A stretch of 64,000 bases of DNA, from contig JACDNV010000006.1 of assembly GCA_017656425.1 (NCBI GenBank), positions 62,001-126,000 of the forward strand, written 5' to 3'. Positions 1-64,000 of this stretch are shown piece after piece. Numbering within the stretch: position 1 is the first letter of the stretch; each line of letters opens with the position of its first letter. The stretch is from Candidatus Neomarinimicrobiota bacterium. GTDB taxonomy: Bacteria > Fidelibacterota > UBA2242 > B5-G15. Under the pieces are notes generated by a model, which was not told the origin of the DNA, did not search any database, and saw only the letters and a list, made by a program, of their open reading frames with translations. The translations under genes and the position numbers were made by a program.

Positions 1-2
1 AT

Positions 3-182
3 TTAATCAAATTTCCGGAAGAGACCTTTGAAAATTCCTTTAATTATGAATTTATAGACTTTTATAAAATCGTAACCGGGCAGAAACCAAATGACCTTGG
101 TTCCCCCATGGAAGCTTTAAAAGACCTTGAGTTTTTTGAAAAAGCACTGTCAGGTAAAAATAAACAAGAAAGAGAACAATGA
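3..182 (+). CDS. C-terminal end of a probable Gfo/Idh/MocA-family oxidoreductase (5' end outside window)
   Basis: An open frame enters from the left edge and stops at the TGA at 180-182, giving 59 residues. The segment FIDFYKIVTGQKP followed by GSPMEALKDLEFFEKAL matches the usual end of Gfo/Idh/MocA NAD(P)-dependent sugar oxidoreductases, where a strand leads into a helix carrying a P-x-x-A/G-x-x-A-L-x-x-L pattern. The Rossmann domain and catalytic lysine lie outside the window, so no substrate can be given. Its stop codon overlaps the ATG of the next small frame (ATGA at 179-182), which suggests one transcript with the downstream cassette. The family call rests on the tail alone. Confidence 0.55.
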   Translation, partial: LIKFPEETFENSFNYEFIDFYKIVTGQKPNDLGSPMEALKDLEFFEKALSGKNKQEREQ

Positions 183-337
183 AAAAAATTTATCTCGTAC
201 CTATAGTTTTAATTTTCCTCTTAACAAAAACTTCAGCTACCGAATTTGTAACTGCATATTCAGATGGCATGATGCTAAACTTCAGAGGAATTGAAAAAGT
301 TTTAAAAGATGAAATGAATTTTATAAAAAGGAGTTAA
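179..337 (+). CDS. Small secreted protein of unknown function (52 aa)
   Basis: The frame starts at ATG 179, overlapping the previous stop as ATGA, and ends at TAA 335-337. The first 20 residues (MKKIYLVPIVLIFLLTKTSA) form a clean signal peptide with basic N-region, hydrophobic core and a likely cleavage after TSA. Only about 32 residues remain after cleavage. I recognise no family. It may be a real exported peptide or the stub of a longer gene that lost its body. Its tail carries the AAAAGGAG ribosome-binding site of the SGNH hydrolase gene 5 bases downstream, so its translation could couple to that gene. Confidence 0.4.
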   Translation: MKKIYLVPIVLIFLLTKTSATEFVTAYSDGMMLNFRGIEKVLKDEMNFIKRS

Positions 338-342
338 AAATA

Positions 343-990
343 ATGAAAAATTCTCTGTTCACTATTTCCTTAATGTTTTCATTTATTTTAATGTTTACTC
401 TTTGCTCCAGAAACCCGCTAAAAATTGTTGCCTTCGGTGATTCAATCACTGCAGGAACATACCTCAATGGGAAAAGCTGGGTTTATCACCTAGATAAGCA
501 AAATGACAAAATCACAGTTGTAAATGCAGGCAGAAATGGTAGAAAAACCTCAGACAAACATGAATTAATTCCTGTGATTCAAAATAACAAAGACACCGAT
601 ATTTTTATGATATTCCTCGGAGTAAATGATCTTAAGGATGGGAATGACTCACTTGTGGAAAATTGTGTAAATAATGTAAGCTGGATGATAGATATGCTAA
701 AGCAATCAATACCCGATGTTAAAATCTATCTTCTATCTCCCTGCGATATAAACCTTGAAACCATGTCTGAATTAAATAAACAGAAAAAATATAATCAGAA
801 CACAAAGAATTCTTTATACAAACTGAATAAAGAATATGAAAAGCTTGCAAAAAGAAAGAAAGTAGAATTTATCTCGCTGTTAAAATCAGTATCAACGCAA
901 AATTATACCGATGGATTGCATCCAGATTCAAATGGTCAAACGGAAATAGCAAATACAATCTGGGAAAGATTAAAATGTTGCGTAAAATAG
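343..990 (+). CDS. SGNH/GDSL-family hydrolase (esterase or deacetylase), exported
   Basis: This 215-residue protein has the four SGNH blocks: GDSITAG with nucleophile Ser34, a glycine in NAGRNG (block II), GVND (block III) and DGLH with Asp190 and His193 (block V). Family members cleave ester bonds, often O-acetyl groups on glycans. Residues 1-21 form a hydrophobic export signal ending at Cys21. The sequence before that Cys (FTLC) is a poor lipobox, so lipoprotein status is uncertain. RBS AAAAGGAG precedes ATG 343. The frame overlaps the GT2 gene by 16 bases. With the neighbouring glycosyltransferase and PIG-L deacetylase, a role in tailoring a surface glycan is more likely than polysaccharide digestion, but this is inference. 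Confidence 0.8.
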   Translation: MKNSLFTISLMFSFILMFTLCSRNPLKIVAFGDSITAGTYLNGKSWVYHLDKQNDKITVVNAGRNGRKTSDKHELIPVIQNNKDTDIFMIFLGVNDLKDGNDSLVENCVNNVSWMIDMLKQSIPDVKIYLLSPCDINLETMSELNKQKKYNQNTKNSLYKLNKEYEKLAKRKKVEFISLLKSVSTQNYTDGLHPDSNGQTEIANTIWERLKCCVK

Positions 991-1721
991 TTGTAATTTC
1001 ACCTGTATATAACGAAGAGAAGTACTTACTTGAATATTATAAAGCTATAAGAAAGAATTATTTGGGACCCATCCTGTTCGTTGACGATGGGTCTACAGAT
1101 TTTTCTTCTAAAATTTTAAAAGAAATATGTAATTTAGACACCGACTGCGATTGCATCCGACACCCTTCGAGAAAAGGTTATGGAGCTGCCCTCATAACAG
1201 GCTTCAATTATTCTTTAAAAGATAAATTTAACATAGTTGTGACAGTTGATGTAGACCTGCAACATGATCCAAAATATCTACCTGTATTTATCGATAAGCT
1301 AAATGAATATGATGTTGTACTTGGTTCACGATACCTGCAGATAGGAAGCTGTCTTAATATACCCAAAGACAGATTAATAATTAATAGGTATATTTCAAGA
1401 GTCCTGGAAATAAAGCTTAATAAAAAATTTTCCGATCCCTTTTGTGGATTTCGTGGCTATAAAACCAATTTTCTTAAAAATGCTAATTTAAAAGAAAATA
1501 GCTACGGTATAGCTCTTGAAATATTATTTGAAATAGTAAGACAAAAAGTAAATTATGTGGAAATTCCCATTGAGGCTATTTATCATGATATGAATCGAAA
1601 ATTCCTTGATGGGCTGGACAATCCCAGAAATAGATTATTGTACTATTTAAACATTATACAAAGAAAGCTTGAGGAAATCTATGAAAAGCAGAATAATGAT
1701 AATAAGTCCACATCCAGATGA
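975..1721 (+). CDS. Family 2 glycosyltransferase, polyprenyl-phosphate mannose/glucose synthase type
   Basis: A 248-residue GT-A glycosyltransferase without membrane segments. The N-terminus (VVISPVYNEEKYL), the VDDGSTD nucleotide-binding block and the metal-binding DVDLQHDP block are those of the DPM1-like GT2 branch, which transfers a sugar from a nucleotide donor to a lipid phosphate on the cytoplasmic face. The CGFRGYK segment around residue 160 is also typical of that branch. It overlaps the SGNH gene by 16 bases and the PIG-L gene by about 40, so translation in this cassette is tightly coupled. Donor and acceptor cannot be read from sequence. Confidence 0.8.
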   Translation: MLRKIVVISPVYNEEKYLLEYYKAIRKNYLGPILFVDDGSTDFSSKILKEICNLDTDCDCIRHPSRKGYGAALITGFNYSLKDKFNIVVTVDVDLQHDPKYLPVFIDKLNEYDVVLGSRYLQIGSCLNIPKDRLIINRYISRVLEIKLNKKFSDPFCGFRGYKTNFLKNANLKENSYGIALEILFEIVRQKVNYVEIPIEAIYHDMNRKFLDGLDNPRNRLLYYLNIIQRKLEEIYEKQNNDNKSTSR

Positions 1722-2366
1722 TGCCGAACTGGGAATGGGAGGAAGTATTATTAAATTTATAGATCAGGGGCATGAGGTAATTGTAGTTGATATGACCAGT
1801 GGAGAGCCAACCCCCTGTGGCACCCCGAAAAAAGGAAGAAGGAGACAATGGAAGCTTCAAAGATTCTCGGTCTAAAACGGAGAATCAATCTTGGACTTGA
1901 GAACAGGTATCTTATAGACTCTAAAGAAACCAGAATAAAAGTTGCCGAACAAATAAGAATTTTCAAACCGGATATATTATTTTGCCCTTACTATCAGGAC
2001 GCACACCCGGATCACATAGCAACCCATTCAATAGTAAAAAGTGCAAGATTTTACTCAAAATATACCAGAACCGATATGAGTGGTGAACCACATTATGCAT
2101 CTAATTTAATTTTCTATTTTTGCACTCATCTAAGAATAAATCATCCATTCAGTTTCTTGATTGATATTTCAAAATATTTTTCCAAAAAAATAAAATCAGT
2201 CGCCTGCTACCGGTCACAATTTATAGAAAATATAAAAAACAGGGGCATATTCAGGTCAATATCTTCACAAAACAGTTACTGGGGATCTTTAATCAGAGCA
2301 AAGTTTGCTGAAGCTTTCTATTCCGAGGAAGCGCTCAAAATAGAAGATATTGACACAATCTTATGA
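1681..2366 (+). pseudogene. PIG-L family N-acetylsugar deacetylase, interrupted by a single-base frameshift
   Basis: PIG-L/LmbE enzymes are zinc deacetylases acting on GlcNAc conjugates. The N-terminal part (1681-1875) has the family start IISPHPDDAELGMGGS, whose HPDD gives zinc and catalytic residues. The C-terminal part (frame open 1848-2366) has the third zinc histidine in DAHPDHIATH. The two parts lie in different frames. Around 1822-1840 the expected family text GTPEKRKKETMEASKILGL is recovered exactly if one C is added to the CCCC run just before GAAAAAAGG. The gene is therefore one base short, by mutation or consensus error; slippage on the A6 run is a weaker option. ATG 1681 is preferred because GAGGA lies 5 bases upstream. 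The stop overlaps the next gene (ATGA). Confidence 0.8.
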
Positions 2367-3376
2367 AGAAAAAACTTCTTAAACCGCCCGATAACGACAA
2401 ATCAATCTTAATGATCCCTGAATACAATATGATAAAAAACTGGTTAGCTAACTATGATAGAATAATAACAAGCCATCAGCCATACTTCTTCAATCCAGGT
2501 GTCTCACTGAAATTTTTATTTTTAGACCTTATAGAAGCTAAAAATAAGAAAATTATATTCCTTGACACTGATACAATTAAACTCGTCGTCAAAATACCAA
2601 TAGATCAAACTAATACAATTGCGTTCACACTGGTAAATAGTCAGGAAATAATGGATAACTTCAAAACACCTGATATCTCATATATAAAAAAATTCCTGGT
2701 GGAAATTGAAGAGATACTTGAAAATCACACAAGTATATATAACTTCTATATCAACAATTTTAAAAGATTTAAAAATATATTTATTGAAAATTCAAAAAAA
2801 TACTCGTTTTTAAAAGATGTCCTTGTCGAATCATTTCTTGAATATTACAGGATAAATCTACCTGTAGAATTTTTTAGCAATATAATTAAAAACCCTGGCT
2901 ACGAAAACTTTACTGAATATATAATAAAAAACCATAATTCCTTCAGAAAGATTTTTAATGAATCATTAGATATATATAAAAAAGAATACAGGTTCAGATT
3001 TAAAAATTTTCCTTATCCAAAGCTTGATGAAAATGAGTTGCCTTTCTGGATTTTAAAAGGAAATAATAGGCAGAGATGCTTTATAAAGGACATTGATAAA
3101 GATGTAATTTTACTACCCAGAAGTGTTCTTATAACAACCTACATGAGATTATATATAACAGATATTTTCATCCATGGAACAGGCGGAGCAAATTATGAAC
3201 CTCTACACGACTGGATCATCACTAAATTCTTCAAATTTTCGCCTAAACCATACTGCATTATTAGTGGCACCTTCTACATCAGTAATATTCCTTTTCGGGA
3301 CATACCCTACTTCCTTATTAGTCCCGAAGAAATTAGATCTACCCTATCTTCAGTGATAAAGGAATCCAACCACTAA
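2363..3376 (+). CDS. Conserved protein of unknown function with BshC-like motifs
   Basis: A 337-residue soluble protein, coupled to the preceding PIG-L gene by an ATGA overlap. I cannot assign a function. Two stretches stand out. TSHQPYFFNPGVSLKFLFL near residues 35-54 resembles the HQ-x(2-3)-GP block of BshC, the putative cysteine ligase of bacillithiol synthesis. FIHGTGGANYEPLHDW near residue 270 looks like an active-site loop rich in Gly, His, Glu and Asp. Bacillithiol synthesis uses a glycosyltransferase, a PIG-L deacetylase and BshC, and this cassette has a glycosyltransferase and a PIG-L enzyme. However, the transferase here is GT2, not the GT4-type BshA, and the protein is shorter than typical BshC. 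The resemblance is suggestive only. Confidence 0.6.
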   Translation: MKKKLLKPPDNDKSILMIPEYNMIKNWLANYDRIITSHQPYFFNPGVSLKFLFLDLIEAKNKKIIFLDTDTIKLVVKIPIDQTNTIAFTLVNSQEIMDNFKTPDISYIKKFLVEIEEILENHTSIYNFYINNFKRFKNIFIENSKKYSFLKDVLVESFLEYYRINLPVEFFSNIIKNPGYENFTEYIIKNHNSFRKIFNESLDIYKKEYRFRFKNFPYPKLDENELPFWILKGNNRQRCFIKDIDKDVILLPRSVLITTYMRLYITDIFIHGTGGANYEPLHDWIITKFFKFSPKPYCIISGTFYISNIPFRDIPYFLISPEEIRSTLSSVIKESNH

Positions 3377-3483
3377 ATAAATAATATCACCGCTTAATAA
3401 AATTAAATTGAAGATATAATTCAAATAGGTATAATTAATAATCGAATGTGAATTTGATAAAAACTGAATAATTGGAGACTAAC

Positions 3484-3975
3484 ATGAAAAAATATATATG
3501 TAAATATTACTTTACCATTACTTCTAACCGTTTTTTATTTTGCCGAAGAAATAGATGCCATTGTAGCTCACAAGACTGCAGTGGGAATTATACATCTATT
3601 CAAGAGGCACTTAACGAAGCTCCTTCAAATACCGATGATTATTATGTAATCCTTATTAAAAATGGAATATATGAGGAAAAAATATTCATCGAACGAAGCA
3701 AAATTATTTTAATTGGAGAAGGTAGAGAAGGTACTATTATAACACAATCTATTGCCAGAGCATACTGGAAGCAGGAACACAATTCTGATTGGGGTGCAGC
3801 CACCATTAATATAAAAAAACAAAGAGTATCCACCCTTGTAAATAGTTTCCAAAATTCCGGATCATATAAATACATTTTCAATGCGTATAAGAAAAATCTT
3901 AATAGTGGCATATACCTTGTATCTATTAACACTGAGATGGGCACAAAAAGCATTAAAATTCCATTTATAAAATAG
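3484..3975 (+). pseudogene. Remnant of a secreted pectinesterase (CE8) with a T9SS-type tail
   Basis: Residues after the leader read QDCSGNYTSIQEALNEAP and then YVILIKNGIYEEKI, the start of a CE8 pectin methylesterase. About 70 residues later the text jumps straight to the end of a sorting domain (LNSGIYLVSINTE to the stop). The catalytic QDT, DFIFG and R-x-W blocks are missing, so some 200 codons have been deleted. The leader is also broken: the hydrophobic core (TLPLLLTVFYFA) is in the second frame from about 3503, then the frame must shift back near 3565. RBS GGAG (3474-3477) precedes ATG 3484. The fragment lies just before an intact pectate lyase and is probably what is left of a pectin gene pair. 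Confidence 0.75.
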
Positions 3976-3985
3976 GAGGGGTAAA

Positions 3986-5881
3986 ATGCCAAGGAATCTA
4001 TCAATCATTTTTATTTTAACTTTTTTCTTAAACCTCCTAGTTGGGAATGAGATAATCATTCAAGAATATGAAACTGGCTTTTGTTCTGTCGACGGCTCCA
4101 TTCAGACAAGTGTCCGAGGATATACAGGTGATGGATACGCCGATACCGATAGAGGCATTGGGAAAAGCGTCAGTTGGAGTGTATATATAACAAAGGCAGG
4201 GACGTATTATCTTAAATGGAGATATGGCAATGGCGGTGGCAGTGGTGATCGTCCGGCCAAGCTACTTATAAATTTGCAAATAGCGATTGATACCGTGAAC
4301 TTTGCCCATACCGGCACCTGGGATAACTGGACTATATCAGATAGCGTAAGTGTAACCTTAACAGAAGGCTACAACAATATAAGACTGGAGGCATACTCCC
4401 AAGATGGACTTGCAAATATTGACTACATCTCAATTTCTGGCGAAGGTGTACAACCAATCGATTGTGTAAATATCTATACATTGAAAGTTAGCCAGAATAT
4501 TGAAGAAGGTGGTATAGTATCATATGAACCGGTCAGGGATTATTATGAAGAAGGGACAATGATCATATTAACTGCTATTCCAAACCCGGGATACTTTTTC
4601 CAGAGCTGGTCGGGTGATGTAACTTCTGCTGATAGTATTTTTTCTTTTAAAATAAACAAAAATGTCACTGTTGAAGCAATTTTTCTGCCTATCGGGACAA
4701 AACCCGACCCTGAATTAGTCGGTTATGCGACAGTACAGGATGACAATGGTACCCCATACTATACCATCGGAGGCATGTTGGGAGATAGTGTATTTGTCAA
4801 TAGTATTGATCAACTCGAGTACTATCTATCACACCCTGATCCCTATATTGTATCATTCTCTGAACATTTTATAGGTGAAGGAGAAATATCTGTATCATCA
4901 AACAAAACTATAATAGGTATCGGTGATAATGCACACCTTGAGGGGATTGGTCTTTCAATAAACAGAGCTCGAAACGTAATTATAAAAAATATAAAGGTCT
5001 CCCATGTCCATCCAAAAGATGCGGTTGAAATTAATGGTGCATCTAAAAACATCTGGATTCATAAATGCAAATTCTTCTCAGATAGAGAACATGATAAGGA
5101 TTATTATGATGGTCTGCTTGATATAAAAAACCAGTCATCATTCATAACGGTTTCCTGGTGCAAATTCCATGACCACTATAAAACCATTCTTATTAGTTCT
5201 GGAGATCAGCAGGTAGCTGATACCTTAATAAGAGTCACTTTCCACCATAATTATTTTTATAATTGTGAATCAAGACTACCATCGATAAGATTTGGGAAAG
5301 CCCATATATTTAATAATTATTATAAAAACTGTGGTACGGCAATTAATTCCAGGATGGGTGCATGCGTAAGAATTGAGAGGAATTACTTTTTTAACGTAGG
5401 AACAGCTGTAATGATGGCATATAGTCCAAAAAAAGGTACCGTAGAATTAATAGATAATTATTTTGGAAACAGCAACTATTCTTCAACACCATCATGTCAA
5501 CTCGAAGTGCCATACGAGTATGAACACATACTCGACAATACAGAGGATATTCCAGCTTTAATTGTAGGTGATGTGGCAATTGATGATAATAATACAACCA
5601 TGTTGAAACAATTAGAATTAAATGCCTACCCGAATCCCTTTAATAAGAATTTAAAAATAGAATATACTGTTCCTGAACAAATATTTGTAAAAATTGAAAT
5701 CTATGATATTCTAGGTAGAAAAATTATGGATATCGTTAATGGAAAAAGGAATGCAGGAAAATATACACATATATGGAATGGTAAGAATTATTATGGCAAA
5801 GAAATAGAATCAGGAATTTACTTTATTATTTTAAACACAAACAAAAACAAAATCTATAGGAAGGTACTCTTTATAAAATAG
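3986..5881 (+). CDS. Secreted pectate lyase, PL1 family, with CBM35-like domain and T9SS sorting domain
   Basis: This 631-residue protein carries a signal peptide (about 1-20), a CBM35/CBM6-like jelly roll (about 22-155), a divergent InlB B-repeat-like domain (about 160-235), a PL1 right-handed beta-helix (about 250-520) and a C-terminal sorting module (about 545-631, PNPFN and YDILGRK). PL1 enzymes cut polygalacturonate by calcium-dependent beta-elimination. Supporting motifs are the DYYDGLLDIKN stretch at the calcium site and SRLPSIRFGKAHIFNN, which contains the conserved arginine used as base. RBS AGGAGG precedes ATG 3986. The sorting module predicts secretion to the cell surface. The product would be unsaturated oligogalacturonides. 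Confidence 0.88.
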   Translation: MPRNLSIIFILTFFLNLLVGNEIIIQEYETGFCSVDGSIQTSVRGYTGDGYADTDRGIGKSVSWSVYITKAGTYYLKWRYGNGGGSGDRPAKLLINLQIAIDTVNFAHTGTWDNWTISDSVSVTLTEGYNNIRLEAYSQDGLANIDYISISGEGVQPIDCVNIYTLKVSQNIEEGGIVSYEPVRDYYEEGTMIILTAIPNPGYFFQSWSGDVTSADSIFSFKINKNVTVEAIFLPIGTKPDPELVGYATVQDDNGTPYYTIGGMLGDSVFVNSIDQLEYYLSHPDPYIVSFSEHFIGEGEISVSSNKTIIGIGDNAHLEGIGLSINRARNVIIKNIKVSHVHPKDAVEINGASKNIWIHKCKFFSDREHDKDYYDGLLDIKNQSSFITVSWCKFHDHYKTILISSGDQQVADTLIRVTFHHNYFYNCESRLPSIRFGKAHIFNNYYKNCGTAINSRMGACVRIERNYFFNVGTAVMMAYSPKKGTVELIDNYFGNSNYSSTPSCQLEVPYEYEHILDNTEDIPALIVGDVAIDDNNTTMLKQLELNAYPNPFNKNLKIEYTVPEQIFVKIEIYDILGRKIMDIVNGKRNAGKYTHIWNGKNYYGKEIESGIYFIILNTNKNKIYRKVLFIK

Positions 5882-5927
5882 CCCTCAAATAATAAAAACA
5901 TTAATTATAAAAGGGGTCATCGATTAT

Positions 5928-6563
5928 CTATGCCTTTTCTAAAATTTTAAGAGCTTCTTTACATCTATTCTTAATTATATTCCACTTGTGTGCCGATATA
6001 TCCTCCTTTTTTGCTATCCAGGTACCGCCCACAGCCAGTACAACATTGCAAGACAGATAATCTTTCAAATTACCAGTATTTATGCCACCAGTGGGAATGA
6101 ATTTAACCCCTGTATGCTTATAGGGAGCTGACATACTTTTTAAATAATTCACACCACCTGCTACCTCAGCGGGAAAAAACTTTAAAATGTTCAAACCATA
6201 ACTTAAAGCTAACTCTACATCTGATGGAGTCATAACCCCGGGCATAAAATTAAATCCCAGCTTCAAAGCTTCCTCCACAACATTTCTGTTTAAACCAGGT
6301 GCCACAGCAAAGGAAGCACCACTATCAATTGCCCTCTTTAAGTTATCCACTGTTAGAACCGTCCCAGCACCAATAATCATCTCTGATCTTTCCCTCTTCA
6401 ATATTTCAATAACCTTTCCTGCTGCGGCAGTTCTAAAAGTAATCTCTATGATTGGCAATCCTCCCTCAATAAGACTATCCGCAAGCGTAAGTGCATCATC
6501 TGCATTTTCAATCGCTATCACGGGTACTATTCTGTATTTTTCAATTTGCTCTTTAATATTCAT
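5928..6563 (-). CDS. eda: 2-dehydro-3-deoxy-phosphogluconate (KDPG) aldolase
   Basis: A 211-residue class I aldolase, the normal length for Eda, which splits 2-keto-3-deoxy-6-phosphogluconate into pyruvate and glyceraldehyde-3-phosphate at the end of hexuronate catabolism and the Entner-Doudoroff route. The Schiff-base lysine is Lys128 in LKFFPAE, the catalytic glutamate is Glu40 in IEITFRT, and the GAGTVL and PTGGI phosphate-binding segments are present. GGAGG lies just before ATG 6563. It overlaps the upstream radical SAM gene by 4 bases. Galacturonate from pectin and glucuronate from xylan would both drain through this step. No uronate isomerase, dehydratase or oxidoreductase gene is seen in the window. 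Confidence 0.93.
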   Translation of the reverse strand: MNIKEQIEKYRIVPVIAIENADDALTLADSLIEGGLPIIEITFRTAAAGKVIEILKRERSEMIIGAGTVLTVDNLKRAIDSGASFAVAPGLNRNVVEEALKLGFNFMPGVMTPSDVELALSYGLNILKFFPAEVAGGVNYLKSMSAPYKHTGVKFIPTGGINTGNLKDYLSCNVVLAVGGTWIAKKEDISAHKWNIIKNRCKEALKILEKA

Positions 6564-7558
6564 TTCGCCTCCATTAACTTTTCATATCTTTCAATTTCTT
6601 CGTAAAATTTAACAGGTTTTAATTCGCTTAAAAAGTAATTATTTCTCGCAAAAAACCTTCTGATATCCTGGCATAAATCGCATTTATCGAGGTATTCATT
6701 TTTTGCTTTATAATTGTACTCAGTAGTAGCTGTCCGATACAGCCCTCTTACACCCTCTTCTAACAGAATATTAACAAGGGGATACTTATTTCTATAAAAT
6801 CCATAATCTATGTCATTAAAATCTAGCCCAATTCCAGCACATAAACCCGGTATATAATTTCCATACAAATCTATATGAAAATGAGTTGTATTTAAAAGTT
6901 CTATACAGGGGCCTGATTTTTCAAGTATTTGATTTACTGAAAAACTTTTCATGTATCTCTTAAAAGTAATCCCTGCTCTACCCAGCATTTTAATCCAGTA
7001 TCTCTCAGGCAATTTCATTATATAGTCCCTACCATAGAATTTTTCAAAATCTTGGAGTGAATGTTTTCCATATCCCAATTTCTCAATTTCATAATAAAAC
7101 TCTATAATCCATGGTAGTATCCTTATACCCACATGATCACAAGCAATTATTAACTCCCTGACTCTTTCCAGAGGAATATATTCATTATGAAATGGACTTA
7201 TTGAAATTAGAATTGTATCAACTCCAGTATCTTTTAATCCCTTTAAGATATCATAATCTCTATCAACTCCCCTAAACCATGATGCATTGGTTTCAACATA
7301 TTCAACAGAAATCCCCTCCTTCTTTGCAACTTTTAAAACCCTATACAAACTTTCAGGATTCAAAAAAGGTTCCCCACCTCCAATATGCACATAATTACAA
7401 CCCAAATCCTTTATTTTTCTAAATACCTTTATTTCCATTTCAATGGTCATAAAATCTTTCTCTCTAAAAGGAGATGAATTATATAAGCAATGTGCACACT
7501 GAGATAAACAGCTGTAATTTGTTATTATGCCACCAGATGTAAGGTTTTTTATTCTCAT
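6560..7558 (-). CDS. Radical SAM protein of unknown substrate
   Basis: A 332-residue radical SAM enzyme. Cys17, Cys21 and Cys24 in NYSCLSQCAHC form the CX3CX2C iron-sulfur site, and GGGEP near residue 62 contacts SAM. A second cysteine pair near the C-terminus (CDLC) is reminiscent of an auxiliary-cluster region but too short for a full SPASM domain. The gene overlaps eda by 4 bases, so the two are probably translated together. What it modifies is unknown. No small peptide substrate gene is visible next to it. ATG 7558 has no good Shine-Dalgarno sequence, and an inverted repeat lies 11 bases before it. Confidence 0.75.
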   Translation of the reverse strand: MRIKNLTSGGIITNYSCLSQCAHCLYNSSPFREKDFMTIEMEIKVFRKIKDLGCNYVHIGGGEPFLNPESLYRVLKVAKKEGISVEYVETNASWFRGVDRDYDILKGLKDTGVDTILISISPFHNEYIPLERVRELIIACDHVGIRILPWIIEFYYEIEKLGYGKHSLQDFEKFYGRDYIMKLPERYWIKMLGRAGITFKRYMKSFSVNQILEKSGPCIELLNTTHFHIDLYGNYIPGLCAGIGLDFNDIDYGFYRNKYPLVNILLEEGVRGLYRTATTEYNYKAKNEYLDKCDLCQDIRRFFARNNYFLSELKPVKFYEEIERYEKLMEAK

Positions 7559-7568
7559 AAATACTCAG

Positions 7569-7585
7569 AATTTCAAAGAGAAATT
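7569..7585. promoter_or_regulatory. Inverted repeat, possible operator, ahead of the radical SAM/eda pair
   Basis: AATTTC and GAAATT arms are separated by 5 bases and end 11 bases before the radical SAM start codon. The arms match the inner arms of the stronger site at 27128-27147, but the spacing differs (5 against 8 bases). AT-rich arms of this length can occur by chance. Confidence 0.3.
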
Positions 7586-7636
7586 TAATTTAATAGTCAT
7601 AAAAGTAAGAAATAACATACTTAATATATTTTTATA

Positions 7637-7665
7637 GTGACAAAAACAATACATTTCGATAAATT
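7637..7665 (+). promoter_or_regulatory. Possible sigma70 promoter of xylA
   Basis: GTGACA at 7637-7642 and TAAATT at 7660-7665 are 17 bases apart and lie about 60 bases before the xylA start. The -35 matches 5 of 6 consensus bases and the -10 matches 4 of 6. This is the best candidate in the 168-base divergent gap, not a certain one. Confidence 0.4.
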
Positions 7666-7726
7666 CATCAGATTAATTTTATTTTTAAAGTTGAAAATAG
7701 AAAAATTGCAAAAAAGGAGGTGAAAA

Positions 7727-9064
7727 ATGTCAGTTAATGTTGTAATAGGAAAGGAAGAATATTTTAAAGGTATTAAAAAGATCCAATACGAGGGACCCGA
7801 TTCTAAAAATCCATTAGCATTTAAATACTATGATGAGAACAGGGTTGTTGCTGGTAAACCAATGAAAGACCATTTCAAATTTGCTATTGCCTATTGGCAT
7901 TCATTCTGCGGGCAGGGACTTGACATGTTCGGAGCTCCAACCAAAGATCTTCCATGGAACCAGGCTTCCAGTCCAATGGAAGCAGCTAAAAAGAAACTTG
8001 ATGCTGCGTTTGAATTCATTACAAAGCTCGGTGTGCATTACTATTGTTTCCATGATCGGGACCTGGCTCCTGAGGGAGAAAACTTGAAAGAAACAGAAAA
8101 AAATCTTAAGGAAATGGTTAAAATAGCAAAGGAAAAGCAGGAAGCCTCTGGTGTAAAACTTCTCTGGGGTACGGCAAATCTTTTTAGCCACCCGAGATAT
8201 ATGAATGGAGCCGCAACTAATCCCGATTTTCGCGTAGTAGCCCATGCAGCATCACAAGTACAAATGGCAATTGACGCAACAATAGAACTCGATGGCGAAA
8301 ATTATGTCTTCTGGGGTGGTAGAGAAGGCTATGATACACTTCATAATACCGACATCAAAAGAGAACTCGACCATCTTGCAATTTTTCTCCAGAAAGTAAG
8401 GGATTATGGGCGCACAGCTGGTTTCAAAGGACACTTTCTAATAGAACCAAAACCAAAAGAACCAACAAAACACCAATACGACTATGATGTGTCAACTGTC
8501 ATTGGATTTATTAAACAAAATGGCCTCGAAAAAGATTTTAGATTAAACATTGAAAACAATCACGCAACCCTTGCAATGCATACATTTACCCATGAAGTAC
8601 TTCTTGCCTGTGAACATGATCTTCTTGGTGGACTCGATATAAACCAGGGCGACCTATTCCTGGGTTGGGATACCGATGAATTCCTGCATGATTTATATCA
8701 GGCTACAGAATTAATGCTTATACTATTACAGCACGGTGGAATGAAAGTGGGTGGTATGAATTTCGATGCTAAAACAAGAAGAAACTCAACTGACCTTGAA
8801 GACCTGTTTATCGCTCATATCTCATCGATGGATACCCTTGCAAGAGGACTTTTAATCGCTAATGAAATCCTTGAGAAATCAGACTATCTAAAAATGAGAA
8901 AAGAGAGATATGCAAGCTTTGATTCTGGCGATGGTGCAAAATTTGAAAAAGGTGAACTCAGCCTACCAGAGATCGCAAAACTGGCTTATGAATATGGCGA
9001 GCCTGAACTAATAAGCGGGAAACAGGAGCTGTTCGAGGCTTTAATAAACATGTATATTAAATAG
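7727..9064 (+). CDS. xylA: Xylose isomerase
   Basis: A 445-residue cytoplasmic class II xylose isomerase, normal in length for that class (longer N-terminus than the class I enzymes). It converts D-xylose to D-xylulose with two divalent metals. The catalytic His109 and Asp112 are in YYCFHDRD. Metal and substrate residues are present in EPKPKEPTKHQYD, ENNHATLAMHTFTHE, DINQGD and GGMNFDAKTRR. A strong RBS (AAGGAGGTGAAAA) precedes ATG 7727. xylB follows 30 bases later, forming a two-gene operon that ends at the terminator at 10680. This is the entry point for xylose released by the xylan enzymes elsewhere in the window. Confidence 0.97.
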   Translation: MSVNVVIGKEEYFKGIKKIQYEGPDSKNPLAFKYYDENRVVAGKPMKDHFKFAIAYWHSFCGQGLDMFGAPTKDLPWNQASSPMEAAKKKLDAAFEFITKLGVHYYCFHDRDLAPEGENLKETEKNLKEMVKIAKEKQEASGVKLLWGTANLFSHPRYMNGAATNPDFRVVAHAASQVQMAIDATIELDGENYVFWGGREGYDTLHNTDIKRELDHLAIFLQKVRDYGRTAGFKGHFLIEPKPKEPTKHQYDYDVSTVIGFIKQNGLEKDFRLNIENNHATLAMHTFTHEVLLACEHDLLGGLDINQGDLFLGWDTDEFLHDLYQATELMLILLQHGGMKVGGMNFDAKTRRNSTDLEDLFIAHISSMDTLARGLLIANEILEKSDYLKMRKERYASFDSGDGAKFEKGELSLPEIAKLAYEYGEPELISGKQELFEALINMYIK

Positions 9065-9094
9065 GATCACCCTTAAAAAATATAGGGGGTTAAA

Positions 9095-10657
9095 ATGAAA
9101 TTATTCGCTGGACTAGATGTGTCAACACAGGGTTGTAAACTGGTAATAATAGATACAGATTTATCCAAAGTGGTATTCGTTACAAACATTAATTACGATA
9201 ATGATCTTCCACAATATAACACTAAAAATGGAGTAATACAGGGATTACCAGAGGGATGTTCAGAATCAGACCCAAATATGTGGATCGATGCAGTGAATAT
9301 GACTTTTCAGAGAGCAAAAGAAGCTGGAATAACTATGAACGAAATTAGATGCATTTCTGTCAGTGGACAACAGCATGGACTGGTTGCACTTGATAAGGAT
9401 GGAAATCTTTCCAGACCCAGGTCAAAGCTGTGGAACGATTTCTCAACACTTGAAGAGTGCGAAATACTTACCGAGAAGGTCGGTGGTCTGGAAGAAATGA
9501 TAAAAGAAGTTGGAAACAGTCAGAGGACGGGCTATACAGCCTCTAAAATATTCCATATGGTAAGACATGAACCGGAAAACTTTAGGAAGTCCACAATACT
9601 ATTTCTGGTTCACAATTTTATAAATTATTATCTAACAGGTGGCGTAGCGGTGATGGAACCTGGTGATACATCCGGCACTGCTTTATGGAATCCTGCTACA
9701 GGTAAATGGTCTGATAAAGTAATAAACGCTATCTCACCAGACCTGAAGGAAAAGCTCCCACCTGTAAAACCTTCCGATCAGACAATTGGAAATATATCAA
9801 AGGAACTCGTTGTAAAATTTGGATTTTCACCTAATTGCAGGATAGATGCAGGTTCAGGCGATAACATGTATGGTGCAATAGGCACAGGTAATGTTGAGCC
9901 AGGAATAGTGACTGTAAGCCTCGGAACAAGTGGTACAGCTTATACCTTTATGGAAAAGCCCTATATCGACCCTACAGGAGAAATAGCCGCCTTTTGTGAC
10001 AGCACAGGACATTATCTTCCACTATTATGTGTATCCAATATGGCAAATGGTTATAACGAAATAATTGAAACACAAAAGATAAACCATGATGAGTTCGATG
10101 AACTTGTTAATAAAACAAAACCCGGTAATAATGGAAAAGTATTAATACCCTGGTATATGGGTGAAAGAACTCCAGATGTACCACTTGCTTCTCCAATTTA
10201 TATGGGATTTAAATTATCAGAGTTCACTATTGAAAATCTATGCCGTGCAGTTCTGGAAGGTCATGTATTGAATCTCTACGATGGTTTTAAGAGAATGCCA
10301 GTCGAAGTGAAAGAAATAAGACTCACAGGTGGATTATCGCGATCCCACTCCTGGTGCCAGATGATCGCAGACATTTTTGAAGCAGAGACTGTTCCCGTCG
10401 AGGGAGAAGGAGCTGCTCTCGGCGCTGCACTACATGCCGCATGGGTCTGGACAAAAGAGAATGAAAAACCTATATCTATCAAAGAAATTGTAAAACCTTT
10501 TGTAAAATTCGATGAATCCAGAAGGAAGAAACCTATAAATGAAAATATCCCAGTATATCGAATTATGAAGGATTTATTCAGCTCACTGAGTAAAAGAGTG
10601 CGAGGGCTAGAAGCCGAAGACCCGTTTAGACTAAGAGCCAAGCTGGTTAGGAGCTAA
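9095..10657 (+). CDS. xylB: Xylulokinase
   Basis: A 520-residue FGGY-family sugar kinase that phosphorylates D-xylulose to xylulose-5-phosphate for the pentose phosphate pathway. It starts with the phosphate-binding FAGLDVSTQGCK, carries SVSGQQHG and KLWND substrate segments, the catalytic-aspartate loop DAGSGDNMYGAIGTG, the ATP-binding SLGTSGTAY, and the C-terminal LTGGLSRSHSWCQMIADI block. RBS GGGGG precedes ATG 9095. Its position 30 bases after xylA, with no terminator between, supports xylulose rather than another FGGY substrate. A bidirectional terminator follows. Confidence 0.95.
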   Translation: MKLFAGLDVSTQGCKLVIIDTDLSKVVFVTNINYDNDLPQYNTKNGVIQGLPEGCSESDPNMWIDAVNMTFQRAKEAGITMNEIRCISVSGQQHGLVALDKDGNLSRPRSKLWNDFSTLEECEILTEKVGGLEEMIKEVGNSQRTGYTASKIFHMVRHEPENFRKSTILFLVHNFINYYLTGGVAVMEPGDTSGTALWNPATGKWSDKVINAISPDLKEKLPPVKPSDQTIGNISKELVVKFGFSPNCRIDAGSGDNMYGAIGTGNVEPGIVTVSLGTSGTAYTFMEKPYIDPTGEIAAFCDSTGHYLPLLCVSNMANGYNEIIETQKINHDEFDELVNKTKPGNNGKVLIPWYMGERTPDVPLASPIYMGFKLSEFTIENLCRAVLEGHVLNLYDGFKRMPVEVKEIRLTGGLSRSHSWCQMIADIFEAETVPVEGEGAALGAALHAAWVWTKENEKPISIKEIVKPFVKFDESRRKKPINENIPVYRIMKDLFSSLSKRVRGLEAEDPFRLRAKLVRS

Positions 10658-10679
10658 ATAACAAGTTCAACGTATAAAA

Positions 10680-10712
10680 AGCCCCCAAATTCTGGGTGCT
10701 TTCTTATTTTTT
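10680..10712. terminator. Rho-independent terminator between xylB and the GH51 gene
   Basis: The AGCCCCCA and TGGGTGCT arms pair around AATTC (10680-10700) and are followed by TTCTTATTTTTT. The other side has an A-rich run (10676-10680), so the hairpin could also stop transcription arriving from the convergent GH51 gene. Confidence 0.8.
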
Positions 10713-10741
10713 AATAAATATCAAAGAAAACCGTACAAATG

Positions 10742-12667
10742 TTAATCTAAATCAATTCTTATTATATTAATTGATAATGGAGATATGGTTACAACACTAC
10801 TTCTCACATCTATAATTTTTTCCTTTATATCCACCCTCATTGGTTTTCCTGGCTCATTATATGCCATCGGGTCGTCATTCTGTATATACCAGACTTTAGC
10901 CTCTTTTTTAATTTCCCTATCTCCAAGATTTATCGTTACTTCTTTCTCATTAAATGTTGGATTTACTATACCTATTGTGAGGTATTTTCTATTTTTACCA
11001 AGTGCTGCAAAAACATCAAGCTTATCATCATTGCACTTAATTCCAACGGGGACTTTACCAAAAACATTTCGATAAAGTTTTAAGACAATCCCCGTAGCTG
11101 CAAATGTTGCGTTCGTCTTCGTTGTCTTTATACAACCGATAACATTTACTGTCTGAGCATAATTTGCCATATAATATACATCATTGTTTCTGAAAAACTC
11201 ATGAAGTGCTCTTGCCACACCCAAAGCATCTTTCATATGGTATCGACACCCAAGCTCACCATATATATAATCCCCATACCAGTAGTTCCATTCGTCCATA
11301 GCTATCATAATCTTTTTCCCACCCAGTATATCTTTATAGTATTTCCTGTATTGCTCAGCCACTCTTCTGATATTATCTGCAAGCTGGCTTGCATGTTCTA
11401 TAACGTCTTTCTTCTCCTTACAATATATATGCTCACTCATCAAATCCATAAATTTATTACATGTTCTTAGCATTCCCTCAGTCCATTCACCTACATTCCC
11501 CACAGCCACAAGCTCTGCCTCCGGATCAACTGACCACATTGCTTTGGCTACAGCAATGTGCTTCAATAAATATTTCTCCAGCGGCATGTGTCCAAGTTGC
11601 CATGAGCCATACATCTCGTTACCAACAGCCCAGTACCTTACATTATAAGGGTTCAAATGGCCATTCTTTGCCCTCAGCTTTCCAAAATAAGTGCTGGTAT
11701 CTCCATTTATATATTCCACCTCCTCCACCACCTCTTCTGGTGTACCAAGACCTGTATTCACTGCAACGTAAGGTTCTGCATTCAATATTTCCATCAGTTC
11801 CATAAACTCGTGTATTCCAACATCATTTGGTTCAATACCTCTCCAGGCTGGATTTTTTCTTGGAGGTCTTTTATCTCTATTCCCAATTCCATCTTTCCAG
11901 TTATAACCACTCACAAAATTTCCACCCGGCCATCTATATACTGGTGCATTAAGTTCTTTCAACAGATCTACAACATCTCTTCTCCAACCATTTATATTGT
12001 CAGCTGGCATCAGTGAAAGAGTCCCTATTTTAAACCAACCTTTACCATTCGATATAATTTCAACTTTTACGTTATCATCAGAAGCTGGAGATATGAAGGA
12101 AAAATCATATTTAACCCATCTATCACTGATTTTTTTGAAAGCTTCCTCAATTTTCTCGCCATTTGAATAAACAAATCTTACAATAACTGGTTTAGCTTTC
12201 TTATCCCCACATAAGTAAATATATCCTTTGTACTTCCTCCCTTCGACCAATGCTATTTCATACTGCCGAATACCCCTTTCCTTCTTATCACCATCAAGTA
12301 TCACTTTTGGACTATGTTTACCTGTAAACGGCTTAACAGTATCCATCATTACCGTTCCTTTTGGACCAATTACTTCCCATGGAGAAGCTCCCATAAACCT
12401 GAACTTACCTGCATTCCAGAATGGATCCTCGTCATATCTCCATGGATTATATTCATCTTTAATGGGATAATAAAATTTCCTATCCTGGATCATTTCTGCC
12501 CATATTCCATTGTAGATACAATTTCCCAGGTGTTCAATGAACTGTCCATAAATGTACTTTGATATTTCCCCTTTTTCTTCTTCTAAATTAATATTTACTT
12601 TAACCTCTGGAATAATGAAACTAAACAGTCCAATTAAAATAATTAATACACTTAATGTTTTTCTCAT
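10742..12667 (-). CDS. Alpha-L-arabinofuranosidase, GH51, exported
   Basis: GH51 enzymes remove arabinofuranose side chains from arabinoxylan and arabinan. The protein (about 641 residues) has a signal peptide (MRKTLSVLIILIGLFSF), the N-terminal family text ISKYIYGQFIEHLGNCIY, an inserted CBM4-like beta-sandwich (about 90-215), and the catalytic barrel. The acid/base is Glu351 in VGNEMYG and the nucleophile Glu459 in AMDEWN. A terminal beta-sandwich follows. The start at 12667 is chosen because a GGGGGG ribosome-binding site lies about 7 bases upstream and the hydrophobic leader begins there; an upstream in-frame ATG at 12682 adds only MGGQK. No sorting module is present, so a periplasmic site is predicted. 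Confidence 0.92.
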   Translation of the reverse strand: MRKTLSVLIILIGLFSFIIPEVKVNINLEEEKGEISKYIYGQFIEHLGNCIYNGIWAEMIQDRKFYYPIKDEYNPWRYDEDPFWNAGKFRFMGASPWEVIGPKGTVMMDTVKPFTGKHSPKVILDGDKKERGIRQYEIALVEGRKYKGYIYLCGDKKAKPVIVRFVYSNGEKIEEAFKKISDRWVKYDFSFISPASDDNVKVEIISNGKGWFKIGTLSLMPADNINGWRRDVVDLLKELNAPVYRWPGGNFVSGYNWKDGIGNRDKRPPRKNPAWRGIEPNDVGIHEFMELMEILNAEPYVAVNTGLGTPEEVVEEVEYINGDTSTYFGKLRAKNGHLNPYNVRYWAVGNEMYGSWQLGHMPLEKYLLKHIAVAKAMWSVDPEAELVAVGNVGEWTEGMLRTCNKFMDLMSEHIYCKEKKDVIEHASQLADNIRRVAEQYRKYYKDILGGKKIMIAMDEWNYWYGDYIYGELGCRYHMKDALGVARALHEFFRNNDVYYMANYAQTVNVIGCIKTTKTNATFAATGIVLKLYRNVFGKVPVGIKCNDDKLDVFAALGKNRKYLTIGIVNPTFNEKEVTINLGDREIKKEAKVWYIQNDDPMAYNEPGKPMRVDIKEKIIDVRSSVVTISPLSINIIRIDLD

Positions 12668-12729
12668 CTTTTGTCCCCCCAATGCCAGTTATTGGTTTAA
12701 TAAATTAACCTGTTTGCCACATAAAATTC

Positions 12730-12756
12730 ATCTAATTATCACCAATCAAATTAGAT
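12730..12756. repeat. Inverted repeat upstream of the GH51 gene
   Basis: ATCTAATT and AATTAGAT arms are 8 bases each with an 11-base spacer, about 63-90 bases before the GH51 start and 41-67 bases past the GH12 stop. It could be an operator or a weak hairpin between the two genes. No T-run follows on the minus strand, so it is not called a terminator. Confidence 0.3.
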
Positions 12757-12796
12757 TGCATGCTTCCATTTAATATTTTAATATTAAAAATCCATC

Positions 12797-14134
12797 TCAT
12801 TTCAAATACAATATCTTTTTTATCTCCCTCAACTCAATATTCTTTAACATACAAAAATATAATCCACTTTCAACAGTCTCACCTCTAAAATTACTACCAT
12901 CCCAGATTACAATATACTCCCCGGGAAAAACTTCTCCGGAAAATAAATTTTTTACCCTCTTCCCGGTAATATCAAAAATTTCAAGTTCGATATTTGTTTT
13001 AATCGACACTTCGAATTTTATATATGTTTTTTTATTAAAGGGATTCGGAAAGTTTTGAATCAACTTAATTTCATAGGAATTTCCATTTTGTAGTCTTATA
13101 AAGCTTAAAGAAGGTGTTTTAAACAGACTAAATTTGGTATAAGTAGTATCTATTCCATCAGTTGCTAATACCCTCCAGTGGTAGGTTGTATTATATTCCA
13201 GTATACCTGAACCATCAAATGAATATTCAGTTCCATTTATTCCAGTCATCATTGTATCAATATTAGAACCACTGATATTCAATATATACTCAACACTATC
13301 CCTATCCGGATCAATTGCCTCCGTCCAACTAAAATAAACATTCATGGATGGTAACGTCATCCCATAGACTGGAAATTTTAATGAAAAAGGAGAAGGAGCA
13401 TAGTTTATTATAATGTTGGTTTCTTCTGCATCAAATGAAAACCTATTTGTAGTTAACCCTTTCCCATCTATCCATATTTCAAAACCAACTTCTGCAGCAA
13501 CAAAATACCAATCAGAATACATATATCCACGACTTGTAGCATCTCTAATAAAATCTAAAAGATCAATATCCAAGGTATCTATTGGATTTACAGTCTTATA
13601 TGCTATGTAATTCCATCCTGCCCAATTTTCTCTCCTGGCAAAATACAAATCCCATTTATGATCTGCAATATCAACCGAAGTAACTTTAGTTCCACTAGGA
13701 CCAGCACCACCGCCATAGTCTATCCAAATCATTAATTCTGCATCATACTTTTTATCAGATCCAGACCAAATTTCATCCTTATCAAACCATCCATCAAATG
13801 CAGCATTCCAAGTACCATCTACATATCTGGTATCTATTATCCATGTAATTGGAGCTTCTTTTATTTTCTTTATTTGAATAGATAAAGGATTATTCTTTCC
13901 TGTACAACTTCCCCAATGACAGCCCTTAAAAATTGCAGGATAGGCTGCAGGGGTACCTCCCGTATTATTATGCTCGGAATAAATGACCCTAAAATAAGTG
14001 CTATCCTCATAGAACTTAACGCACTGCTTCGTCTTCGCACCCCAGACATTGTTCATTATAATGTATTCACCACCCATTACTGGTATCGCTGTTTGCTCTC
14101 CATCACTACAAAGTTGAATTTGAGCACTGAGCAA
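12797..14134 (-). CDS. Secreted GH12 endoglucanase/xyloglucanase with T9SS sorting domain; signal peptide frame-shifted
   Basis: The GH12 beta-jelly roll spans about residues 1-230: IIMNNVWGA at the start, the nucleophile in AELMIWIDYGG and the acid/base in VGFEIWIDG. GH12 enzymes cut beta-1,4-glucan or xyloglucan backbones. A fibronectin III-like domain (about 235-345) and the sorting module (about 355-445, PNPFN, IFDITGKR) follow. The open frame runs up to an in-frame TGA near 14190 without an ATG; TTG 14134 is the nearest permitted start and would skip most of the leader. Dropping one A from the GAAAT run near 14165 joins this frame to an ATG at 14192, giving an intact leader (MSKVINKYRIFSLIFLCNNL then LSAQ). 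That ATG overlaps the stop of the CBM9-like gene. Confidence 0.85.
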   Translation of the reverse strand: MLSAQIQLCSDGEQTAIPVMGGEYIIMNNVWGAKTKQCVKFYEDSTYFRVIYSEHNNTGGTPAAYPAIFKGCHWGSCTGKNNPLSIQIKKIKEAPITWIIDTRYVDGTWNAAFDGWFDKDEIWSGSDKKYDAELMIWIDYGGGAGPSGTKVTSVDIADHKWDLYFARRENWAGWNYIAYKTVNPIDTLDIDLLDFIRDATSRGYMYSDWYFVAAEVGFEIWIDGKGLTTNRFSFDAEETNIIINYAPSPFSLKFPVYGMTLPSMNVYFSWTEAIDPDRDSVEYILNISGSNIDTMMTGINGTEYSFDGSGILEYNTTYHWRVLATDGIDTTYTKFSLFKTPSLSFIRLQNGNSYEIKLIQNFPNPFNKKTYIKFEVSIKTNIELEIFDITGKRVKNLFSGEVFPGEYIVIWDGSNFRGETVESGLYFCMLKNIELREIKKILYLK

Positions 14135-14184
14135 ATTATTACAAAGAAAAATTAAGCTAAATATTTCTATATTTGTTAATAACT

Positions 14185-15321
14185 TTACTCATTCACCATA
14201 AACACTTTTAGAGACCTCTTGAAATTAACCCCATCTATTTTTAAAAAGTAAACACCTGTTGGAATCGAATTATCAGAAATTTTTATATTATAATTCATTC
14301 TTAAATCATTTTTTATTACGGTACTATAAAATAATTCCTGCCCAAGTAAATTATACAATTTAATTTCTAATTTACCTGTATATCCATTTTGTATTACCAG
14401 ATTCATATCATTAACTGAAGGATTAGGGTATACAAAAATACTCTCATCTGGCATTTTATAATTCATCTTTATACCAGTTTGTTTACCAATTAATTTAGCG
14501 GTTCCAAACAAGTCGGCATTTATCCAATGATTATTCGAGTCCTCTCTTGCAACCCAGACAGAACCAAAAAAATTATCTCTCTTTTTAGGGAACTCATTAG
14601 GATCATCATTTTCACAGTATGCCACCGATAAACCGAATATTTTCCCTTCGCACAGCTTCACCCTCGAATCTTCAGGATTAGAATGTTCATAAGTATCATC
14701 ATACACTTTTAATGAGAATTCTCTTGTGTACAGATTCCCTTGCCTTCTCAATGCAAATTCAGGAAAATGATCTGCATAATTGGGATCTTCTCTATGACTC
14801 CAGTCTGTACCTGCAATATCAGAAACAACTTTTTCATAATTAACACCACCATCATCAGGAAATTTTGAAAATATGTGATACGCAAAAGCGTTTTCTGCAT
14901 TTGTTCCCCACTCTTCGCCAAAAGAACCTATGCCATCAAAAACATGTAATCCACCAGATTTATCTTCATCAATAAAAACCTCCAGTACATCGTAATTATA
15001 GATGCCCTGGACATTGTTTAAATCCAATCCTCCTACAGCTATATCATCATAAATCTCAACCAAGAAATATAGTAAATTTTCCTCCTCAGACCACATTATT
15101 TTATATCGACCCCAGTAGTCAGAGGAATCAACCTCAGCATTATATGGCATCCACACCTGATCAATCGGCTGCCATTTTGCATTTCTCCAGCACTCATCGT
15201 TCCCATAGCCATCAACTATCGGTGGCATACTAGCCATATATACCATAACTGTATCATCCTGAGCAGAAAACACTACCGCACTAAACAACGCTAAGATAAA
15301 TAAAATTTTTCCCAAATTCAT
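14185..15321 (-). CDS. Secreted CBM9-like carbohydrate-binding protein with T9SS sorting domain
   Basis: A 378-residue protein with signal peptide (MNLGKILFILALFSAVVFSA), one CBM9/DOMON-type beta-sandwich (about 30-285; PPIVDGYGNDECW and YDVLEVFIDEDKSGG are typical) and a C-terminal sorting module (VYPNPSVNDMNL, YNLLGQ). There is no catalytic domain. CBM9 modules bind the ends of cellulose or xylan chains. The gene lies between GH9 and GH12 in the same direction and its stop overlaps the probable GH12 start by 8 bases, so it probably serves as a surface glucan-binding partner of those enzymes. Binding specificity is inferred from context only. Confidence 0.8.
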   Translation of the reverse strand: MNLGKILFILALFSAVVFSAQDDTVMVYMASMPPIVDGYGNDECWRNAKWQPIDQVWMPYNAEVDSSDYWGRYKIMWSEEENLLYFLVEIYDDIAVGGLDLNNVQGIYNYDVLEVFIDEDKSGGLHVFDGIGSFGEEWGTNAENAFAYHIFSKFPDDGGVNYEKVVSDIAGTDWSHREDPNYADHFPEFALRRQGNLYTREFSLKVYDDTYEHSNPEDSRVKLCEGKIFGLSVAYCENDDPNEFPKKRDNFFGSVWVAREDSNNHWINADLFGTAKLIGKQTGIKMNYKMPDESIFVYPNPSVNDMNLVIQNGYTGKLEIKLYNLLGQELFYSTVIKNDLRMNYNIKISDNSIPTGVYFLKIDGVNFKRSLKVFMVNE

Positions 15322-15372
15322 ATCATTTACTCCAATAAATTTTCACTGCAATAGTAATTTCATATAACATAC

Positions 15373-17943
15373 TTAATGAACTAAAAGATCATTTACTGCA
15401 TTAGCTAGAAAGATATATACAGAGCAGGTACTAATCACATACTCATTTTCTCCCCATAAAAATGGCCAGTCCTCTTTATTTTCAGGAAAATCAGGTTTTA
15501 GCATTAAAACTCCAGGGACAACCCCTCCGGCAATAAAGGAAAAATCCGCTCTATTACCACCATAAGCTACTTTCTTCGATTTTACTCCAACAGCTGAAAC
15601 AAATGAAAGATTTGAATATGGATGCATTCCAAGAACATAATTCAAAGATCGGATAGTATAATTTGGGGATAATAAATCCGGAAAAGCTTTATAAACATGA
15701 TAGCAGGTAGTTCCCCACTCCATTAGTTCATGATTTCCTGCCCAGGGTCTAAAACCAATTAGTACACCAAAAGGATTTTCTTCTTTAAAATCTTCGCAAT
15801 ACCTACTAAACTTCTCAATATATGATATAAGCTTTTCTTTATATTCACCACTAAAAAAAGGTATAGCTCTAACTGCTATCCCTATATTTGAATTCAATGC
15901 TGAGTCAAGAGCTACCCATACCAATTTTTCAAATCTATCAAGATATTGCTTATCCTCTGTGGTCTTATATAACTCAAAAGCAGCCCTTAGTTCATTATTT
16001 ATCATATATATCCTGTATCTCCTATACCATGGATGTGGAGATTCTGAAATGACATCCCATCCCGTTTCTTCATGCTGACTTATCCATGCACTTTTTGCAA
16101 TACTTATACATTGTGCTGCTAATTCATCATTGAAATCCTTTAATGCTCTATAAGCAGCAGCTAAAGCAGCTATTGTATGGTAATTTAATGCTGGGTCTTT
16201 ATTTGTAAAAACCCATCTATCATCCATATTCCCGCTTCTATTACATTTAACTTCACCAGGCGCAAGAGTTGAGTCATACATTAACCCATCAGTAATAGAA
16301 TGAGCATCTCCCAGATGTGTATACTGATGCAAATTACCTACAACTATCCCCCTTACAGCATGTCCAATATTTTTCATCTGAGCAACAAGCTGCAACGTTC
16401 CATGTTCTATTTGCTGAAGTATGTCAGGCTTACCATCAGGTCTGTGAATATCCACATATCTATTTTTTTGGTCAATATATGTTTGATCATAGTCAACTTT
16501 AAAAATTTCCCATGTATCTACAAAATTCAAAATTGCCGTACAATGGTGACCAGTCTGTATATCAAAATCACCAGCATCAAACCATCCACCTACATTCAAT
16601 CCAGGTATACGTTCAAAAGGTTTATACTTGGTGTCTGTAGTATCCCGCATAAAGTAGCCGTCGAAATGTACATGGTTTATTGGTGCCTGTAATGCATCAT
16701 CCATATAGGGCAATCCATGCCATACCCGATACGCTTCGTTTACAAACATATGATCCATTTGTACGGGGAAAAAGATCCCGAGCGTTGGCTCCCAGATTTT
16801 TTTATAAACGTCTCTTGAAATTGGAAAAGGATTTGTAGTGTATTTACCATACCTAATTATAAATAGCCCTGTATCCTGTACCTCAGAAAAATCAAATATA
16901 CCGTATCTATATCGTAAAAATAATCCCCACTCTTTCACATCTTTTTTAAATACCTTCTTATGAGTTCCATCAGGATTAATTTTGTAAAGTACAGCACTCT
17001 TTAATACTTTATCATCTTTATCATGCTCAATCACTGCAATTTTTTCCTGTAGTGGATGATAACCAACCTGAGAAAAGGTTATGTTTGGTTCTCTCTTCCA
17101 CTTTTTCACTGTATTTGCCCAGAGTGTCCATTTTACTACTTCCCCGGTTTTTTCCGCTGGAAGTACTGTCCTTACAACAAACCATCCATTTTGAGCCAGA
17201 TTTCTGCCGTCATATAACATCAATTTACCTTTTTCAGATTTTATTCTAATGTGACGATATGGATCTTCAGGAGCGATAACCAATTCATTTCCAACAGCTA
17301 TTGGTAAAGGTTCAATAAATTCCCCTCTTCCTCTATCATCAAAAGTAGAATGCCCAGCAAACTGACGGATTTTTTCCCTGATAGGTTTTACAACTGTAGG
17401 ACCTGTTGGATACAGTGGAAATATCCCGGGTTCATTATCCATTAAAAATGTCTTTTCAAAATACGCAGATGGTAAAAATTCAAGGTTTAAGCCGGCATGA
17501 CCCACCAATCTTTCTGGTAACGGTTCATCAAGATACACCATAATTTTTACCGACTCACCTTCCGACTTGACAACTATTCTTGGGTGAAAATCAAACTGCT
17601 CATAACATAACACAACTTCAATACTATTTTCATCACGATTAACTATCCTCTTCTCCACCCTTGGTATTAAATCCCACTGTTCCGGTGTAGGCTGAAGCCT
17701 TACCCCTCCTCCTTGAGCAACTCTAACACCATGGTGAATAATTTCTATTCCTGCTGTCTTTTCATCAAAAAAATAGCCTGTATATCGATTGCTAAAGACA
17801 AGGATGTTTAATCCCGGTTTTTCAAAATATCCGAGATTATTAATAATTAAATCCTGGCTAAAAACATTTAAAGCAATGATAAAAATAATAACAACAAGAG
17901 TCAGAAATTCTACCTTTTTACCAATCCCTTTCCTTTCTAACAT
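15373..17943 (-). CDS. GH9 glycoside hydrolase (endo-/exo-beta-glucanase), exported, no sorting domain
   Basis: An 856-residue protein with an N-terminal hydrophobic leader (about 12-29), a long beta-rich region (about 30-290), a cellulase N-terminal Ig-like domain (about 295-395; ITFSQVGYHP is its hallmark) and a GH9 alpha/alpha barrel (about 400-856). The catalytic aspartates are Asp456 and Asp459 in GGWFDAGDFD and the acid is Glu834 in GENEYVIS. GH9 enzymes act by inversion on beta-1,4-glucans or their oligosaccharides. GGAGGG lies just before ATG 17943. It lacks the surface-sorting tail of its GH12 and CBM9 neighbours, which points to a periplasmic role on imported oligosaccharides. The extra beta-rich N-terminal region is unassigned. 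Confidence 0.88.
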   Translation of the reverse strand: MLERKGIGKKVEFLTLVVIIFIIALNVFSQDLIINNLGYFEKPGLNILVFSNRYTGYFFDEKTAGIEIIHHGVRVAQGGGVRLQPTPEQWDLIPRVEKRIVNRDENSIEVVLCYEQFDFHPRIVVKSEGESVKIMVYLDEPLPERLVGHAGLNLEFLPSAYFEKTFLMDNEPGIFPLYPTGPTVVKPIREKIRQFAGHSTFDDRGRGEFIEPLPIAVGNELVIAPEDPYRHIRIKSEKGKLMLYDGRNLAQNGWFVVRTVLPAEKTGEVVKWTLWANTVKKWKREPNITFSQVGYHPLQEKIAVIEHDKDDKVLKSAVLYKINPDGTHKKVFKKDVKEWGLFLRYRYGIFDFSEVQDTGLFIIRYGKYTTNPFPISRDVYKKIWEPTLGIFFPVQMDHMFVNEAYRVWHGLPYMDDALQAPINHVHFDGYFMRDTTDTKYKPFERIPGLNVGGWFDAGDFDIQTGHHCTAILNFVDTWEIFKVDYDQTYIDQKNRYVDIHRPDGKPDILQQIEHGTLQLVAQMKNIGHAVRGIVVGNLHQYTHLGDAHSITDGLMYDSTLAPGEVKCNRSGNMDDRWVFTNKDPALNYHTIAALAAAYRALKDFNDELAAQCISIAKSAWISQHEETGWDVISESPHPWYRRYRIYMINNELRAAFELYKTTEDKQYLDRFEKLVWVALDSALNSNIGIAVRAIPFFSGEYKEKLISYIEKFSRYCEDFKEENPFGVLIGFRPWAGNHELMEWGTTCYHVYKAFPDLLSPNYTIRSLNYVLGMHPYSNLSFVSAVGVKSKKVAYGGNRADFSFIAGGVVPGVLMLKPDFPENKEDWPFLWGENEYVISTCSVYIFLANAVNDLLVH

Positions 17944-17953
17944 ACTCCCTCCG

Positions 17954-20299
17954 TTATAATTTTTTTACTAAAGCTAATAAAAACACTATCATATAAAAAC
18001 ACAATCCGGCTATAAAAGCATGCGTATAGCCATAAACCATTGAAACTGACATTCCAAGTACTGAACCAAAAACTGACATACCTCCGTTTATTCCATACAT
18101 CCATGGAATTAATCCCACTTGATTCCTTTTATTTAAAATTCTTATAGCTGTAGGGAATGGTGTACCAAGCAAAAAGCCAAGTGGAAACACCAATGTAAAG
18201 ATCATTAATATTCTCAAAATTAGTGGCAATTTTATCATCGAATAAATCATTGGTATTATAAATGTAGATAACAATACTCCATATAAAACAATTATTAGAC
18301 TGGCAATTGATATCCTTTTACCATAACCCATCTTAAATAATTTCTCATTACAGTAACTTCCTATTCCCATACTTATTAGAAGAGCGGCCAATAATATCAC
18401 AAGAGAAATCGTTGGTGAACCCAGAAATAATATTAACTTCTGGAATAGCGATAACTCCAAAAGCATGAAACCAGCACCAAGCGAAATAAAAATAACTAAA
18501 ACATCCCAGTAAACACTTTTGTGAGCAGACGAACTATTTTTCAAGGAACCCAATTTCAAAAAAACAATTGGGATTACGACTAACAATAAATTGAAAATAG
18601 ATACACTAATTAGCAATAATTTTAAATCTTCTGGTATGCTCTTCTCTATATTATAGAAATATGGTTTATCATCATTACACGGTAAAATATTATATTTATA
18701 ATTTTCAATAAAACTCTTTAGATAAATCCGTCCCTCTTTTAATCCTTCCAATAATTTAAAATAAATAGATTTGACATCACCACCATAATACGGTAGATAA
18801 ATAAAGTTTGCAAAATAATTAGGGTAGATTCGCCTATTCTCAACCCACATATCCGCTTCGGTCTTGCTAAATGGCTTCTTTTTTACCACAACAGTTGGAG
18901 CGTCAAATCCCTTTATTATAGAAATATAATAGGGAATATATCTAGTACTAACGCCAAACTCTTTAAAAACCTCTGCCAAAGAGGTAATAATACGTAAAAC
19001 CTCATGTTCATTATGTAAGGTAAATATCAACATACCTTCTTCAGATGCTATTTTAAAATAATCCTTAATTGCTTCTTTTGTTAATAAAAAATTCTCATTA
19101 GCTGCATATACCTCAATATTCTGAGCCTGTTCTGTAGAGGGAAGCGCTAATACTATTATATCATATTTCTTACCAACTCTTTTAACATAATGTCTACCTT
19201 CGGTTATATATATATTAACATTTGGAAAATACGAATATATCCCGCCATTATAATCGGAATAATCCTTAACTATCTCAACGAAATCTGGATTTATTTCAAC
19301 GCAATCTATTTTCTTCACACGATTAAGTAAACCGATTAAAACTTCTTTTCCACCTCCTGGACCTATTACCAACATATTGTCTCTTTGATTTTCCTGCGAT
19401 AACAATATGGGCATTGCTGTAGAATGCGAAAATAACAGATTTATTAACTCAGGATTTGGATTGGTTATATTACCATCAAAATTATACATTCTCGTACCCG
19501 CCGCACCATCAACAAAAAGGTGCATCAACAAATTCTGATGACTATATCTAACTAAATCCGATCGTCCGTATATGCTCCATCGAGATTCAATAATTTCTCT
19601 ATATACATGTTCACCAGGATAGGCATAATAGAAATCTTTTTCAGGAAATTTCCCTATTTGTACTTCACCAATCAAAACCCTTTGACCGTTTATAAACAAA
19701 AAAGTTGCTAATATCCCTATCACAAAATATGTTACTAATACCTCTTTCCAGTTATTTAAAATAAAAAACTCCATAGGGATAAAAATTATTAATATCGAAA
19801 AGAGCAGACCATTCGGTCCCCCCATCTCATTCAAGAAGAGGACCGATAGAAAAGCCCCAGACGATGCCCCGATAAGATCAAAAGCATAGATTAGAAAACT
19901 ATTTTTACTAAAACTCTTAAAAACTATTGAATTGATTATACCACCTGCAAAAAATGGAAAAGACAATATCAAAAAATATAGATAAATATTACTTGTAAGT
20001 TTAAAACGTATAAATATTAGGATAAAAATTAGAAGAGAAAAAATCTGAAAAATAAAACTACTAATAATCCATTTTTTAATCGAAACAGCTGTGTTTGCTT
20101 TAAATCTGTAAAAAACAAAAATGCTTCCACATGTCAATCCCAGCACTGCAAGAGAAATTATTATGAATACATAATTATAAACAAAAATAACAGAAGTTAT
20201 TCTTGTAGCTATTATTTCGAAACTTAAGATAAAAAGAGAGTTAAAAAAAACCGCTATTAAATAATTTAGATTTAGCTTCTCACTGCTTTTTTTGCTCAT
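17954..20299 (-). CDS. Membrane-embedded spermidine-synthase-like methyltransferase-fold protein
   Basis: This 781-residue protein has about seven N-terminal membrane helices (1-215), a soluble Rossmann domain (about 230-500) and further C-terminal helices (about 560-781). The soluble domain resembles polyamine synthases: MLVIGPGGGKEVLIG, DCVEINPDFVEI and DIIVLALPSTEQAQN correspond to nucleotide and substrate blocks. Such membrane fusions are common in environmental bacteria and their reaction is not established; polyamine synthesis should not be assumed. It lies 66 bases after the PPIase gene and 10 bases before GH9, on the same strand. Its sequence gives no link to polysaccharide use. Confidence 0.7.
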   Translation of the reverse strand: MSKKSSEKLNLNYLIAVFFNSLFILSFEIIATRITSVIFVYNYVFIIISLAVLGLTCGSIFVFYRFKANTAVSIKKWIISSFIFQIFSLLIFILIFIRFKLTSNIYLYFLILSFPFFAGGIINSIVFKSFSKNSFLIYAFDLIGASSGAFLSVLFLNEMGGPNGLLFSILIIFIPMEFFILNNWKEVLVTYFVIGILATFLFINGQRVLIGEVQIGKFPEKDFYYAYPGEHVYREIIESRWSIYGRSDLVRYSHQNLLMHLFVDGAAGTRMYNFDGNITNPNPELINLLFSHSTAMPILLSQENQRDNMLVIGPGGGKEVLIGLLNRVKKIDCVEINPDFVEIVKDYSDYNGGIYSYFPNVNIYITEGRHYVKRVGKKYDIIVLALPSTEQAQNIEVYAANENFLLTKEAIKDYFKIASEEGMLIFTLHNEHEVLRIITSLAEVFKEFGVSTRYIPYYISIIKGFDAPTVVVKKKPFSKTEADMWVENRRIYPNYFANFIYLPYYGGDVKSIYFKLLEGLKEGRIYLKSFIENYKYNILPCNDDKPYFYNIEKSIPEDLKLLLISVSIFNLLLVVIPIVFLKLGSLKNSSSAHKSVYWDVLVIFISLGAGFMLLELSLFQKLILFLGSPTISLVILLAALLISMGIGSYCNEKLFKMGYGKRISIASLIIVLYGVLLSTFIIPMIYSMIKLPLILRILMIFTLVFPLGFLLGTPFPTAIRILNKRNQVGLIPWMYGINGGMSVFGSVLGMSVSMVYGYTHAFIAGLCFYMIVFLLALVKKL

Positions 20300-20365
20300 A
20301 AAAAATTCTAAGTATCTCCCCTATCATTTCGTTAAACACTTTATTATTAGTAGATACAGAATATT

Positions 20366-22126
20366 TTAAGCTATTTTTAGCATTTTCAGTATCTTCTGAA
20401 ATTTATTGTAAAATACTTCAACATTATACTTTGTCATCAGCCTTTCGTGGTTTTCTTTTTTCAGTTTATTAAATAAATATTCCCTATAATCCTTTTTTAC
20501 TTTTTCTTTTATCTCATCGAATATAAACTGCTTCTCATCTACCTTTAAAACGCACTTTATAAGTGCATACATTTTCCCCTTTTCAGGATCGTTATATTCT
20601 ATCGGTCCTTTTATCTCTCCTAATTTCATCGAAAATGCAATCTTTCCTACATTAATATCATCACCTTTCTTTTCAGGATAAACAACACCATCTTTTCCAC
20701 GGAAAAATCTTTTTACATAAACTCTTCGGTCAATCCTTTCAAACCGCTCACCCTCTTTTATCTTCCTTTTGCATTCCGAAATCTTCAAAGTATCATTTGC
20801 CAGCACAACATATATATTTACCCTGGCTGGTCGATAATATAGAGAATCCCTATTTTTTTCAAAAAATTCCCTAAGCTCCCGTTCTCTCGGCTCGGGAATC
20901 TGCTTTTCTATTACCTCTTTATCATATAACTTCGCAATTTCATCTATTATCACCCAATTTTTCGTATCAGGTCTAATAATTCTAGCATCAATTCCTGCAT
21001 TTTTTGCTCTCTTTAATAAAATATCCGTCTCTACTGCCCTGATTATATAATTCTTAATTTCATTAACTTCAATCTTATCGCCACCTCTAAACTCGATAAT
21101 ATCACTGATGAAATAAAGATATCTCTTTAAATTAACTTTGTGCCTGGGGGATTTCATAATAACGAAATTATTTCCGGAATTTATTAATTTTTTAAAAGTA
21201 TCCTTATACGCATTTTGATAAAAATTAGGTATATTAGACCATTCTACTAACTTTTCCAAGGCTAACTTATTCCAAACTATAGAATTCTTATCAACAATTT
21301 TGCTTTTATCGTTTTCAAACTCCTTTTGAGCAATTGGTGTATATTTTATACTAAGCATATTCAAAATTTTTTTTCTAACTTTCTCGTATGGCTCTTTCTT
21401 GCTATTCTTTATTTTATAAACTTTTACGATGCAAAAAGCATCTTTTGTTTCCAGAACGTTAATTGAATTTAGAGGAGAGCTAAATATTACGCCCTTCAAT
21501 TCATCAAACTGTGAATCACTCCAATTTATTGAAAGCAAATTATTTGAACTTGTAATCTTCCCCTTATTCTTGGTAATTCTTTCAATAATATCATCAAAAT
21601 CTATCCAGTATTCTGCATCTTGTTTGATTTTGTATGCTAATTGTCTTAGTGAATCAATATCTTCATCTGTCATACCTTCTTCTTTTTCCAACACTATTTG
21701 CTTATAATATACAACTTTCCCAAAGTCCTTATAATATTCTTTTGCAATTGAATCATTAACATATTTTTCATAATAGAATCTTCGATAATATTCATTAATA
21801 AACTCGTCATTCAATATATATTTTATCCCACTATGATATCGTATCCTGTAATAAAGATCTTTTTCGATAAAATCTATAAGCCTTAATCTCTTTGATATTA
21901 TTTGATCCAGTGCAGCATAATAGCCCTTTGAAATTGGTTTATAAAGACGGTGAAAGTGGTAATTGTAAAAGTAATCCTGTATTTCTTTAAAATTTACATT
22001 ATTCATATTATCAATTTTCACTATTATAGTATTTAAATAATCCTGCTTTTCATCTCTCGATCCTACAATAATGATAACCAAGACTATAAATAATATCATC
22101 CCCAATATTAGTTGCAATCTTTTCAT
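20366..22126 (-). CDS. Membrane-anchored parvulin-like (PpiC/SurA-type) peptidyl-prolyl isomerase
   Basis: About 586 residues, starting at ATG 22126 (GGAG 7 bases upstream) rather than the earlier in-frame start at 22156. A single hydrophobic segment (about 5-24) anchors or exports it. The C-terminal half holds a PpiC-type domain (about 430-535): ARVNIYVVLANDTLK, then the GKIAFSMKLGEIKGPIEY segment matching the F-x-x-x-x-G-E-x-x-G-P signature. An earlier region (about 160-275) may be a second, divergent copy. Such proteins assist folding of exported and outer-membrane proteins, which would suit a genome making many beta-barrels and secreted enzymes. Strong lysine enrichment is visible. Confidence 0.65.
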   Translation of the reverse strand: MKRLQLILGMILFIVLVIIIVGSRDEKQDYLNTIIVKIDNMNNVNFKEIQDYFYNYHFHRLYKPISKGYYAALDQIISKRLRLIDFIEKDLYYRIRYHSGIKYILNDEFINEYYRRFYYEKYVNDSIAKEYYKDFGKVVYYKQIVLEKEEGMTDEDIDSLRQLAYKIKQDAEYWIDFDDIIERITKNKGKITSSNNLLSINWSDSQFDELKGVIFSSPLNSINVLETKDAFCIVKVYKIKNSKKEPYEKVRKKILNMLSIKYTPIAQKEFENDKSKIVDKNSIVWNKLALEKLVEWSNIPNFYQNAYKDTFKKLINSGNNFVIMKSPRHKVNLKRYLYFISDIIEFRGGDKIEVNEIKNYIIRAVETDILLKRAKNAGIDARIIRPDTKNWVIIDEIAKLYDKEVIEKQIPEPRERELREFFEKNRDSLYYRPARVNIYVVLANDTLKISECKRKIKEGERFERIDRRVYVKRFFRGKDGVVYPEKKGDDINVGKIAFSMKLGEIKGPIEYNDPEKGKMYALIKCVLKVDEKQFIFDEIKEKVKKDYREYLFNKLKKENHERLMTKYNVEVFYNKFQKILKMLKIA

Positions 22127-22221
22127 ATTTGACTCCGTTCCCCTGATAGCTAACAAGAAACTTAGCTAAATTAATTATCCATTTATATTAAATCAAAATT
22201 AAAAGAGCAATAAATAGATTT

Positions 22222-22252
22222 AAAAAAAGGCGGAGGTATAAAACCCCCGCCT
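22222..22252 (-). terminator. Rho-independent terminator after the first receptor/beta-helix operon
   Basis: AGGCGG-A-GG pairs with CC-C-CCGCCT around TATAAAA. Read on the minus strand the hairpin is followed by a run of seven T. It sits 30 bases past the stop of the 22282 gene and closes the receptor operon. Confidence 0.85.
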
Positions 22253-22281
22253 ATTTTGGATTAAGGTAATCAAATATTCTA

Positions 22282-24015
22282 CTACTTCATTAATACCATC
22301 TTCTTTGTGATCTTCTGTCCAGCAAATTCAACGGTATAGAAATAAACTCCACTTGCTAAGTTCGATCCGTCAAAAGTAATATTATATGTTTTCGCAATAC
22401 CTTCTCCATTCATTAACGTTGTAACTTCCCTACCCAGCATATCAAATACTTTCACAGTAACTTTACCTGAATGTGGTAATGTAAAAGTGATATTTGTTGT
22501 TGGGTTAAATGGATTTGGATAATTCTGATTTACTTTAAATCCTTTTAATACATTATTTTCTTCCCTTACTCCAACACCCTGTGGTAATCTACCTTCATCT
22601 AATGCTGCAAGTAATTCCTCGTATTGATTATCTCTAATTTGTAACCATGAACTTTTTTGATCAGGGAACCAGTTTAAATCACCTATAGGATAACCATCGG
22701 CATCTACTATATCATCATCACTATATGACAAATCTATTGGTACAGGCCAATCTGGATAAACATAAAAATCAGAACCTACAAATACCAATCTCCAGTCTGG
22801 TAATATCACTGCCTTAGTAATGTCCATAGTATTAATAGCGAAATCTCTCAGAGTATCTACATAGGTAGTAAGTAAATTCCTTGGATCAGTGAAATTTGGT
22901 AATTTCTCATACCAGGTACCTTCTACTAGATATGGCCAGTTGTTATCATCATCAAACATTGCCTTCGTTCTTGTATTCATCTTAATTGTTTGGTCATACC
23001 ATTCATCTGTATTATTTATATTGTTATCTTTCATATATTGAGCCAAGTTTAATAACCTCGAATCCCAATAAACCAAATTCCTATCAACTAAGACCTTCCT
23101 ATCAACCTGGTCCATATCAGATGGCAAAGTATCTACATTTATAATACCAAGCGGTAATTTATCCTGATCTACTTCAGGAAAATCTTCATCAATATAAGTA
23201 TAAGGCTGAACGTTACTGTTTACAAAAATGTTATTCGTCACAACCCATCTGCTTTGAAAACCGTTAGTCTCAAAAATAATACCAGCACAGTTGATAAAAG
23301 TATTGTGATTAAACATTAACAGTTTAATAGGATAATTTCTAAATTTGTACATCATACCCTGTGCTACAACATGAGTTGAGTTTTCAACCCATATTGTGTC
23401 TGTAGCATTATCTACATTATCATATACACCACCATTTCTTCTACATTCCTGACCACTTAAGTTTACAAAATAGGAATCTCTGATGTAAACTCTCGTCCCA
23501 GCCACAGCGTTAGAAGCTATTATCACCCATCTTGTTCGCTCAGCAATACAATTCTCTAAAGTAATACGACAATTTGGCTGCGTGAACCAGAAGAAAGTCC
23601 AACCAAGAGTTCCTTCCGCTGATGCCGGTACTATACATACATTTTTAAGAGTAAGGTCTCCCCCAGGATTAATACCGCCTGAGTTACCACCTTTACCACA
23701 GATCACCGGAAACATCTTTTGTGGATCACCATTATACAATGGTTCTGTAGCTTCACCTACGATAACAGTATGCCTATCAGATTTTGTAGTTGGATTACTA
23801 CCTAATTCATACAATTCACCAGCTTTTAGCAGGTATACACGACCTTCTGGTACATTTGCGGTATCATAAGTAATTGCCTCATATAGATACTCTGGTAATA
23901 CAACTGCAGTATCCCCGCGAAATTCCTCAACATAGTCTGAAATAGGGCTTTCTTGAGCAGCTAGCATTACAACCATTGCTAACACTACTAAGGTAACTAA
24001 ACTCAATTTCTTCAT
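22282..24015 (-). CDS. Secreted right-handed beta-helix protein paired with TonB receptor, T9SS sorting domain
   Basis: A 577-residue protein: signal peptide (1-20), a beta-helix region (about 55-290) with repeated turns such as ENCIAERTRWVII, VYIRDSYFVNLS, LMFNHNTFINCAG and WVVTNNIFVNS, an aromatic-rich region (about 300-480), and a sorting module (about 495-577; NYPNPFNPTT, VFDMLGRE). No lyase or hydrolase active site is recognisable. It follows the TonB receptor by 38 bases and shares layout with the protein at 35043, which follows the second receptor. Both carry a GDLxW-type block before the sorting module. I infer a surface glycan-binding partner of the receptor, in the place SusD holds in Bacteroidota. 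RBS AAGGAGGTGTAGC precedes ATG 24015. Confidence 0.7.
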   Translation of the reverse strand: MKKLSLVTLVVLAMVVMLAAQESPISDYVEEFRGDTAVVLPEYLYEAITYDTANVPEGRVYLLKAGELYELGSNPTTKSDRHTVIVGEATEPLYNGDPQKMFPVICGKGGNSGGINPGGDLTLKNVCIVPASAEGTLGWTFFWFTQPNCRITLENCIAERTRWVIIASNAVAGTRVYIRDSYFVNLSGQECRRNGGVYDNVDNATDTIWVENSTHVVAQGMMYKFRNYPIKLLMFNHNTFINCAGIIFETNGFQSRWVVTNNIFVNSNVQPYTYIDEDFPEVDQDKLPLGIINVDTLPSDMDQVDRKVLVDRNLVYWDSRLLNLAQYMKDNNINNTDEWYDQTIKMNTRTKAMFDDDNNWPYLVEGTWYEKLPNFTDPRNLLTTYVDTLRDFAINTMDITKAVILPDWRLVFVGSDFYVYPDWPVPIDLSYSDDDIVDADGYPIGDLNWFPDQKSSWLQIRDNQYEELLAALDEGRLPQGVGVREENNVLKGFKVNQNYPNPFNPTTNITFTLPHSGKVTVKVFDMLGREVTTLMNGEGIAKTYNITFDGSNLASGVYFYTVEFAGQKITKKMVLMK

Positions 24016-24053
24016 GCTACACCTCCTTTTTTTAACGAATACATTTATTAATC

Positions 24054-27000
24054 CTAAAATTTATAGCGTAATACAAGTTCGTATAATGTAGGCGTATACA
24101 ATTCACCCACCAGAGTTCGTTCTATCTTATCACTTCCAGGCCTCTTGAATTCTCTATAATTTTTAATTGATGTCCCAGTAAGATTTACAATATTAAATTG
24201 CACACTTAGACCCTTAACCGGTAATTTTTGTTTTACTGTTAGATCCCACCTTGTAATAATTCCAGTATAAACATCATCTTCAGGTCTTGAACCAATATAG
24301 GAAACCTCATCATCCGTTAAATTAAATGATAACCTACCAGAAAAACCTTTATAATCAAACCCCAGGATTAGATTTAAAATGTGATCTGCCTGATGAAGTA
24401 GCCTATCTTTATATGTTTTTTCTTTGGTTATATATTTGTATTTCTTTACCTTAATCGGACCTACCTGTTCATAATACGCTGAATCTGTATTTTCTATCCT
24501 TAAGTATTTCATACTCGACCAGGTCCTGGTATAGTTCACATTTATAACGAGAGAATTAAATGGCTTGGGCAAATACCACAAGTTTGACTGCCATTCGAAT
24601 TCTATACCCCTAACATATCCAGGATATTTATTATTTATATATGAATTTATAAGTAATGATTTTTCTGGCAATTTACTCCAGCCCAACTTCTGCATTAATG
24701 CAGTATCAGGAAAATTAATCTCATATTTGTCAATATTTTGATAATATACTGACGTTGAGAAAAATACATTCTCCAATTTTTTATAGAAAGGAGCAATAGA
24801 AATCAATCCAATATTATGACTATAAATTGAAAGCGCGGCATCGTAATTTGTCACTTCTGTGGGCTTAAGTTTAGGATTTCCAACCCTTGTGTATCCTCCT
24901 GGTTCATATAAGACAGTAGGCACAATTGCCAAATAATCTGGTCTTGATATTGCCTCTGTATATGCAAGTCGTAGATCTGCCCACTCTGTAAGCTTATATT
25001 TTAGCTGCAAATTAGGAAACCAATTTACATCAGATCTGTCTACTTCATCTATATCTGTCGAATCATCCTGAACTAAAGCATCTCCATCGACAGGGTGGGT
25101 AACAATTAGTATATGACCATCATAATTCATCCTATACTCTTCCCATCTAATTCCTCCAAGCAATGTTAATCTAGGCCCTATTTTGAAAGTACTCATAAAG
25201 TATCCTGCGAGAAAATCTTCTGTCCCGACAAAATCATCTTGCGTTGACCACTCTTCATGTGTTCCTATACCCCATCCTTTCGGCGCAATTAAGAAAAATG
25301 GATCCATTATACCTTTGTCTACTACATATTTAATCGGATATTTACCATCAAGAAAATAATTACCTCGTTCGTAACTACTCCTCACCACCTCCATAAATCT
25401 CAAAGGATGTGTCGGGCTTAAAGGCTCACTCTCATCTCTCACGATAGTATAACCGTCTATATAATAATATATCTTACCATCTTTTTTCTCCCGAGGTATT
25501 GCATCGTAAAAGTCAGTATTGCCGGTTCTATTATAATAAGCTTCTATATCATTTTTACGATATGAATGATCATATTTCCCACCAAATTTTATATCAGCAG
25601 TTACTCCATATAATAGCTTAACTGGAATACTAAAATCTACCTTTGATGTATACAAATGTTGATTAAAATCCTCTTCTCTCGTAGTTGCCCAACCGTGTAA
25701 CTCAGCCCTATAATAAGAAGAATCATCTATTTCAATTTCATAAACATCATTAAGATCCATAGTATCACCCGCAGTCAAGTAATTAATTCCCGCTCCAAAA
25801 GGAGATCTATCTTCAAAATTAAAATTCTGGCCTGGATCAGCGTATCTCTCCACTGTATTTTTATTACTGGATGAATGAGACAAACTAAACTCCATTTTCA
25901 GATTACCGAATTTATATTCACCCATTAAAGAATTTATCATCAATTGTCTCTCATGAAAATCTCTAAATATTGAATACTGCCCCAAGTTTTCTGTAAAAGT
26001 AAAAATGTTCCTATAATTAGCAAAATCATTTCTGTTATGAGATATGGAATTTTGTAAAATAATCTTACCATTCGGTAATTCATAATCCAGAATAATACTT
26101 CCTCCTTTATTGGAAATAATATTCTCTTCATCAGTATAATCAAAACCAGTCATTCTATATATTCCTTCACCAAATGGAACTGTTGGATCATTAATACTGA
26201 AAGATGAACCTATTCTATCATTTCCCACATTAGATCTATCCATGTGCCCCTGAATAAAAACTCCTAACTTATTATTAAAAAACCTCTTACTAATACTTGC
26301 CCATGACTTATAATTATCAGTTGTTCTATCTAATCCATTATAGAAACCTTGACCAAAGAAATCAAAATGTGAACCCTCTGGTGCCTCCATTATTTTTAAA
26401 TTAACGACACCACCTATTGAATTAGCATCCATATCTGGAGTTAATACCTTAAAAACTTCTATTCCAGACAACATATTAGAAGAAATAAAACCAAGATTTA
26501 CTGATCGATCACTTAAGCTTGTAGATGGTAACTGCACCCCATTCATCAGAACCACATTCTGTTTTGCCTGAATACCTCTGATTACTACCTTATCCCCATC
26601 CTGTAAAGATATACCTGGCAATCTACTAAGGGCAGCTGCAGCACTTTCGTCAGGCAATTCTTGAATTTTCTCGGAAGAAACTACATTCTTAACGCTTAAT
26701 GCATTCAATTGCTCATTTATCGCATTTAATTGACCTTTTGCCTGTGCAGTAACTACTACTTCCTGTAGCTTTAAGCCTTTATAATCCAAAAACGCAGTAA
26801 CATTGGTTTCTTCTCCAGAGTTAACTACAACAGGAATATCTTTATCTTCATAGCCAATGAATCTTATTTGTAAAATATAATTTCCGGGAGGTACCCCATC
26901 TATCTCAAATCTACCTTCTTCATTAGAGGCAGCACCCATATATGTCCCTTTTACCACTACATTTGCAAATGGTAGCGGTTTTTTAGTCTTACTGTCATAG

Positions 27001-27101
27001 ACAAAACCTACTATTTTCCCGTTTTCCTGTGGAAAAACTATTTGAAAAAAAGTTAAAAAACAGAGTAATGAAATTGTTGCGAAGCTAATTACCTTATTCA
27101 T
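24054..27101 (-). CDS. TonB-dependent outer-membrane receptor (oligosaccharide uptake)
   Basis: A 1015-residue receptor: signal peptide (about 1-24), a carboxypeptidase-regulatory-like domain (about 28-112; GFVYDSKTKKPLPFANVVVKGT), a plug (about 125-245; LSRLPGISLQDGDKVVIRGI, then ANSIGGVVNLK) and a 22-strand barrel ending in the aromatic LRYKF. The plug text resembles the Caulobacter-type TonB receptor family more than SusC. It is first in a two-gene operon with the beta-helix protein, transcribed from the consensus promoter at 27148-27176 overlapped by an inverted repeat. RBS GAGGGGGG precedes ATG 27101. The divergent neighbour is a secreted GH10 xylanase, so xylo-oligosaccharides are the likely cargo. 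TonB/ExbBD genes are not in the window. Confidence 0.9.
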   Translation of the reverse strand: MNKVISFATISLLCFLTFFQIVFPQENGKIVGFVYDSKTKKPLPFANVVVKGTYMGAASNEEGRFEIDGVPPGNYILQIRFIGYEDKDIPVVVNSGEETNVTAFLDYKGLKLQEVVVTAQAKGQLNAINEQLNALSVKNVVSSEKIQELPDESAAAALSRLPGISLQDGDKVVIRGIQAKQNVVLMNGVQLPSTSLSDRSVNLGFISSNMLSGIEVFKVLTPDMDANSIGGVVNLKIMEAPEGSHFDFFGQGFYNGLDRTTDNYKSWASISKRFFNNKLGVFIQGHMDRSNVGNDRIGSSFSINDPTVPFGEGIYRMTGFDYTDEENIISNKGGSIILDYELPNGKIILQNSISHNRNDFANYRNIFTFTENLGQYSIFRDFHERQLMINSLMGEYKFGNLKMEFSLSHSSSNKNTVERYADPGQNFNFEDRSPFGAGINYLTAGDTMDLNDVYEIEIDDSSYYRAELHGWATTREEDFNQHLYTSKVDFSIPVKLLYGVTADIKFGGKYDHSYRKNDIEAYYNRTGNTDFYDAIPREKKDGKIYYYIDGYTIVRDESEPLSPTHPLRFMEVVRSSYERGNYFLDGKYPIKYVVDKGIMDPFFLIAPKGWGIGTHEEWSTQDDFVGTEDFLAGYFMSTFKIGPRLTLLGGIRWEEYRMNYDGHILIVTHPVDGDALVQDDSTDIDEVDRSDVNWFPNLQLKYKLTEWADLRLAYTEAISRPDYLAIVPTVLYEPGGYTRVGNPKLKPTEVTNYDAALSIYSHNIGLISIAPFYKKLENVFFSTSVYYQNIDKYEINFPDTALMQKLGWSKLPEKSLLINSYINNKYPGYVRGIEFEWQSNLWYLPKPFNSLVINVNYTRTWSSMKYLRIENTDSAYYEQVGPIKVKKYKYITKEKTYKDRLLHQADHILNLILGFDYKGFSGRLSFNLTDDEVSYIGSRPEDDVYTGIITRWDLTVKQKLPVKGLSVQFNIVNLTGTSIKNYREFKRPGSDKIERTLVGELYTPTLYELVLRYKF

Positions 27102-27127
27102 ATCCCCCCTCTTATTTTTTGTAGTTC

Positions 27128-27147
27128 AATTTCGCCAACACGAAATT
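27128..27147. promoter_or_regulatory. Perfect inverted repeat, probable repressor operator
   Basis: AATTTCG and CGAAATT arms of 7 bases flank CCAACA. The site starts directly after the -10 box of the receptor promoter, so it covers the expected transcription start. That position is typical of a repressor-binding site. It is also 139 bases before the divergent GH10 gene and could control both. No regulator gene is adjacent. Confidence 0.65.
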
Positions 27148-27176
27148 ATTATAATATAATTTATGTTAAATGTCAA
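27148..27176 (-). promoter_or_regulatory. Consensus sigma70 promoter of the first TonB receptor operon
   Basis: Read on the minus strand, TTGACA (27171-27176) and TATAAT (27148-27153) are both perfect and separated by exactly 17 bases. Transcription would start near 27141, leaving a 5' leader of about 40 bases. This is the strongest promoter seen in the window. Its sigma70 form differs from the TAnnTTTG promoters of Bacteroidota. Confidence 0.8.
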
Positions 27177-27285
27177 TAAAATAATTTATATACTAATCAT
27201 TAAAATTTAACTATTGATTTTTATAAAATTGTTAATATATTTTAACTAAAGCATTTTGAAATTAATAAATATATGGAGGGTTTAA

Positions 27286-29673
27286 ATGACTTGTTCTAAC
27301 ACAATCAAATTTTTTGCGGTCTATTTAATTCTAATTATTTCAATTGCTATTTCACAAACAGTTAAAAACGGTGGTTTTGAAAACACCTCTTTAGGTGAAA
27401 TAACGAACGAAAGTATCGAAGGTTGGTCTTTCCCTGTGGGATCAAGTGTTTCAGACCCACCCTATTTCGCTATAGTTGATGATACTGTACACAAAGGAAA
27501 CCACGCTTTAATGGTTGTGGTAAAATCTATTGGTACTAATGACTGGGACATACAGGCAGTAGCCGAAAGCATTAAAGTAGATCCAGCCAAAACTTACATC
27601 TATTCAGTCTGGGCAAAGTCAAAAAAAGGAAATGCAAAAGTAAATTTTACAGTCGGTAATTACATCTATCACGAATACGGAAGAATAGGAGGTGTTACCC
27701 TTTCAACAGAATGGGAGAATTTTACATTTGAATTTCAATTAGACGACGGCAGTACAACTATAAGAGCTCCAATTCATTTTAATTTTTCTGAAAATATCAG
27801 AGATACAATATGGATTGATGATTTCAAAATTATAGATGTTGAAAAAGAATTTGCCTCAAGAGTACCAGTGATCATTGAAGCAGAAGATGGAGAACTTGGT
27901 GAAGATTTTACAACTGGTACCGACGGAGACATTACATACATCACTGTCACAACAGATTATGCTGCTGATGTTGCAAAAAGTGCTCCAGATACCCTCAACA
28001 GAAACAAGAGAACTGTAAAATACAATGTGCTATTCCCATATGCAGGTACATATAGCTTATATGCTAAAGTAAAGGTGGGTCCAAATGGATATAATGATGA
28101 TAGCTTCTGGTATTCCAACGGATTTGGAGATAAGGACGCTTCCAATCCCGATGATTGGATAGCTGTAAATGGATTAGCTAACGCAGGTTTTACAAATGCC
28201 GAAGATGTAATCTTTGAACGTGGGGCGGCTGGAAACAATGTCTGGAAGTGGGTAAATCTATCGAATAATAAAATGGAAGGTGAGGTACCAATTAATTTTA
28301 CGGTTCAAGAAGATAGTACCACAGTTATTTTTATGATTGGTGGCCGTGAAGATGGATTATATTTCGATAAGTTTGCCTTTGGTCGCTCTGATTTATATTT
28401 CACTGTTGAAATGCTTGATAGTGCCTGGGCAGGATCTCCAGAATGGCCAAAAGAACCCGTTGAAACCTGGCCTGGACCACCATTAGCCACAGGCCATATT
28501 AAATTCCTTGGAAACGTATGGAGTAGCCCACAAAAGAAAGATTTTGAAAAGTACTGGAATCAGGTAACACCTGAAAATGCTGGAAAATGGGGTTCTGTCG
28601 AGGGAACAAGAGATGTTATGAACTGGACTATACTTGATGAAGCTTACAATTTTGCAAAAGAACATGAATTCCCATTTATGTTTCACGTCCTTATATGGGG
28701 AGCACAACAACCTTCCTGGATGAATGATAATACTTTAACTGATGATGAAAAATATGAAGAGATCACGGAATGGTTCCATGCAGTCGCTGATAGATACCCT
28801 GATATTGACTTCTTACAGGTTGTCAACGAACCTTTACATCAACCACCTCAATACAAAAGCGCTCTCGGCGGCAATGGAGATACAGGCTGGGATTGGGTAA
28901 TAAATGCATTTCAATTAGCAAGAGATATTTTCCCGGATACTGTAAAACTAATGATAAACGACTTCGGAATCATTGGAAGTACAAGCTCTACCCAACAGTA
29001 TTTAAACATAATAAACCTTCTTAAAGAAAGAGGTCTAATTGACGCTATTGGAGTACAGGGGCATGCATTTACCACTTACTATGCTTCCACATCCACTATA
29101 AAATCATGTCTCGATTTATTGGCATCCACAGGTTTACCCGTCTATGTTACTGAATTAGATATAGATGGTGTTGACGATCAGGTTCAATTAGAAGAATATC
29201 AAAGAGTATTTCCAACACTTTATCAGCACCCTGGAGTTATGGGAATAACTCTCTGGGGATGGAGACGTGGACTATGGAGAGATGAACAGGGAGCATATCT
29301 TATAAACAGTGATGGCTCCGAAAGACCAGCCATGAAATGGTTAATTGCCTATATGGATACTGTACAGGATTATGTTTCAATTGAAGAAGATTTAGTTCAA
29401 GGGAATCCACTTGAATTTAAATTATACAACAATTATCCAAATCCATTTAACCCAACAACAACTATAAGTTTCTCAGTTCCAATAAATACTCACGTAAAGC
29501 TCACTGTATTTAATATTTTAGGACAGTATGTAGAAACAATATATCAAGGTAACGTAACTCCCGGTACATATTCTATTCTTTTTGATGGTTCACAATTAGA
29601 AAGTGGAATATATTTCTATCGAATCGATGCGGATGGTTTTAGCCAGACGAAAAAGTTTATACTTCTAAAATAG
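27286..29673 (+). CDS. Secreted multidomain GH10 endo-beta-1,4-xylanase with T9SS sorting domain
   Basis: This 795-residue protein carries a signal peptide (about 1-24), a CBM4/9-like module (about 25-185; VKNGGFENTS start), a CBM6/35-like module (about 192-370; IEAEDGELG start), a GH10 barrel (about 395-700) and a sorting module (about 712-795; NYPNPFNPTT, VFNILGQY). The acid/base is Glu515 in VVNEPLH and the nucleophile Glu623 in VTELDID; the WxxVTPENAGKW segment is family typical. It should cut xylan at the cell surface. RBS GGAGGG precedes ATG 27286. The gene is monocistronic: it is divergent from the receptor operon and followed by a strong terminator. Confidence 0.95.
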   Translation: MTCSNTIKFFAVYLILIISIAISQTVKNGGFENTSLGEITNESIEGWSFPVGSSVSDPPYFAIVDDTVHKGNHALMVVVKSIGTNDWDIQAVAESIKVDPAKTYIYSVWAKSKKGNAKVNFTVGNYIYHEYGRIGGVTLSTEWENFTFEFQLDDGSTTIRAPIHFNFSENIRDTIWIDDFKIIDVEKEFASRVPVIIEAEDGELGEDFTTGTDGDITYITVTTDYAADVAKSAPDTLNRNKRTVKYNVLFPYAGTYSLYAKVKVGPNGYNDDSFWYSNGFGDKDASNPDDWIAVNGLANAGFTNAEDVIFERGAAGNNVWKWVNLSNNKMEGEVPINFTVQEDSTTVIFMIGGREDGLYFDKFAFGRSDLYFTVEMLDSAWAGSPEWPKEPVETWPGPPLATGHIKFLGNVWSSPQKKDFEKYWNQVTPENAGKWGSVEGTRDVMNWTILDEAYNFAKEHEFPFMFHVLIWGAQQPSWMNDNTLTDDEKYEEITEWFHAVADRYPDIDFLQVVNEPLHQPPQYKSALGGNGDTGWDWVINAFQLARDIFPDTVKLMINDFGIIGSTSSTQQYLNIINLLKERGLIDAIGVQGHAFTTYYASTSTIKSCLDLLASTGLPVYVTELDIDGVDDQVQLEEYQRVFPTLYQHPGVMGITLWGWRRGLWRDEQGAYLINSDGSERPAMKWLIAYMDTVQDYVSIEEDLVQGNPLEFKLYNNYPNPFNPTTTISFSVPINTHVKLTVFNILGQYVETIYQGNVTPGTYSILFDGSQLESGIYFYRIDADGFSQTKKFILLK

Positions 29674-29690
29674 AACAACACGGAGTTAAT

Positions 29691-29728
29691 AAAAAAGGGG
29701 CGGTTATTATCACTGCCCCTTTTTTATT
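29691..29728. terminator. Bidirectional rho-independent terminator between GH10 and GH127
   Basis: AAAAAAGGGGC pairs with GCCCCTTTTTT around a short loop (29691-29727). A- and T-runs on both sides let it serve both the GH10 gene (+) and the convergent GH127 gene (-). Confidence 0.88.
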
Positions 29729-29756
29729 ACATTTTAAAATCACAAAAAATCAAAAA

Positions 29757-31700
29757 TCAATTCACTATAGGAAACCATACCTTCATTTTTCCAATACCTC
29801 TATTTGACCATACATAATAGGGAATAAGAATGAGACTTTCATTATTAAATGTACTTTCAATAGCTAAAACCTTTTCCGATAGTATCTTCATACCTTTTAT
29901 ATTAAATTCAATATTATTCGGGATTGTAATATCTGAAATATTTTTATTATCAACCTCCTCTGCACAGTATACAAAGGGACCATATTCAAAAGCCACTTTA
30001 TTTCTATCTTCAATAACATTTTTATTCGCTATCACCATACGTACTTTCATTGGAAAAATCAATTCTACTTTATCCCCCTTTTTCCACCTCTTTATAATTT
30101 CAGCATAGCCTTTATTGTTGATTTTTAACTTCTTCTTTTTCTTATTTATCTTCAGAATTATTTTCACTTTTTCCGCATCTTTATAACAGTATAGGTCACC
30201 CGGAACAGGTCTCCCTTGAGTCCACCCAGGTATGCGTAATTTTAATGAGAATTTTTTACTCTTTTCTGGATTTACAAAAATTCTTATATGCCCATCCCAC
30301 GGATAATCAGTCTCTTGCTCAACTATGACTTTGGTATCACCTATAAGTATTTCTGCTTTACTTGAAATGAATAAATTTACATATATACTATTTTTATCAT
30401 TAGCATAAATGAGACCTGGTATATACGGTATAAACCTAATTAAGTTTGTCGGGCAACAAGAACAGTCAAACCATGGTTTTCGAGTGCAAGTACCCTGATT
30501 GAAAGCATATTTACCATCGGATTCCAAAGGATTTGGATAAAAGAATTTTGTACCATCAATTGATATTCCGGATATAATACCATTATATAAGGTTCTTTCT
30601 ATTATATCATAATACTTTGAATCCCCAAATAGGAGAAACATCTTGTGATTCCATAAAACATTCCCTATTGATGCGCATGTCTCACAATATGCTGTAAGAT
30701 TTGGTAATTCATAATTCTTACCAAATGCCTCACCCTCATGTCTTGAACCAATTCCACCAGTTATATACATTTTTTTGTTTACAACGTTTTCCCATAACCT
30801 GCTAACAGCATTTAAATATGCCGTATCTTCAAAAATTGCTGCAATATCTGTCATCGCAGCATACATATATACTGCTCTTACTGCATGTCCAACAGCCTCA
30901 GTTTGCCTTGTAACAGGTTTGTGGTCCTGACTATATTCTCCATAAAGCTTATGAGTCGTTGAATCCCCCCTGATATCTAGAAAAAATTTAGCAAGCTCAA
31001 GATAATTTCTATTACCAGTAACTTCATACAACCTGATAAGTCCGCTTTCAACAATCTGATGCCCGGGAGGTACACTCAATTTATCCTGCCCAAAATTTTT
31101 CACCAGCAAATCAGCATTCTTTATAGCAATATCCAAAAAATTTCTTTTACCAGTTGATAAATAGTGAGCAACGGCAGCATGAAACAAGTGCCCACTATTG
31201 TATAATTCATGACTACTTACAAGATTTTCCCATCTTTTCTTGGAGGGCTTCACCCACCACGCTGGAGGATTCTTTCTATCAATGGTAAACCATGTTGTTA
31301 TGTATCCATCAGATTCTTGACCTACCTTTATTATGTCAATTACTGAATCCAAATAGGCTTCAAGTTTAGCATCAGGTAATGTAATCAGCGAATAAGACGC
31401 ACCCTCAATAATTTTATATAAATCAGTATCATCAAAAGGCATTTTCCCCCTGTATTTACCTTTTTTTACACCACCAGCTACTAAAAAATTATCCATTCTG
31501 CCTTCTTTTTCACACTTTTCAAAAGCGTAAGGAATGGTTATTTCCTGAATTTTCTTTATCTTTGGAAACCAAAAGTTATCATTAATTTTAACATTTTTTA
31601 TATCTACCTTTGAAATGGGATATCGTAGATAATTTTTACCACTAGTTACATCGCAAAGCATCAAAAAAATATAAATTAAGATTATTATTACCCCGTTCAT
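29757..31700 (-). CDS. Beta-L-arabinofuranosidase, GH127, exported
   Basis: GH127 enzymes release beta-L-arabinofuranose using a cysteine nucleophile held at a zinc site. The protein has 647 residues with a leader (MNGVIIILIYIFLMLCDVTS). The zinc-site residues are visible as Glu340 and Cys342 in AYCETCASIG and Cys415-Cys416 in DCSCCPTN, close in number to Glu338, Cys340, Cys417 and Cys418 of the characterised Bifidobacterium HypBA1. HELYNSGH and the alpha/alpha barrel text fit the family. RBS AAGGAGGT precedes ATG 31700. Together with GH51 it would remove both anomers of arabinofuranose from imported oligosaccharides. It is monocistronic, framed by terminators. Confidence 0.92.
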   Translation of the reverse strand: MNGVIIILIYIFLMLCDVTSGKNYLRYPISKVDIKNVKINDNFWFPKIKKIQEITIPYAFEKCEKEGRMDNFLVAGGVKKGKYRGKMPFDDTDLYKIIEGASYSLITLPDAKLEAYLDSVIDIIKVGQESDGYITTWFTIDRKNPPAWWVKPSKKRWENLVSSHELYNSGHLFHAAVAHYLSTGKRNFLDIAIKNADLLVKNFGQDKLSVPPGHQIVESGLIRLYEVTGNRNYLELAKFFLDIRGDSTTHKLYGEYSQDHKPVTRQTEAVGHAVRAVYMYAAMTDIAAIFEDTAYLNAVSRLWENVVNKKMYITGGIGSRHEGEAFGKNYELPNLTAYCETCASIGNVLWNHKMFLLFGDSKYYDIIERTLYNGIISGISIDGTKFFYPNPLESDGKYAFNQGTCTRKPWFDCSCCPTNLIRFIPYIPGLIYANDKNSIYVNLFISSKAEILIGDTKVIVEQETDYPWDGHIRIFVNPEKSKKFSLKLRIPGWTQGRPVPGDLYCYKDAEKVKIILKINKKKKKLKINNKGYAEIIKRWKKGDKVELIFPMKVRMVIANKNVIEDRNKVAFEYGPFVYCAEEVDNKNISDITIPNNIEFNIKGMKILSEKVLAIESTFNNESLILIPYYVWSNRGIGKMKVWFPIVN

Positions 31701-31766
31701 TCCTTACTACCTCCTTAGCTAATTAGCCTCATAAATCATTACTATACACTTAGTTTAGGGAGAAAA

Positions 31767-31787
31767 ATTGTCTATACAGTAGACAAT
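31767..31787. promoter_or_regulatory. Inverted repeat upstream of GH127, possible operator
   Basis: ATTGTCTA and TAGACAAT arms of 8 bases are separated by TACAG, 67-87 bases before the GH127 start. The arms differ from the site at 27128, so a second regulator would be involved. No GC-rich stem or T-run makes it a terminator. Confidence 0.45.
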
Positions 31788-31789
31788 AC

Positions 31790-31826
31790 AAAAATAAAGA
31801 CAGCCTGCTGTATGTATGGCAGGCTG
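31790..31826 (-). terminator. Rho-independent terminator after the second receptor operon
   Basis: CAGCCTGC and GCAGGCTG pair perfectly around a 10-base loop. On the minus strand the hairpin is followed by TCTTTATTTTT. It lies about 40 bases past the stop of the 31864 gene. Confidence 0.85.
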
Positions 31827-31863
31827 CCTTCATTTTATAACATTTTTACCGTATATAATATTC

Positions 31864-34800
31864 CTACTTCAGTAACATTAGCTTTTTAACCTTAGTAAAT
31901 TCACCAGCTACCATTTTGTAGAAGTAAACTCCAGATGGTAATCTACCAGCATCAAAAGTAATTCTATAATAACCAGCTTTGTAGTATCCCTTTGCAAGTG
32001 TGGCTACCTGTCTTCCCATAATATCGTAGACCACTATCTTCACATCAGTATCTTTCGGTAATGTAAATTCGATATTAGTCGTCGGGTTGAATGGGTTCGG
32101 ATAGTTCTGTTTGAGTTCAAATTCCACTGGTCTATTAGCAAAATCAGGTCCTATAGCGACTTCTGGAGTATTTGTTGTATCAGCTTTCAGCCCGATAAAT
32201 TTTATAGCCGCAACTCTACTATTAGTAGTATTTAGTGCGAACAGAAAGCTATTTATCGTGTCAGTAACCACATTATTATCATATGCAGATGCTTCAAATA
32301 TATAGCTATTATCTTTCTTGGATAATTTAATTTTAACACATGCATTTCCATCGGCATCTTTACCATAATAAAGTTCGAACTCGTATTTACCTGAATCTCC
32401 TATTGCTCCTGCAGGAGATTGAACTGCATCGCTTAAAACATAATTGTCCGGACCATTCGTCGATAACCATACATTATTCACTACTGCACCAATCGAACCA
32501 CTCACACCGGAAGCAAGCCAGTATGGTAATGGATTGTCACCACTTGGGGGAATGAACAAATATCCAGTTCCAATTTCTGAACCTGTCCAGTGATAATCAA
32601 CGAGTTCGCCAGCATCTGAATTGAACAATCCCAATCTCATTGCATTGTCATTATCAAAACCACCTCCAATAAGTTCCATTTCACCATATACTTTAACTGC
32701 TCTACCAGCTTCAGGTATGATAGGTGCATCAAATTCACCCCTAATAGCTATCCAAGCTGAAGTTTGAACGATAGGATATAAAGTAAAATCTCCAACAAAT
32801 TCTCCAGGCTGTAATGTCCATTGACCATTACCATTCCTACCACCTACAAATCCAATATCTGATAAGTAATGATTAACAAAAGGAGGTAATGGTATTTTTA
32901 TTGGATCACCCTTATCTACCTTAACCTCGTAAAGTTTTACCAACTTTGTCTGTGAATCCTTATTGAAACCAAAGCATATTAGATTAAATTTTGTAGTTAT
33001 CTGTGCTGAATCATAGGCTACGCCGGCAAACCAGTATTTTTCATTTTCTTCAACAAGATACCAGCGGATTTCATTAATACCGCCAGGTAATGCTTTAACC
33101 GAAATCGCGAAATCATACATCCCGGCTATCATTTCTGCATTACGTGGTCTTTGCTCAACTTGTGATAGTGCCCATGTTCCAGCACTGTTAGTACTGTACC
33201 AACTACCATCAGGCTCTCTCCAAACAACTCCAACTTTGGCATAAGCAGGTACCCCTCTCCAGGTATTTGACATAGTTCCCGTTCCAGTTCGAGGTGTGAA
33301 TAGGTAGGTATCCCAAGTTCCTTCACTAACCCATCTTGCAGAATCAGTCAGTGCATTCTCTAACTTAGCATCCTCTTGATATGCTAACCCATATCTTATA
33401 TGGGTATATGCGCTACCACCACCTCCTCCTATGAGCTCAAGTTTACCAGTTACAATAATTGCCTTCTCCTCACTAATCTCAACAGCTTCGCCAAAACCAC
33501 CTGCTATAGTTGCCCAGTTTGATGGCGGATTCGTAAGTGTTGTGTCTCCAAATATTGCATCGCCAACCAGCGTCGTCGAATCATTAAGAATAGCCCAATT
33601 CATATCTGCATTCAATCTATCTTTACCCCACAGATCAACATAAAATGGTTCCCATGGAGCTTCAGGCACCTCTATAGGATCTCCCATGTCTACTTCAACA
33701 CCATACAATTTTACCAGCTTTGTCTGTGAATCCTTATTAAAACCGAAGCATATCTGGTTAAATTTTGTAGTTATCATCACTGAATCATAGGCTACACCAC
33801 CAAACCAATATTTATTATTTTCCTCAACAAGATACCAGCGTATTTCGTTTATACTATCAGGTAATACTCTAACAGAAATTGCAAAATCATACATTCCTGC
33901 AATCATTTCTGCATTACGAGGTGCCTGTAACTGTTGCGATAAAGCCCACGTTCCAGCGCTATTAGTACTGTACCAACTACCATCAGGCTCTCTCCAGACT
34001 ACTCCAACTTTGGCATAAGCAGGTACTCCTCTCCAGGTATTTGACATAGTTCCCATTCCAGTTCGAGGTGTGAATAGGTAACTAAACCAATTCTTGGGGC
34101 TTTCCCACTTTGCACTATCGGTATTTTGATACTTCAACACAGCGCTATCCTGATATGCAACTGCATACCTCATATGGGTATATGCACTACCACCACCTCC
34201 TCCTATGAGCTCAAGTTTACCACGAATAATCACAGCTTTATCGGTAGTTGCCTGTACTTCGTCAAAACCACCTGCTATGGTTGCCCAGCCTGATGGCGGA
34301 TTCGTAAGTGTTGTGTCTCCAAATATTACATCACCTCTTGGCATTTCAGGTACGTTAAGAAGATCCCAATTCGTATCTGCATTCAATCTATCCTTACCCC
34401 ATTTGTAAACAGGAATAGGAAAAGTCCTAAGAATAAACTCGATATCATCAGCATACCAGATTGTAGTAACTCCAGTACCTCCGATATTTCCAGTACCGGC
34501 ACAATTAATTCCAAAAGCTAAATAGATAGTATCTTCGAGTGATGCAAGGTAACCAGGTGACGGATTGGTTAACTTGAAAGCTATCTCTTCCCACTCGGTC
34601 GAAGCCTCATTTACATTACGATTATAAGACCCAACCTTTACACTTGAATTATTATAGGCTTGTGCTGTTGGTGAGTCCTGATAGGCTTCTACAATAATAT
34701 CTTTCCAACCCACATCTCCCTGTTTGAAGAAAAACTTAATTTTAATCGAATCATAATCTGCAAGTGTTTTGCCTTCTTCCAGTACCACCTTAACTACTGG

Positions 34801-35022
34801 TGCAGCATTGTAATTGTTAGGCGTGAATTTTAACGCCTTATTACCAGGCTCTCCGGGTAATGTGTCGATTACAGCAGTTTCCCCTGTATTCCAACCAATA
34901 ACATCAAGCGTATCACCTATTTCGTAATCTTCAAAATCAATTACCTGTGCCTGTAATGCTATCCCGCTTAAAAATAGGATACACATTACAAATACGGGCC
35001 AAATGTTTCTTTTTTTCTTCAT
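31864..35022 (-). CDS. Large secreted repeat protein, probable surface glycan-binding protein, T9SS sorting domain
   Basis: About 1052 residues, third gene of the second receptor operon. After a signal peptide comes a jelly-roll-like domain (about 25-200; VIDFEDYEIGDTLDVIGWN start), then three related domains of about 250 residues. The first two (each starting WGKDRLNAD-x-NW) are nearly identical over long stretches; the third (about 715-965) is divergent but keeps the GELELIGGG-type core. A sorting module ends the protein (NYPNPFNPTT, VYDIMGRQ). No catalytic motif is recognised. The start at 35022 follows GGAGGG by 5 bases; the earlier start at 35034 would include that site. Context suggests capture of polysaccharide at the surface for the receptor. 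Confidence 0.75.
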   Translation of the reverse strand: MKKKRNIWPVFVMCILFLSGIALQAQVIDFEDYEIGDTLDVIGWNTGETAVIDTLPGEPGNKALKFTPNNYNAAPVVKVVLEEGKTLADYDSIKIKFFFKQGDVGWKDIIVEAYQDSPTAQAYNNSSVKVGSYNRNVNEASTEWEEIAFKLTNPSPGYLASLEDTIYLAFGINCAGTGNIGGTGVTTIWYADDIEFILRTFPIPVYKWGKDRLNADTNWDLLNVPEMPRGDVIFGDTTLTNPPSGWATIAGGFDEVQATTDKAVIIRGKLELIGGGGGSAYTHMRYAVAYQDSAVLKYQNTDSAKWESPKNWFSYLFTPRTGMGTMSNTWRGVPAYAKVGVVWREPDGSWYSTNSAGTWALSQQLQAPRNAEMIAGMYDFAISVRVLPDSINEIRWYLVEENNKYWFGGVAYDSVMITTKFNQICFGFNKDSQTKLVKLYGVEVDMGDPIEVPEAPWEPFYVDLWGKDRLNADMNWAILNDSTTLVGDAIFGDTTLTNPPSNWATIAGGFGEAVEISEEKAIIVTGKLELIGGGGGSAYTHIRYGLAYQEDAKLENALTDSARWVSEGTWDTYLFTPRTGTGTMSNTWRGVPAYAKVGVVWREPDGSWYSTNSAGTWALSQVEQRPRNAEMIAGMYDFAISVKALPGGINEIRWYLVEENEKYWFAGVAYDSAQITTKFNLICFGFNKDSQTKLVKLYEVKVDKGDPIKIPLPPFVNHYLSDIGFVGGRNGNGQWTLQPGEFVGDFTLYPIVQTSAWIAIRGEFDAPIIPEAGRAVKVYGEMELIGGGFDNDNAMRLGLFNSDAGELVDYHWTGSEIGTGYLFIPPSGDNPLPYWLASGVSGSIGAVVNNVWLSTNGPDNYVLSDAVQSPAGAIGDSGKYEFELYYGKDADGNACVKIKLSKKDNSYIFEASAYDNNVVTDTINSFLFALNTTNSRVAAIKFIGLKADTTNTPEVAIGPDFANRPVEFELKQNYPNPFNPTTNIEFTLPKDTDVKIVVYDIMGRQVATLAKGYYKAGYYRITFDAGRLPSGVYFYKMVAGEFTKVKKLMLLK
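32890..34420 (-). repeat. Tandem intragenic duplication (two copies of about 770 bases)
   Basis: The segments at roughly 32890-33645 and 33660-34420 encode the first two domains of the repeat protein. DNA identity is high and patchy: GTACTGTACCAACTACCATC occurs at 33191 and 33965, and GATGGCGGATTCGTAAGTGT at 33521 and 34292, offsets of 774 and 771 bases. Such DNA-level identity suggests recent duplication or ongoing gene conversion. Confidence 0.85.
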
Positions 35023-35042
35023 TTTACCCTCCATACTATTAT

Positions 35043-36944
35043 TTATTTAATTAATAATAATTTTCTTGTTAGCATTATGCCATCTGTTTCTAAACGATAA
35101 ATATATACTCCACTTGGTAAGTCTTTACCATCAAATACTACTTTATAATTACCTTTCTGCTTGAATTCACTGACTATAGTTGTAACCTCTTTTCCAATCA
35201 TATTATAAACTTTTAGTTTAACAAAACCTGCCTTGGGAAGATAATATTCAATAGTTGTAACGGGATTGAATGGATTTGGATAATTCTGTTTTAATTCATA
35301 GGATTTTAACGCAATTTCATTAATATCTTTTATTGCATTACCTTGACTATCAGGATGTACTCCGGTTACCAACCATGTCCATATCTTTTCTCTTTCCTGA
35401 TCAGCCTGCTGCAACCACTGCGAATAATAATCCTCAGCCCCTTCCCTTAAATCTGGGTTCCACCAATTATACAAATCTCCTAATGGGAATCCACCCATAG
35501 CATAGGACTTAAGCAGTTCATTTGTATATGCAAGGTTTTCTGGTAAAGGCCATTCCTGATTTTTACCAGCTTCAGGTTTATAATCCCACATGTAATCAGC
35601 ATTGGTTGACCATTTTTGTTCAAGAAATAATTTTAGACTATCGAGGTCAAGTGGTGGTTCAAAAAAGCCCGGATTTAAAGTTTCTGTCAAGGTTTGAGGA
35701 TCGGAGGTAATATCTAGATTATTTGCCCTGTTTATATAGGGAAAAGCTTTCACAACTTCACCAGTTGCAGAATCCACAATTGTTGAATCACAGAAATCCT
35801 TTGTCCAGCTATCCAGCATTGGCCTTGGATAAGGAATTTCATCAAATCTCCTTTCTCTATATAAACCTTGAACATAAGGACAGCCTACATCCATTATTCT
35901 ACTACTCGGCTTCCACTCAGCGTCTTTAGTCCAGCCTCCTCTCATCCAATCTACTAACCAGCTGTCAACATAATAAGCGTTATGTGCTATTAGAATATGT
36001 CTATCCTTGTCACTAAAAGGAACTTTAAAATCAATTGAGTCAGCAGGTGTAATTGACATTATAGCACCTGAAGGATCCTCTCCTTGAGCTGGAATAAAAC
36101 CCAGCATATAAGCATTTACAAATAATGAATTTGTAACATTTGCCCAGTAATATACACCACCTTCAAGGGAAAACATAACAACATTATAAAATGTACAGTG
36201 ATTAAAATATACTGTATCTGCATAGTTATTCATCTCCTGCATATAAACATATCCCATATTGGCAAAAGTACAATTTTCAAAGGATACATAGTCTGTATGA
36301 TAGTCCGGCACGTCATAAGGAAACGATACCGCGCGCCCATAATACATATAATGCTTATCTACACAATTACGAAAATAACAATTTTTAAGTTCAAGATGTA
36401 AATGTACCGCTCGAACACAGATACTTCCAGAAGCTGTTACTGCAGGACATGGCATCCACTCAAAAACACATCCTTCGAAATAACCATACTGTTGTGTTGT
36501 ATCCGTTGCATCCTGATCGAAAACTATAGGTGTTCCAGTTTGAACTCCATCTATATCTGCATACCTTACCCATATATTCTTCATAATGAGATGACCGAAT
36601 ACTCTTATATGAAATTCTTTAGTAACAGCACCACTTGCAGTCCATAAAATTTGAGGTGGTGCAGTTTCCTGTGTATTACCAGGAGGTGGAGCAACTAACT
36701 CTAAGGTCTCTCCTTCGGGAACTTCTATAGTAGCTGTCAAGACATATTGTTCATAGGGTTTTAATCTAAAGACTGTATTGGATAATGTTCCATTATTTAT
36801 AGCTTCCTGTACTGCTTCATTCAATGTTCCTTCTTGCCCACCTGATTCCCAGTATCCAGGTACATCTACAGTATCTTTTTGTTGCCCAAATAATAATGGA
36901 AATGTAACAACAAAAATAATTAAACTTAAGATAATTTTTTTCAT
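35043..36944 (-). CDS. Secreted right-handed beta-helix protein paired with second TonB receptor, T9SS sorting domain
   Basis: About 633 residues and a diverged paralogue of the 22282 protein. It has a signal peptide (MKKIILSLIIFVVTFPLLFG), a beta-helix region (about 50-310) with turns such as FHIRVFGHLIMKNIWVRY, LELKNCYFRNC, VSFENCTFANMG, VYFNHCTFYNV and ANVTNSLFVNAY, a Trp/Tyr-rich region with PLGDLYNWWNPDL (about 505-520), and a sorting module (about 550-633; NYPNPFNPVT, VYNMIGKE). No catalytic residues of known beta-helix lyases are visible. ATG 36944 is used because GGAGGAAAGG acts as its RBS. It follows the receptor stop by 19 bases and precedes the repeat protein by 20. A glycan-binding role is inferred. 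Confidence 0.7.
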   Translation of the reverse strand: MKKIILSLIIFVVTFPLLFGQQKDTVDVPGYWESGGQEGTLNEAVQEAINNGTLSNTVFRLKPYEQYVLTATIEVPEGETLELVAPPPGNTQETAPPQILWTASGAVTKEFHIRVFGHLIMKNIWVRYADIDGVQTGTPIVFDQDATDTTQQYGYFEGCVFEWMPCPAVTASGSICVRAVHLHLELKNCYFRNCVDKHYMYYGRAVSFPYDVPDYHTDYVSFENCTFANMGYVYMQEMNNYADTVYFNHCTFYNVVMFSLEGGVYYWANVTNSLFVNAYMLGFIPAQGEDPSGAIMSITPADSIDFKVPFSDKDRHILIAHNAYYVDSWLVDWMRGGWTKDAEWKPSSRIMDVGCPYVQGLYRERRFDEIPYPRPMLDSWTKDFCDSTIVDSATGEVVKAFPYINRANNLDITSDPQTLTETLNPGFFEPPLDLDSLKLFLEQKWSTNADYMWDYKPEAGKNQEWPLPENLAYTNELLKSYAMGGFPLGDLYNWWNPDLREGAEDYYSQWLQQADQEREKIWTWLVTGVHPDSQGNAIKDINEIALKSYELKQNYPNPFNPVTTIEYYLPKAGFVKLKVYNMIGKEVTTIVSEFKQKGNYKVVFDGKDLPSGVYIYRLETDGIMLTRKLLLIK

Positions 36945-36963
36945 CCTTTCCTCCACTTATTAT

Positions 36964-39900
36964 TTAAAATCTAAACCTTATACCTGCATTCGCGACCATA
37001 CCATAGTATTTCATATTTGTAAATCCATCAATGGTTATCTGAGCAGATTCATTTATTTCATTATTGAGATTTGTTACATCGAGATATATTTCAGATTTCC
37101 ATACCGGTAATTTCTGCCTTACAGATAGATCAATTTTAAAATAATCCCTTGTATATCCATCCTGTTCTGGGTACGAACCAACATAACTTGCCATATCGCC
37201 CTGATAATTAAATGACAATCTAATAGAAAATCCTTTATGATCATAACCAACGTAAGCATTCAGAATATCATCAGGTTGATATATAAGCCTTCCTGTACGA
37301 GTACTATCAACAACGAATGTCTCCGTTTGTCGTGGACCAACAATCACAGTTTTATCTTCTCTTAATGGATATTTAGTCTCTGATTTTATTTTTGCATAAT
37401 TTATACCAAACACCACACCTTTCATTAATCCAGGCATAAACCATAACCTTGTTTGGAAATCAAATTCGATTCCCTTAACATATGCTGGCCAGATACCATT
37501 AATATATGTAGACACTGTAGCTTTTCGTTCAGGTTTGTACACACTTACTGTACCATCTTTATTCACAATAACGATCTGAAAATCGTCTATTGTTTTGATT
37601 GTTTCATACTTTTTTACATCATATAATCTATAGTTCGTATGATATATAAAATCTTTTATCTTTTTATAAAAAGCGCCAATCGTTAGAAGCCCCAGCCTGT
37701 TTCCGTGAAATGCTATTGCAAAATCATGATTAAAAGATTGGCCCGGTTTTAAATCAGGATTACCAGCCCATACATAGTTTCTTGGATTATTAAAACTTAT
37801 CTTGGGCGACATCTGATGGTATGCAGGACGTGCCAGACTTTTAGTATATGCATATCTAATATCCATCCAGTCAAACGGAGAAATCTTTATAGAAACCGCT
37901 GGCAGTAAGTACTCATTTGGATTTCTTGTTTCAACTGTATCTACCGCCTGGTTCTCTGGATTTCGCATGTCAAACATATTATACACCGTATAATTATTTA
38001 TTGTCTTTTCATATCGAGCACCGCCAATAAATTTAATTTTCCATAAATTTATCTCAGTCATCAGATACCCGGCATAATATTCCTCACTAAAAATGTAATC
38101 ATTAGCTGATTGCTGGAATAGCCCATTATACCAGCCTCCTGTCTCATCAGGACCGCCAGTGGCTTTACCAGCCCATCTTGGATCACTATTTAAATATTCT
38201 GCTATTTTAAGAAGAAGGTCTGAATCGGGCACCCAGTGCATTCTCCCAAATCTATCATTTAAGAACGGTTCCATCAATTCTGCATCACCCATAAAATTTG
38301 TCCCTGGATACCTTGCAACCTGAGGATCTACAAAAAGATTAAATCTTGCAGCAACCGTATCAAGCATACGCTGTTGATAATTCCCAGAATATTGCATACC
38401 AGCATAGGGTGCTTCCTGATCATTTATAATCTCTTTAAAGAAATATTCACCTCCGAATTTTACATAACCAGAAATGAAACTACCTATTTTATATGGTACT
38501 TTCAAAAATGATTTAACAGATTTCTTAGATTCTTTATATAATGTAGACCATAATTGTATGGTATTTAAATATATCGAATCGGGTCCCGGATAAATCCAGT
38601 TGACCTTTAATGACTCTGGTTTAGTATTTTCAGGTACTTTACCGACACCCTTATACGCAACACCTGATCTGAAAGAAACATACGGAGATTCAGGTAAATT
38701 ATTCTTTGACATTGTATTTGCTAACTTCAAATTAAAAATTACACCATTAAAGTCATTATTAAATTCAAGTGAGTTTAATAATATATCGATATTATTTGAT
38801 CCTTCCCTCATATTGAATCCAATTAACCTATCATTATAATTCAGTACAGTCCTGTAATCCTCAAAGTCAGAATTACGGCGAGCATAAAGGTTTAACATTT
38901 TTATGTATCCATATGGCAATCTGTAATCCAATATTAAGTTTGCTCCATAACGTTCCCTTGTTTCTACATGCCTATTCAAAGTTACATTAGTAACCCTTAC
39001 AGGCCGATAACCGGTTAATGTATCAATTTCTACACTTGTGGTTATATAACCAGCATTCATAATATCAGCATCTCTATCGTATTTTTCCATATTCCCGAGT
39101 AAATAAAAACCCAATCTTTCATTAAAAATTCTATTGCTTACAGAGACAACAAACCTATAGTTACCGTAATTATTTGTCATATAGGTATATCCAGACTGAC
39201 CTAATATATCATACCTGAATCCTGAGGGTGCTTCCCTGAGTTGCATCTCAACTGTACCGCCAACAGTATTAGCATTCATATCAGGTGTTATAGACTTATA
39301 AACCGATATAGATTTAATCATATAAGGAGAAATCATGCTCAAATCTACACTTCTATCAGTATTAACGTGACCAGCTCCACCTGCTATTGCTGTTACTCCC
39401 ATTTGGGTACTTCCCGTAGATGTTAATCTAACGCCTTCAACTGAAACCGAATTATACTGGGGCGCTATACCTCTGATGACCACCTTATTTGCTTCTCCTG
39501 AGCTTTCGAGTGTGGATACGCCGGGTAACCTACTCAGGGCCTGAGCAGCATTAAAATCTGGCAATTCCTGAAGCCTGGCTTCTGAAACAACATTTGCTAT
39601 TTTATCTGATGCCAACTGCTGACTTATAGCTTGTACCTGTCCCAAAGCCTGTGCGGTTACTACCACTTCTTTACCCCTTACTGTAATAGGACTAAGACCA
39701 AAATCTTGTGTTACTGATCCTGTTGTAGGAACTTTAACTTTGATTGTACGTGTTTCATATCCTATATATGAAACTACAACTTCATATTCTCCTTCCGGAA
39801 CATTTTGTATGTAAAAATTTCCATCTAAATCTGAAGCAGCTCCAAAGTTAGTACCTTTCAAATAAATATTAGCAGCTGGCAGGGGTTTTTCACTGTTTTT

Positions 39901-40005
39901 ATCATATACTTTACCCTTTAAAACACCAGCATTAATACTATTAAATGTAAATAATATTAAAAATGAAAAGATTAATACTCTAATCCTCTTAATATTAGAG
40001 TTCAT
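36964..40005 (-). CDS. TonB-dependent outer-membrane receptor, second copy
   Basis: A 1013-residue receptor with signal peptide, carboxypeptidase-regulatory-like domain (about 28-110; GKVYDKNSEKPLPAANIYLKGT), plug (about 125-255; LSRLPGVSTLESSGEANKVV, then SITPDMNANTVGGTVEMQ) and barrel ending in IRFRF. It has the same architecture as the 24054 receptor but is clearly diverged, so the two probably recognise different oligosaccharides. It heads a three-gene operon (receptor, beta-helix protein, repeat protein) that ends at the terminator at 31790-31826. RBS AAAGGGAG precedes ATG 40005. The glucuronoxylan gene block starts immediately upstream, so decorated xylo-oligosaccharides are plausible cargo. 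Confidence 0.9.
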   Translation of the reverse strand: MNSNIKRIRVLIFSFLILFTFNSINAGVLKGKVYDKNSEKPLPAANIYLKGTNFGAASDLDGNFYIQNVPEGEYEVVVSYIGYETRTIKVKVPTTGSVTQDFGLSPITVRGKEVVVTAQALGQVQAISQQLASDKIANVVSEARLQELPDFNAAQALSRLPGVSTLESSGEANKVVIRGIAPQYNSVSVEGVRLTSTGSTQMGVTAIAGGAGHVNTDRSVDLSMISPYMIKSISVYKSITPDMNANTVGGTVEMQLREAPSGFRYDILGQSGYTYMTNNYGNYRFVVSVSNRIFNERLGFYLLGNMEKYDRDADIMNAGYITTSVEIDTLTGYRPVRVTNVTLNRHVETRERYGANLILDYRLPYGYIKMLNLYARRNSDFEDYRTVLNYNDRLIGFNMREGSNNIDILLNSLEFNNDFNGVIFNLKLANTMSKNNLPESPYVSFRSGVAYKGVGKVPENTKPESLKVNWIYPGPDSIYLNTIQLWSTLYKESKKSVKSFLKVPYKIGSFISGYVKFGGEYFFKEIINDQEAPYAGMQYSGNYQQRMLDTVAARFNLFVDPQVARYPGTNFMGDAELMEPFLNDRFGRMHWVPDSDLLLKIAEYLNSDPRWAGKATGGPDETGGWYNGLFQQSANDYIFSEEYYAGYLMTEINLWKIKFIGGARYEKTINNYTVYNMFDMRNPENQAVDTVETRNPNEYLLPAVSIKISPFDWMDIRYAYTKSLARPAYHQMSPKISFNNPRNYVWAGNPDLKPGQSFNHDFAIAFHGNRLGLLTIGAFYKKIKDFIYHTNYRLYDVKKYETIKTIDDFQIVIVNKDGTVSVYKPERKATVSTYINGIWPAYVKGIEFDFQTRLWFMPGLMKGVVFGINYAKIKSETKYPLREDKTVIVGPRQTETFVVDSTRTGRLIYQPDDILNAYVGYDHKGFSIRLSFNYQGDMASYVGSYPEQDGYTRDYFKIDLSVRQKLPVWKSEIYLDVTNLNNEINESAQITIDGFTNMKYYGMVANAGIRFRF

Positions 40006-40143
40006 ATCTTTTATCTCCCTTTGTTAACATAGACCTCTCATCCCCTCAAATAAAAGCAAGACAATAACGATATAAAAGAAGTTATCAAATAATTCCAGCA
40101 AATATATTCATTTTTACCCATTTAAATAACCCTCATCTTTTAT

Positions 40144-40172
40144 AATATATATTTTATATACTAATTATGCAA
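40144..40172 (-). promoter_or_regulatory. Possible sigma70 promoter of the second TonB receptor operon
   Basis: On the minus strand TTGCAT (40167-40172) and TATATT (40144-40149) are 17 bases apart. This would give a leader of about 130 bases before ATG 40005. The -10 matches 5 of 6 bases and the -35 matches 4. AT-richness makes chance matches common here. Confidence 0.4.
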
Positions 40173-40186
40173 TATCTATATACAAT

Positions 40187-41218
40187 TTATTTATAATTTT
40201 TTACCGCATCGATAAATGCACTAATATTTTCACTTGATACCCCAGGAGGCATTCCACCACCACAAGAAAGTATAACTCTCGATCGATCCTTCAGCGAATT
40301 CATCAAATCTACTACAGCTTTTTTTACATCTTCTGGTTTACCCTGTGCCAGTACGTCACGAGGTGGTATATTACCCAGGAGTGTAACCATATTGCCTGTC
40401 AGCTCTTTCAACTCATTTAATGTTATGTCGAAACCCATATTAAAAAGATTAACCCCAATCTCGGGCAAGTACTTAGCACTGACTTTACATGGTGCGTCAT
40501 TGTGTAAAAATTTCACTGATACATCAACATCAAACAACTCCTTTAAATAAGGCAATGCAAACTCTTTAAAATGATCTTCGCCAATAAAACCAATTATATC
40601 ATCAAGAATGAGTATACCATCAATTGTTGGGAATGTTTCTCTTTGAAATTTGTGCCAGTTCTTCAAAAAAATTGTAACTTTTTTTAATAAATCATGTACC
40701 TCATCAGGATTAGTCATAATTGCTGTCAAAAATTCTGTCATTCCCATAATATAGGAAGCTACATTCAAAGGTCCACGGCTCACAGAGAACCTGATTTTAT
40801 GTCCTGTTTCTTCGATTTTATTTTTATACATTTTTAAACGGTTGATCATAAATGGCAATAGCCCATCAGTTGTAACCTCAGGAATATTCAGGTTTCTGAT
40901 CTCATCAATAGATTTTACGACCTTATGGGCGTGGGGAAAACCATTTTCAGTAAACACACACCTTGCGCCAAATGCGGATGGCTCCGTACACATTCCGAAT
41001 TCCGACCAAAATCCAGGGAAAAACATAATATCAGGAAAACTTGTTACTGCTTTAAGGTTTGCCTGAAACCACAGTTCAGGTGATGTAAAATAGTCAAGAA
41101 TGGTTATACCATACCACCCGGGAAGCCATGGACAGTCTATAATAAAACCTATAGGCATAGGTTCTATCAGTTCCCCATTTATTACATCTAATAATACTTG
41201 CCATTGTTTATCAGTCAT
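40187..41218 (-). CDS. URO-D-like methyltransferase (MtaA/CmuA-type fold)
   Basis: About 343 residues, a TIM-barrel protein of the uroporphyrinogen decarboxylase superfamily. Haem enzymes are unlikely: the family member lies beside GH67, and no other haem gene is present. The superfamily also includes corrinoid-linked methyltransferases that move methyl groups from methanol, methylamines or methoxyl groups. Candidate zinc ligands are a His and a Cys in FLHNDAPC (about 226-231) and a Cys in LSCGGGMPPG (about 322), matching the His/Cys/Cys type, although the usual HxC spacing is not kept. ATG 41218 is chosen because GGGGG lies 8 bases before it. GH67 ends 14 bases upstream. A role in removing the 4-O-methyl group of methylglucuronate is a hypothesis. 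Confidence 0.75.
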   Translation of the reverse strand: MTDKQWQVLLDVINGELIEPMPIGFIIDCPWLPGWYGITILDYFTSPELWFQANLKAVTSFPDIMFFPGFWSEFGMCTEPSAFGARCVFTENGFPHAHKVVKSIDEIRNLNIPEVTTDGLLPFMINRLKMYKNKIEETGHKIRFSVSRGPLNVASYIMGMTEFLTAIMTNPDEVHDLLKKVTIFLKNWHKFQRETFPTIDGILILDDIIGFIGEDHFKEFALPYLKELFDVDVSVKFLHNDAPCKVSAKYLPEIGVNLFNMGFDITLNELKELTGNMVTLLGNIPPRDVLAQGKPEDVKKAVVDLMNSLKDRSRVILSCGGGMPPGVSSENISAFIDAVKNYK

Positions 41219-41232
41219 ATCTATACCCCCTT

Positions 41233-43347
41233 TCAATTAAAATCTGGCACAGGTATTTTACTGAATTTACTAAAATATTCCAGACAGGTATCCCTCCAGA
41301 GCTTTGCGTCCTCATACTGGATTCGAAGTTTCTTGTTAACGTGATTCCAGATTTCAGGATCTATATCATTCTTTAACTTTTGCCATTCTTTTTTCATCCA
41401 TTTTACGTATTCAACACCACTATTATACTTAAAACACATCTCTTCCCACAGTGTTCGTCCAGACTTCATTTTATATCTCCACGGTACTTGATGAAACCAT
41501 AGTAGATATTTTTCAGGACACGTTTCTATATTATCAAAAATTTCACTTAGTGGCGGGCAATACTGGCTTACTGCATTACTTCCGGTTGAGGATCTGTTAT
41601 ATCCAATACCGATAGAATCTGCTCGATGATAATATACAGATGTCCAATCAATCCTTGGCTCATTAGCATTTCCAGGATCTACACCGTAATGTGAACCAGA
41701 TTCCATCAAATGGTGAAGCCCTAATGGATGTCTGTAATTAACGAGTGCCTCCCACGAGCCTAACATCATCTTTTTTATTCTCTCTTTTACATATTCATTT
41801 TTCGTTAAAGTTAATGTTATCCATTCATCTGCTATTTTTTTAGGTTTTAAAGTATGGTCCCAGGCTAATCTTCCAAAAGCATACCAGTTTGCTTGAGCAA
41901 ATATATAACCACACCAGTTTGAATCATTACCTATATTGGAAACGCCAGCAATCCCTGTCATATGGTAATTATAAACCGAACCATCTATAACTCTTGCAAG
42001 TGTTGTACCTTTACCCTCACAATACAGATCAAAATCAAGATATTCTCTCCACATACTCGCAAGGAAAACCAGATGGTTTGAATGACCTAAATATTCTTGC
42101 GTAATTTGTAGCTCAAGCATCAATGGTGTATTTGGCATTGCTCCGAAAAGCGGATGAACCGGTTCACGAGGCTGAAAATCAAGAGGCCCATTCTTAACCT
42201 GAATAAAAACATTTTTTAGAAACTTCCCATCTAAAGGTACAAACTCTTTATAAGCCCTTTTTACCCTATCTGGATCAGTCTCTGGATTGTATACGAAAGC
42301 CCTCCACATAACAATACCACCATATGGTTTAAGGGTTTCTGCCAGCATATTCGCACCATCAGCGTGTGATCTTCCATAGTCCAAGGGACCGGGCATCCCT
42401 TCTGAATTAGCTTTTACTAAAAACCCACCGAAATCAGGGATTAATTCATAAATTTCAGCAATCTTCTTTTTCCACCACTTTCTCACTTCAGGTTCAAAAG
42501 GGTCAGCTGTATCAAGATTACCAATACCACCATTTTTCAACGGGGAAGCAAAATTTACAGAAAGAAAAACCCGTATTCCATAGGGACGAAAAATTTCTGC
42601 AAGTTTAGCAATTTTTATCAAATAATCTCTTATCAAAATTTTCGGGGTTGCATTCACATTATTCAAAACTGTGCCATTGATCCCAATAGATGCATTAGCT
42701 CTGGCATAATCATAATAGCGTTTATCAATTTTCTCTGGTAATTCATGCCATTTCCAGATTGATTTACCTGCATAACCTCGCTCAACAGTTCCATCAAGAT
42801 TATCCCAGTGATTAAGTAATCTATATTTTATCTTAGGTATTGACACTATGTCCAATTCTTTGATACTCTTTTCCATTTGTATATGTCTGATGAACCAGAA
42901 AGAGCCATATAAACATGCTATGTCAGTATTTCCAGATATTAATATAATCTGCCTGTCAGGAAGATTAATATTCCTTATAATAAAGTCTTCATCACCAAGA
43001 TTATTAAAGATGTGCTTTAGCCCTGAAACAATATCTGAACCAACATCCGAGAATTTAGCTACAACAAGGCATTTGTCTGTTATATGATCCGTATTAAGTA
43101 TGCTTTCTCCTAACAGACCACGGATTGCATCTCCTATTTCTCTTTTTATTATTTCTTGCGTTTCAGAATTTCCAAATACGACAAAACTTTTAATAGCATC
43201 CTTATATTCTTTTAATATTTTTTTATTAGCCAATGGTCTATATTTTAGCCAGAGCTCATATCCATCATCTGCAAGCAAAATAGACATACCTAATACTGTA
43301 TGTATTAATAATATACACAGCGTACACAGTTTATTTTTAAATTTCAT
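41233..43347 (-). CDS. Alpha-glucuronidase, GH67, exported
   Basis: GH67 removes (4-O-methyl)-D-glucuronic acid from the non-reducing end of xylo-oligosaccharides. The 704-residue protein has a leader (about 1-26), a beta-rich N-terminal domain, and the barrel signature LLNHWDNLDGTVERGYAG. The acid is Glu316 in VKANSEGMPGP. The base pair is Asp390 (DFQPREPVHP) and Glu418 (ELQITQEY). These spacings (74 and 28 residues) match Glu292, Asp365 and Glu393 of the Cellvibrio enzyme within one residue. It starts 9 bases after GH116 stops. Periplasmic action on products of GH10 and GH30 is expected. Confidence 0.95.
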   Translation of the reverse strand: MKFKNKLCTLCILLIHTVLGMSILLADDGYELWLKYRPLANKKILKEYKDAIKSFVVFGNSETQEIIKREIGDAIRGLLGESILNTDHITDKCLVVAKFSDVGSDIVSGLKHIFNNLGDEDFIIRNINLPDRQIILISGNTDIACLYGSFWFIRHIQMEKSIKELDIVSIPKIKYRLLNHWDNLDGTVERGYAGKSIWKWHELPEKIDKRYYDYARANASIGINGTVLNNVNATPKILIRDYLIKIAKLAEIFRPYGIRVFLSVNFASPLKNGGIGNLDTADPFEPEVRKWWKKKIAEIYELIPDFGGFLVKANSEGMPGPLDYGRSHADGANMLAETLKPYGGIVMWRAFVYNPETDPDRVKRAYKEFVPLDGKFLKNVFIQVKNGPLDFQPREPVHPLFGAMPNTPLMLELQITQEYLGHSNHLVFLASMWREYLDFDLYCEGKGTTLARVIDGSVYNYHMTGIAGVSNIGNDSNWCGYIFAQANWYAFGRLAWDHTLKPKKIADEWITLTLTKNEYVKERIKKMMLGSWEALVNYRHPLGLHHLMESGSHYGVDPGNANEPRIDWTSVYYHRADSIGIGYNRSSTGSNAVSQYCPPLSEIFDNIETCPEKYLLWFHQVPWRYKMKSGRTLWEEMCFKYNSGVEYVKWMKKEWQKLKNDIDPEIWNHVNKKLRIQYEDAKLWRDTCLEYFSKFSKIPVPDFN

Positions 43348-43356
43348 GTATATTGC

Positions 43357-45891
43357 CTACTTCATTAAGTTCTTTATAAAATTTCTCAAATCGTCAGAAC
43401 TGATTTTAGTCACCCCTTTGTTTTTCTGTATGTCCTTTATATGCTGTAATATAATATGAGTAAAAACTGCACCAGGTCTCGGATAAGCTGCAACGATATA
43501 GTGTGGTCTGGGTTCTGATTCACCTTCCTCTAACTCCAGTTCAGCCCTTACATTATCAGGCGATATCAACGAATTACCATATCCAAAAATTAATTTATCC
43601 ATTTTCTTATAAACCGCTTTGCTTTCCTCAGCCATACCGTAATAATCGAGTAACTCTGCAAAAACGTAATTTGAGGTAGTATACACATCTTGACCCTGCT
43701 CTGATTCCACCTGACTACCATCTTCTGTCCTACACATTGCCCATCCCATTAGGGTTTCATTATTTTCAAAAATTGTTTTTAAAATCTTTTTTATCCTGTC
43801 TTCAGGTATAAAAGACTCCTCTCCTATGGAAATTAGAAACCAAACAGCGTCCAGTTGATTAAGCCAAACATCGGTATTCATTTCTCCTGTCTTCGTATCA
43901 TAACAGGTAACATAATACTGGAGATCGATCCCGTTTTTATTCTTCTTTTCCCTCCACAATTTTTCAAACTGTTCTGAGGCTTTTTTAAAACTTTCTTCAT
44001 ATTCTTTTTTTGCTTCGAGATCATTCATCATATCAGCCATAATACTCATGGCACGACAACCAGCCATAAAAATAGTGGCATCATAGGCATCAACACCAAA
44101 CAAAGGAAGATTATCAAAGGTATTTTTCACCTCACCCGGGTTTCCTTCTGGTATACCATCACCATCATGATCTAATGACCTCAAATATTCAAAACCAAGT
44201 TTTAATGTCGACCAATTTTTCCGCAGAAAATCCAAATCCCCAAGAAATTTTACATTTCTTAGAACTCTTGTTGCAAGCTTCGGGAATAGATCAACCCAAT
44301 AATTATTATTATACCAAGCATATTCGCTAACATTACGGAGAGGATGACCTTTTGGCATAGCACCAAGATCGTGATATACTGAACCCTTTATTTTAACTTT
44401 ATCCCTAATCTGTGTCAAGGAAATACTTTCATATTCTTCAGGATGCTCCTCGAAATGCTTTCTTGCTTCAACAAAAGAGGCATGATAATGATAAAATCTT
44501 AAATTATTATCTTCATCCAGTATTGAATTTATAAACTGCTGACACAATTCCTGTTCAATATCAGGAAACAGCACTAACAGAATCATCGAATACCATTCTA
44601 CATCTGATGGATCTAAATACGCATAATCAAAACATTCAAGGAATCGCGCAACATCTCTTCCCTTTTTATCTTTTATCCATATCGCAGCGTTTGATATCGG
44701 GCAACTAAACTCATTGAATATCAGTCGAGCAAGTCTCAGCGCACCTTCCTCGTCATCCTTATATGACGGTGAATTTCGAATCAAATCATATATCCTTTGT
44801 TGAATGGTTAGGGTTCTATCAAACCAAGCCTGATAATTTTTAAGAGCAACCTTTACTAAATCAGTTGCCCTTGTTTTTTTGTTTTTAAAAGACTTTACAT
44901 ATCTTCTTTCAAATTTCGCACCATCAATATAACGCTGAATCGGGAAATCTAAAGCTATTCCAAGAGGAATTTTAATTGATTCCTTTGGACCCAAGGAAAA
45001 AGTAAGGCTTATGGCTGAACCATAGTCCTGATTCAATTTAGGTGGCCTTTTCTCATAAAAAGTGCCATCATCGTTTAATAATAAATCCTGTTTCAATCTG
45101 TTCAAGCAGAAATAGGGTTGCAGATCTATCTTCACTCGGTCAGTTTCGGGACATGCTATTACCATCCTGTCTTCACACTCTTTACTTGCCATTACTATAC
45201 CTTTAATTCCATCTTTCTCAAATACAGTGTGTACATGTCCTTTTATGGGTGTAGAGCATATATAAACTGTGTCCTGGTCAAGGGGCTTTAACTCCTTTTC
45301 TTGTAGATTTACCAAACTCGGCCTCGGCAGTACCAGAGTAATCTCGTGCAATCTGTCATCATTGTTTTTAATTTCAAACTCCTCAACTCCAATTGGCATG
45401 AGTGCCTGTTCCCTATCATATAGGAATGGTGATATAAACTTTCTTGAAACAGTAATACTATCGGTATTATAAACTACTTCGGCAAGTGGAGTAGCCATAG
45501 AAATTGAGATATACCTCTCATCAAGGGGAGGATGATAATAGTTCTTAAGGGCAGGAACATCATCGGGTGTCTCAACAAGTGCTGGATTTCTTCTTGTTAG
45601 CATGGTAGTCTTCTCGTCAACTCTTATGAAAGGAGCTGATCCAAATTGAATCGCATTCTGATTCAACAAAATTAACCGTCCAGCATTATTAAGGCGGTTA
45701 TATAGACCATCCGGAGAAATACCTATTGATAACGTAGGTATTCCTTGAAGAGCTATTGTTTGAGGAAATAGAAGTGTTTTCGACATTCCTTGGAAATGAA
45801 CAGTCATGCGATTTTTTTCATAAACTTCAGATATTTCAGAACCAGAAATTGTACAGATATCCCTGATCCTTAAAGAATACTTTTTATCCAT
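43357..45891 (-). CDS. GH116-family beta-glycosidase, cytoplasmic
   Basis: An 844-residue protein without signal peptide. The N-terminal beta-sandwich (about 1-330) and the alpha/alpha barrel (about 350-830) follow the GH116 layout known from GBA2-type glucosylceramidases and archaeal beta-glucosidase/beta-xylosidase. The likely nucleophile is Glu419 in LECFDYAYLDPSDVEWYS and the likely acid/base Asp593 in NTFDNLPLFGVDAYDA. The YHDLGAMPKGHP block also fits. Cytoplasmic GH116 enzymes hydrolyse aryl-beta-glucosides, xylosides or short oligosaccharides; in this position a beta-xylosidase or beta-glucosidase role is expected. RBS AAAGGGG precedes ATG 45891. Confidence 0.82.
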   Translation of the reverse strand: MDKKYSLRIRDICTISGSEISEVYEKNRMTVHFQGMSKTLLFPQTIALQGIPTLSIGISPDGLYNRLNNAGRLILLNQNAIQFGSAPFIRVDEKTTMLTRRNPALVETPDDVPALKNYYHPPLDERYISISMATPLAEVVYNTDSITVSRKFISPFLYDREQALMPIGVEEFEIKNNDDRLHEITLVLPRPSLVNLQEKELKPLDQDTVYICSTPIKGHVHTVFEKDGIKGIVMASKECEDRMVIACPETDRVKIDLQPYFCLNRLKQDLLLNDDGTFYEKRPPKLNQDYGSAISLTFSLGPKESIKIPLGIALDFPIQRYIDGAKFERRYVKSFKNKKTRATDLVKVALKNYQAWFDRTLTIQQRIYDLIRNSPSYKDDEEGALRLARLIFNEFSCPISNAAIWIKDKKGRDVARFLECFDYAYLDPSDVEWYSMILLVLFPDIEQELCQQFINSILDEDNNLRFYHYHASFVEARKHFEEHPEEYESISLTQIRDKVKIKGSVYHDLGAMPKGHPLRNVSEYAWYNNNYWVDLFPKLATRVLRNVKFLGDLDFLRKNWSTLKLGFEYLRSLDHDGDGIPEGNPGEVKNTFDNLPLFGVDAYDATIFMAGCRAMSIMADMMNDLEAKKEYEESFKKASEQFEKLWREKKNKNGIDLQYYVTCYDTKTGEMNTDVWLNQLDAVWFLISIGEESFIPEDRIKKILKTIFENNETLMGWAMCRTEDGSQVESEQGQDVYTTSNYVFAELLDYYGMAEESKAVYKKMDKLIFGYGNSLISPDNVRAELELEEGESEPRPHYIVAAYPRPGAVFTHIILQHIKDIQKNKGVTKISSDDLRNFIKNLMK

Positions 45892-45912
45892 AACAAACCC
45901 CTTTGTATTTTT

Positions 45913-47733
45913 TTAGCAATATGATAGATCAAGTGAAATATCTTTTTTTCTTGGCGCCTCCTGCCTGATAACTTTTCCCTTTGCTACTTGAAGGTTAATC
46001 GGGATCTTGGTTGTAGGACATGGCTGAAATTTTCCAAACAATAAATCTGCAGCAGCTCTTATTGAATCGGGAGTAGCACTAAAGTTACATATGACGGCAT
46101 CGGCTTCCTCAGTTGCCCCATAGGGATAAGGAGTATTTGTAACAACAATAACTGTATGACCTGCCTCTTTCAATTTTTTTACAAGAAGTTGATTATTTCC
46201 GGACTTTACTATACGAGCATAGTAATTCGTCATGACTACAAGATTTGCTTGTTTTGCAAGCTCTAGACATTCGTTTATCTCCTCTTCGTAAGCAGAAAAA
46301 TCTGTATCGGTTAGAATAAGATTCGTAGAATGTGTCGACATAGCTTCGCAAAACATGTGGGTATGATGATATGGATCCTTACCAACAAATTCATAAGGTA
46401 TGCGTTGTTCAATAACTAGAATTCTCTTATTCTTATCAAGAGGTAACAGTTTTTTATTATCCCACATAATAACAATTGATTTTTTTGCTATATCCCATGA
46501 AAAATCTATAACCTTCTTATCCCTTACGATCTTGTGAGTTTTTTTCGGATCTCTTTTTCCAGCAGTTTTAAATAATCCTTGATCATATTTCATTTTTAAT
46601 AGTCTTGTCACTGCTTCGTCAATTCTTTCCATTGGTATTTCACCTTCCTGAACAGCTCGCTTAATACCAAAGAAACATTGACTTCTTGATTCATCATCAG
46701 CCTTAAGCAGGATAGTATCCACACCTGCTTTTATTGCTTTTACGCAGGCTTCTGGCAATGGCCAGTTCTTTAAAATTGCTGCCATACCTATTGCATCGGA
46801 TACGATAACTCCTTCAAAACCAAGCTCTTCTCTCAGCACCCCTTTCAAGATTTTCTCTGAAAGAGTTGCTGGATACTCTTCATCGTATGCAGGATATACC
46901 GAGTGAGCAGTCATTATTGCCTTTACACCAGCATCTATAGCGGCTTTAAATGGTACTAATTCAACCTCGTACATTCTCTTTTTATCAACACGAATCACGT
47001 CCAGAACATCATGCGCGTCAGTTGCAGAATCACCTCTCCCTGGAAAATGTTTTGCAGTCGCTACAAGCCCACCATCCTGCAGACCTTTAACCAAAGCAGC
47101 TGCATGTTTGGCACAGAGATGCGGATCATCGCTGAATGACCTAACCCCAATTTCGGGATTAGCAGGATTGATATTTACATCACAAACTGGTGAATAGATT
47201 TGTGTTACACCAATAGCGGTCAACATTCTGCCTATTGTAAGACCTATTTTATAGGTTATATCAGTATCACCAATGGCTGCCATACCCATAGGTGGAGGAA
47301 ATTGTCTTATTCCACCAGACATATAATCATTCTTGAAATCACCTTCAAAATCTATTGTCATATGAAGAGGGATACCAGACGGACGGCTAAGGGCTATTCG
47401 CTGCAATTTATTCAATCTTTCAGTGTACTCTTCTGGTGTGATACTGATACCAAATGTCCTTCCATCAAAATAAGTGTTTGCTATTTTAAAATAACCTTCT
47501 GGTTCAACAAAATTTGGGTCTATTTGTGAATTACCCCAATAAAGATTTTTGCATGTCTCCAGTGCATAAGGCTCAAGACATAATCCACCGCAAAGCAATC
47601 TTGTAATTTGCTCTGTACCACTTGGGGTAATAATTGCACCACGCCAGGTAAAAGTTAAAAGTTGACCAATCTTATCATCTAAAGTCATTTGACTTAATTT
47701 TTCACTTATAAATTTATCTCTTGCATTTGACAT
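45913..47733 (-). CDS. GH3 beta-glycosidase with NagZ-type catalytic dyad, cytoplasmic
   Basis: About 606 residues, no signal peptide. The barrel nucleophile is Asp313 in VIVSDAIGMAA. The segment KHFPGRGDSATDAH carries the Asp239/His241 dyad that marks the NagZ branch of GH3 (beta-N-acetylglucosaminidases and phosphorylases), in place of the separate C-terminal acid/base of beta-xylosidases. A C-terminal alpha/beta sandwich is present (about 400-560) but the fibronectin-like third domain is absent. By sequence it is NagZ-like; by context (xylan block) a beta-xylosidase or glycoside phosphorylase would be expected. The start at 47733 follows AAGGAGGT by 7 bases; a GTG at 47742 is too close to that site. 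Confidence 0.82.
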   Translation of the reverse strand: MSNARDKFISEKLSQMTLDDKIGQLLTFTWRGAIITPSGTEQITRLLCGGLCLEPYALETCKNLYWGNSQIDPNFVEPEGYFKIANTYFDGRTFGISITPEEYTERLNKLQRIALSRPSGIPLHMTIDFEGDFKNDYMSGGIRQFPPPMGMAAIGDTDITYKIGLTIGRMLTAIGVTQIYSPVCDVNINPANPEIGVRSFSDDPHLCAKHAAALVKGLQDGGLVATAKHFPGRGDSATDAHDVLDVIRVDKKRMYEVELVPFKAAIDAGVKAIMTAHSVYPAYDEEYPATLSEKILKGVLREELGFEGVIVSDAIGMAAILKNWPLPEACVKAIKAGVDTILLKADDESRSQCFFGIKRAVQEGEIPMERIDEAVTRLLKMKYDQGLFKTAGKRDPKKTHKIVRDKKVIDFSWDIAKKSIVIMWDNKKLLPLDKNKRILVIEQRIPYEFVGKDPYHHTHMFCEAMSTHSTNLILTDTDFSAYEEEINECLELAKQANLVVMTNYYARIVKSGNNQLLVKKLKEAGHTVIVVTNTPYPYGATEEADAVICNFSATPDSIRAAADLLFGKFQPCPTTKIPINLQVAKGKVIRQEAPRKKDISLDLSYC

Positions 47734-47748
47734 GATTTTCACCTCCTT

Positions 47749-48978
47749 TTATTTTTTAATTTCACTTTCCCAAACACCGCTGTTATTTGGACCTACCCAG
47801 AAACCATTTTCAAACTTCCATCCTTCTTCATTAATTACCATATTCTTTGTTTTCCATCCACTCTCAATTCTCCTAGTCAAATCCTCGAAACCTTTATTCC
47901 AGCTCAGGCCATCCGGAACAGTCACATTCATACTGCCAGCAGCGTTTGCGTACCTAAGGCAGGACTCTATTGTATGACCCCATACAAATGCAGCTATAAA
48001 ACCAGCAATAGCTGAATCTCCACTTCCCAAAGCTCCTACAAACTTTTCCTCCTCGTAGACAGGAAACCATAATTCCCTATTAGACCAGTTATCAAGATTA
48101 GCACATTTTGCTGCTCCCAGTTTATCCAGCCTATTTTTATCCGCTGTCCTTATGTATAGACCTCTATGACCGCACTTTATCATCGCTACCGCTGTACCCA
48201 TTTCAATAAGATCTCTTCCTACATTCGAAATCTCTTTTACAGTTATGTGATCGAGCACGCTTTCACCTGGACCAAGATTAGCTCTTTTTTTAAGAAACTC
48301 ATCCCTATATAAGAAGAAAAATATCTCTTCCGCACTGGGAACCATCAAATCAGTGAGTAATACCCAATCTTCAAGAATTGCCCTCCAGTCCTGTTGCCCC
48401 GCATAACTATCTACATCAGGAAGGGATAAATCAAGAGCAGTTGTAGCATTTAATTCCTTTGTTTTCTTAAGTATTCTGGTAAGCTCAGTTCCCTTATTTT
48501 CATAAAGCTTTCTCATCCATGGTGGATATCCAAAAAGCACTAATTTGGCTCTTTCAACTAGATCGAAATCCATATCATCGTATCCAAAAGTATCATTCGC
48601 ACCACAATGATGTAGATAGAAACGATCAATTCCCGGTATACATATTGCAATTGTGTAAGAAGTTGATTCACCCTCAACCATTCTAATACCAGTGAAATGA
48701 CCCTCATTTTCCTCATACCATCTCAGAACATCTTCACCAAAATTGTCATTTCCAATCTTTCCGATCAATTCGGTTTTTACACCTAGACGTCTTATTGATA
48801 CTCCGGCATTCGTAACAGGACCACCGCCTACAACGACGCACTTCCCCATATTAATCATCTTACCAGGAATTAGTACATCCGTAACGCTATTTACTTTTTC
48901 TTTAATTGTGAATTCGGGTATAATATCAAGACAAATATGTCCTGCTGCTACGACCTCAATATCCTTTTCTTTTACCAC
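47749..48978 (-). CDS. PfkB (ribokinase)-family carbohydrate kinase
   Basis: A 409-residue cytoplasmic sugar kinase, longer than most family members (about 300-340). The N-terminal GGGPVTNAGVSIRRLG block binds the sugar and GALGSGDSAIAGFIAAF holds the catalytic Asp and the anion hole, replacing the usual DTxGAGD. It starts at GTG 48978 with GGGGGG 5 bases before it; the GH3 start lies 16 bases after its stop. Candidate substrates in this setting are 2-keto-3-deoxygluconate (which would feed the Eda gene at 5928) or a pentulose. The sequence does not decide. The extra C-terminal 50 residues are Trp-rich and unassigned. Confidence 0.8.
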   Translation of the reverse strand: MVKEKDIEVVAAGHICLDIIPEFTIKEKVNSVTDVLIPGKMINMGKCVVVGGGPVTNAGVSIRRLGVKTELIGKIGNDNFGEDVLRWYEENEGHFTGIRMVEGESTSYTIAICIPGIDRFYLHHCGANDTFGYDDMDFDLVERAKLVLFGYPPWMRKLYENKGTELTRILKKTKELNATTALDLSLPDVDSYAGQQDWRAILEDWVLLTDLMVPSAEEIFFFLYRDEFLKKRANLGPGESVLDHITVKEISNVGRDLIEMGTAVAMIKCGHRGLYIRTADKNRLDKLGAAKCANLDNWSNRELWFPVYEEEKFVGALGSGDSAIAGFIAAFVWGHTIESCLRYANAAGSMNVTVPDGLSWNKGFEDLTRRIESGWKTKNMVINEEGWKFENGFWVGPNNSGVWESEIKK

Positions 48979-49036
48979 TTTTCCCCCCTATCGTTAAACA
49001 AAATTTGTGCACTTTGGATTTTTTCTCATTTTCTAG

Positions 49037-50158
49037 TCATTTAAAATGTTCAATTAATGATTTTAATGCTAATTTAGGCTTACAATTTCTATCAAATAAC
49101 ATTGGATAGTCTTTTCTGCCTGATATCGGTAAATAATTTCTCCACGTCTGGCGGTCATGAACAGCCCATAGTGTAACTCTCTTTATGTTTTCTCTATACT
49201 TATGAAACAGAGAAAATAATTCAACATACCTGTCAGCAAGAGCCTTTTCGACTGATTCAGGTAAACCATCGACGTATGGATTATGAACCCTTTGAAATTC
49301 CGGAATAAGTAAAGAAATATCTACTGCTTCAGATTCCACTGGATAAATTGGAAGAACACTTATATCCATTTCAGACACAATAACCTTTACCCCTATTCTT
49401 GAAAGAGCAAGTATATAAGCCTCAATCTCTTCCAATCTGGGATATTCCAGAAACCAGTGACCCTGTATTCCTACTCCATCAATACGGATACCTCTTTCTT
49501 TTAAACTTTCTATTAATTTCATAATACCTTGGCATTTAAAAGGCTTCTCAAAATTATAATCATTATAATACAATTCTGCATCTGGATCGGCTTCACGAGC
49601 AAACTCAAAGGCTTTTTGTATATAATCCTCCCCTATTATTTCATACCATTTACTATTTCTTAAACTCCCCTCCTCATCTACCGCCTCATTCACCACATCC
49701 CAGCCATGTATTTTACCTTTATAGCGTTCCATAACAGTAAAAATATGCTCCTTCATGCGCTTCAATAAGCCTTCACGATCTACCCAATTGCCTGATACAT
49801 CCTTAAAAACCCAATCCGGAGTTTGCAAATGCCAGACAAGTGTGTGACCGATGGTAAAAATATTATATTTTTCACCCAATTCGACATATTTATCCACAGT
49901 TTCGAAATTGTATTCATTCGGTTTTGGGTGTACTTCTTCCCACTTCAAAATATTTTCAGGGGTTACACTGTTAAAATGCTTTTTTAAAACATACAACGTC
50001 TCCCTTTCTTTGCCGCAGACTTGATCTTTGCTCAATGCAACTCCAATATAAAAATCATCTTTGAAAACATCTTTTAATCCAGGGGAATTAGAATTTCCAT
50101 CTTTATTCATAACTGTTTCTAAATTCCCTGAATTCTTACTTGAATTACACATATACAT
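49037..50158 (-). CDS. GH10 endo-beta-1,4-xylanase without signal peptide
   Basis: A 373-residue GH10 barrel with acid/base Glu158 in DVVNEAVDEEG and nucleophile Glu263 in VSEMDIS. HTLVWHLQTPDW and GVGIQGHW are family blocks. It is a close paralogue of the GH10 immediately upstream. There is no hydrophobic leader: the N-terminus is MYMCNSSKNSG, a Ser/Asn-rich stretch that looks like a lipoprotein linker starting at its Cys but lacking the signal part. Only 29 bases separate it from the previous gene. As it stands, the product should be cytoplasmic and act on imported xylo-oligosaccharides. AGGAG precedes ATG 50158; ATG 50152 is equally possible. Confidence 0.93.
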   Translation of the reverse strand: MYMCNSSKNSGNLETVMNKDGNSNSPGLKDVFKDDFYIGVALSKDQVCGKERETLYVLKKHFNSVTPENILKWEEVHPKPNEYNFETVDKYVELGEKYNIFTIGHTLVWHLQTPDWVFKDVSGNWVDREGLLKRMKEHIFTVMERYKGKIHGWDVVNEAVDEEGSLRNSKWYEIIGEDYIQKAFEFAREADPDAELYYNDYNFEKPFKCQGIMKLIESLKERGIRIDGVGIQGHWFLEYPRLEEIEAYILALSRIGVKVIVSEMDISVLPIYPVESEAVDISLLIPEFQRVHNPYVDGLPESVEKALADRYVELFSLFHKYRENIKRVTLWAVHDRQTWRNYLPISGRKDYPMLFDRNCKPKLALKSLIEHFK

Positions 50159-50187
50159 TTACTCCTTTCAGCTACTTTAATACAAAT

Positions 50188-51303
50188 TTATTTGTTTATT
50201 TTAGCCACCTCTAACACTGCATAAAAAGCTGGTTTCGGCATATAATTGCGGTCAAACAATAAAGGATAATCAGCTCTACCCCTTATTGGCCAGAAGTTCC
50301 TGAAAGATTGACCATCCTGCATACCCCATAGAGTAACCCTGCTTATTTTATCTTTGTGTTTTAGAAAAACCTCGAAAAATTCCCTATATCTATCAGCTAA
50401 AATCTTCTGCATTGAATCTGGTAACCCCTCGGCATATGGATTCAGCTCTGCCCGCAAATCATATACCTTTGTAATATCCGCGCCTATTAACTCTGGATCA
50501 GGAAAAGGCAAGACTGTAACATCAAGTTCAGTAATCATAATTTTCACACCCAAATCTGAAAATGCTTTTATACTTGCTTCTATATCTTCAAGGATCTCAG
50601 GATAATCCAATCCCCAATGTCCCTGCATACCTATACCATCAATTTGTATCCCTTTTGACTGCAGTCTTTTTAATAGTCTTATCACACCTTCCCTTTTACC
50701 AGGTTTCCACATATTAAAATCATTGTAATAAAGTTCTGCATCTGGATCAGCTTCATGGGCAAATTCAAACGCCAGCTCAATATATTCTTCTCCAATAATT
50801 TTTAACCACGGAGATTGTCTATAACTTCCATCATCGTTTATAGCTTCATTAACAACATCCCAACCATGAATACGGCCTTTATATCTACCAACCACTTTGA
50901 ATATATGATCTTTCATTCTTTTTATCAGAACGTCTTTTGATACAGGATTTCCATTATCATCTTTAAAAACCCACTGTGGCGTTTGATAATGCCAAACCAG
51001 CGTATGACCCACAATAAACATATTATTTTCTTCACCCAATCTTACAAAAGCATCAGCTGGGCTGAAATTAAAGCTATCAGGTACAGGATGAACTTCCGAC
51101 CATTTTAAAATATTCTCAGGTGTAATACTGTTAAAATGCTCTTTTAATATGTCTAATGCAACTCTATCTTTACCAGATATTTGGTCTCTATTGAGAGCCA
51201 CACCAATATAAAAAGCGTCTTCATAAGCTTTCCAGAGAGATGGCTCCTTTGCACAAGAAAAAACTAATAACAATGAAATTAAAATTATGCTTAATTTTTT
51301 CAT
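50188..51303 (-). CDS. GH10 endo-beta-1,4-xylanase, lipoprotein
   Basis: About 371 residues. The start at 51303 gives a lipoprotein signal, MKKLSIILISLLLVFSC, with lipobox VFSC and the mature chain beginning at Cys17; the longer frame from 51354 overlaps the symporter gene and only buries this signal. Acid/base is Glu153 (DVVNEAIND) and nucleophile Glu259 (ITELDVT). Membrane anchoring, on the periplasmic side or the outer face, suits processing of oligosaccharides near the importer. The gene lies 17 bases after the GPH symporter and 30 bases before a leaderless GH10 paralogue. Confidence 0.94.
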   Translation of the reverse strand: MKKLSIILISLLLVFSCAKEPSLWKAYEDAFYIGVALNRDQISGKDRVALDILKEHFNSITPENILKWSEVHPVPDSFNFSPADAFVRLGEENNMFIVGHTLVWHYQTPQWVFKDDNGNPVSKDVLIKRMKDHIFKVVGRYKGRIHGWDVVNEAINDDGSYRQSPWLKIIGEEYIELAFEFAHEADPDAELYYNDFNMWKPGKREGVIRLLKRLQSKGIQIDGIGMQGHWGLDYPEILEDIEASIKAFSDLGVKIMITELDVTVLPFPDPELIGADITKVYDLRAELNPYAEGLPDSMQKILADRYREFFEVFLKHKDKISRVTLWGMQDGQSFRNFWPIRGRADYPLLFDRNYMPKPAFYAVLEVAKINK

Positions 51304-51319
51304 TACAAATCCCTTTCTT

Positions 51320-52678
51320 TTATACCTCTGCAAAAGATTTTCTTCTCTCCTCAAGATCCCTCTCTATCTGCTTCATCATTTCCTTGCTTATACCATAGAA
51401 GAAAAGAGCTACCACTCCAACGTAAAAAGCAGCTGCAGGAAATACACTCATAAGCATTTTTATCCCTAATAATGCCTTCTCTGTTTGTTCAATATTTGGG
51501 ACGTATCCAAAAAGTGACAGCAACCAACCTGAAATAGCTCCTCCTACACCGAGACCAAACTTCAGACCAAACGTCGCAGCAGAAAAGGCAATTCCGGTAG
51601 CTCTTCTCCCTTTTCTCCATTCTGAATAATCAGCAACATCTGCCATCATCGCCCAGAGCATAGGTATTGTTATACCATATGAAAACTGGGCAATTACCTG
51701 AAGTATAAACATTATAGTAATAGCTTCTGGTGGCAAGAATATAAATAGAAATATCATTGTTGCTGTTATAAAAAGGCAAACCCTAAAAGTATTTCTCTTC
51801 CCGTATAAGAGGGAAAATTTCTTTGTAAAGAATATTCCAATAAGTGTAGCCACGTTCCCTAATATGTTAAACGTATCAAAATATTTAGGATTACCAACAT
51901 AATATTTGAAATAGTATAAGGTAACACTTCCTCTTAATGAAAGGCTTATAAAAACAAAAATTGTCAATACAAAAAGTGCCATCCAGGGTTTATTATCAAG
52001 TAAATCTTTAACATCTTGCTTTAACGAACTTTTTTGCTTCGGATTTGGTTTTACTCTCTCTTTTGTGGTTAGGAATGTTATAATAAAAAACACAACGGCA
52101 ATTATAGATAATAAACCGATTGTCATCTGGAATCCCTTTGCCTCATTTCCTTGACCAAAAAGGTCAACAAGTTTTCTACCGAATCCCTGAACAAGAAGTG
52201 CTGCTGACATGGCGAAGAAAAATCTGTAAGAGGCAAGGCTCGCTCTCTCTTCGATACTGCTTGTTAATACTCCAGTCATGGCTGAGTAAGGAATATTGTT
52301 AGCAGTGTACACTGTCCATAAAAGGAAGTATGTCACGTATGCATAAATTATTTTACCCGTAAGACTTAAGTTTGGTGTAGTAAAAGTTACAAAAAAGATT
52401 AATCCAAAGGGAGCAGCAGTCCACAAAACCCATGGTCTAAATTTACCCCACTTTGTATTTGTCCTGTCTGATATTGCTCCCATAATCGGATCGGTTATAG
52501 CATCCCACATCCTCGCAAGTAAGAATAATGTACCTGCCACCCCTGCTGGTAATCCAAAAACATCAGTATAAAAATACATTAAGAACATCATTGCCGCCTG
52601 GAAAACAAAGTTTGCTGCACTATCACCCAGGCTGTAACCTACTTTTTCTTTAATTGATAATTTTTGTGATTCAGTCAT
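51320..52678 (-). CDS. GPH-family (glycoside-pentoside-hexuronide) cation symporter
   Basis: A 452-residue inner-membrane transporter with about 12 hydrophobic segments. KVGYSLGDSAANFVFQ at the N-terminus, the DAITDPIMGAISDRTNTKWGKFRPWVLW block and the GITIPMLWAMMADVADYSEW block are those of the GPH/MelB branch of the major facilitator superfamily, which moves xylosides, melibiose or glucuronides with Na+ or H+. Its place between GH30 and the two GH10 genes points to xylo-oligosaccharides or (methyl)glucurono-sugars as substrate. RBS GAGGT precedes ATG 52678. Confidence 0.92.
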   Translation of the reverse strand: MTESQKLSIKEKVGYSLGDSAANFVFQAAMMFLMYFYTDVFGLPAGVAGTLFLLARMWDAITDPIMGAISDRTNTKWGKFRPWVLWTAAPFGLIFFVTFTTPNLSLTGKIIYAYVTYFLLWTVYTANNIPYSAMTGVLTSSIEERASLASYRFFFAMSAALLVQGFGRKLVDLFGQGNEAKGFQMTIGLLSIIAVVFFIITFLTTKERVKPNPKQKSSLKQDVKDLLDNKPWMALFVLTIFVFISLSLRGSVTLYYFKYYVGNPKYFDTFNILGNVATLIGIFFTKKFSLLYGKRNTFRVCLFITATMIFLFIFLPPEAITIMFILQVIAQFSYGITIPMLWAMMADVADYSEWRKGRRATGIAFSAATFGLKFGLGVGGAISGWLLSLFGYVPNIEQTEKALLGIKMLMSVFPAAAFYVGVVALFFYGISKEMMKQIERDLEERRKSFAEV

Positions 52679-52689
52679 TTATTACCTCA

Positions 52690-54276
52690 TTATTTTAAGT
52701 ATATCATCTTATTAATCTTACTGCCATATTGAGTTTTTAAACAACAGAAATAAACTCCACTGCCAACCTTTTTCCCTGTATTATTAACTCCATTCCAATT
52801 CACTTTATATCCGCCAGGATACGCATATCCCTCAAATGGAATTGATATAATATCCCCATATATATCATAAGAATAATTATTGATTTCAAAGTCAATTTCT
52901 GTTTTTATATTGAATGGATTGGGGAAATTCTGAAGAAGACGAAAAACAGGCTGGAAGTTTTTTGAATTCCCCATTTTTGTGGACTCACCTATCATAGAGA
53001 TCGTTACTATTGCCCCTGATTGAATTTGAAGTGCTAAAGAAGAATGATTGAATCCACTGAAATATGAACCCTTCGAAAACCGATTGGAAACGTAACTCTT
53101 TGCGTTATTAATGTTAAAATCCTGAATATCGAGAGTATCTTTTATTGTGCTTGATGAAACATTTAATAACACAATTACAAGAGAATCATTATCCGGAGAA
53201 ATATATGCTGATGCCCTTAAATTATTATTGTCCGAATGGCAGTAAATCCTGTACCAAGAAGGATTTATAAAGTGTGAATAATGCCATAGAGCATAATACT
53301 CATCTTTTATTTCATAACTATTATTATTATCTATAGCTATTAATGGTTTTCCGCTTGAAGGCCAAACTAAAGCCCAATATAAATAAGCGGAAACACCTTT
53401 AATAGTCAGAGAGTTATGTATTAGCCATGCTGTATTAAACCATGATCCATAATCATATTCTGTCTGGAAAATTGGTTTATCATTATAACGTGAGGCAATT
53501 GATAACATATTACCATTAAAACTGTCAGGATTATCATTTCCATCACCACCATGATATAGATGGTGCGCATATCCATAAAAACGTTCTTTATTCATGTTGG
53601 AGACAAAATTTTGAAATAGATTGTAACCTATCCCCAGTACCTCTGGAGCCAGGATCTTCGGTGGATCATTCATTTCCTGAAGCTTTATATATATAGAATC
53701 AAGAGTTTTATTATAACCGGCTTTTAAATCAGTTTCATAGGGATCAAACAAACAGCAATCCCATGTAGCATTATAAGATGGTTCATTCTGAATACTTATG
53801 TATGTTGGGTTTATCCCATATTCACGAAACTTAACTACAGTTTCATACCACCAATTTGCAAACTTTCTATACATGTATTTACCATTTTCCTTCTTTAAAG
53901 TACCACCAACTGTACTACCACTGTTCTTTAAATAGGCAGGTGGTGTCCAGGAAGATATTAATATTTTTATAGGACTTCCTCTTCGCTCTTCTGCATTTTC
54001 AACAATATCGGCTAAATATGATATATCACTTGTATTTATATCATAAAGATTCCTAAATCTAATTATATCAATCTTTAAATCTTTAAAAATCTTATCATAA
54101 ATCTCAATCTTTTTTGTATGATCAGATATTAAATGGTAATACCACGCAACAGCTGCCCCAAATCCTTCCATTTTCTGGAACTTAATATATGAATTAACCT
54201 TAACTTTTGCTGACAAGCATACTACAAATGTCAATGTTAATAGTAGAGACAGGATACTAGGTTTTTCAAAATTCAT
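52690..54276 (-). CDS. Secreted GH30-family xylanase (probable glucuronoxylanase) with T9SS sorting domain
   Basis: About 528 residues: leader (MNFEKPSILSLLLTLTFVV), a barrel plus side beta-domain (about 25-430; KFQKMEGFGAAVAWYYH start), and a sorting module (about 445-528; NFPNPFNIKT, YDIYGD). Acid/base is Glu165 in IQNEPSYN and nucleophile Glu273 in FQTEYDYGSW. In GH30, subfamily 8 cuts xylan next to methylglucuronate branches; the presence of GH67 in the same block favours this, but I cannot fix the subfamily from sequence alone. ATG 54276 follows GGAG by 5 bases; an upstream start at 54303 is less likely. Confidence 0.85.
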   Translation of the reverse strand: MNFEKPSILSLLLTLTFVVCLSAKVKVNSYIKFQKMEGFGAAVAWYYHLISDHTKKIEIYDKIFKDLKIDIIRFRNLYDINTSDISYLADIVENAEERRGSPIKILISSWTPPAYLKNSGSTVGGTLKKENGKYMYRKFANWWYETVVKFREYGINPTYISIQNEPSYNATWDCCLFDPYETDLKAGYNKTLDSIYIKLQEMNDPPKILAPEVLGIGYNLFQNFVSNMNKERFYGYAHHLYHGGDGNDNPDSFNGNMLSIASRYNDKPIFQTEYDYGSWFNTAWLIHNSLTIKGVSAYLYWALVWPSSGKPLIAIDNNNSYEIKDEYYALWHYSHFINPSWYRIYCHSDNNNLRASAYISPDNDSLVIVLLNVSSSTIKDTLDIQDFNINNAKSYVSNRFSKGSYFSGFNHSSLALQIQSGAIVTISMIGESTKMGNSKNFQPVFRLLQNFPNPFNIKTEIDFEINNYSYDIYGDIISIPFEGYAYPGGYKVNWNGVNNTGKKVGSGVYFCCLKTQYGSKINKMIYLK

Positions 54277-54435
54277 TAAATCTCCAGTTCTAGTAAATAT
54301 CAAAATCTAAATTTACACAATCAATAAACAAGTTATATAATTTATAATCATTATATTTTTTATCAATGAAAAAGTATCCAGCACATAAAATTTTTAATTT
54401 CTATTTCAAGTATATTTTACCTTAGTATACTTTCA

Positions 54436-56874
54436 CTATCCGAGTATGACATTTACTTTGTGAATATTGCCATCTGAGAACAATGGCAGCTTATTACACT
54501 TTATTTCTTTATCATCAATTATAATCCTGCCTATGCCTTTGTTAACACCAGCAGGATTTTCAATCGTTATGTCATAAGTGGCGTTTCTGAAAACTCTCTT
54601 TACTCTTACTAATTTCCAGCTTTTAGGTATACATGGATCAACTATAAGTCCATCAAAATCTGGCCTAATACCTAAAATATATTGAGATATAGCAACAAAT
54701 GTCCATGCAGCTGTCCCTGTTAGCCATGAATTCTTTGCCTCGCCAAATGTTGGAGCATCTTTCCCAGCAATCATCTGGCTGTATACGTATGGCTCCGCAC
54801 GATATATATCAATCTCCTTCGCTCTTTTCGGTGGACATACATTCATATAATATTCAAAAGCTCTATCCCCATTACCTAACATAGTCTCTGCTATCATTAT
54901 CCACGGGTTTGTATGCACAAAAATACCAGCATTCTCTTTGTACCCAGGTGGATAAGAGCTTATTTCCCCAAGATTTATATGATAGGTTTTATATGCAGGT
55001 TGTTGTAACATAATACCCTTTGACGTCGCAAGATACTTTTTTACTGATTCAAGAGCTTTTTTAGCATACCCATTGTCAATTCCGACGCCTCCTAAAACGC
55101 ACCATGCTTGACTTTCAATAAATATTTTGCCCTCATCACACTTAATTGAACCTATTTTTTCTCCATTTGCATCATATGCTCTTAGAAACCATTCATCGTC
55201 CCATCCATACTTCAGTATTGCTTCCCTCATTTCATCCGCTTCTTTATGTAAATAATCAACCTTTTCCATTTTGCCCAATACTTTGTATATTTCAGCAAGC
55301 CTATCACAGGCAACACAGAAAAGACCGGCTATCATCAGTGATTCAGCTGTTTTACCCTCGCTAATATCCCCAGCAAGTTGAAAACTTTCATCTGGATTTG
55401 TAGAAAAACAGTTTAAATTAAGACAATCATTCCAATCAGCGTGCCCTATGAAAGGCAACCCATGGGGACCTTTATTATTTAAAATGTAATTAATAGAAAC
55501 ATCCAAGTGATCAAGCAGTGTAGATTCCTTTGATATTTTATCAGCATATCCAACCTTCTCATTCAAAATTGAAAAATCACCAGTCTCCTTGATATATGCC
55601 GAAGTAGATAATATTAACCACAGTGGATCATCATTAAATCCTCCGCCAATTTCTTCATTCCCTTTTTTTGTTAGTGGTTGATACTGGTGAAAACAGGAAC
55701 CATCTGACATCTGAGTGGATGCAAGGTCAAGTATTCTTTGCCTTGCACGTTCAGGTACCATATGTACAAACCCAAGTATATCCTGATTGCTATCTCTGAA
55801 ACCAATACCACGTCCAATGCCTGATTCATACAATGAAGCAGATCTTGATAAATTAAAAGTTACCATACATTGATATTGGTTCCAGATATTCACCATTCTG
55901 TTTACAATCTCATCTTCAGTTTCAACGTAATATTTTGAAAGCAAAACGGACCAGTATTCTCTTAGTTTATCAAATTCCACATCAATATTTCCACTCTTAG
56001 AAAAATATTCTTTAACTTTATAGAAGTCTTCTTTATTTATTACATTTTGAGTTATATATTTTTTCTTCGGGTCATTTTCAGCATATCCAAGCAAGAAATA
56101 AAATCTTTTTTCTTCACCCGGTGAAAGCTCCAAGTCTATTTGATGCACGCCAATAGGAGCCCATCCATGAGCTACACTATTAGTACAATTTCCATCCCAT
56201 ATTGCCTGTGGACTTTCTAAACCATAATGCAATCCAACAAAAGAATCTCTGCTGGTATCAAAACCACTTATCGGAAGACTGGAATAAAAATATGCATAGT
56301 GATTCCTCCTTTCCCTGTACTCAGTGATATGAAATATAGTTGTATCTTCAATTTCTACTTCTCCTGTTGAAAAATTTCTCTGGAAATTTGTCATGTCATC
56401 ATAAGCATCCCATAGGCACCACTCAATAAAACTCCACATTCTAATCCTTTTTATTACACCAGTATTATTTTTAATCGTCACATCCCATACTTCGTTTCTG
56501 AACCCAACCGGAATAAAAAATCTTATACCAACTGATAAACCTTTCTTCTCACCTTTAATTATGGTATAACCCAGCCCATGTCTGCACTCATAGTCATCAA
56601 TAATAACTTTCATCGGTTTCCACATAGGATTCCACACATCATTGTTATCCTTTATATATATATATCTTCCATTTGAATCAAATGGAATATTATTGTATCT
56701 GTACCTTGTCAATCTTCTCAACCTGGCGTCCTTATAAAAACAATACCCACCTGCAGTATTAGAGATAATACCAAAAAATTCGTCACAACCAAGGTAATTA
56801 ATCCATGGTAGTGGTGTATCAGGTTTTTTTATAACGAATTCTTTATTAAAGTCATCAAAATACCCATATTTCAT
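54436..56874 (-). CDS. GH94 cellobiose/cello-oligosaccharide phosphorylase, cytoplasmic
   Basis: An 812-residue GH94 enzyme of normal length for cellobiose phosphorylase, with no leader. The N-terminus [20 protein letters not shown] and PWINYLG block are nearly diagnostic. The general acid is Asp483 in HADWNDCLN, and HHYAYFY-type and [10 protein letters not shown] segments line the active site. The reaction splits cellobiose with phosphate to glucose-1-phosphate and glucose, saving ATP. Chitobiose, laminaribiose or cellodextrin phosphorylases share the fold, so cellobiose is the best call, not a certain one. It starts the minus-strand block and is divergent from the chemoreceptor gene. RBS GGAGGAG precedes ATG 56874. 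Confidence 0.88.
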
Positions 56875-57022
56875 TTTGCTCCTCCATATGTTATTTGTTT
56901 TTCTCTTACAAAAAACTCACTAAATCATTTTAGTAAGAATAATAATTTAACCTGAAATTTAAAAATAATAATCAGCAATTAAAGTAATTATTTTATGCCC
57001 CGATATATAATAGGGAGATTAT

Positions 57023-57049
57023 TAAAACTTTATTGCAAAAATCCGATAT
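57023..57049 (+). promoter_or_regulatory. Sigma28 (FliA)-like promoter of the chemoreceptor gene
   Basis: TAAA at 57023-57026, a 15-base spacer, then TCCGATAT at 57042-57049. The enteric sigma28 consensus is TAAA-N15-GCCGATAA, so the spacing is exact and 10 of 12 positions match. Transcription would begin near 57057, about 60 bases before ATG 57120. Motility-class control fits a chemotaxis receptor. Confidence 0.6.
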
Positions 57050-57119
57050 TTGATTTATTTTAAAGATGCTCTTAAGAGTAAATTCATGTAATCAAATGAA
57101 TATTATGGAGTAAAAAATA

Positions 57120-59450
57120 ATGAATAATATTAAAAGGTTAGAAAACCCACTGCTTTATATCATAGTGGGTATATTAGTATCTTTAATCTTAATCAATTTA
57201 ATATTGTTCTTTGTAACAAATTCAAATATAAATTTCTGGATTTCCTTTTCCTCATTGACAATAGTGTCTTTGAGCTTTGTTACTTTCATTGTTCTATATA
57301 CAAAATATGCAAAAAAAAATAGGATTGAGGAATACATTAAAAACATATTAGAAGATAAAGAAGCATTGGATAATGATTTCCAGGCTATAAATACATCTAT
57401 GACAGAATTAGCTAATGGAAATCTAACTTATAAAATGAGTTTACAATCAAAGCCAATACGATTAAATGGTAACGATTCAGAACAACTCTCTCAAATGACA
57501 GAGTTATTAAATTCAATCATCAACCATTTATATGAGTTTATGGATCAATTCAATGATGTTACATATGAACATTGCTTACGTTTATGTTATGTTGGTGCTG
57601 ATTCCTTTAAAGAAGGCCAAAAATGTGCAGAAATAATGGCTGAATTGATAAATAAAACTGGTAAAGTAGCAATAATTACAGGTAGCTTTAATGCTACTGG
57701 ACTTGAGTTAAGAAGAAGGGGCTTCCAGAGCTATATATATAATAACTTCAAAGATATAAAAATTATTGGTGCATTTGAGGAACATGAAAGCGATGAAATT
57801 GCTTATCAGGTTACCAGAGAAATTATACAGAAATATCCCGATATTAAAGGAATTTATGTTACCGAAGGTGCAACTCCTCCAGGCGTTGCTAAAGCAGTTG
57901 AAGAGTCAGGAAGAACTGATATAAAAATCGTTGGTCATGATTTAACGGATGAGACTATGCGATATTTGAAAAAAGGGATAATCAGTGTAACCATTGGACA
58001 GGGGCCTTTTGCCCAGGGTCACGACCCCGTGATACATCTTTTTAATCATTTAGTAGGAGGATGGAAACCAAATACCCCAAGACTACTAACAAACATGGAT
58101 ATCGTAACAAAGGAAAACTACAGAAATTATTGGAAAGAAGGTATCGGCATAATACAAACAAAAGAGTCATTGGAAAAACTTGCAAAACCATTTAATATAG
58201 TTCCCAAAAAAACTTTAAAAATAGCCGTTCTAGGTAGAGAGGATTCTGCATTCTGGATACCTGTTAAACAAGGTGTACATCATGCAGCAAAGGAACTCGA
58301 AAAATACAACACTATTGTTGATTGGATAATACCAAAAGAAGCAATTGAAAAAAGAGAAGTTTCTGCCAAAACCTATGGTCCAGAATTACAAAAGTTAATG
58401 AAAAGCTACGACGCAATAGCTATTACTAATGTTGACAAAGAACTAGTCCCATTGATAAATAAAGCTGTTAAGAGTGGTATCCCGGTAGCAACAGCCAACA
58501 GTGAACCCCTTAGCCTTAGAAGTCTTATAAGTACTATAAAGGATCAACTGGAAGACATTATAAATCAAAGCAATAGTTTAAGTGAGAGCGCTGATGCATC
58601 AAACCAGGCAATACACCAGATTAATGCAGCTGTCAGCCAGGTTGCTAAGGAAGCACAAAACCTGAATACGCTATTAACAAATACCCAACATTCACTTGAG
58701 TCATTGATCGACGATTTAAACAAAATAGATAGTCTTGCTCGAGAAAGTAACAATGTTGCAGAAGAGACAACAAAATCATTCAATATGGGAATTAAAGCGG
58801 TTGAAAACGCTATCAATAATATAAAGGATATTTCTACATCTGTTGAAAAAACAAAGGAAATTGTGAATATTCTTAATTCGCACTCAACTAAAATAAATGA
58901 CATCATAATGCTTATCAATAGCATAACAAAACAAATTAATTTATTATCACTAAATGCATCAGTTGAGGCAGCCAGAGCCGGTGAAGCAGGAAGAGGTTTC
59001 ATAGTAATAGCTGAAGAAATAAGAAATCTTGCACTGAACACAGATAAAGCAACAAAGGAAGTAGTCGGTGTTGTAGAATCAATCCTCGACGATATTAAAG
59101 AGGTTTATCAATTAACTGAAGAAGATGTAGCAAAGGTCACTGAATTAACAAAGCTTACAGACACGTTAAGAGAGACATTTAACGATATACAAAACTCTGT
59201 GGATAAGAATAAAATGCATGTAAATAATATAGCAGATTCCATAATCGAAATGAGCAAACTCTCTGGCGAAGTAAAAGACGCTATGAAAAAAGTTGCTGAG
59301 GTTAGTGAAAACAATGCGGCAGCTTCCGAAGAAGTATTTACTACTATTCAATCTTTAGCAACACAAATTTATAATACCACTGAGCTTGCCAATTCTTTTA
59401 AGACAATTGCCGAAGGACAGCAAACAATGCTCGCTAAATTTATAGTATAG
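57120..59450 (+). CDS. Chemoreceptor-type protein with cytoplasmic, apparently permuted sugar-binding domain
   Basis: A 776-residue protein. Two adjacent membrane helices (about 11-32 and 36-60) with a very short loop put the rest in the cytoplasm. A HAMP-like helical linker follows (about 60-150). Residues about 150-350 match the second half of a LacI/RbsB-type sugar-binding domain ([44 protein letters not shown]), and about 365-465 match its first half ([48 protein letters not shown]). The order is therefore reversed compared with the usual domain. A coiled-coil methyl-accepting signalling domain ends the protein, with the hairpin tip [20 protein letters not shown] near 607-630. It would report intracellular sugar to CheA. 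RBS GGAG precedes ATG 57120. Confidence 0.85.
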
Positions 59451-59465
59451 AAAACAATAGCCTAA

Positions 59466-61256
59466 TCAATCTTCGAGTTTATCTAACCAATTTTTCTTTA
59501 AGATCAAACTTGTTATAAATACTGATCCAGAAGCAATCAATACAGCATAAAATTGTTTTAAAACAAGGTACATTGATAACGCTATAATTGATATCTGCCA
59601 GACTAAACCTATACTAATATTAAAAATGTCTCTTTTAAAATTTGTATTCTTTTTAAAAGAAGGATTTTTTTCTTTGACTTTTCTATATATCGGTTCCCAG
59701 AATCCCCATGGTCTTGTAATAGAATAAAAGTTTTTCAAAATATTATCAGATTCGGGTTTAGACAGAAAAGTTCCCGATATACATCCGATGATAGATATTA
59801 GCAAAATAATAGGAAAACTATTAAGAGCAGAAAGAGAGGGAAAAATAGCTGGTATCACCATAGAGGCAAGTATTCCACTTATCATACCCCAAAAGTAACC
59901 ATATCCATTAAATCGCCACCAGTACCATTTTAAGAAGTTCGGTGCCGCATACCCTCCCCATAATGCAGAAACTATCCAGAGAGTCACCTGATTGATAGAT
60001 TCAGTCATAAAACCAAATAAAAACCCCAGCAACACCACAAGAATTGATGCCAAATAACTTAAAAACACCAATTTTTTATCACTGGCTTCTGGATTAACAT
60101 ATTTTCTATAGATATCATTGACTAAATATGCAGGTGCAGCATTTACAGTAGCGGCAAATGTAGACATAAAAGCAGAAATAAATCCGGCCAAAACAAACCC
60201 TTTAATTCCAATTGGAATAAAATTCCTCAGAGCATAGGGTAAAACCATCTCAAAATCAATATTATCACCCATAGCCCTCAATTCTGGCATAAAATAGACA
60301 AGAGCAAGAACTGTCAATCCAGTAACCATTAAATATCTCGGGAAATTCAATACAACATTAACAAAGCTACTCATCAAACTTGCCTCTTTTGGACTCCTAG
60401 TCGCAAGTATCCTCTGCATATCATAATTCGGAGCCGGTCCTGCCATGCTTATTATAATCCCCTTAAATAACATCATTATGAAAATAAAGCCAAAAATTTC
60501 ATAACCATCTGCAGATATTTTATTATTAACTGCATCAAGTATACCCGACCAGTCAAGGTTAAGGTGCCAGCCAAAAAATATACTCTTCCATCCCTCAGGA
60601 ACAATCTTATCAAGCATCCCCGGAGATACCTTAGCCATAGCAATTATACCAACAGCAATTGATGCGATTGTCATAATTAAAAACTGCAAAACCTCAGTAA
60701 ATACAACAGAAAACATACCCCCAGCAACTACATAAATTGTTGTTATACTCATAATTATAACCGCATATGCCTTTGGTGATAAATCCCAAGGGAGAAAAGT
60801 GGCTGCAAACTTTCCGATTCCCTGAAATGCATATGCAAGAAAACCAATAACACTCACAAGTGCGTAAAAAACAACGCTGATATGAGCAAGCTTCGATCCT
60901 GTACCGTTACCAAAACGAAATGTTATCCACTCCGCTCCTGTCATAACGTTTGATCTTCTTAACCAAGATGAAAGATATATCATAAGGAAAATTTGATTAA
61001 ATATAGGCCATAACCATGGTAGCCAGGCACTTTTCATTCCATAAACAAAACAGAGATACACAAGCCACATTGTACCTGTAATATCGAACATACCTGATGC
61101 ATTGGAAATGCCAAGGATATACCAGGGCAAACTCTTTTCGCCTAAAAAATACGATTCAAGGTTCTTCGACGCCCTTTTAGAAATATAAATTCCAATAAAA
61201 ATTGTTGCCAGAATGTAGGCAAATATTATCCCCACATCGATAAAATGTAGTTGCAT
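59466..61256 (-). CDS. SSS-family sodium:solute symporter (probable sugar or uronate transporter)
   Basis: A 596-residue inner-membrane protein with about 13-14 hydrophobic segments. YFLGEKSLPWYILGISNASGM, MTGAEWITFRFG and GGMFSVVFTEVLQF are SSS/SGLT blocks, and the YIVAGGM-type segment is common in sugar-transporting members. It is longer than many SSS proteins because of a soluble loop and an extra pair of helices at the C-terminus. RBS GGAGG lies 4 bases before ATG 61256. It converges with the chemoreceptor (15 bases between stops) and lies near the rhamnogalacturonan-lyase-like gene. The substrate cannot be read from the sequence. Confidence 0.88.
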   Translation of the reverse strand: MQLHFIDVGIIFAYILATIFIGIYISKRASKNLESYFLGEKSLPWYILGISNASGMFDITGTMWLVYLCFVYGMKSAWLPWLWPIFNQIFLMIYLSSWLRRSNVMTGAEWITFRFGNGTGSKLAHISVVFYALVSVIGFLAYAFQGIGKFAATFLPWDLSPKAYAVIIMSITTIYVVAGGMFSVVFTEVLQFLIMTIASIAVGIIAMAKVSPGMLDKIVPEGWKSIFFGWHLNLDWSGILDAVNNKISADGYEIFGFIFIMMLFKGIIISMAGPAPNYDMQRILATRSPKEASLMSSFVNVVLNFPRYLMVTGLTVLALVYFMPELRAMGDNIDFEMVLPYALRNFIPIGIKGFVLAGFISAFMSTFAATVNAAPAYLVNDIYRKYVNPEASDKKLVFLSYLASILVVLLGFLFGFMTESINQVTLWIVSALWGGYAAPNFLKWYWWRFNGYGYFWGMISGILASMVIPAIFPSLSALNSFPIILLISIIGCISGTFLSKPESDNILKNFYSITRPWGFWEPIYRKVKEKNPSFKKNTNFKRDIFNISIGLVWQISIIALSMYLVLKQFYAVLIASGSVFITSLILKKNWLDKLED

Positions 61257-61607
61257 ATTTCCTCCAGAAGATTAACAACACAAATATGGCAATTTAAATT
61301 TTCTACAAAATATTTTTCGATTCGTCATATCAATGATTTATTAATTATAAAATATTCCTGTCAATTTTACAAACTAGTATTTCCATTGACACTGTATCTA
61401 CACTTAATAATTTCAATGAAATACATGCTTGCATTCAATATTATTATATTATTATAAAATTTGAAAAGAAAAATACAATTAAGAACAGTCTATATATAAA
61501 GATTGAAATACTGACATTAAATATTTTATTACCCGTACAACTACGAATGACAAGTAAAATGATTAAATTATTCTACACATACATAAATCTATTTTTACAC
61601 ATCAATC
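61257..61607. other. AT-rich intergenic stretch without a gene
   Basis: Between the SSS symporter start and the methyltransferase remnant lie about 350 very AT-rich bases. I see no coding frame with an RBS, no RNA gene and no strong hairpin. The part next to 61256 must hold the symporter promoter, but no convincing -35/-10 pair stands out. Confidence 0.6.
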
Positions 61608-62205
61608 TCAATCCACATATAATAGCAAACATTTAAGATATAATGATTCCTCAATACCAGGAATTACTGGACGATCTGAAGATTGATAACCTATTTTCAT
61701 TATTTTTACTCTTTTTTTCGTTAGTTGAGAGCTTTTATCTATTATTTCAATAAACATATCTAAAGAAAGAATCTGACTGCAACAACAGGTAATCAAATAG
61801 CCACCTGGTCTAATAAGTCTAAGAGCCTTAGAATTTATTTATTCATATCCCTTAATACCATTTTCAATCTTCCTTCTATTCTGAATAAATGCTGGTGGAT
61901 CAAGAATTATTATTTCTTATAATTCATTCTCGAATAATTTATCATTCAAGAAATTAAATACATTTCCTTTTACAATTTCATACATGCCTTCCGCAATAGA
62001 ATTGAATTTTAAGTTCTTATTCAGAACTTCCAGAACACTTGCTGAACTTTCAACGAATGTAACATGATTCGCTCCAAACTGAATTCCACGTAATCTCAAA
62101 CCCAGGGAATTATTCCTCGAATCATAAATTTTCACAACCTCACCAAGATCGTATAAATTTATTTCTGATAAAATGTGCTTTTTTTCAAGAAATGGTCGGA
62201 AATAT
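61608..62205 (-). pseudogene. Decayed RlmI-like rRNA methyltransferase gene
   Basis: Reading the minus strand in one frame from about 62205 gives HILSEINLYDLGEVVKIYDS (end of a PUA domain), then GANHVTFVESSASVLEVLNKN (a Rossmann block), ILDPPAFIQNRRKIENGIKGY, LIRPGGYLITCCCSQILSLD and finally PGIEESLYLKCLLLYVD with a natural stop at 61608. This order matches class I SAM-dependent rRNA (cytosine-C5) methyltransferases of the RlmI type. In-frame TAA stops at 61917-61919 and near 61840, plus the loss of about 150 codons between the PUA end and the SAM-binding block, show that it is not functional. The remaining length is about half that of an intact protein. Confidence 0.78.
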
Positions 62206-62264
62206 GAAATATTTTAATAAAAATTGCTTTCTTCACTTTTAAAATAAATAGCTTTTAATAGTTA

Positions 62265-64000
62265 TTAAAATGGCGTTGAAACAAAAGCCTGATAATTGGA
62301 ATAATTATATAGCGGATTTCTTTTTGGACAATAAAGCTCCCCGCTTTTGGGATTGTCATCCTGAGTATATATCCATATTCTTTTTTCATCCCATACAACA
62401 ATCTCATCTCTGCAGTCACCAACAATATCAAGAGCTGCCACACACATATCCGGATGTCCATCATCAGGAAATAGCAATACTTTCTGACTATATCCATTCC
62501 ATGCTCCACCTTCATCAACATTCCCATTCAGAAGGATAAACTCTTCGCTAATTCCCGTCCAGTTCAATGGAAGACATAAAGCGCCATAATTAAACGGTTC
62601 AAATTGGTGGAAAATTCTTCCCTCAGAATCATAATAGGTAACAATCCCTTGATTACCCCAGTAATTTATCGTTACGACTTCCAGTCCAGGCAAATCATCT
62701 CGTAAGTTAAGTACTGCAGGACTCTGCACATGCCCTATATAATGATGTTGAAACATGTTTCCCACAATATCCATGAATATCATTCCTTCATCACTCGCTG
62801 CGCATATAACCTGCCATTTGCCATTATTTTCAAAAATTGCTACACCATCAGCATGATCCTTAAGACTATTTTCTAAGTTCCATAGAATTTTCCCATTATC
62901 ATCAAAAAGTGTATAACCCATGAGTATTTCATCTTTTCCATCGCCATCCATATCTTCTGGATAGGGATAATGTCCGGTGTTGCAATTTGCTTCCCACAAC
63001 AAATTTAAATTTGAATCATAAACCCAGAAACTCTTATATCTATCTTTTAGTATCATGTTTGAATCATATCCTTTGCCCTCAATATCACAAAAACAAATAC
63101 AATCCCCAAGTATTCTTTCAAATCTATTGTATCCACCTACACTTCTTACAGCAGGGTTTACGTATGGGGTAAGTTCGCTTCTAATGAGCATCCCAGAATT
63201 TCCATCTGTAATATTAATAGTACCGTTCATGCAATAAATTACTTCAGTTTTTCCATCATTATTTATATCATATATTTGAAAAGCCACATCACTCGTTAGG
63301 ATATGCTTCCATGGATCAGGAAATCCTTTCTGCCATAATATCTCACCATCTACAGTTATCGCAGTAAGGCAACTTAGTTCGCTATTTCTATCCTTTGGTC
63401 CATGATTCACAACTTGCCCTATTAGAATTTCAATAGTACCATCATTATTCAAATCACCGAATCTCAAATTTCTTCCCGTCCCAAATCCCGGGGTTTTTAT
63501 TTTCCGATATAACACCATATTCGGAATGTTTTTTCTTAACTCATTTAATTTTTTCTTTTCTGCAATTCCCTTTCCTTTATATTTAAGCCAATTAAAATAT
63601 GAGGTGGAAACTTTTATTTCCCCGAACCAGGCAGGTACATCAGAAAGAAAACCAATTTTACCATTTGAAAAAGCATTATCTATACCCTTTAATTTAACAT
63701 TATTATTAAAGGAAACATGCAGTTTGTCCTTATTAACAATAATTTCAACCGAAATAGGTTTTTTTATTTTATCAATTGTACAACTATCAATAATTTTTTC
63801 TAACGGTTTTCTCAATCCGATACCATGATTTGCCTTTATTAATACAAATCTTCGCCTATAAATGCCTGCAAAATAATACTGTCTATCGTTTTGATATCTA
63901 AAAATAATTCCGCACCTACCTTTGATATCATATGGGTAAAATGATGTTATTAATCGATAGTCCTGCCATCCTTTATCCCCTGCCACAATGATCGGATGCC
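62265..64000 (-). CDS. Rhamnogalacturonan-lyase-like protein with FG-GAP/calcium-binding propeller (5' end outside window)
   Basis: The frame is open to the right edge, so the N-terminus is missing; at least 577 residues are coded. Residues nearest the edge form a concanavalin-like/DUF1080-type jelly roll (GWQDYRLITSFYPY to WFGEIKVS). The rest is a beta-propeller with calcium-loop repeats: DLNNDGTIEI, DINNDGKTEV, DMDGDGKDEI. The final part, DIVGDCRDEIVVWDEKRIWI then YT, resembles the end of PL11 rhamnogalacturonan lyases (GDWREE-x, then IYT). A distant PL11-like lyase is therefore possible, but the family's usual active-site text is not evident and no sorting module is present. With the SSS symporter next door, pectin or another acidic polysaccharide is a reasonable target. 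Confidence 0.6.
   Translation of the reverse strand, partial: HPIIVAGDKGWQDYRLITSFYPYDIKGRCGIIFRYQNDRQYYFAGIYRRRFVLIKANHGIGLRKPLEKIIDSCTIDKIKKPISVEIIVNKDKLHVSFNNNVKLKGIDNAFSNGKIGFLSDVPAWFGEIKVSTSYFNWLKYKGKGIAEKKKLNELRKNIPNMVLYRKIKTPGFGTGRNLRFGDLNNDGTIEILIGQVVNHGPKDRNSELSCLTAITVDGEILWQKGFPDPWKHILTSDVAFQIYDINNDGKTEVIYCMNGTINITDGNSGMLIRSELTPYVNPAVRSVGGYNRFERILGDCICFCDIEGKGYDSNMILKDRYKSFWVYDSNLNLLWEANCNTGHYPYPEDMDGDGKDEILMGYTLFDDNGKILWNLENSLKDHADGVAIFENNGKWQVICAASDEGMIFMDIVGNMFQHHYIGHVQSPAVLNLRDDLPGLEVVTINYWGNQGIVTYYDSEGRIFHQFEPFNYGALCLPLNWTGISEEFILLNGNVDEGGAWNGYSQKVLLFPDDGHPDMCVAALDIVGDCRDEIVVWDEKRIWIYTQDDNPKSGELYCPKRNPLYNYSNYQAFVSTPF

Follow-up and report, generated by a model that had tools for sequence, protein, structure and literature searches.

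How the organism imports polysaccharide through TonB-dependent receptors that have no SusD beside them is the question raised by this locus. In the textbook scheme, polysaccharides are taken up through the SusCD system, and loci of this type are usually recognised by their SusD. In the window, that is, the whole 64-kb stretch of DNA analysed here from a Candidatus Neomarinimicrobiota genome (2.80 Mb, 50 contigs, 99.7% complete), two TonB-dependent receptors are each followed by a secreted beta-helix protein (Table 1), and SusD models have zero matches among the window proteins scanned. Each pair is probably a dedicated glycan-import module in which a T9SS-exported, glycan-binding partner serves its receptor without SusD.

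Table 1. Features of the two receptor/beta-helix pairs and their surroundings, in window positions.
Feature	Position	Strand	Remarks
TonB-dependent receptor A	24054..27101	-	1015 aa; TIGR01782 339 bits (339.3)
Beta-helix partner A	22282..24015	-	577 aa; start 38 bases past receptor A
Right-handed beta-helix, partner A	23206..23919	-	about residues 33-270; predicted
Conserved C-terminal block, partner A	22663..22749	-	W423-P451 (WPVP...Y...GYPIGDLNWFP)
T9SS type A sorting domain, partner A	22294..22521	-	residues 499-574; TIGR04183 50.9 bits, cut-off 23
PPIC-type peptidyl-prolyl isomerase protein	20366..22156	-	directly downstream of partner A
GH10 + CBM4_9 T9SS protein	27286..29673	+	beside pair A; GH10 + CBM4_9 recur in clade-A loci
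TonB-dependent receptor B	36964..40005	-	1013 aa; TIGR01782 320 bits (319.6)
Beta-helix partner B	35043..36956	-	637 aa from GTG; start 7 bases past receptor B
Right-handed beta-helix, partner B	36114..36875	-	about residues 28-281; predicted
Conserved C-terminal block, partner B	35457..35552	-	W469-N500 (WPLP...Y...GGFPLGDLYNWWN)
T9SS type A sorting domain, partner B	35058..35282	-	residues 559-633; above cut-off
1056-aa T9SS protein	31864..35034	-	directly after partner B; internal repeats (by eye)
Xylan-degradation genes upstream of receptor B	41233..54303	-	GH67, GH116, GH3, PfkB, two GH10, MFS_2 sugar symporter, GH30

Both receptors carry an N-terminal CarbopepD_reg_2 domain followed by plug and beta-barrel. 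Together with receptor C, encoded elsewhere in the genome, they exceed the curated cut-off of TIGR01782 (TonB-Xanth-Caul; 310 bits) and belong to the same family as the Xanthomonas/Caulobacter-type receptors. Neither reaches the score of a SusCD-type receptor (TIGR04056 above 368 bits): receptor B scores 78.7 bits, through its N-terminal part only, and receptor A is unlisted. A preliminary description of this DNA had reported two receptor-to-beta-helix pairs, and both are present, with gaps of 38 bases in pair A and 7 in pair B, or 7-19 by the start chosen for partner B (the alternative is an ATG at 36944). It had also taken the partners for diverged paralogues of one layout, which agrees with their 24% identity and with the apparent Sec signal peptide (judged by eye), beta-helix, WPxPxxLxY...GxPxGDLxxW block and sorting domain found in both. 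Its "sorting module" is indeed there, corrected to a standard T9SS type A domain that occurs at about 80 places in the genome. SprA (T9SS) is encoded in the genome, and a type A sorting domain combined with a T9SS marks the partners as T9SS cargo.

Pairing extends to every full-length TIGR01782-like receptor of the source genome, a partner adjoining all four. The two receptors outside the window, C (325 bits, above the TIGR01782 cut-off) and D (268 bits, below it), are each followed about 20 bases on by a homologous T9SS beta-helix protein (L034, L035). The adjacency expected by chance is about 0.2% (four receptors among roughly 2,400 genes, the gene number being estimated). A partner profile built without the T9SS tail, in a search in which the receptor played no part, finds the family in 32 of 245 Neomarinimicrobiota genomes and also in Calditrichota and Bacteroidetes MAGs, with the highest copy number, about 16 members, in genome G252. 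Across at least three phyla, a receptor adjoins the partner in 75 of the 79 loci with informative flanks, one duplicate locus having been removed by hand. The partner is directly downstream of the receptor in 66 of these, the receptor is downstream in 8, and one gene lies between the two in 1. Conserved adjacency in related genomes had been named beforehand as the test on which the idea of a receptor partner could fail, and the idea survived it.

Departures from the common arrangement are few. Most of the eight receptor-downstream loci fall in family f24, usually with a gap of about 0.5 kb. The reversed order of beta-helix, gap of about 0.5 kb and receptor is seen in L121, L193, L194 and similar loci, and the gap of L121 holds an ORF of about 160 aa. 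Four partner members (L159, L163, L178, L101) have no adjoining receptor; two of these four, of 926 and 1324 aa, belong to G252, the most copy-rich genome. A T9SS tail is present on 77 of 82 members, and the other five end at contig ends. In the 850-900-aa partners of clade C (L034:10266-12824; L069, L070, L071, L115), about 280 extra residues precede the tail and are possibly a binding module. On the receptor side, pairing marks a subgroup of TIGR01782 receptors, because the two best-scoring TIGR01782 receptors among the relatives (G013:C68 and G002:C29) have no partner in the stretch read. Two further candidates for partnerless receptors (G016:C193 and G013:C39) were rejected on finding a partner in both, and the flank of the G016:C98 receptor ends at a contig end.

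The clades of pairs track substrate: clade B goes with xylan, clade C with mannan and clade A with a GH9/GH10/rotamase cassette, as judged from raw neighbour counts among the 25 commonest families, with no matched background. Clade B adjoins GH115 (four times), GH3 (three), MFS_2 (five), GH8 (two), GH10 and GH43; clade C adjoins GH5 (five), GlcNAc-2-epimerase-type genes (three), GH26 and an alpha-galactosidase; and clade A adjoins GH9, GH10 and rotamase genes (four each), in a repeated rotamase-GH9-GH10/CBM4_9 cassette that is also present in the window. Locus D contains GH16, GH5 and an alpha-1,3-glucanase-like protein, and the remaining clades adjoin GH94, GH2, GH53 and GH28 genes. The clade B tally matches the GH67/GH10/GH3/GH30/MFS_2 set of the window, and the predicted substrate of pair B is therefore glucuronoxylan. 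For pair A, the predicted substrate is a hemicellulose degraded by GH9/GH10/GH12.

Several neighbours may add to these loci. The PPIC-type isomerase beside pair A may assist folding of the receptor or of the beta-helix protein in the periplasm; four rotamase genes occur across the four other clade-A loci examined (L066, L067, L114, L117). The 1056-aa T9SS protein after partner B, whose matches to BgaA-like CBM and DUF5125 are weak and below Pfam cut-offs, is a candidate additional surface binder. On the margin of the xylan locus (57120-59450), one protein combines a Peripla_BP_4 sugar-binding-protein-like domain with a chemotaxis signalling domain and might act in chemotaxis as a direct sensor of sugar. 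A uroporphyrinogen-decarboxylase/MtaA-like methyltransferase gene (40187-41236) lies between receptor B and GH67, and a GH127-type protein (29757-31700) scores 492 bits against the NCBIfam aceric acid hydrolase model, about half of its 950-bit cut-off.

The statement of the preliminary description that no SusD is present holds for the window proteins scanned and fails for the genome, which encodes a single true SusD, though not on this contig. This sole SusD-type protein (G000:C19:29003-30310) is on contig C19, far from the pairs. SusD-like_3 has no match in 20 of 28 genomes holding the partner family, and in the genome with 16 partner copies it matches below the cut-off only. Where a full SusD is found, it is on a different contig from the pairs or, in G216, about 12 kb off. 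Glycan import without SusD at the partner loci is well supported.

Receptor and partner also diverge together. Their tree distances correlate at r=0.88 over 53 pairs with long receptor sequences, whereas 2000 shuffles of partners within genomes average 0.13 and never exceed 0.40. In 37 of the 53 cases the same pair is the nearest relative from another genome, a count that reaches at most 21 in the shuffles. Because linkage alone can yield co-divergence, such congruence shows inheritance as a unit and not contact. With adjacency in nearly all informative loci and congruent trees, the "dedicated receptor partner" first suggested from the window alone is well supported, as is a receptor/beta-helix pair that is both dedicated and diversified by substrate.

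The relatives of the partner bear on what it might do at the cell surface. None of 28 profile members reaches the Pfam cut-off for DUF5123 (partner B scores 12.3 bits against a gathering score of 35.1), and the best E-values among them are 0.012 for DUF5123 and 2.5e-6 for DUF4957. In hhalign, the partner profile matches 15 Bacteroidota DUF5123 proteins at 97.9% (E 3e-13); the controls, two further beta-helix proteins encoded in the source genome, give 19% and 4%, by which a generic beta-helix resemblance was rejected as the source of the match. A G440 protein is intermediate, passing the DUF5123 cut-off, carrying a T9SS tail and matching the partner profile at 98.2%. Each of the 15 Bacteroidota genes follows a SusC-sized and a SusD-sized gene, and all five of the SusD-sized neighbours tested are SusD by Pfam. 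Their products have GDPRW at the end and an invariant, lipobox-like Cys near the N-terminus (C30 in A5). One review describes BT4112 as the homogalacturonan-binding protein of the cell surface, adjoining BT4113/BT4114 (PMC8002723); a second source places a DUF5123 protein within BT4109-14 (PMC10434189). BT4112 is apparently that DUF5123 protein, an identity that combines the two sources and is stated in neither alone.

Judged by these profile comparisons, the partner is a distant, T9SS-exported relative of the DUF4957/DUF5123 surface glycan-binding proteins, and so not wholly new. Like the SusC-SusD-SGBP loci with such proteins (e.g. BT4112-BT4114), the pairs set a TonB receptor beside a surface beta-helix protein, with a C-terminal GD[LP]xW motif and polysaccharide-degrading neighbours. 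Unlike them, the pairs have no SusD, their receptor is of the TIGR01782 type and not a full SusC, and the partner is directly beside the receptor. The partner carries a T9SS tail where the Bacteroidota DUF5123 proteins have a lipobox Cys, its similarity to them is at the profile level only, and neither a DUF5123-type lipoprotein signal nor a place after SusC-SusD was found for it. Since the defining features of both were tested and are not found, the pairs are neither a SusCD system nor DUF5123 members, and are taken here as a variant of the TonB receptor with a surface glycan binder.

As a dedicated import module, the pair would work as follows. The partner would reach the periplasm by Sec, pass the outer membrane by T9SS, be held at the cell surface and bind polysaccharide or its large fragments, filling the place of both SusD and the DUF4957/DUF5123 surface glycan-binding protein of Bacteroidota. 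From its relatives and gene context, we strongly infer that it binds glycan. It would then hand its ligand to its own TonB receptor through a putative contact, in which the conserved GDLxW block possibly serves for docking, and periplasmic enzymes and MFS/SSF symporters would complete uptake. The partner may even replace SusD outright, in complex with the TIGR01782-type receptor and as a glycan-capturing lid, in a SusD-free machine that would have spread among Neomarinimicrobiota, Calditrichota and deep Bacteroidota relatives and adapted to different substrates; this proposal is tentative, its chance a little short of even. Capture of oligosaccharide chains along the helix, as the preliminary description suggested, is likewise conjectural. 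Somewhat below an even chance is also given to a partner that binds glycan at the surface in the manner of an SGBP and never touches the receptor, adjacency serving only to keep co-regulation and matched specificity. The DUF5123 relatives do hold the SGBP position downstream of SusD, and T9SS cargo may anchor away from the receptor, but the near-obligate one-to-one adjacency and strong tree congruence are less expected of such a protein, and no other candidate lid protein is present.

Structure prediction bears on whether the partner is an enzyme. AlphaFold models of partners A and B, of moderate confidence (13-sequence alignments; mean pLDDT 69 and 65), are right-handed beta-helices in which the GDLxW block is modelled at low confidence. 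Foldseek alone gives weak scores. The closest solved fold is the C-terminal domain of two-domain PL6 alginate lyases (AlyGC, BcAlyPL6, Patl3640), with Z 23-27 over 250-288 residues; against this domain of 7dmk, partner A gives Z 24.5 over 280 residues and partner B Z 26.9 over 288, both with an rmsd of 3.0. The best match is confined to this domain, whereas the catalytic domain of AlyGC is the N-terminal one, according to a review (PMC8286568). In contrast to the PL6 lyases, to which it is 14-21% identical, the partner is a free-standing secreted protein with no catalytic domain, and no sequence relation to solved proteins was found. A fold in common shows no function.

That the partner is a secreted lyase or hydrolase, merely sharing an operon with the receptor, might be expected from structural matches that are mostly polysaccharide lyases and hydrolases and from loci full of enzymes, yet its conserved residues are of another kind. 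The near-invariant positions (partner A numbering, up to 86 aligned segments) are L63, Y69, T214, H237, N261, Y431, G445 and W449, so that the invariant residues are Asn/Thr/His rung positions and the G/Y/W of the C-terminal block (G445 in 78/78, Y431 in 75/78, W449 in 70/78). The best-conserved charged positions are D206 (72/85), D51 (70/81) and R306 (62/83). Across the family, neither a catalytic Lys/Arg dyad nor a pair of acidic residues is conserved; the top Lys is K124 (53/84) and the top Arg is R306. This pattern appears to fit a binder better than an enzyme. The family is also found equally at loci for mannan, xylan and beta-glucan, and neutral mannan is no substrate for beta-elimination. 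Lyase activity, which the preliminary description had noted would make the partner an ordinary enzyme, is disfavoured by the missing dyad and the mannan loci; with catalytic residues unconserved, an enzyme was rejected as the main reading and is unlikely. The partner is very unlikely to be a surface adhesin, or a structural cover protein, with no part in import: beta-helix adhesins such as PfbA and SRRP do occur among the fold matches, but gene context tracks substrate and the partner is congruent with the receptor.

No description of the receptor/beta-helix pair was found in the literature covered, with most subscription papers and all preprints outside that coverage, and searches on SusD-less systems, DUF5123 and Marinimicrobia glycan import returned indirect matches only. 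According to one study, Guaymas Basin Marinisomatota MAGs are without most of the common transporters for sugars, yet encode many TonB receptors (PMC8630151). Lineages without SusD look poor in sugar transport; the SusD-less pairing points to a different uptake route for plant polysaccharides. If the pair is such an import module, then, with as many as about 16 copies in a genome, it would serve as a marker for SusD-less loci, its clades would predict substrates, and the origin of SusD-type lids would become testable.
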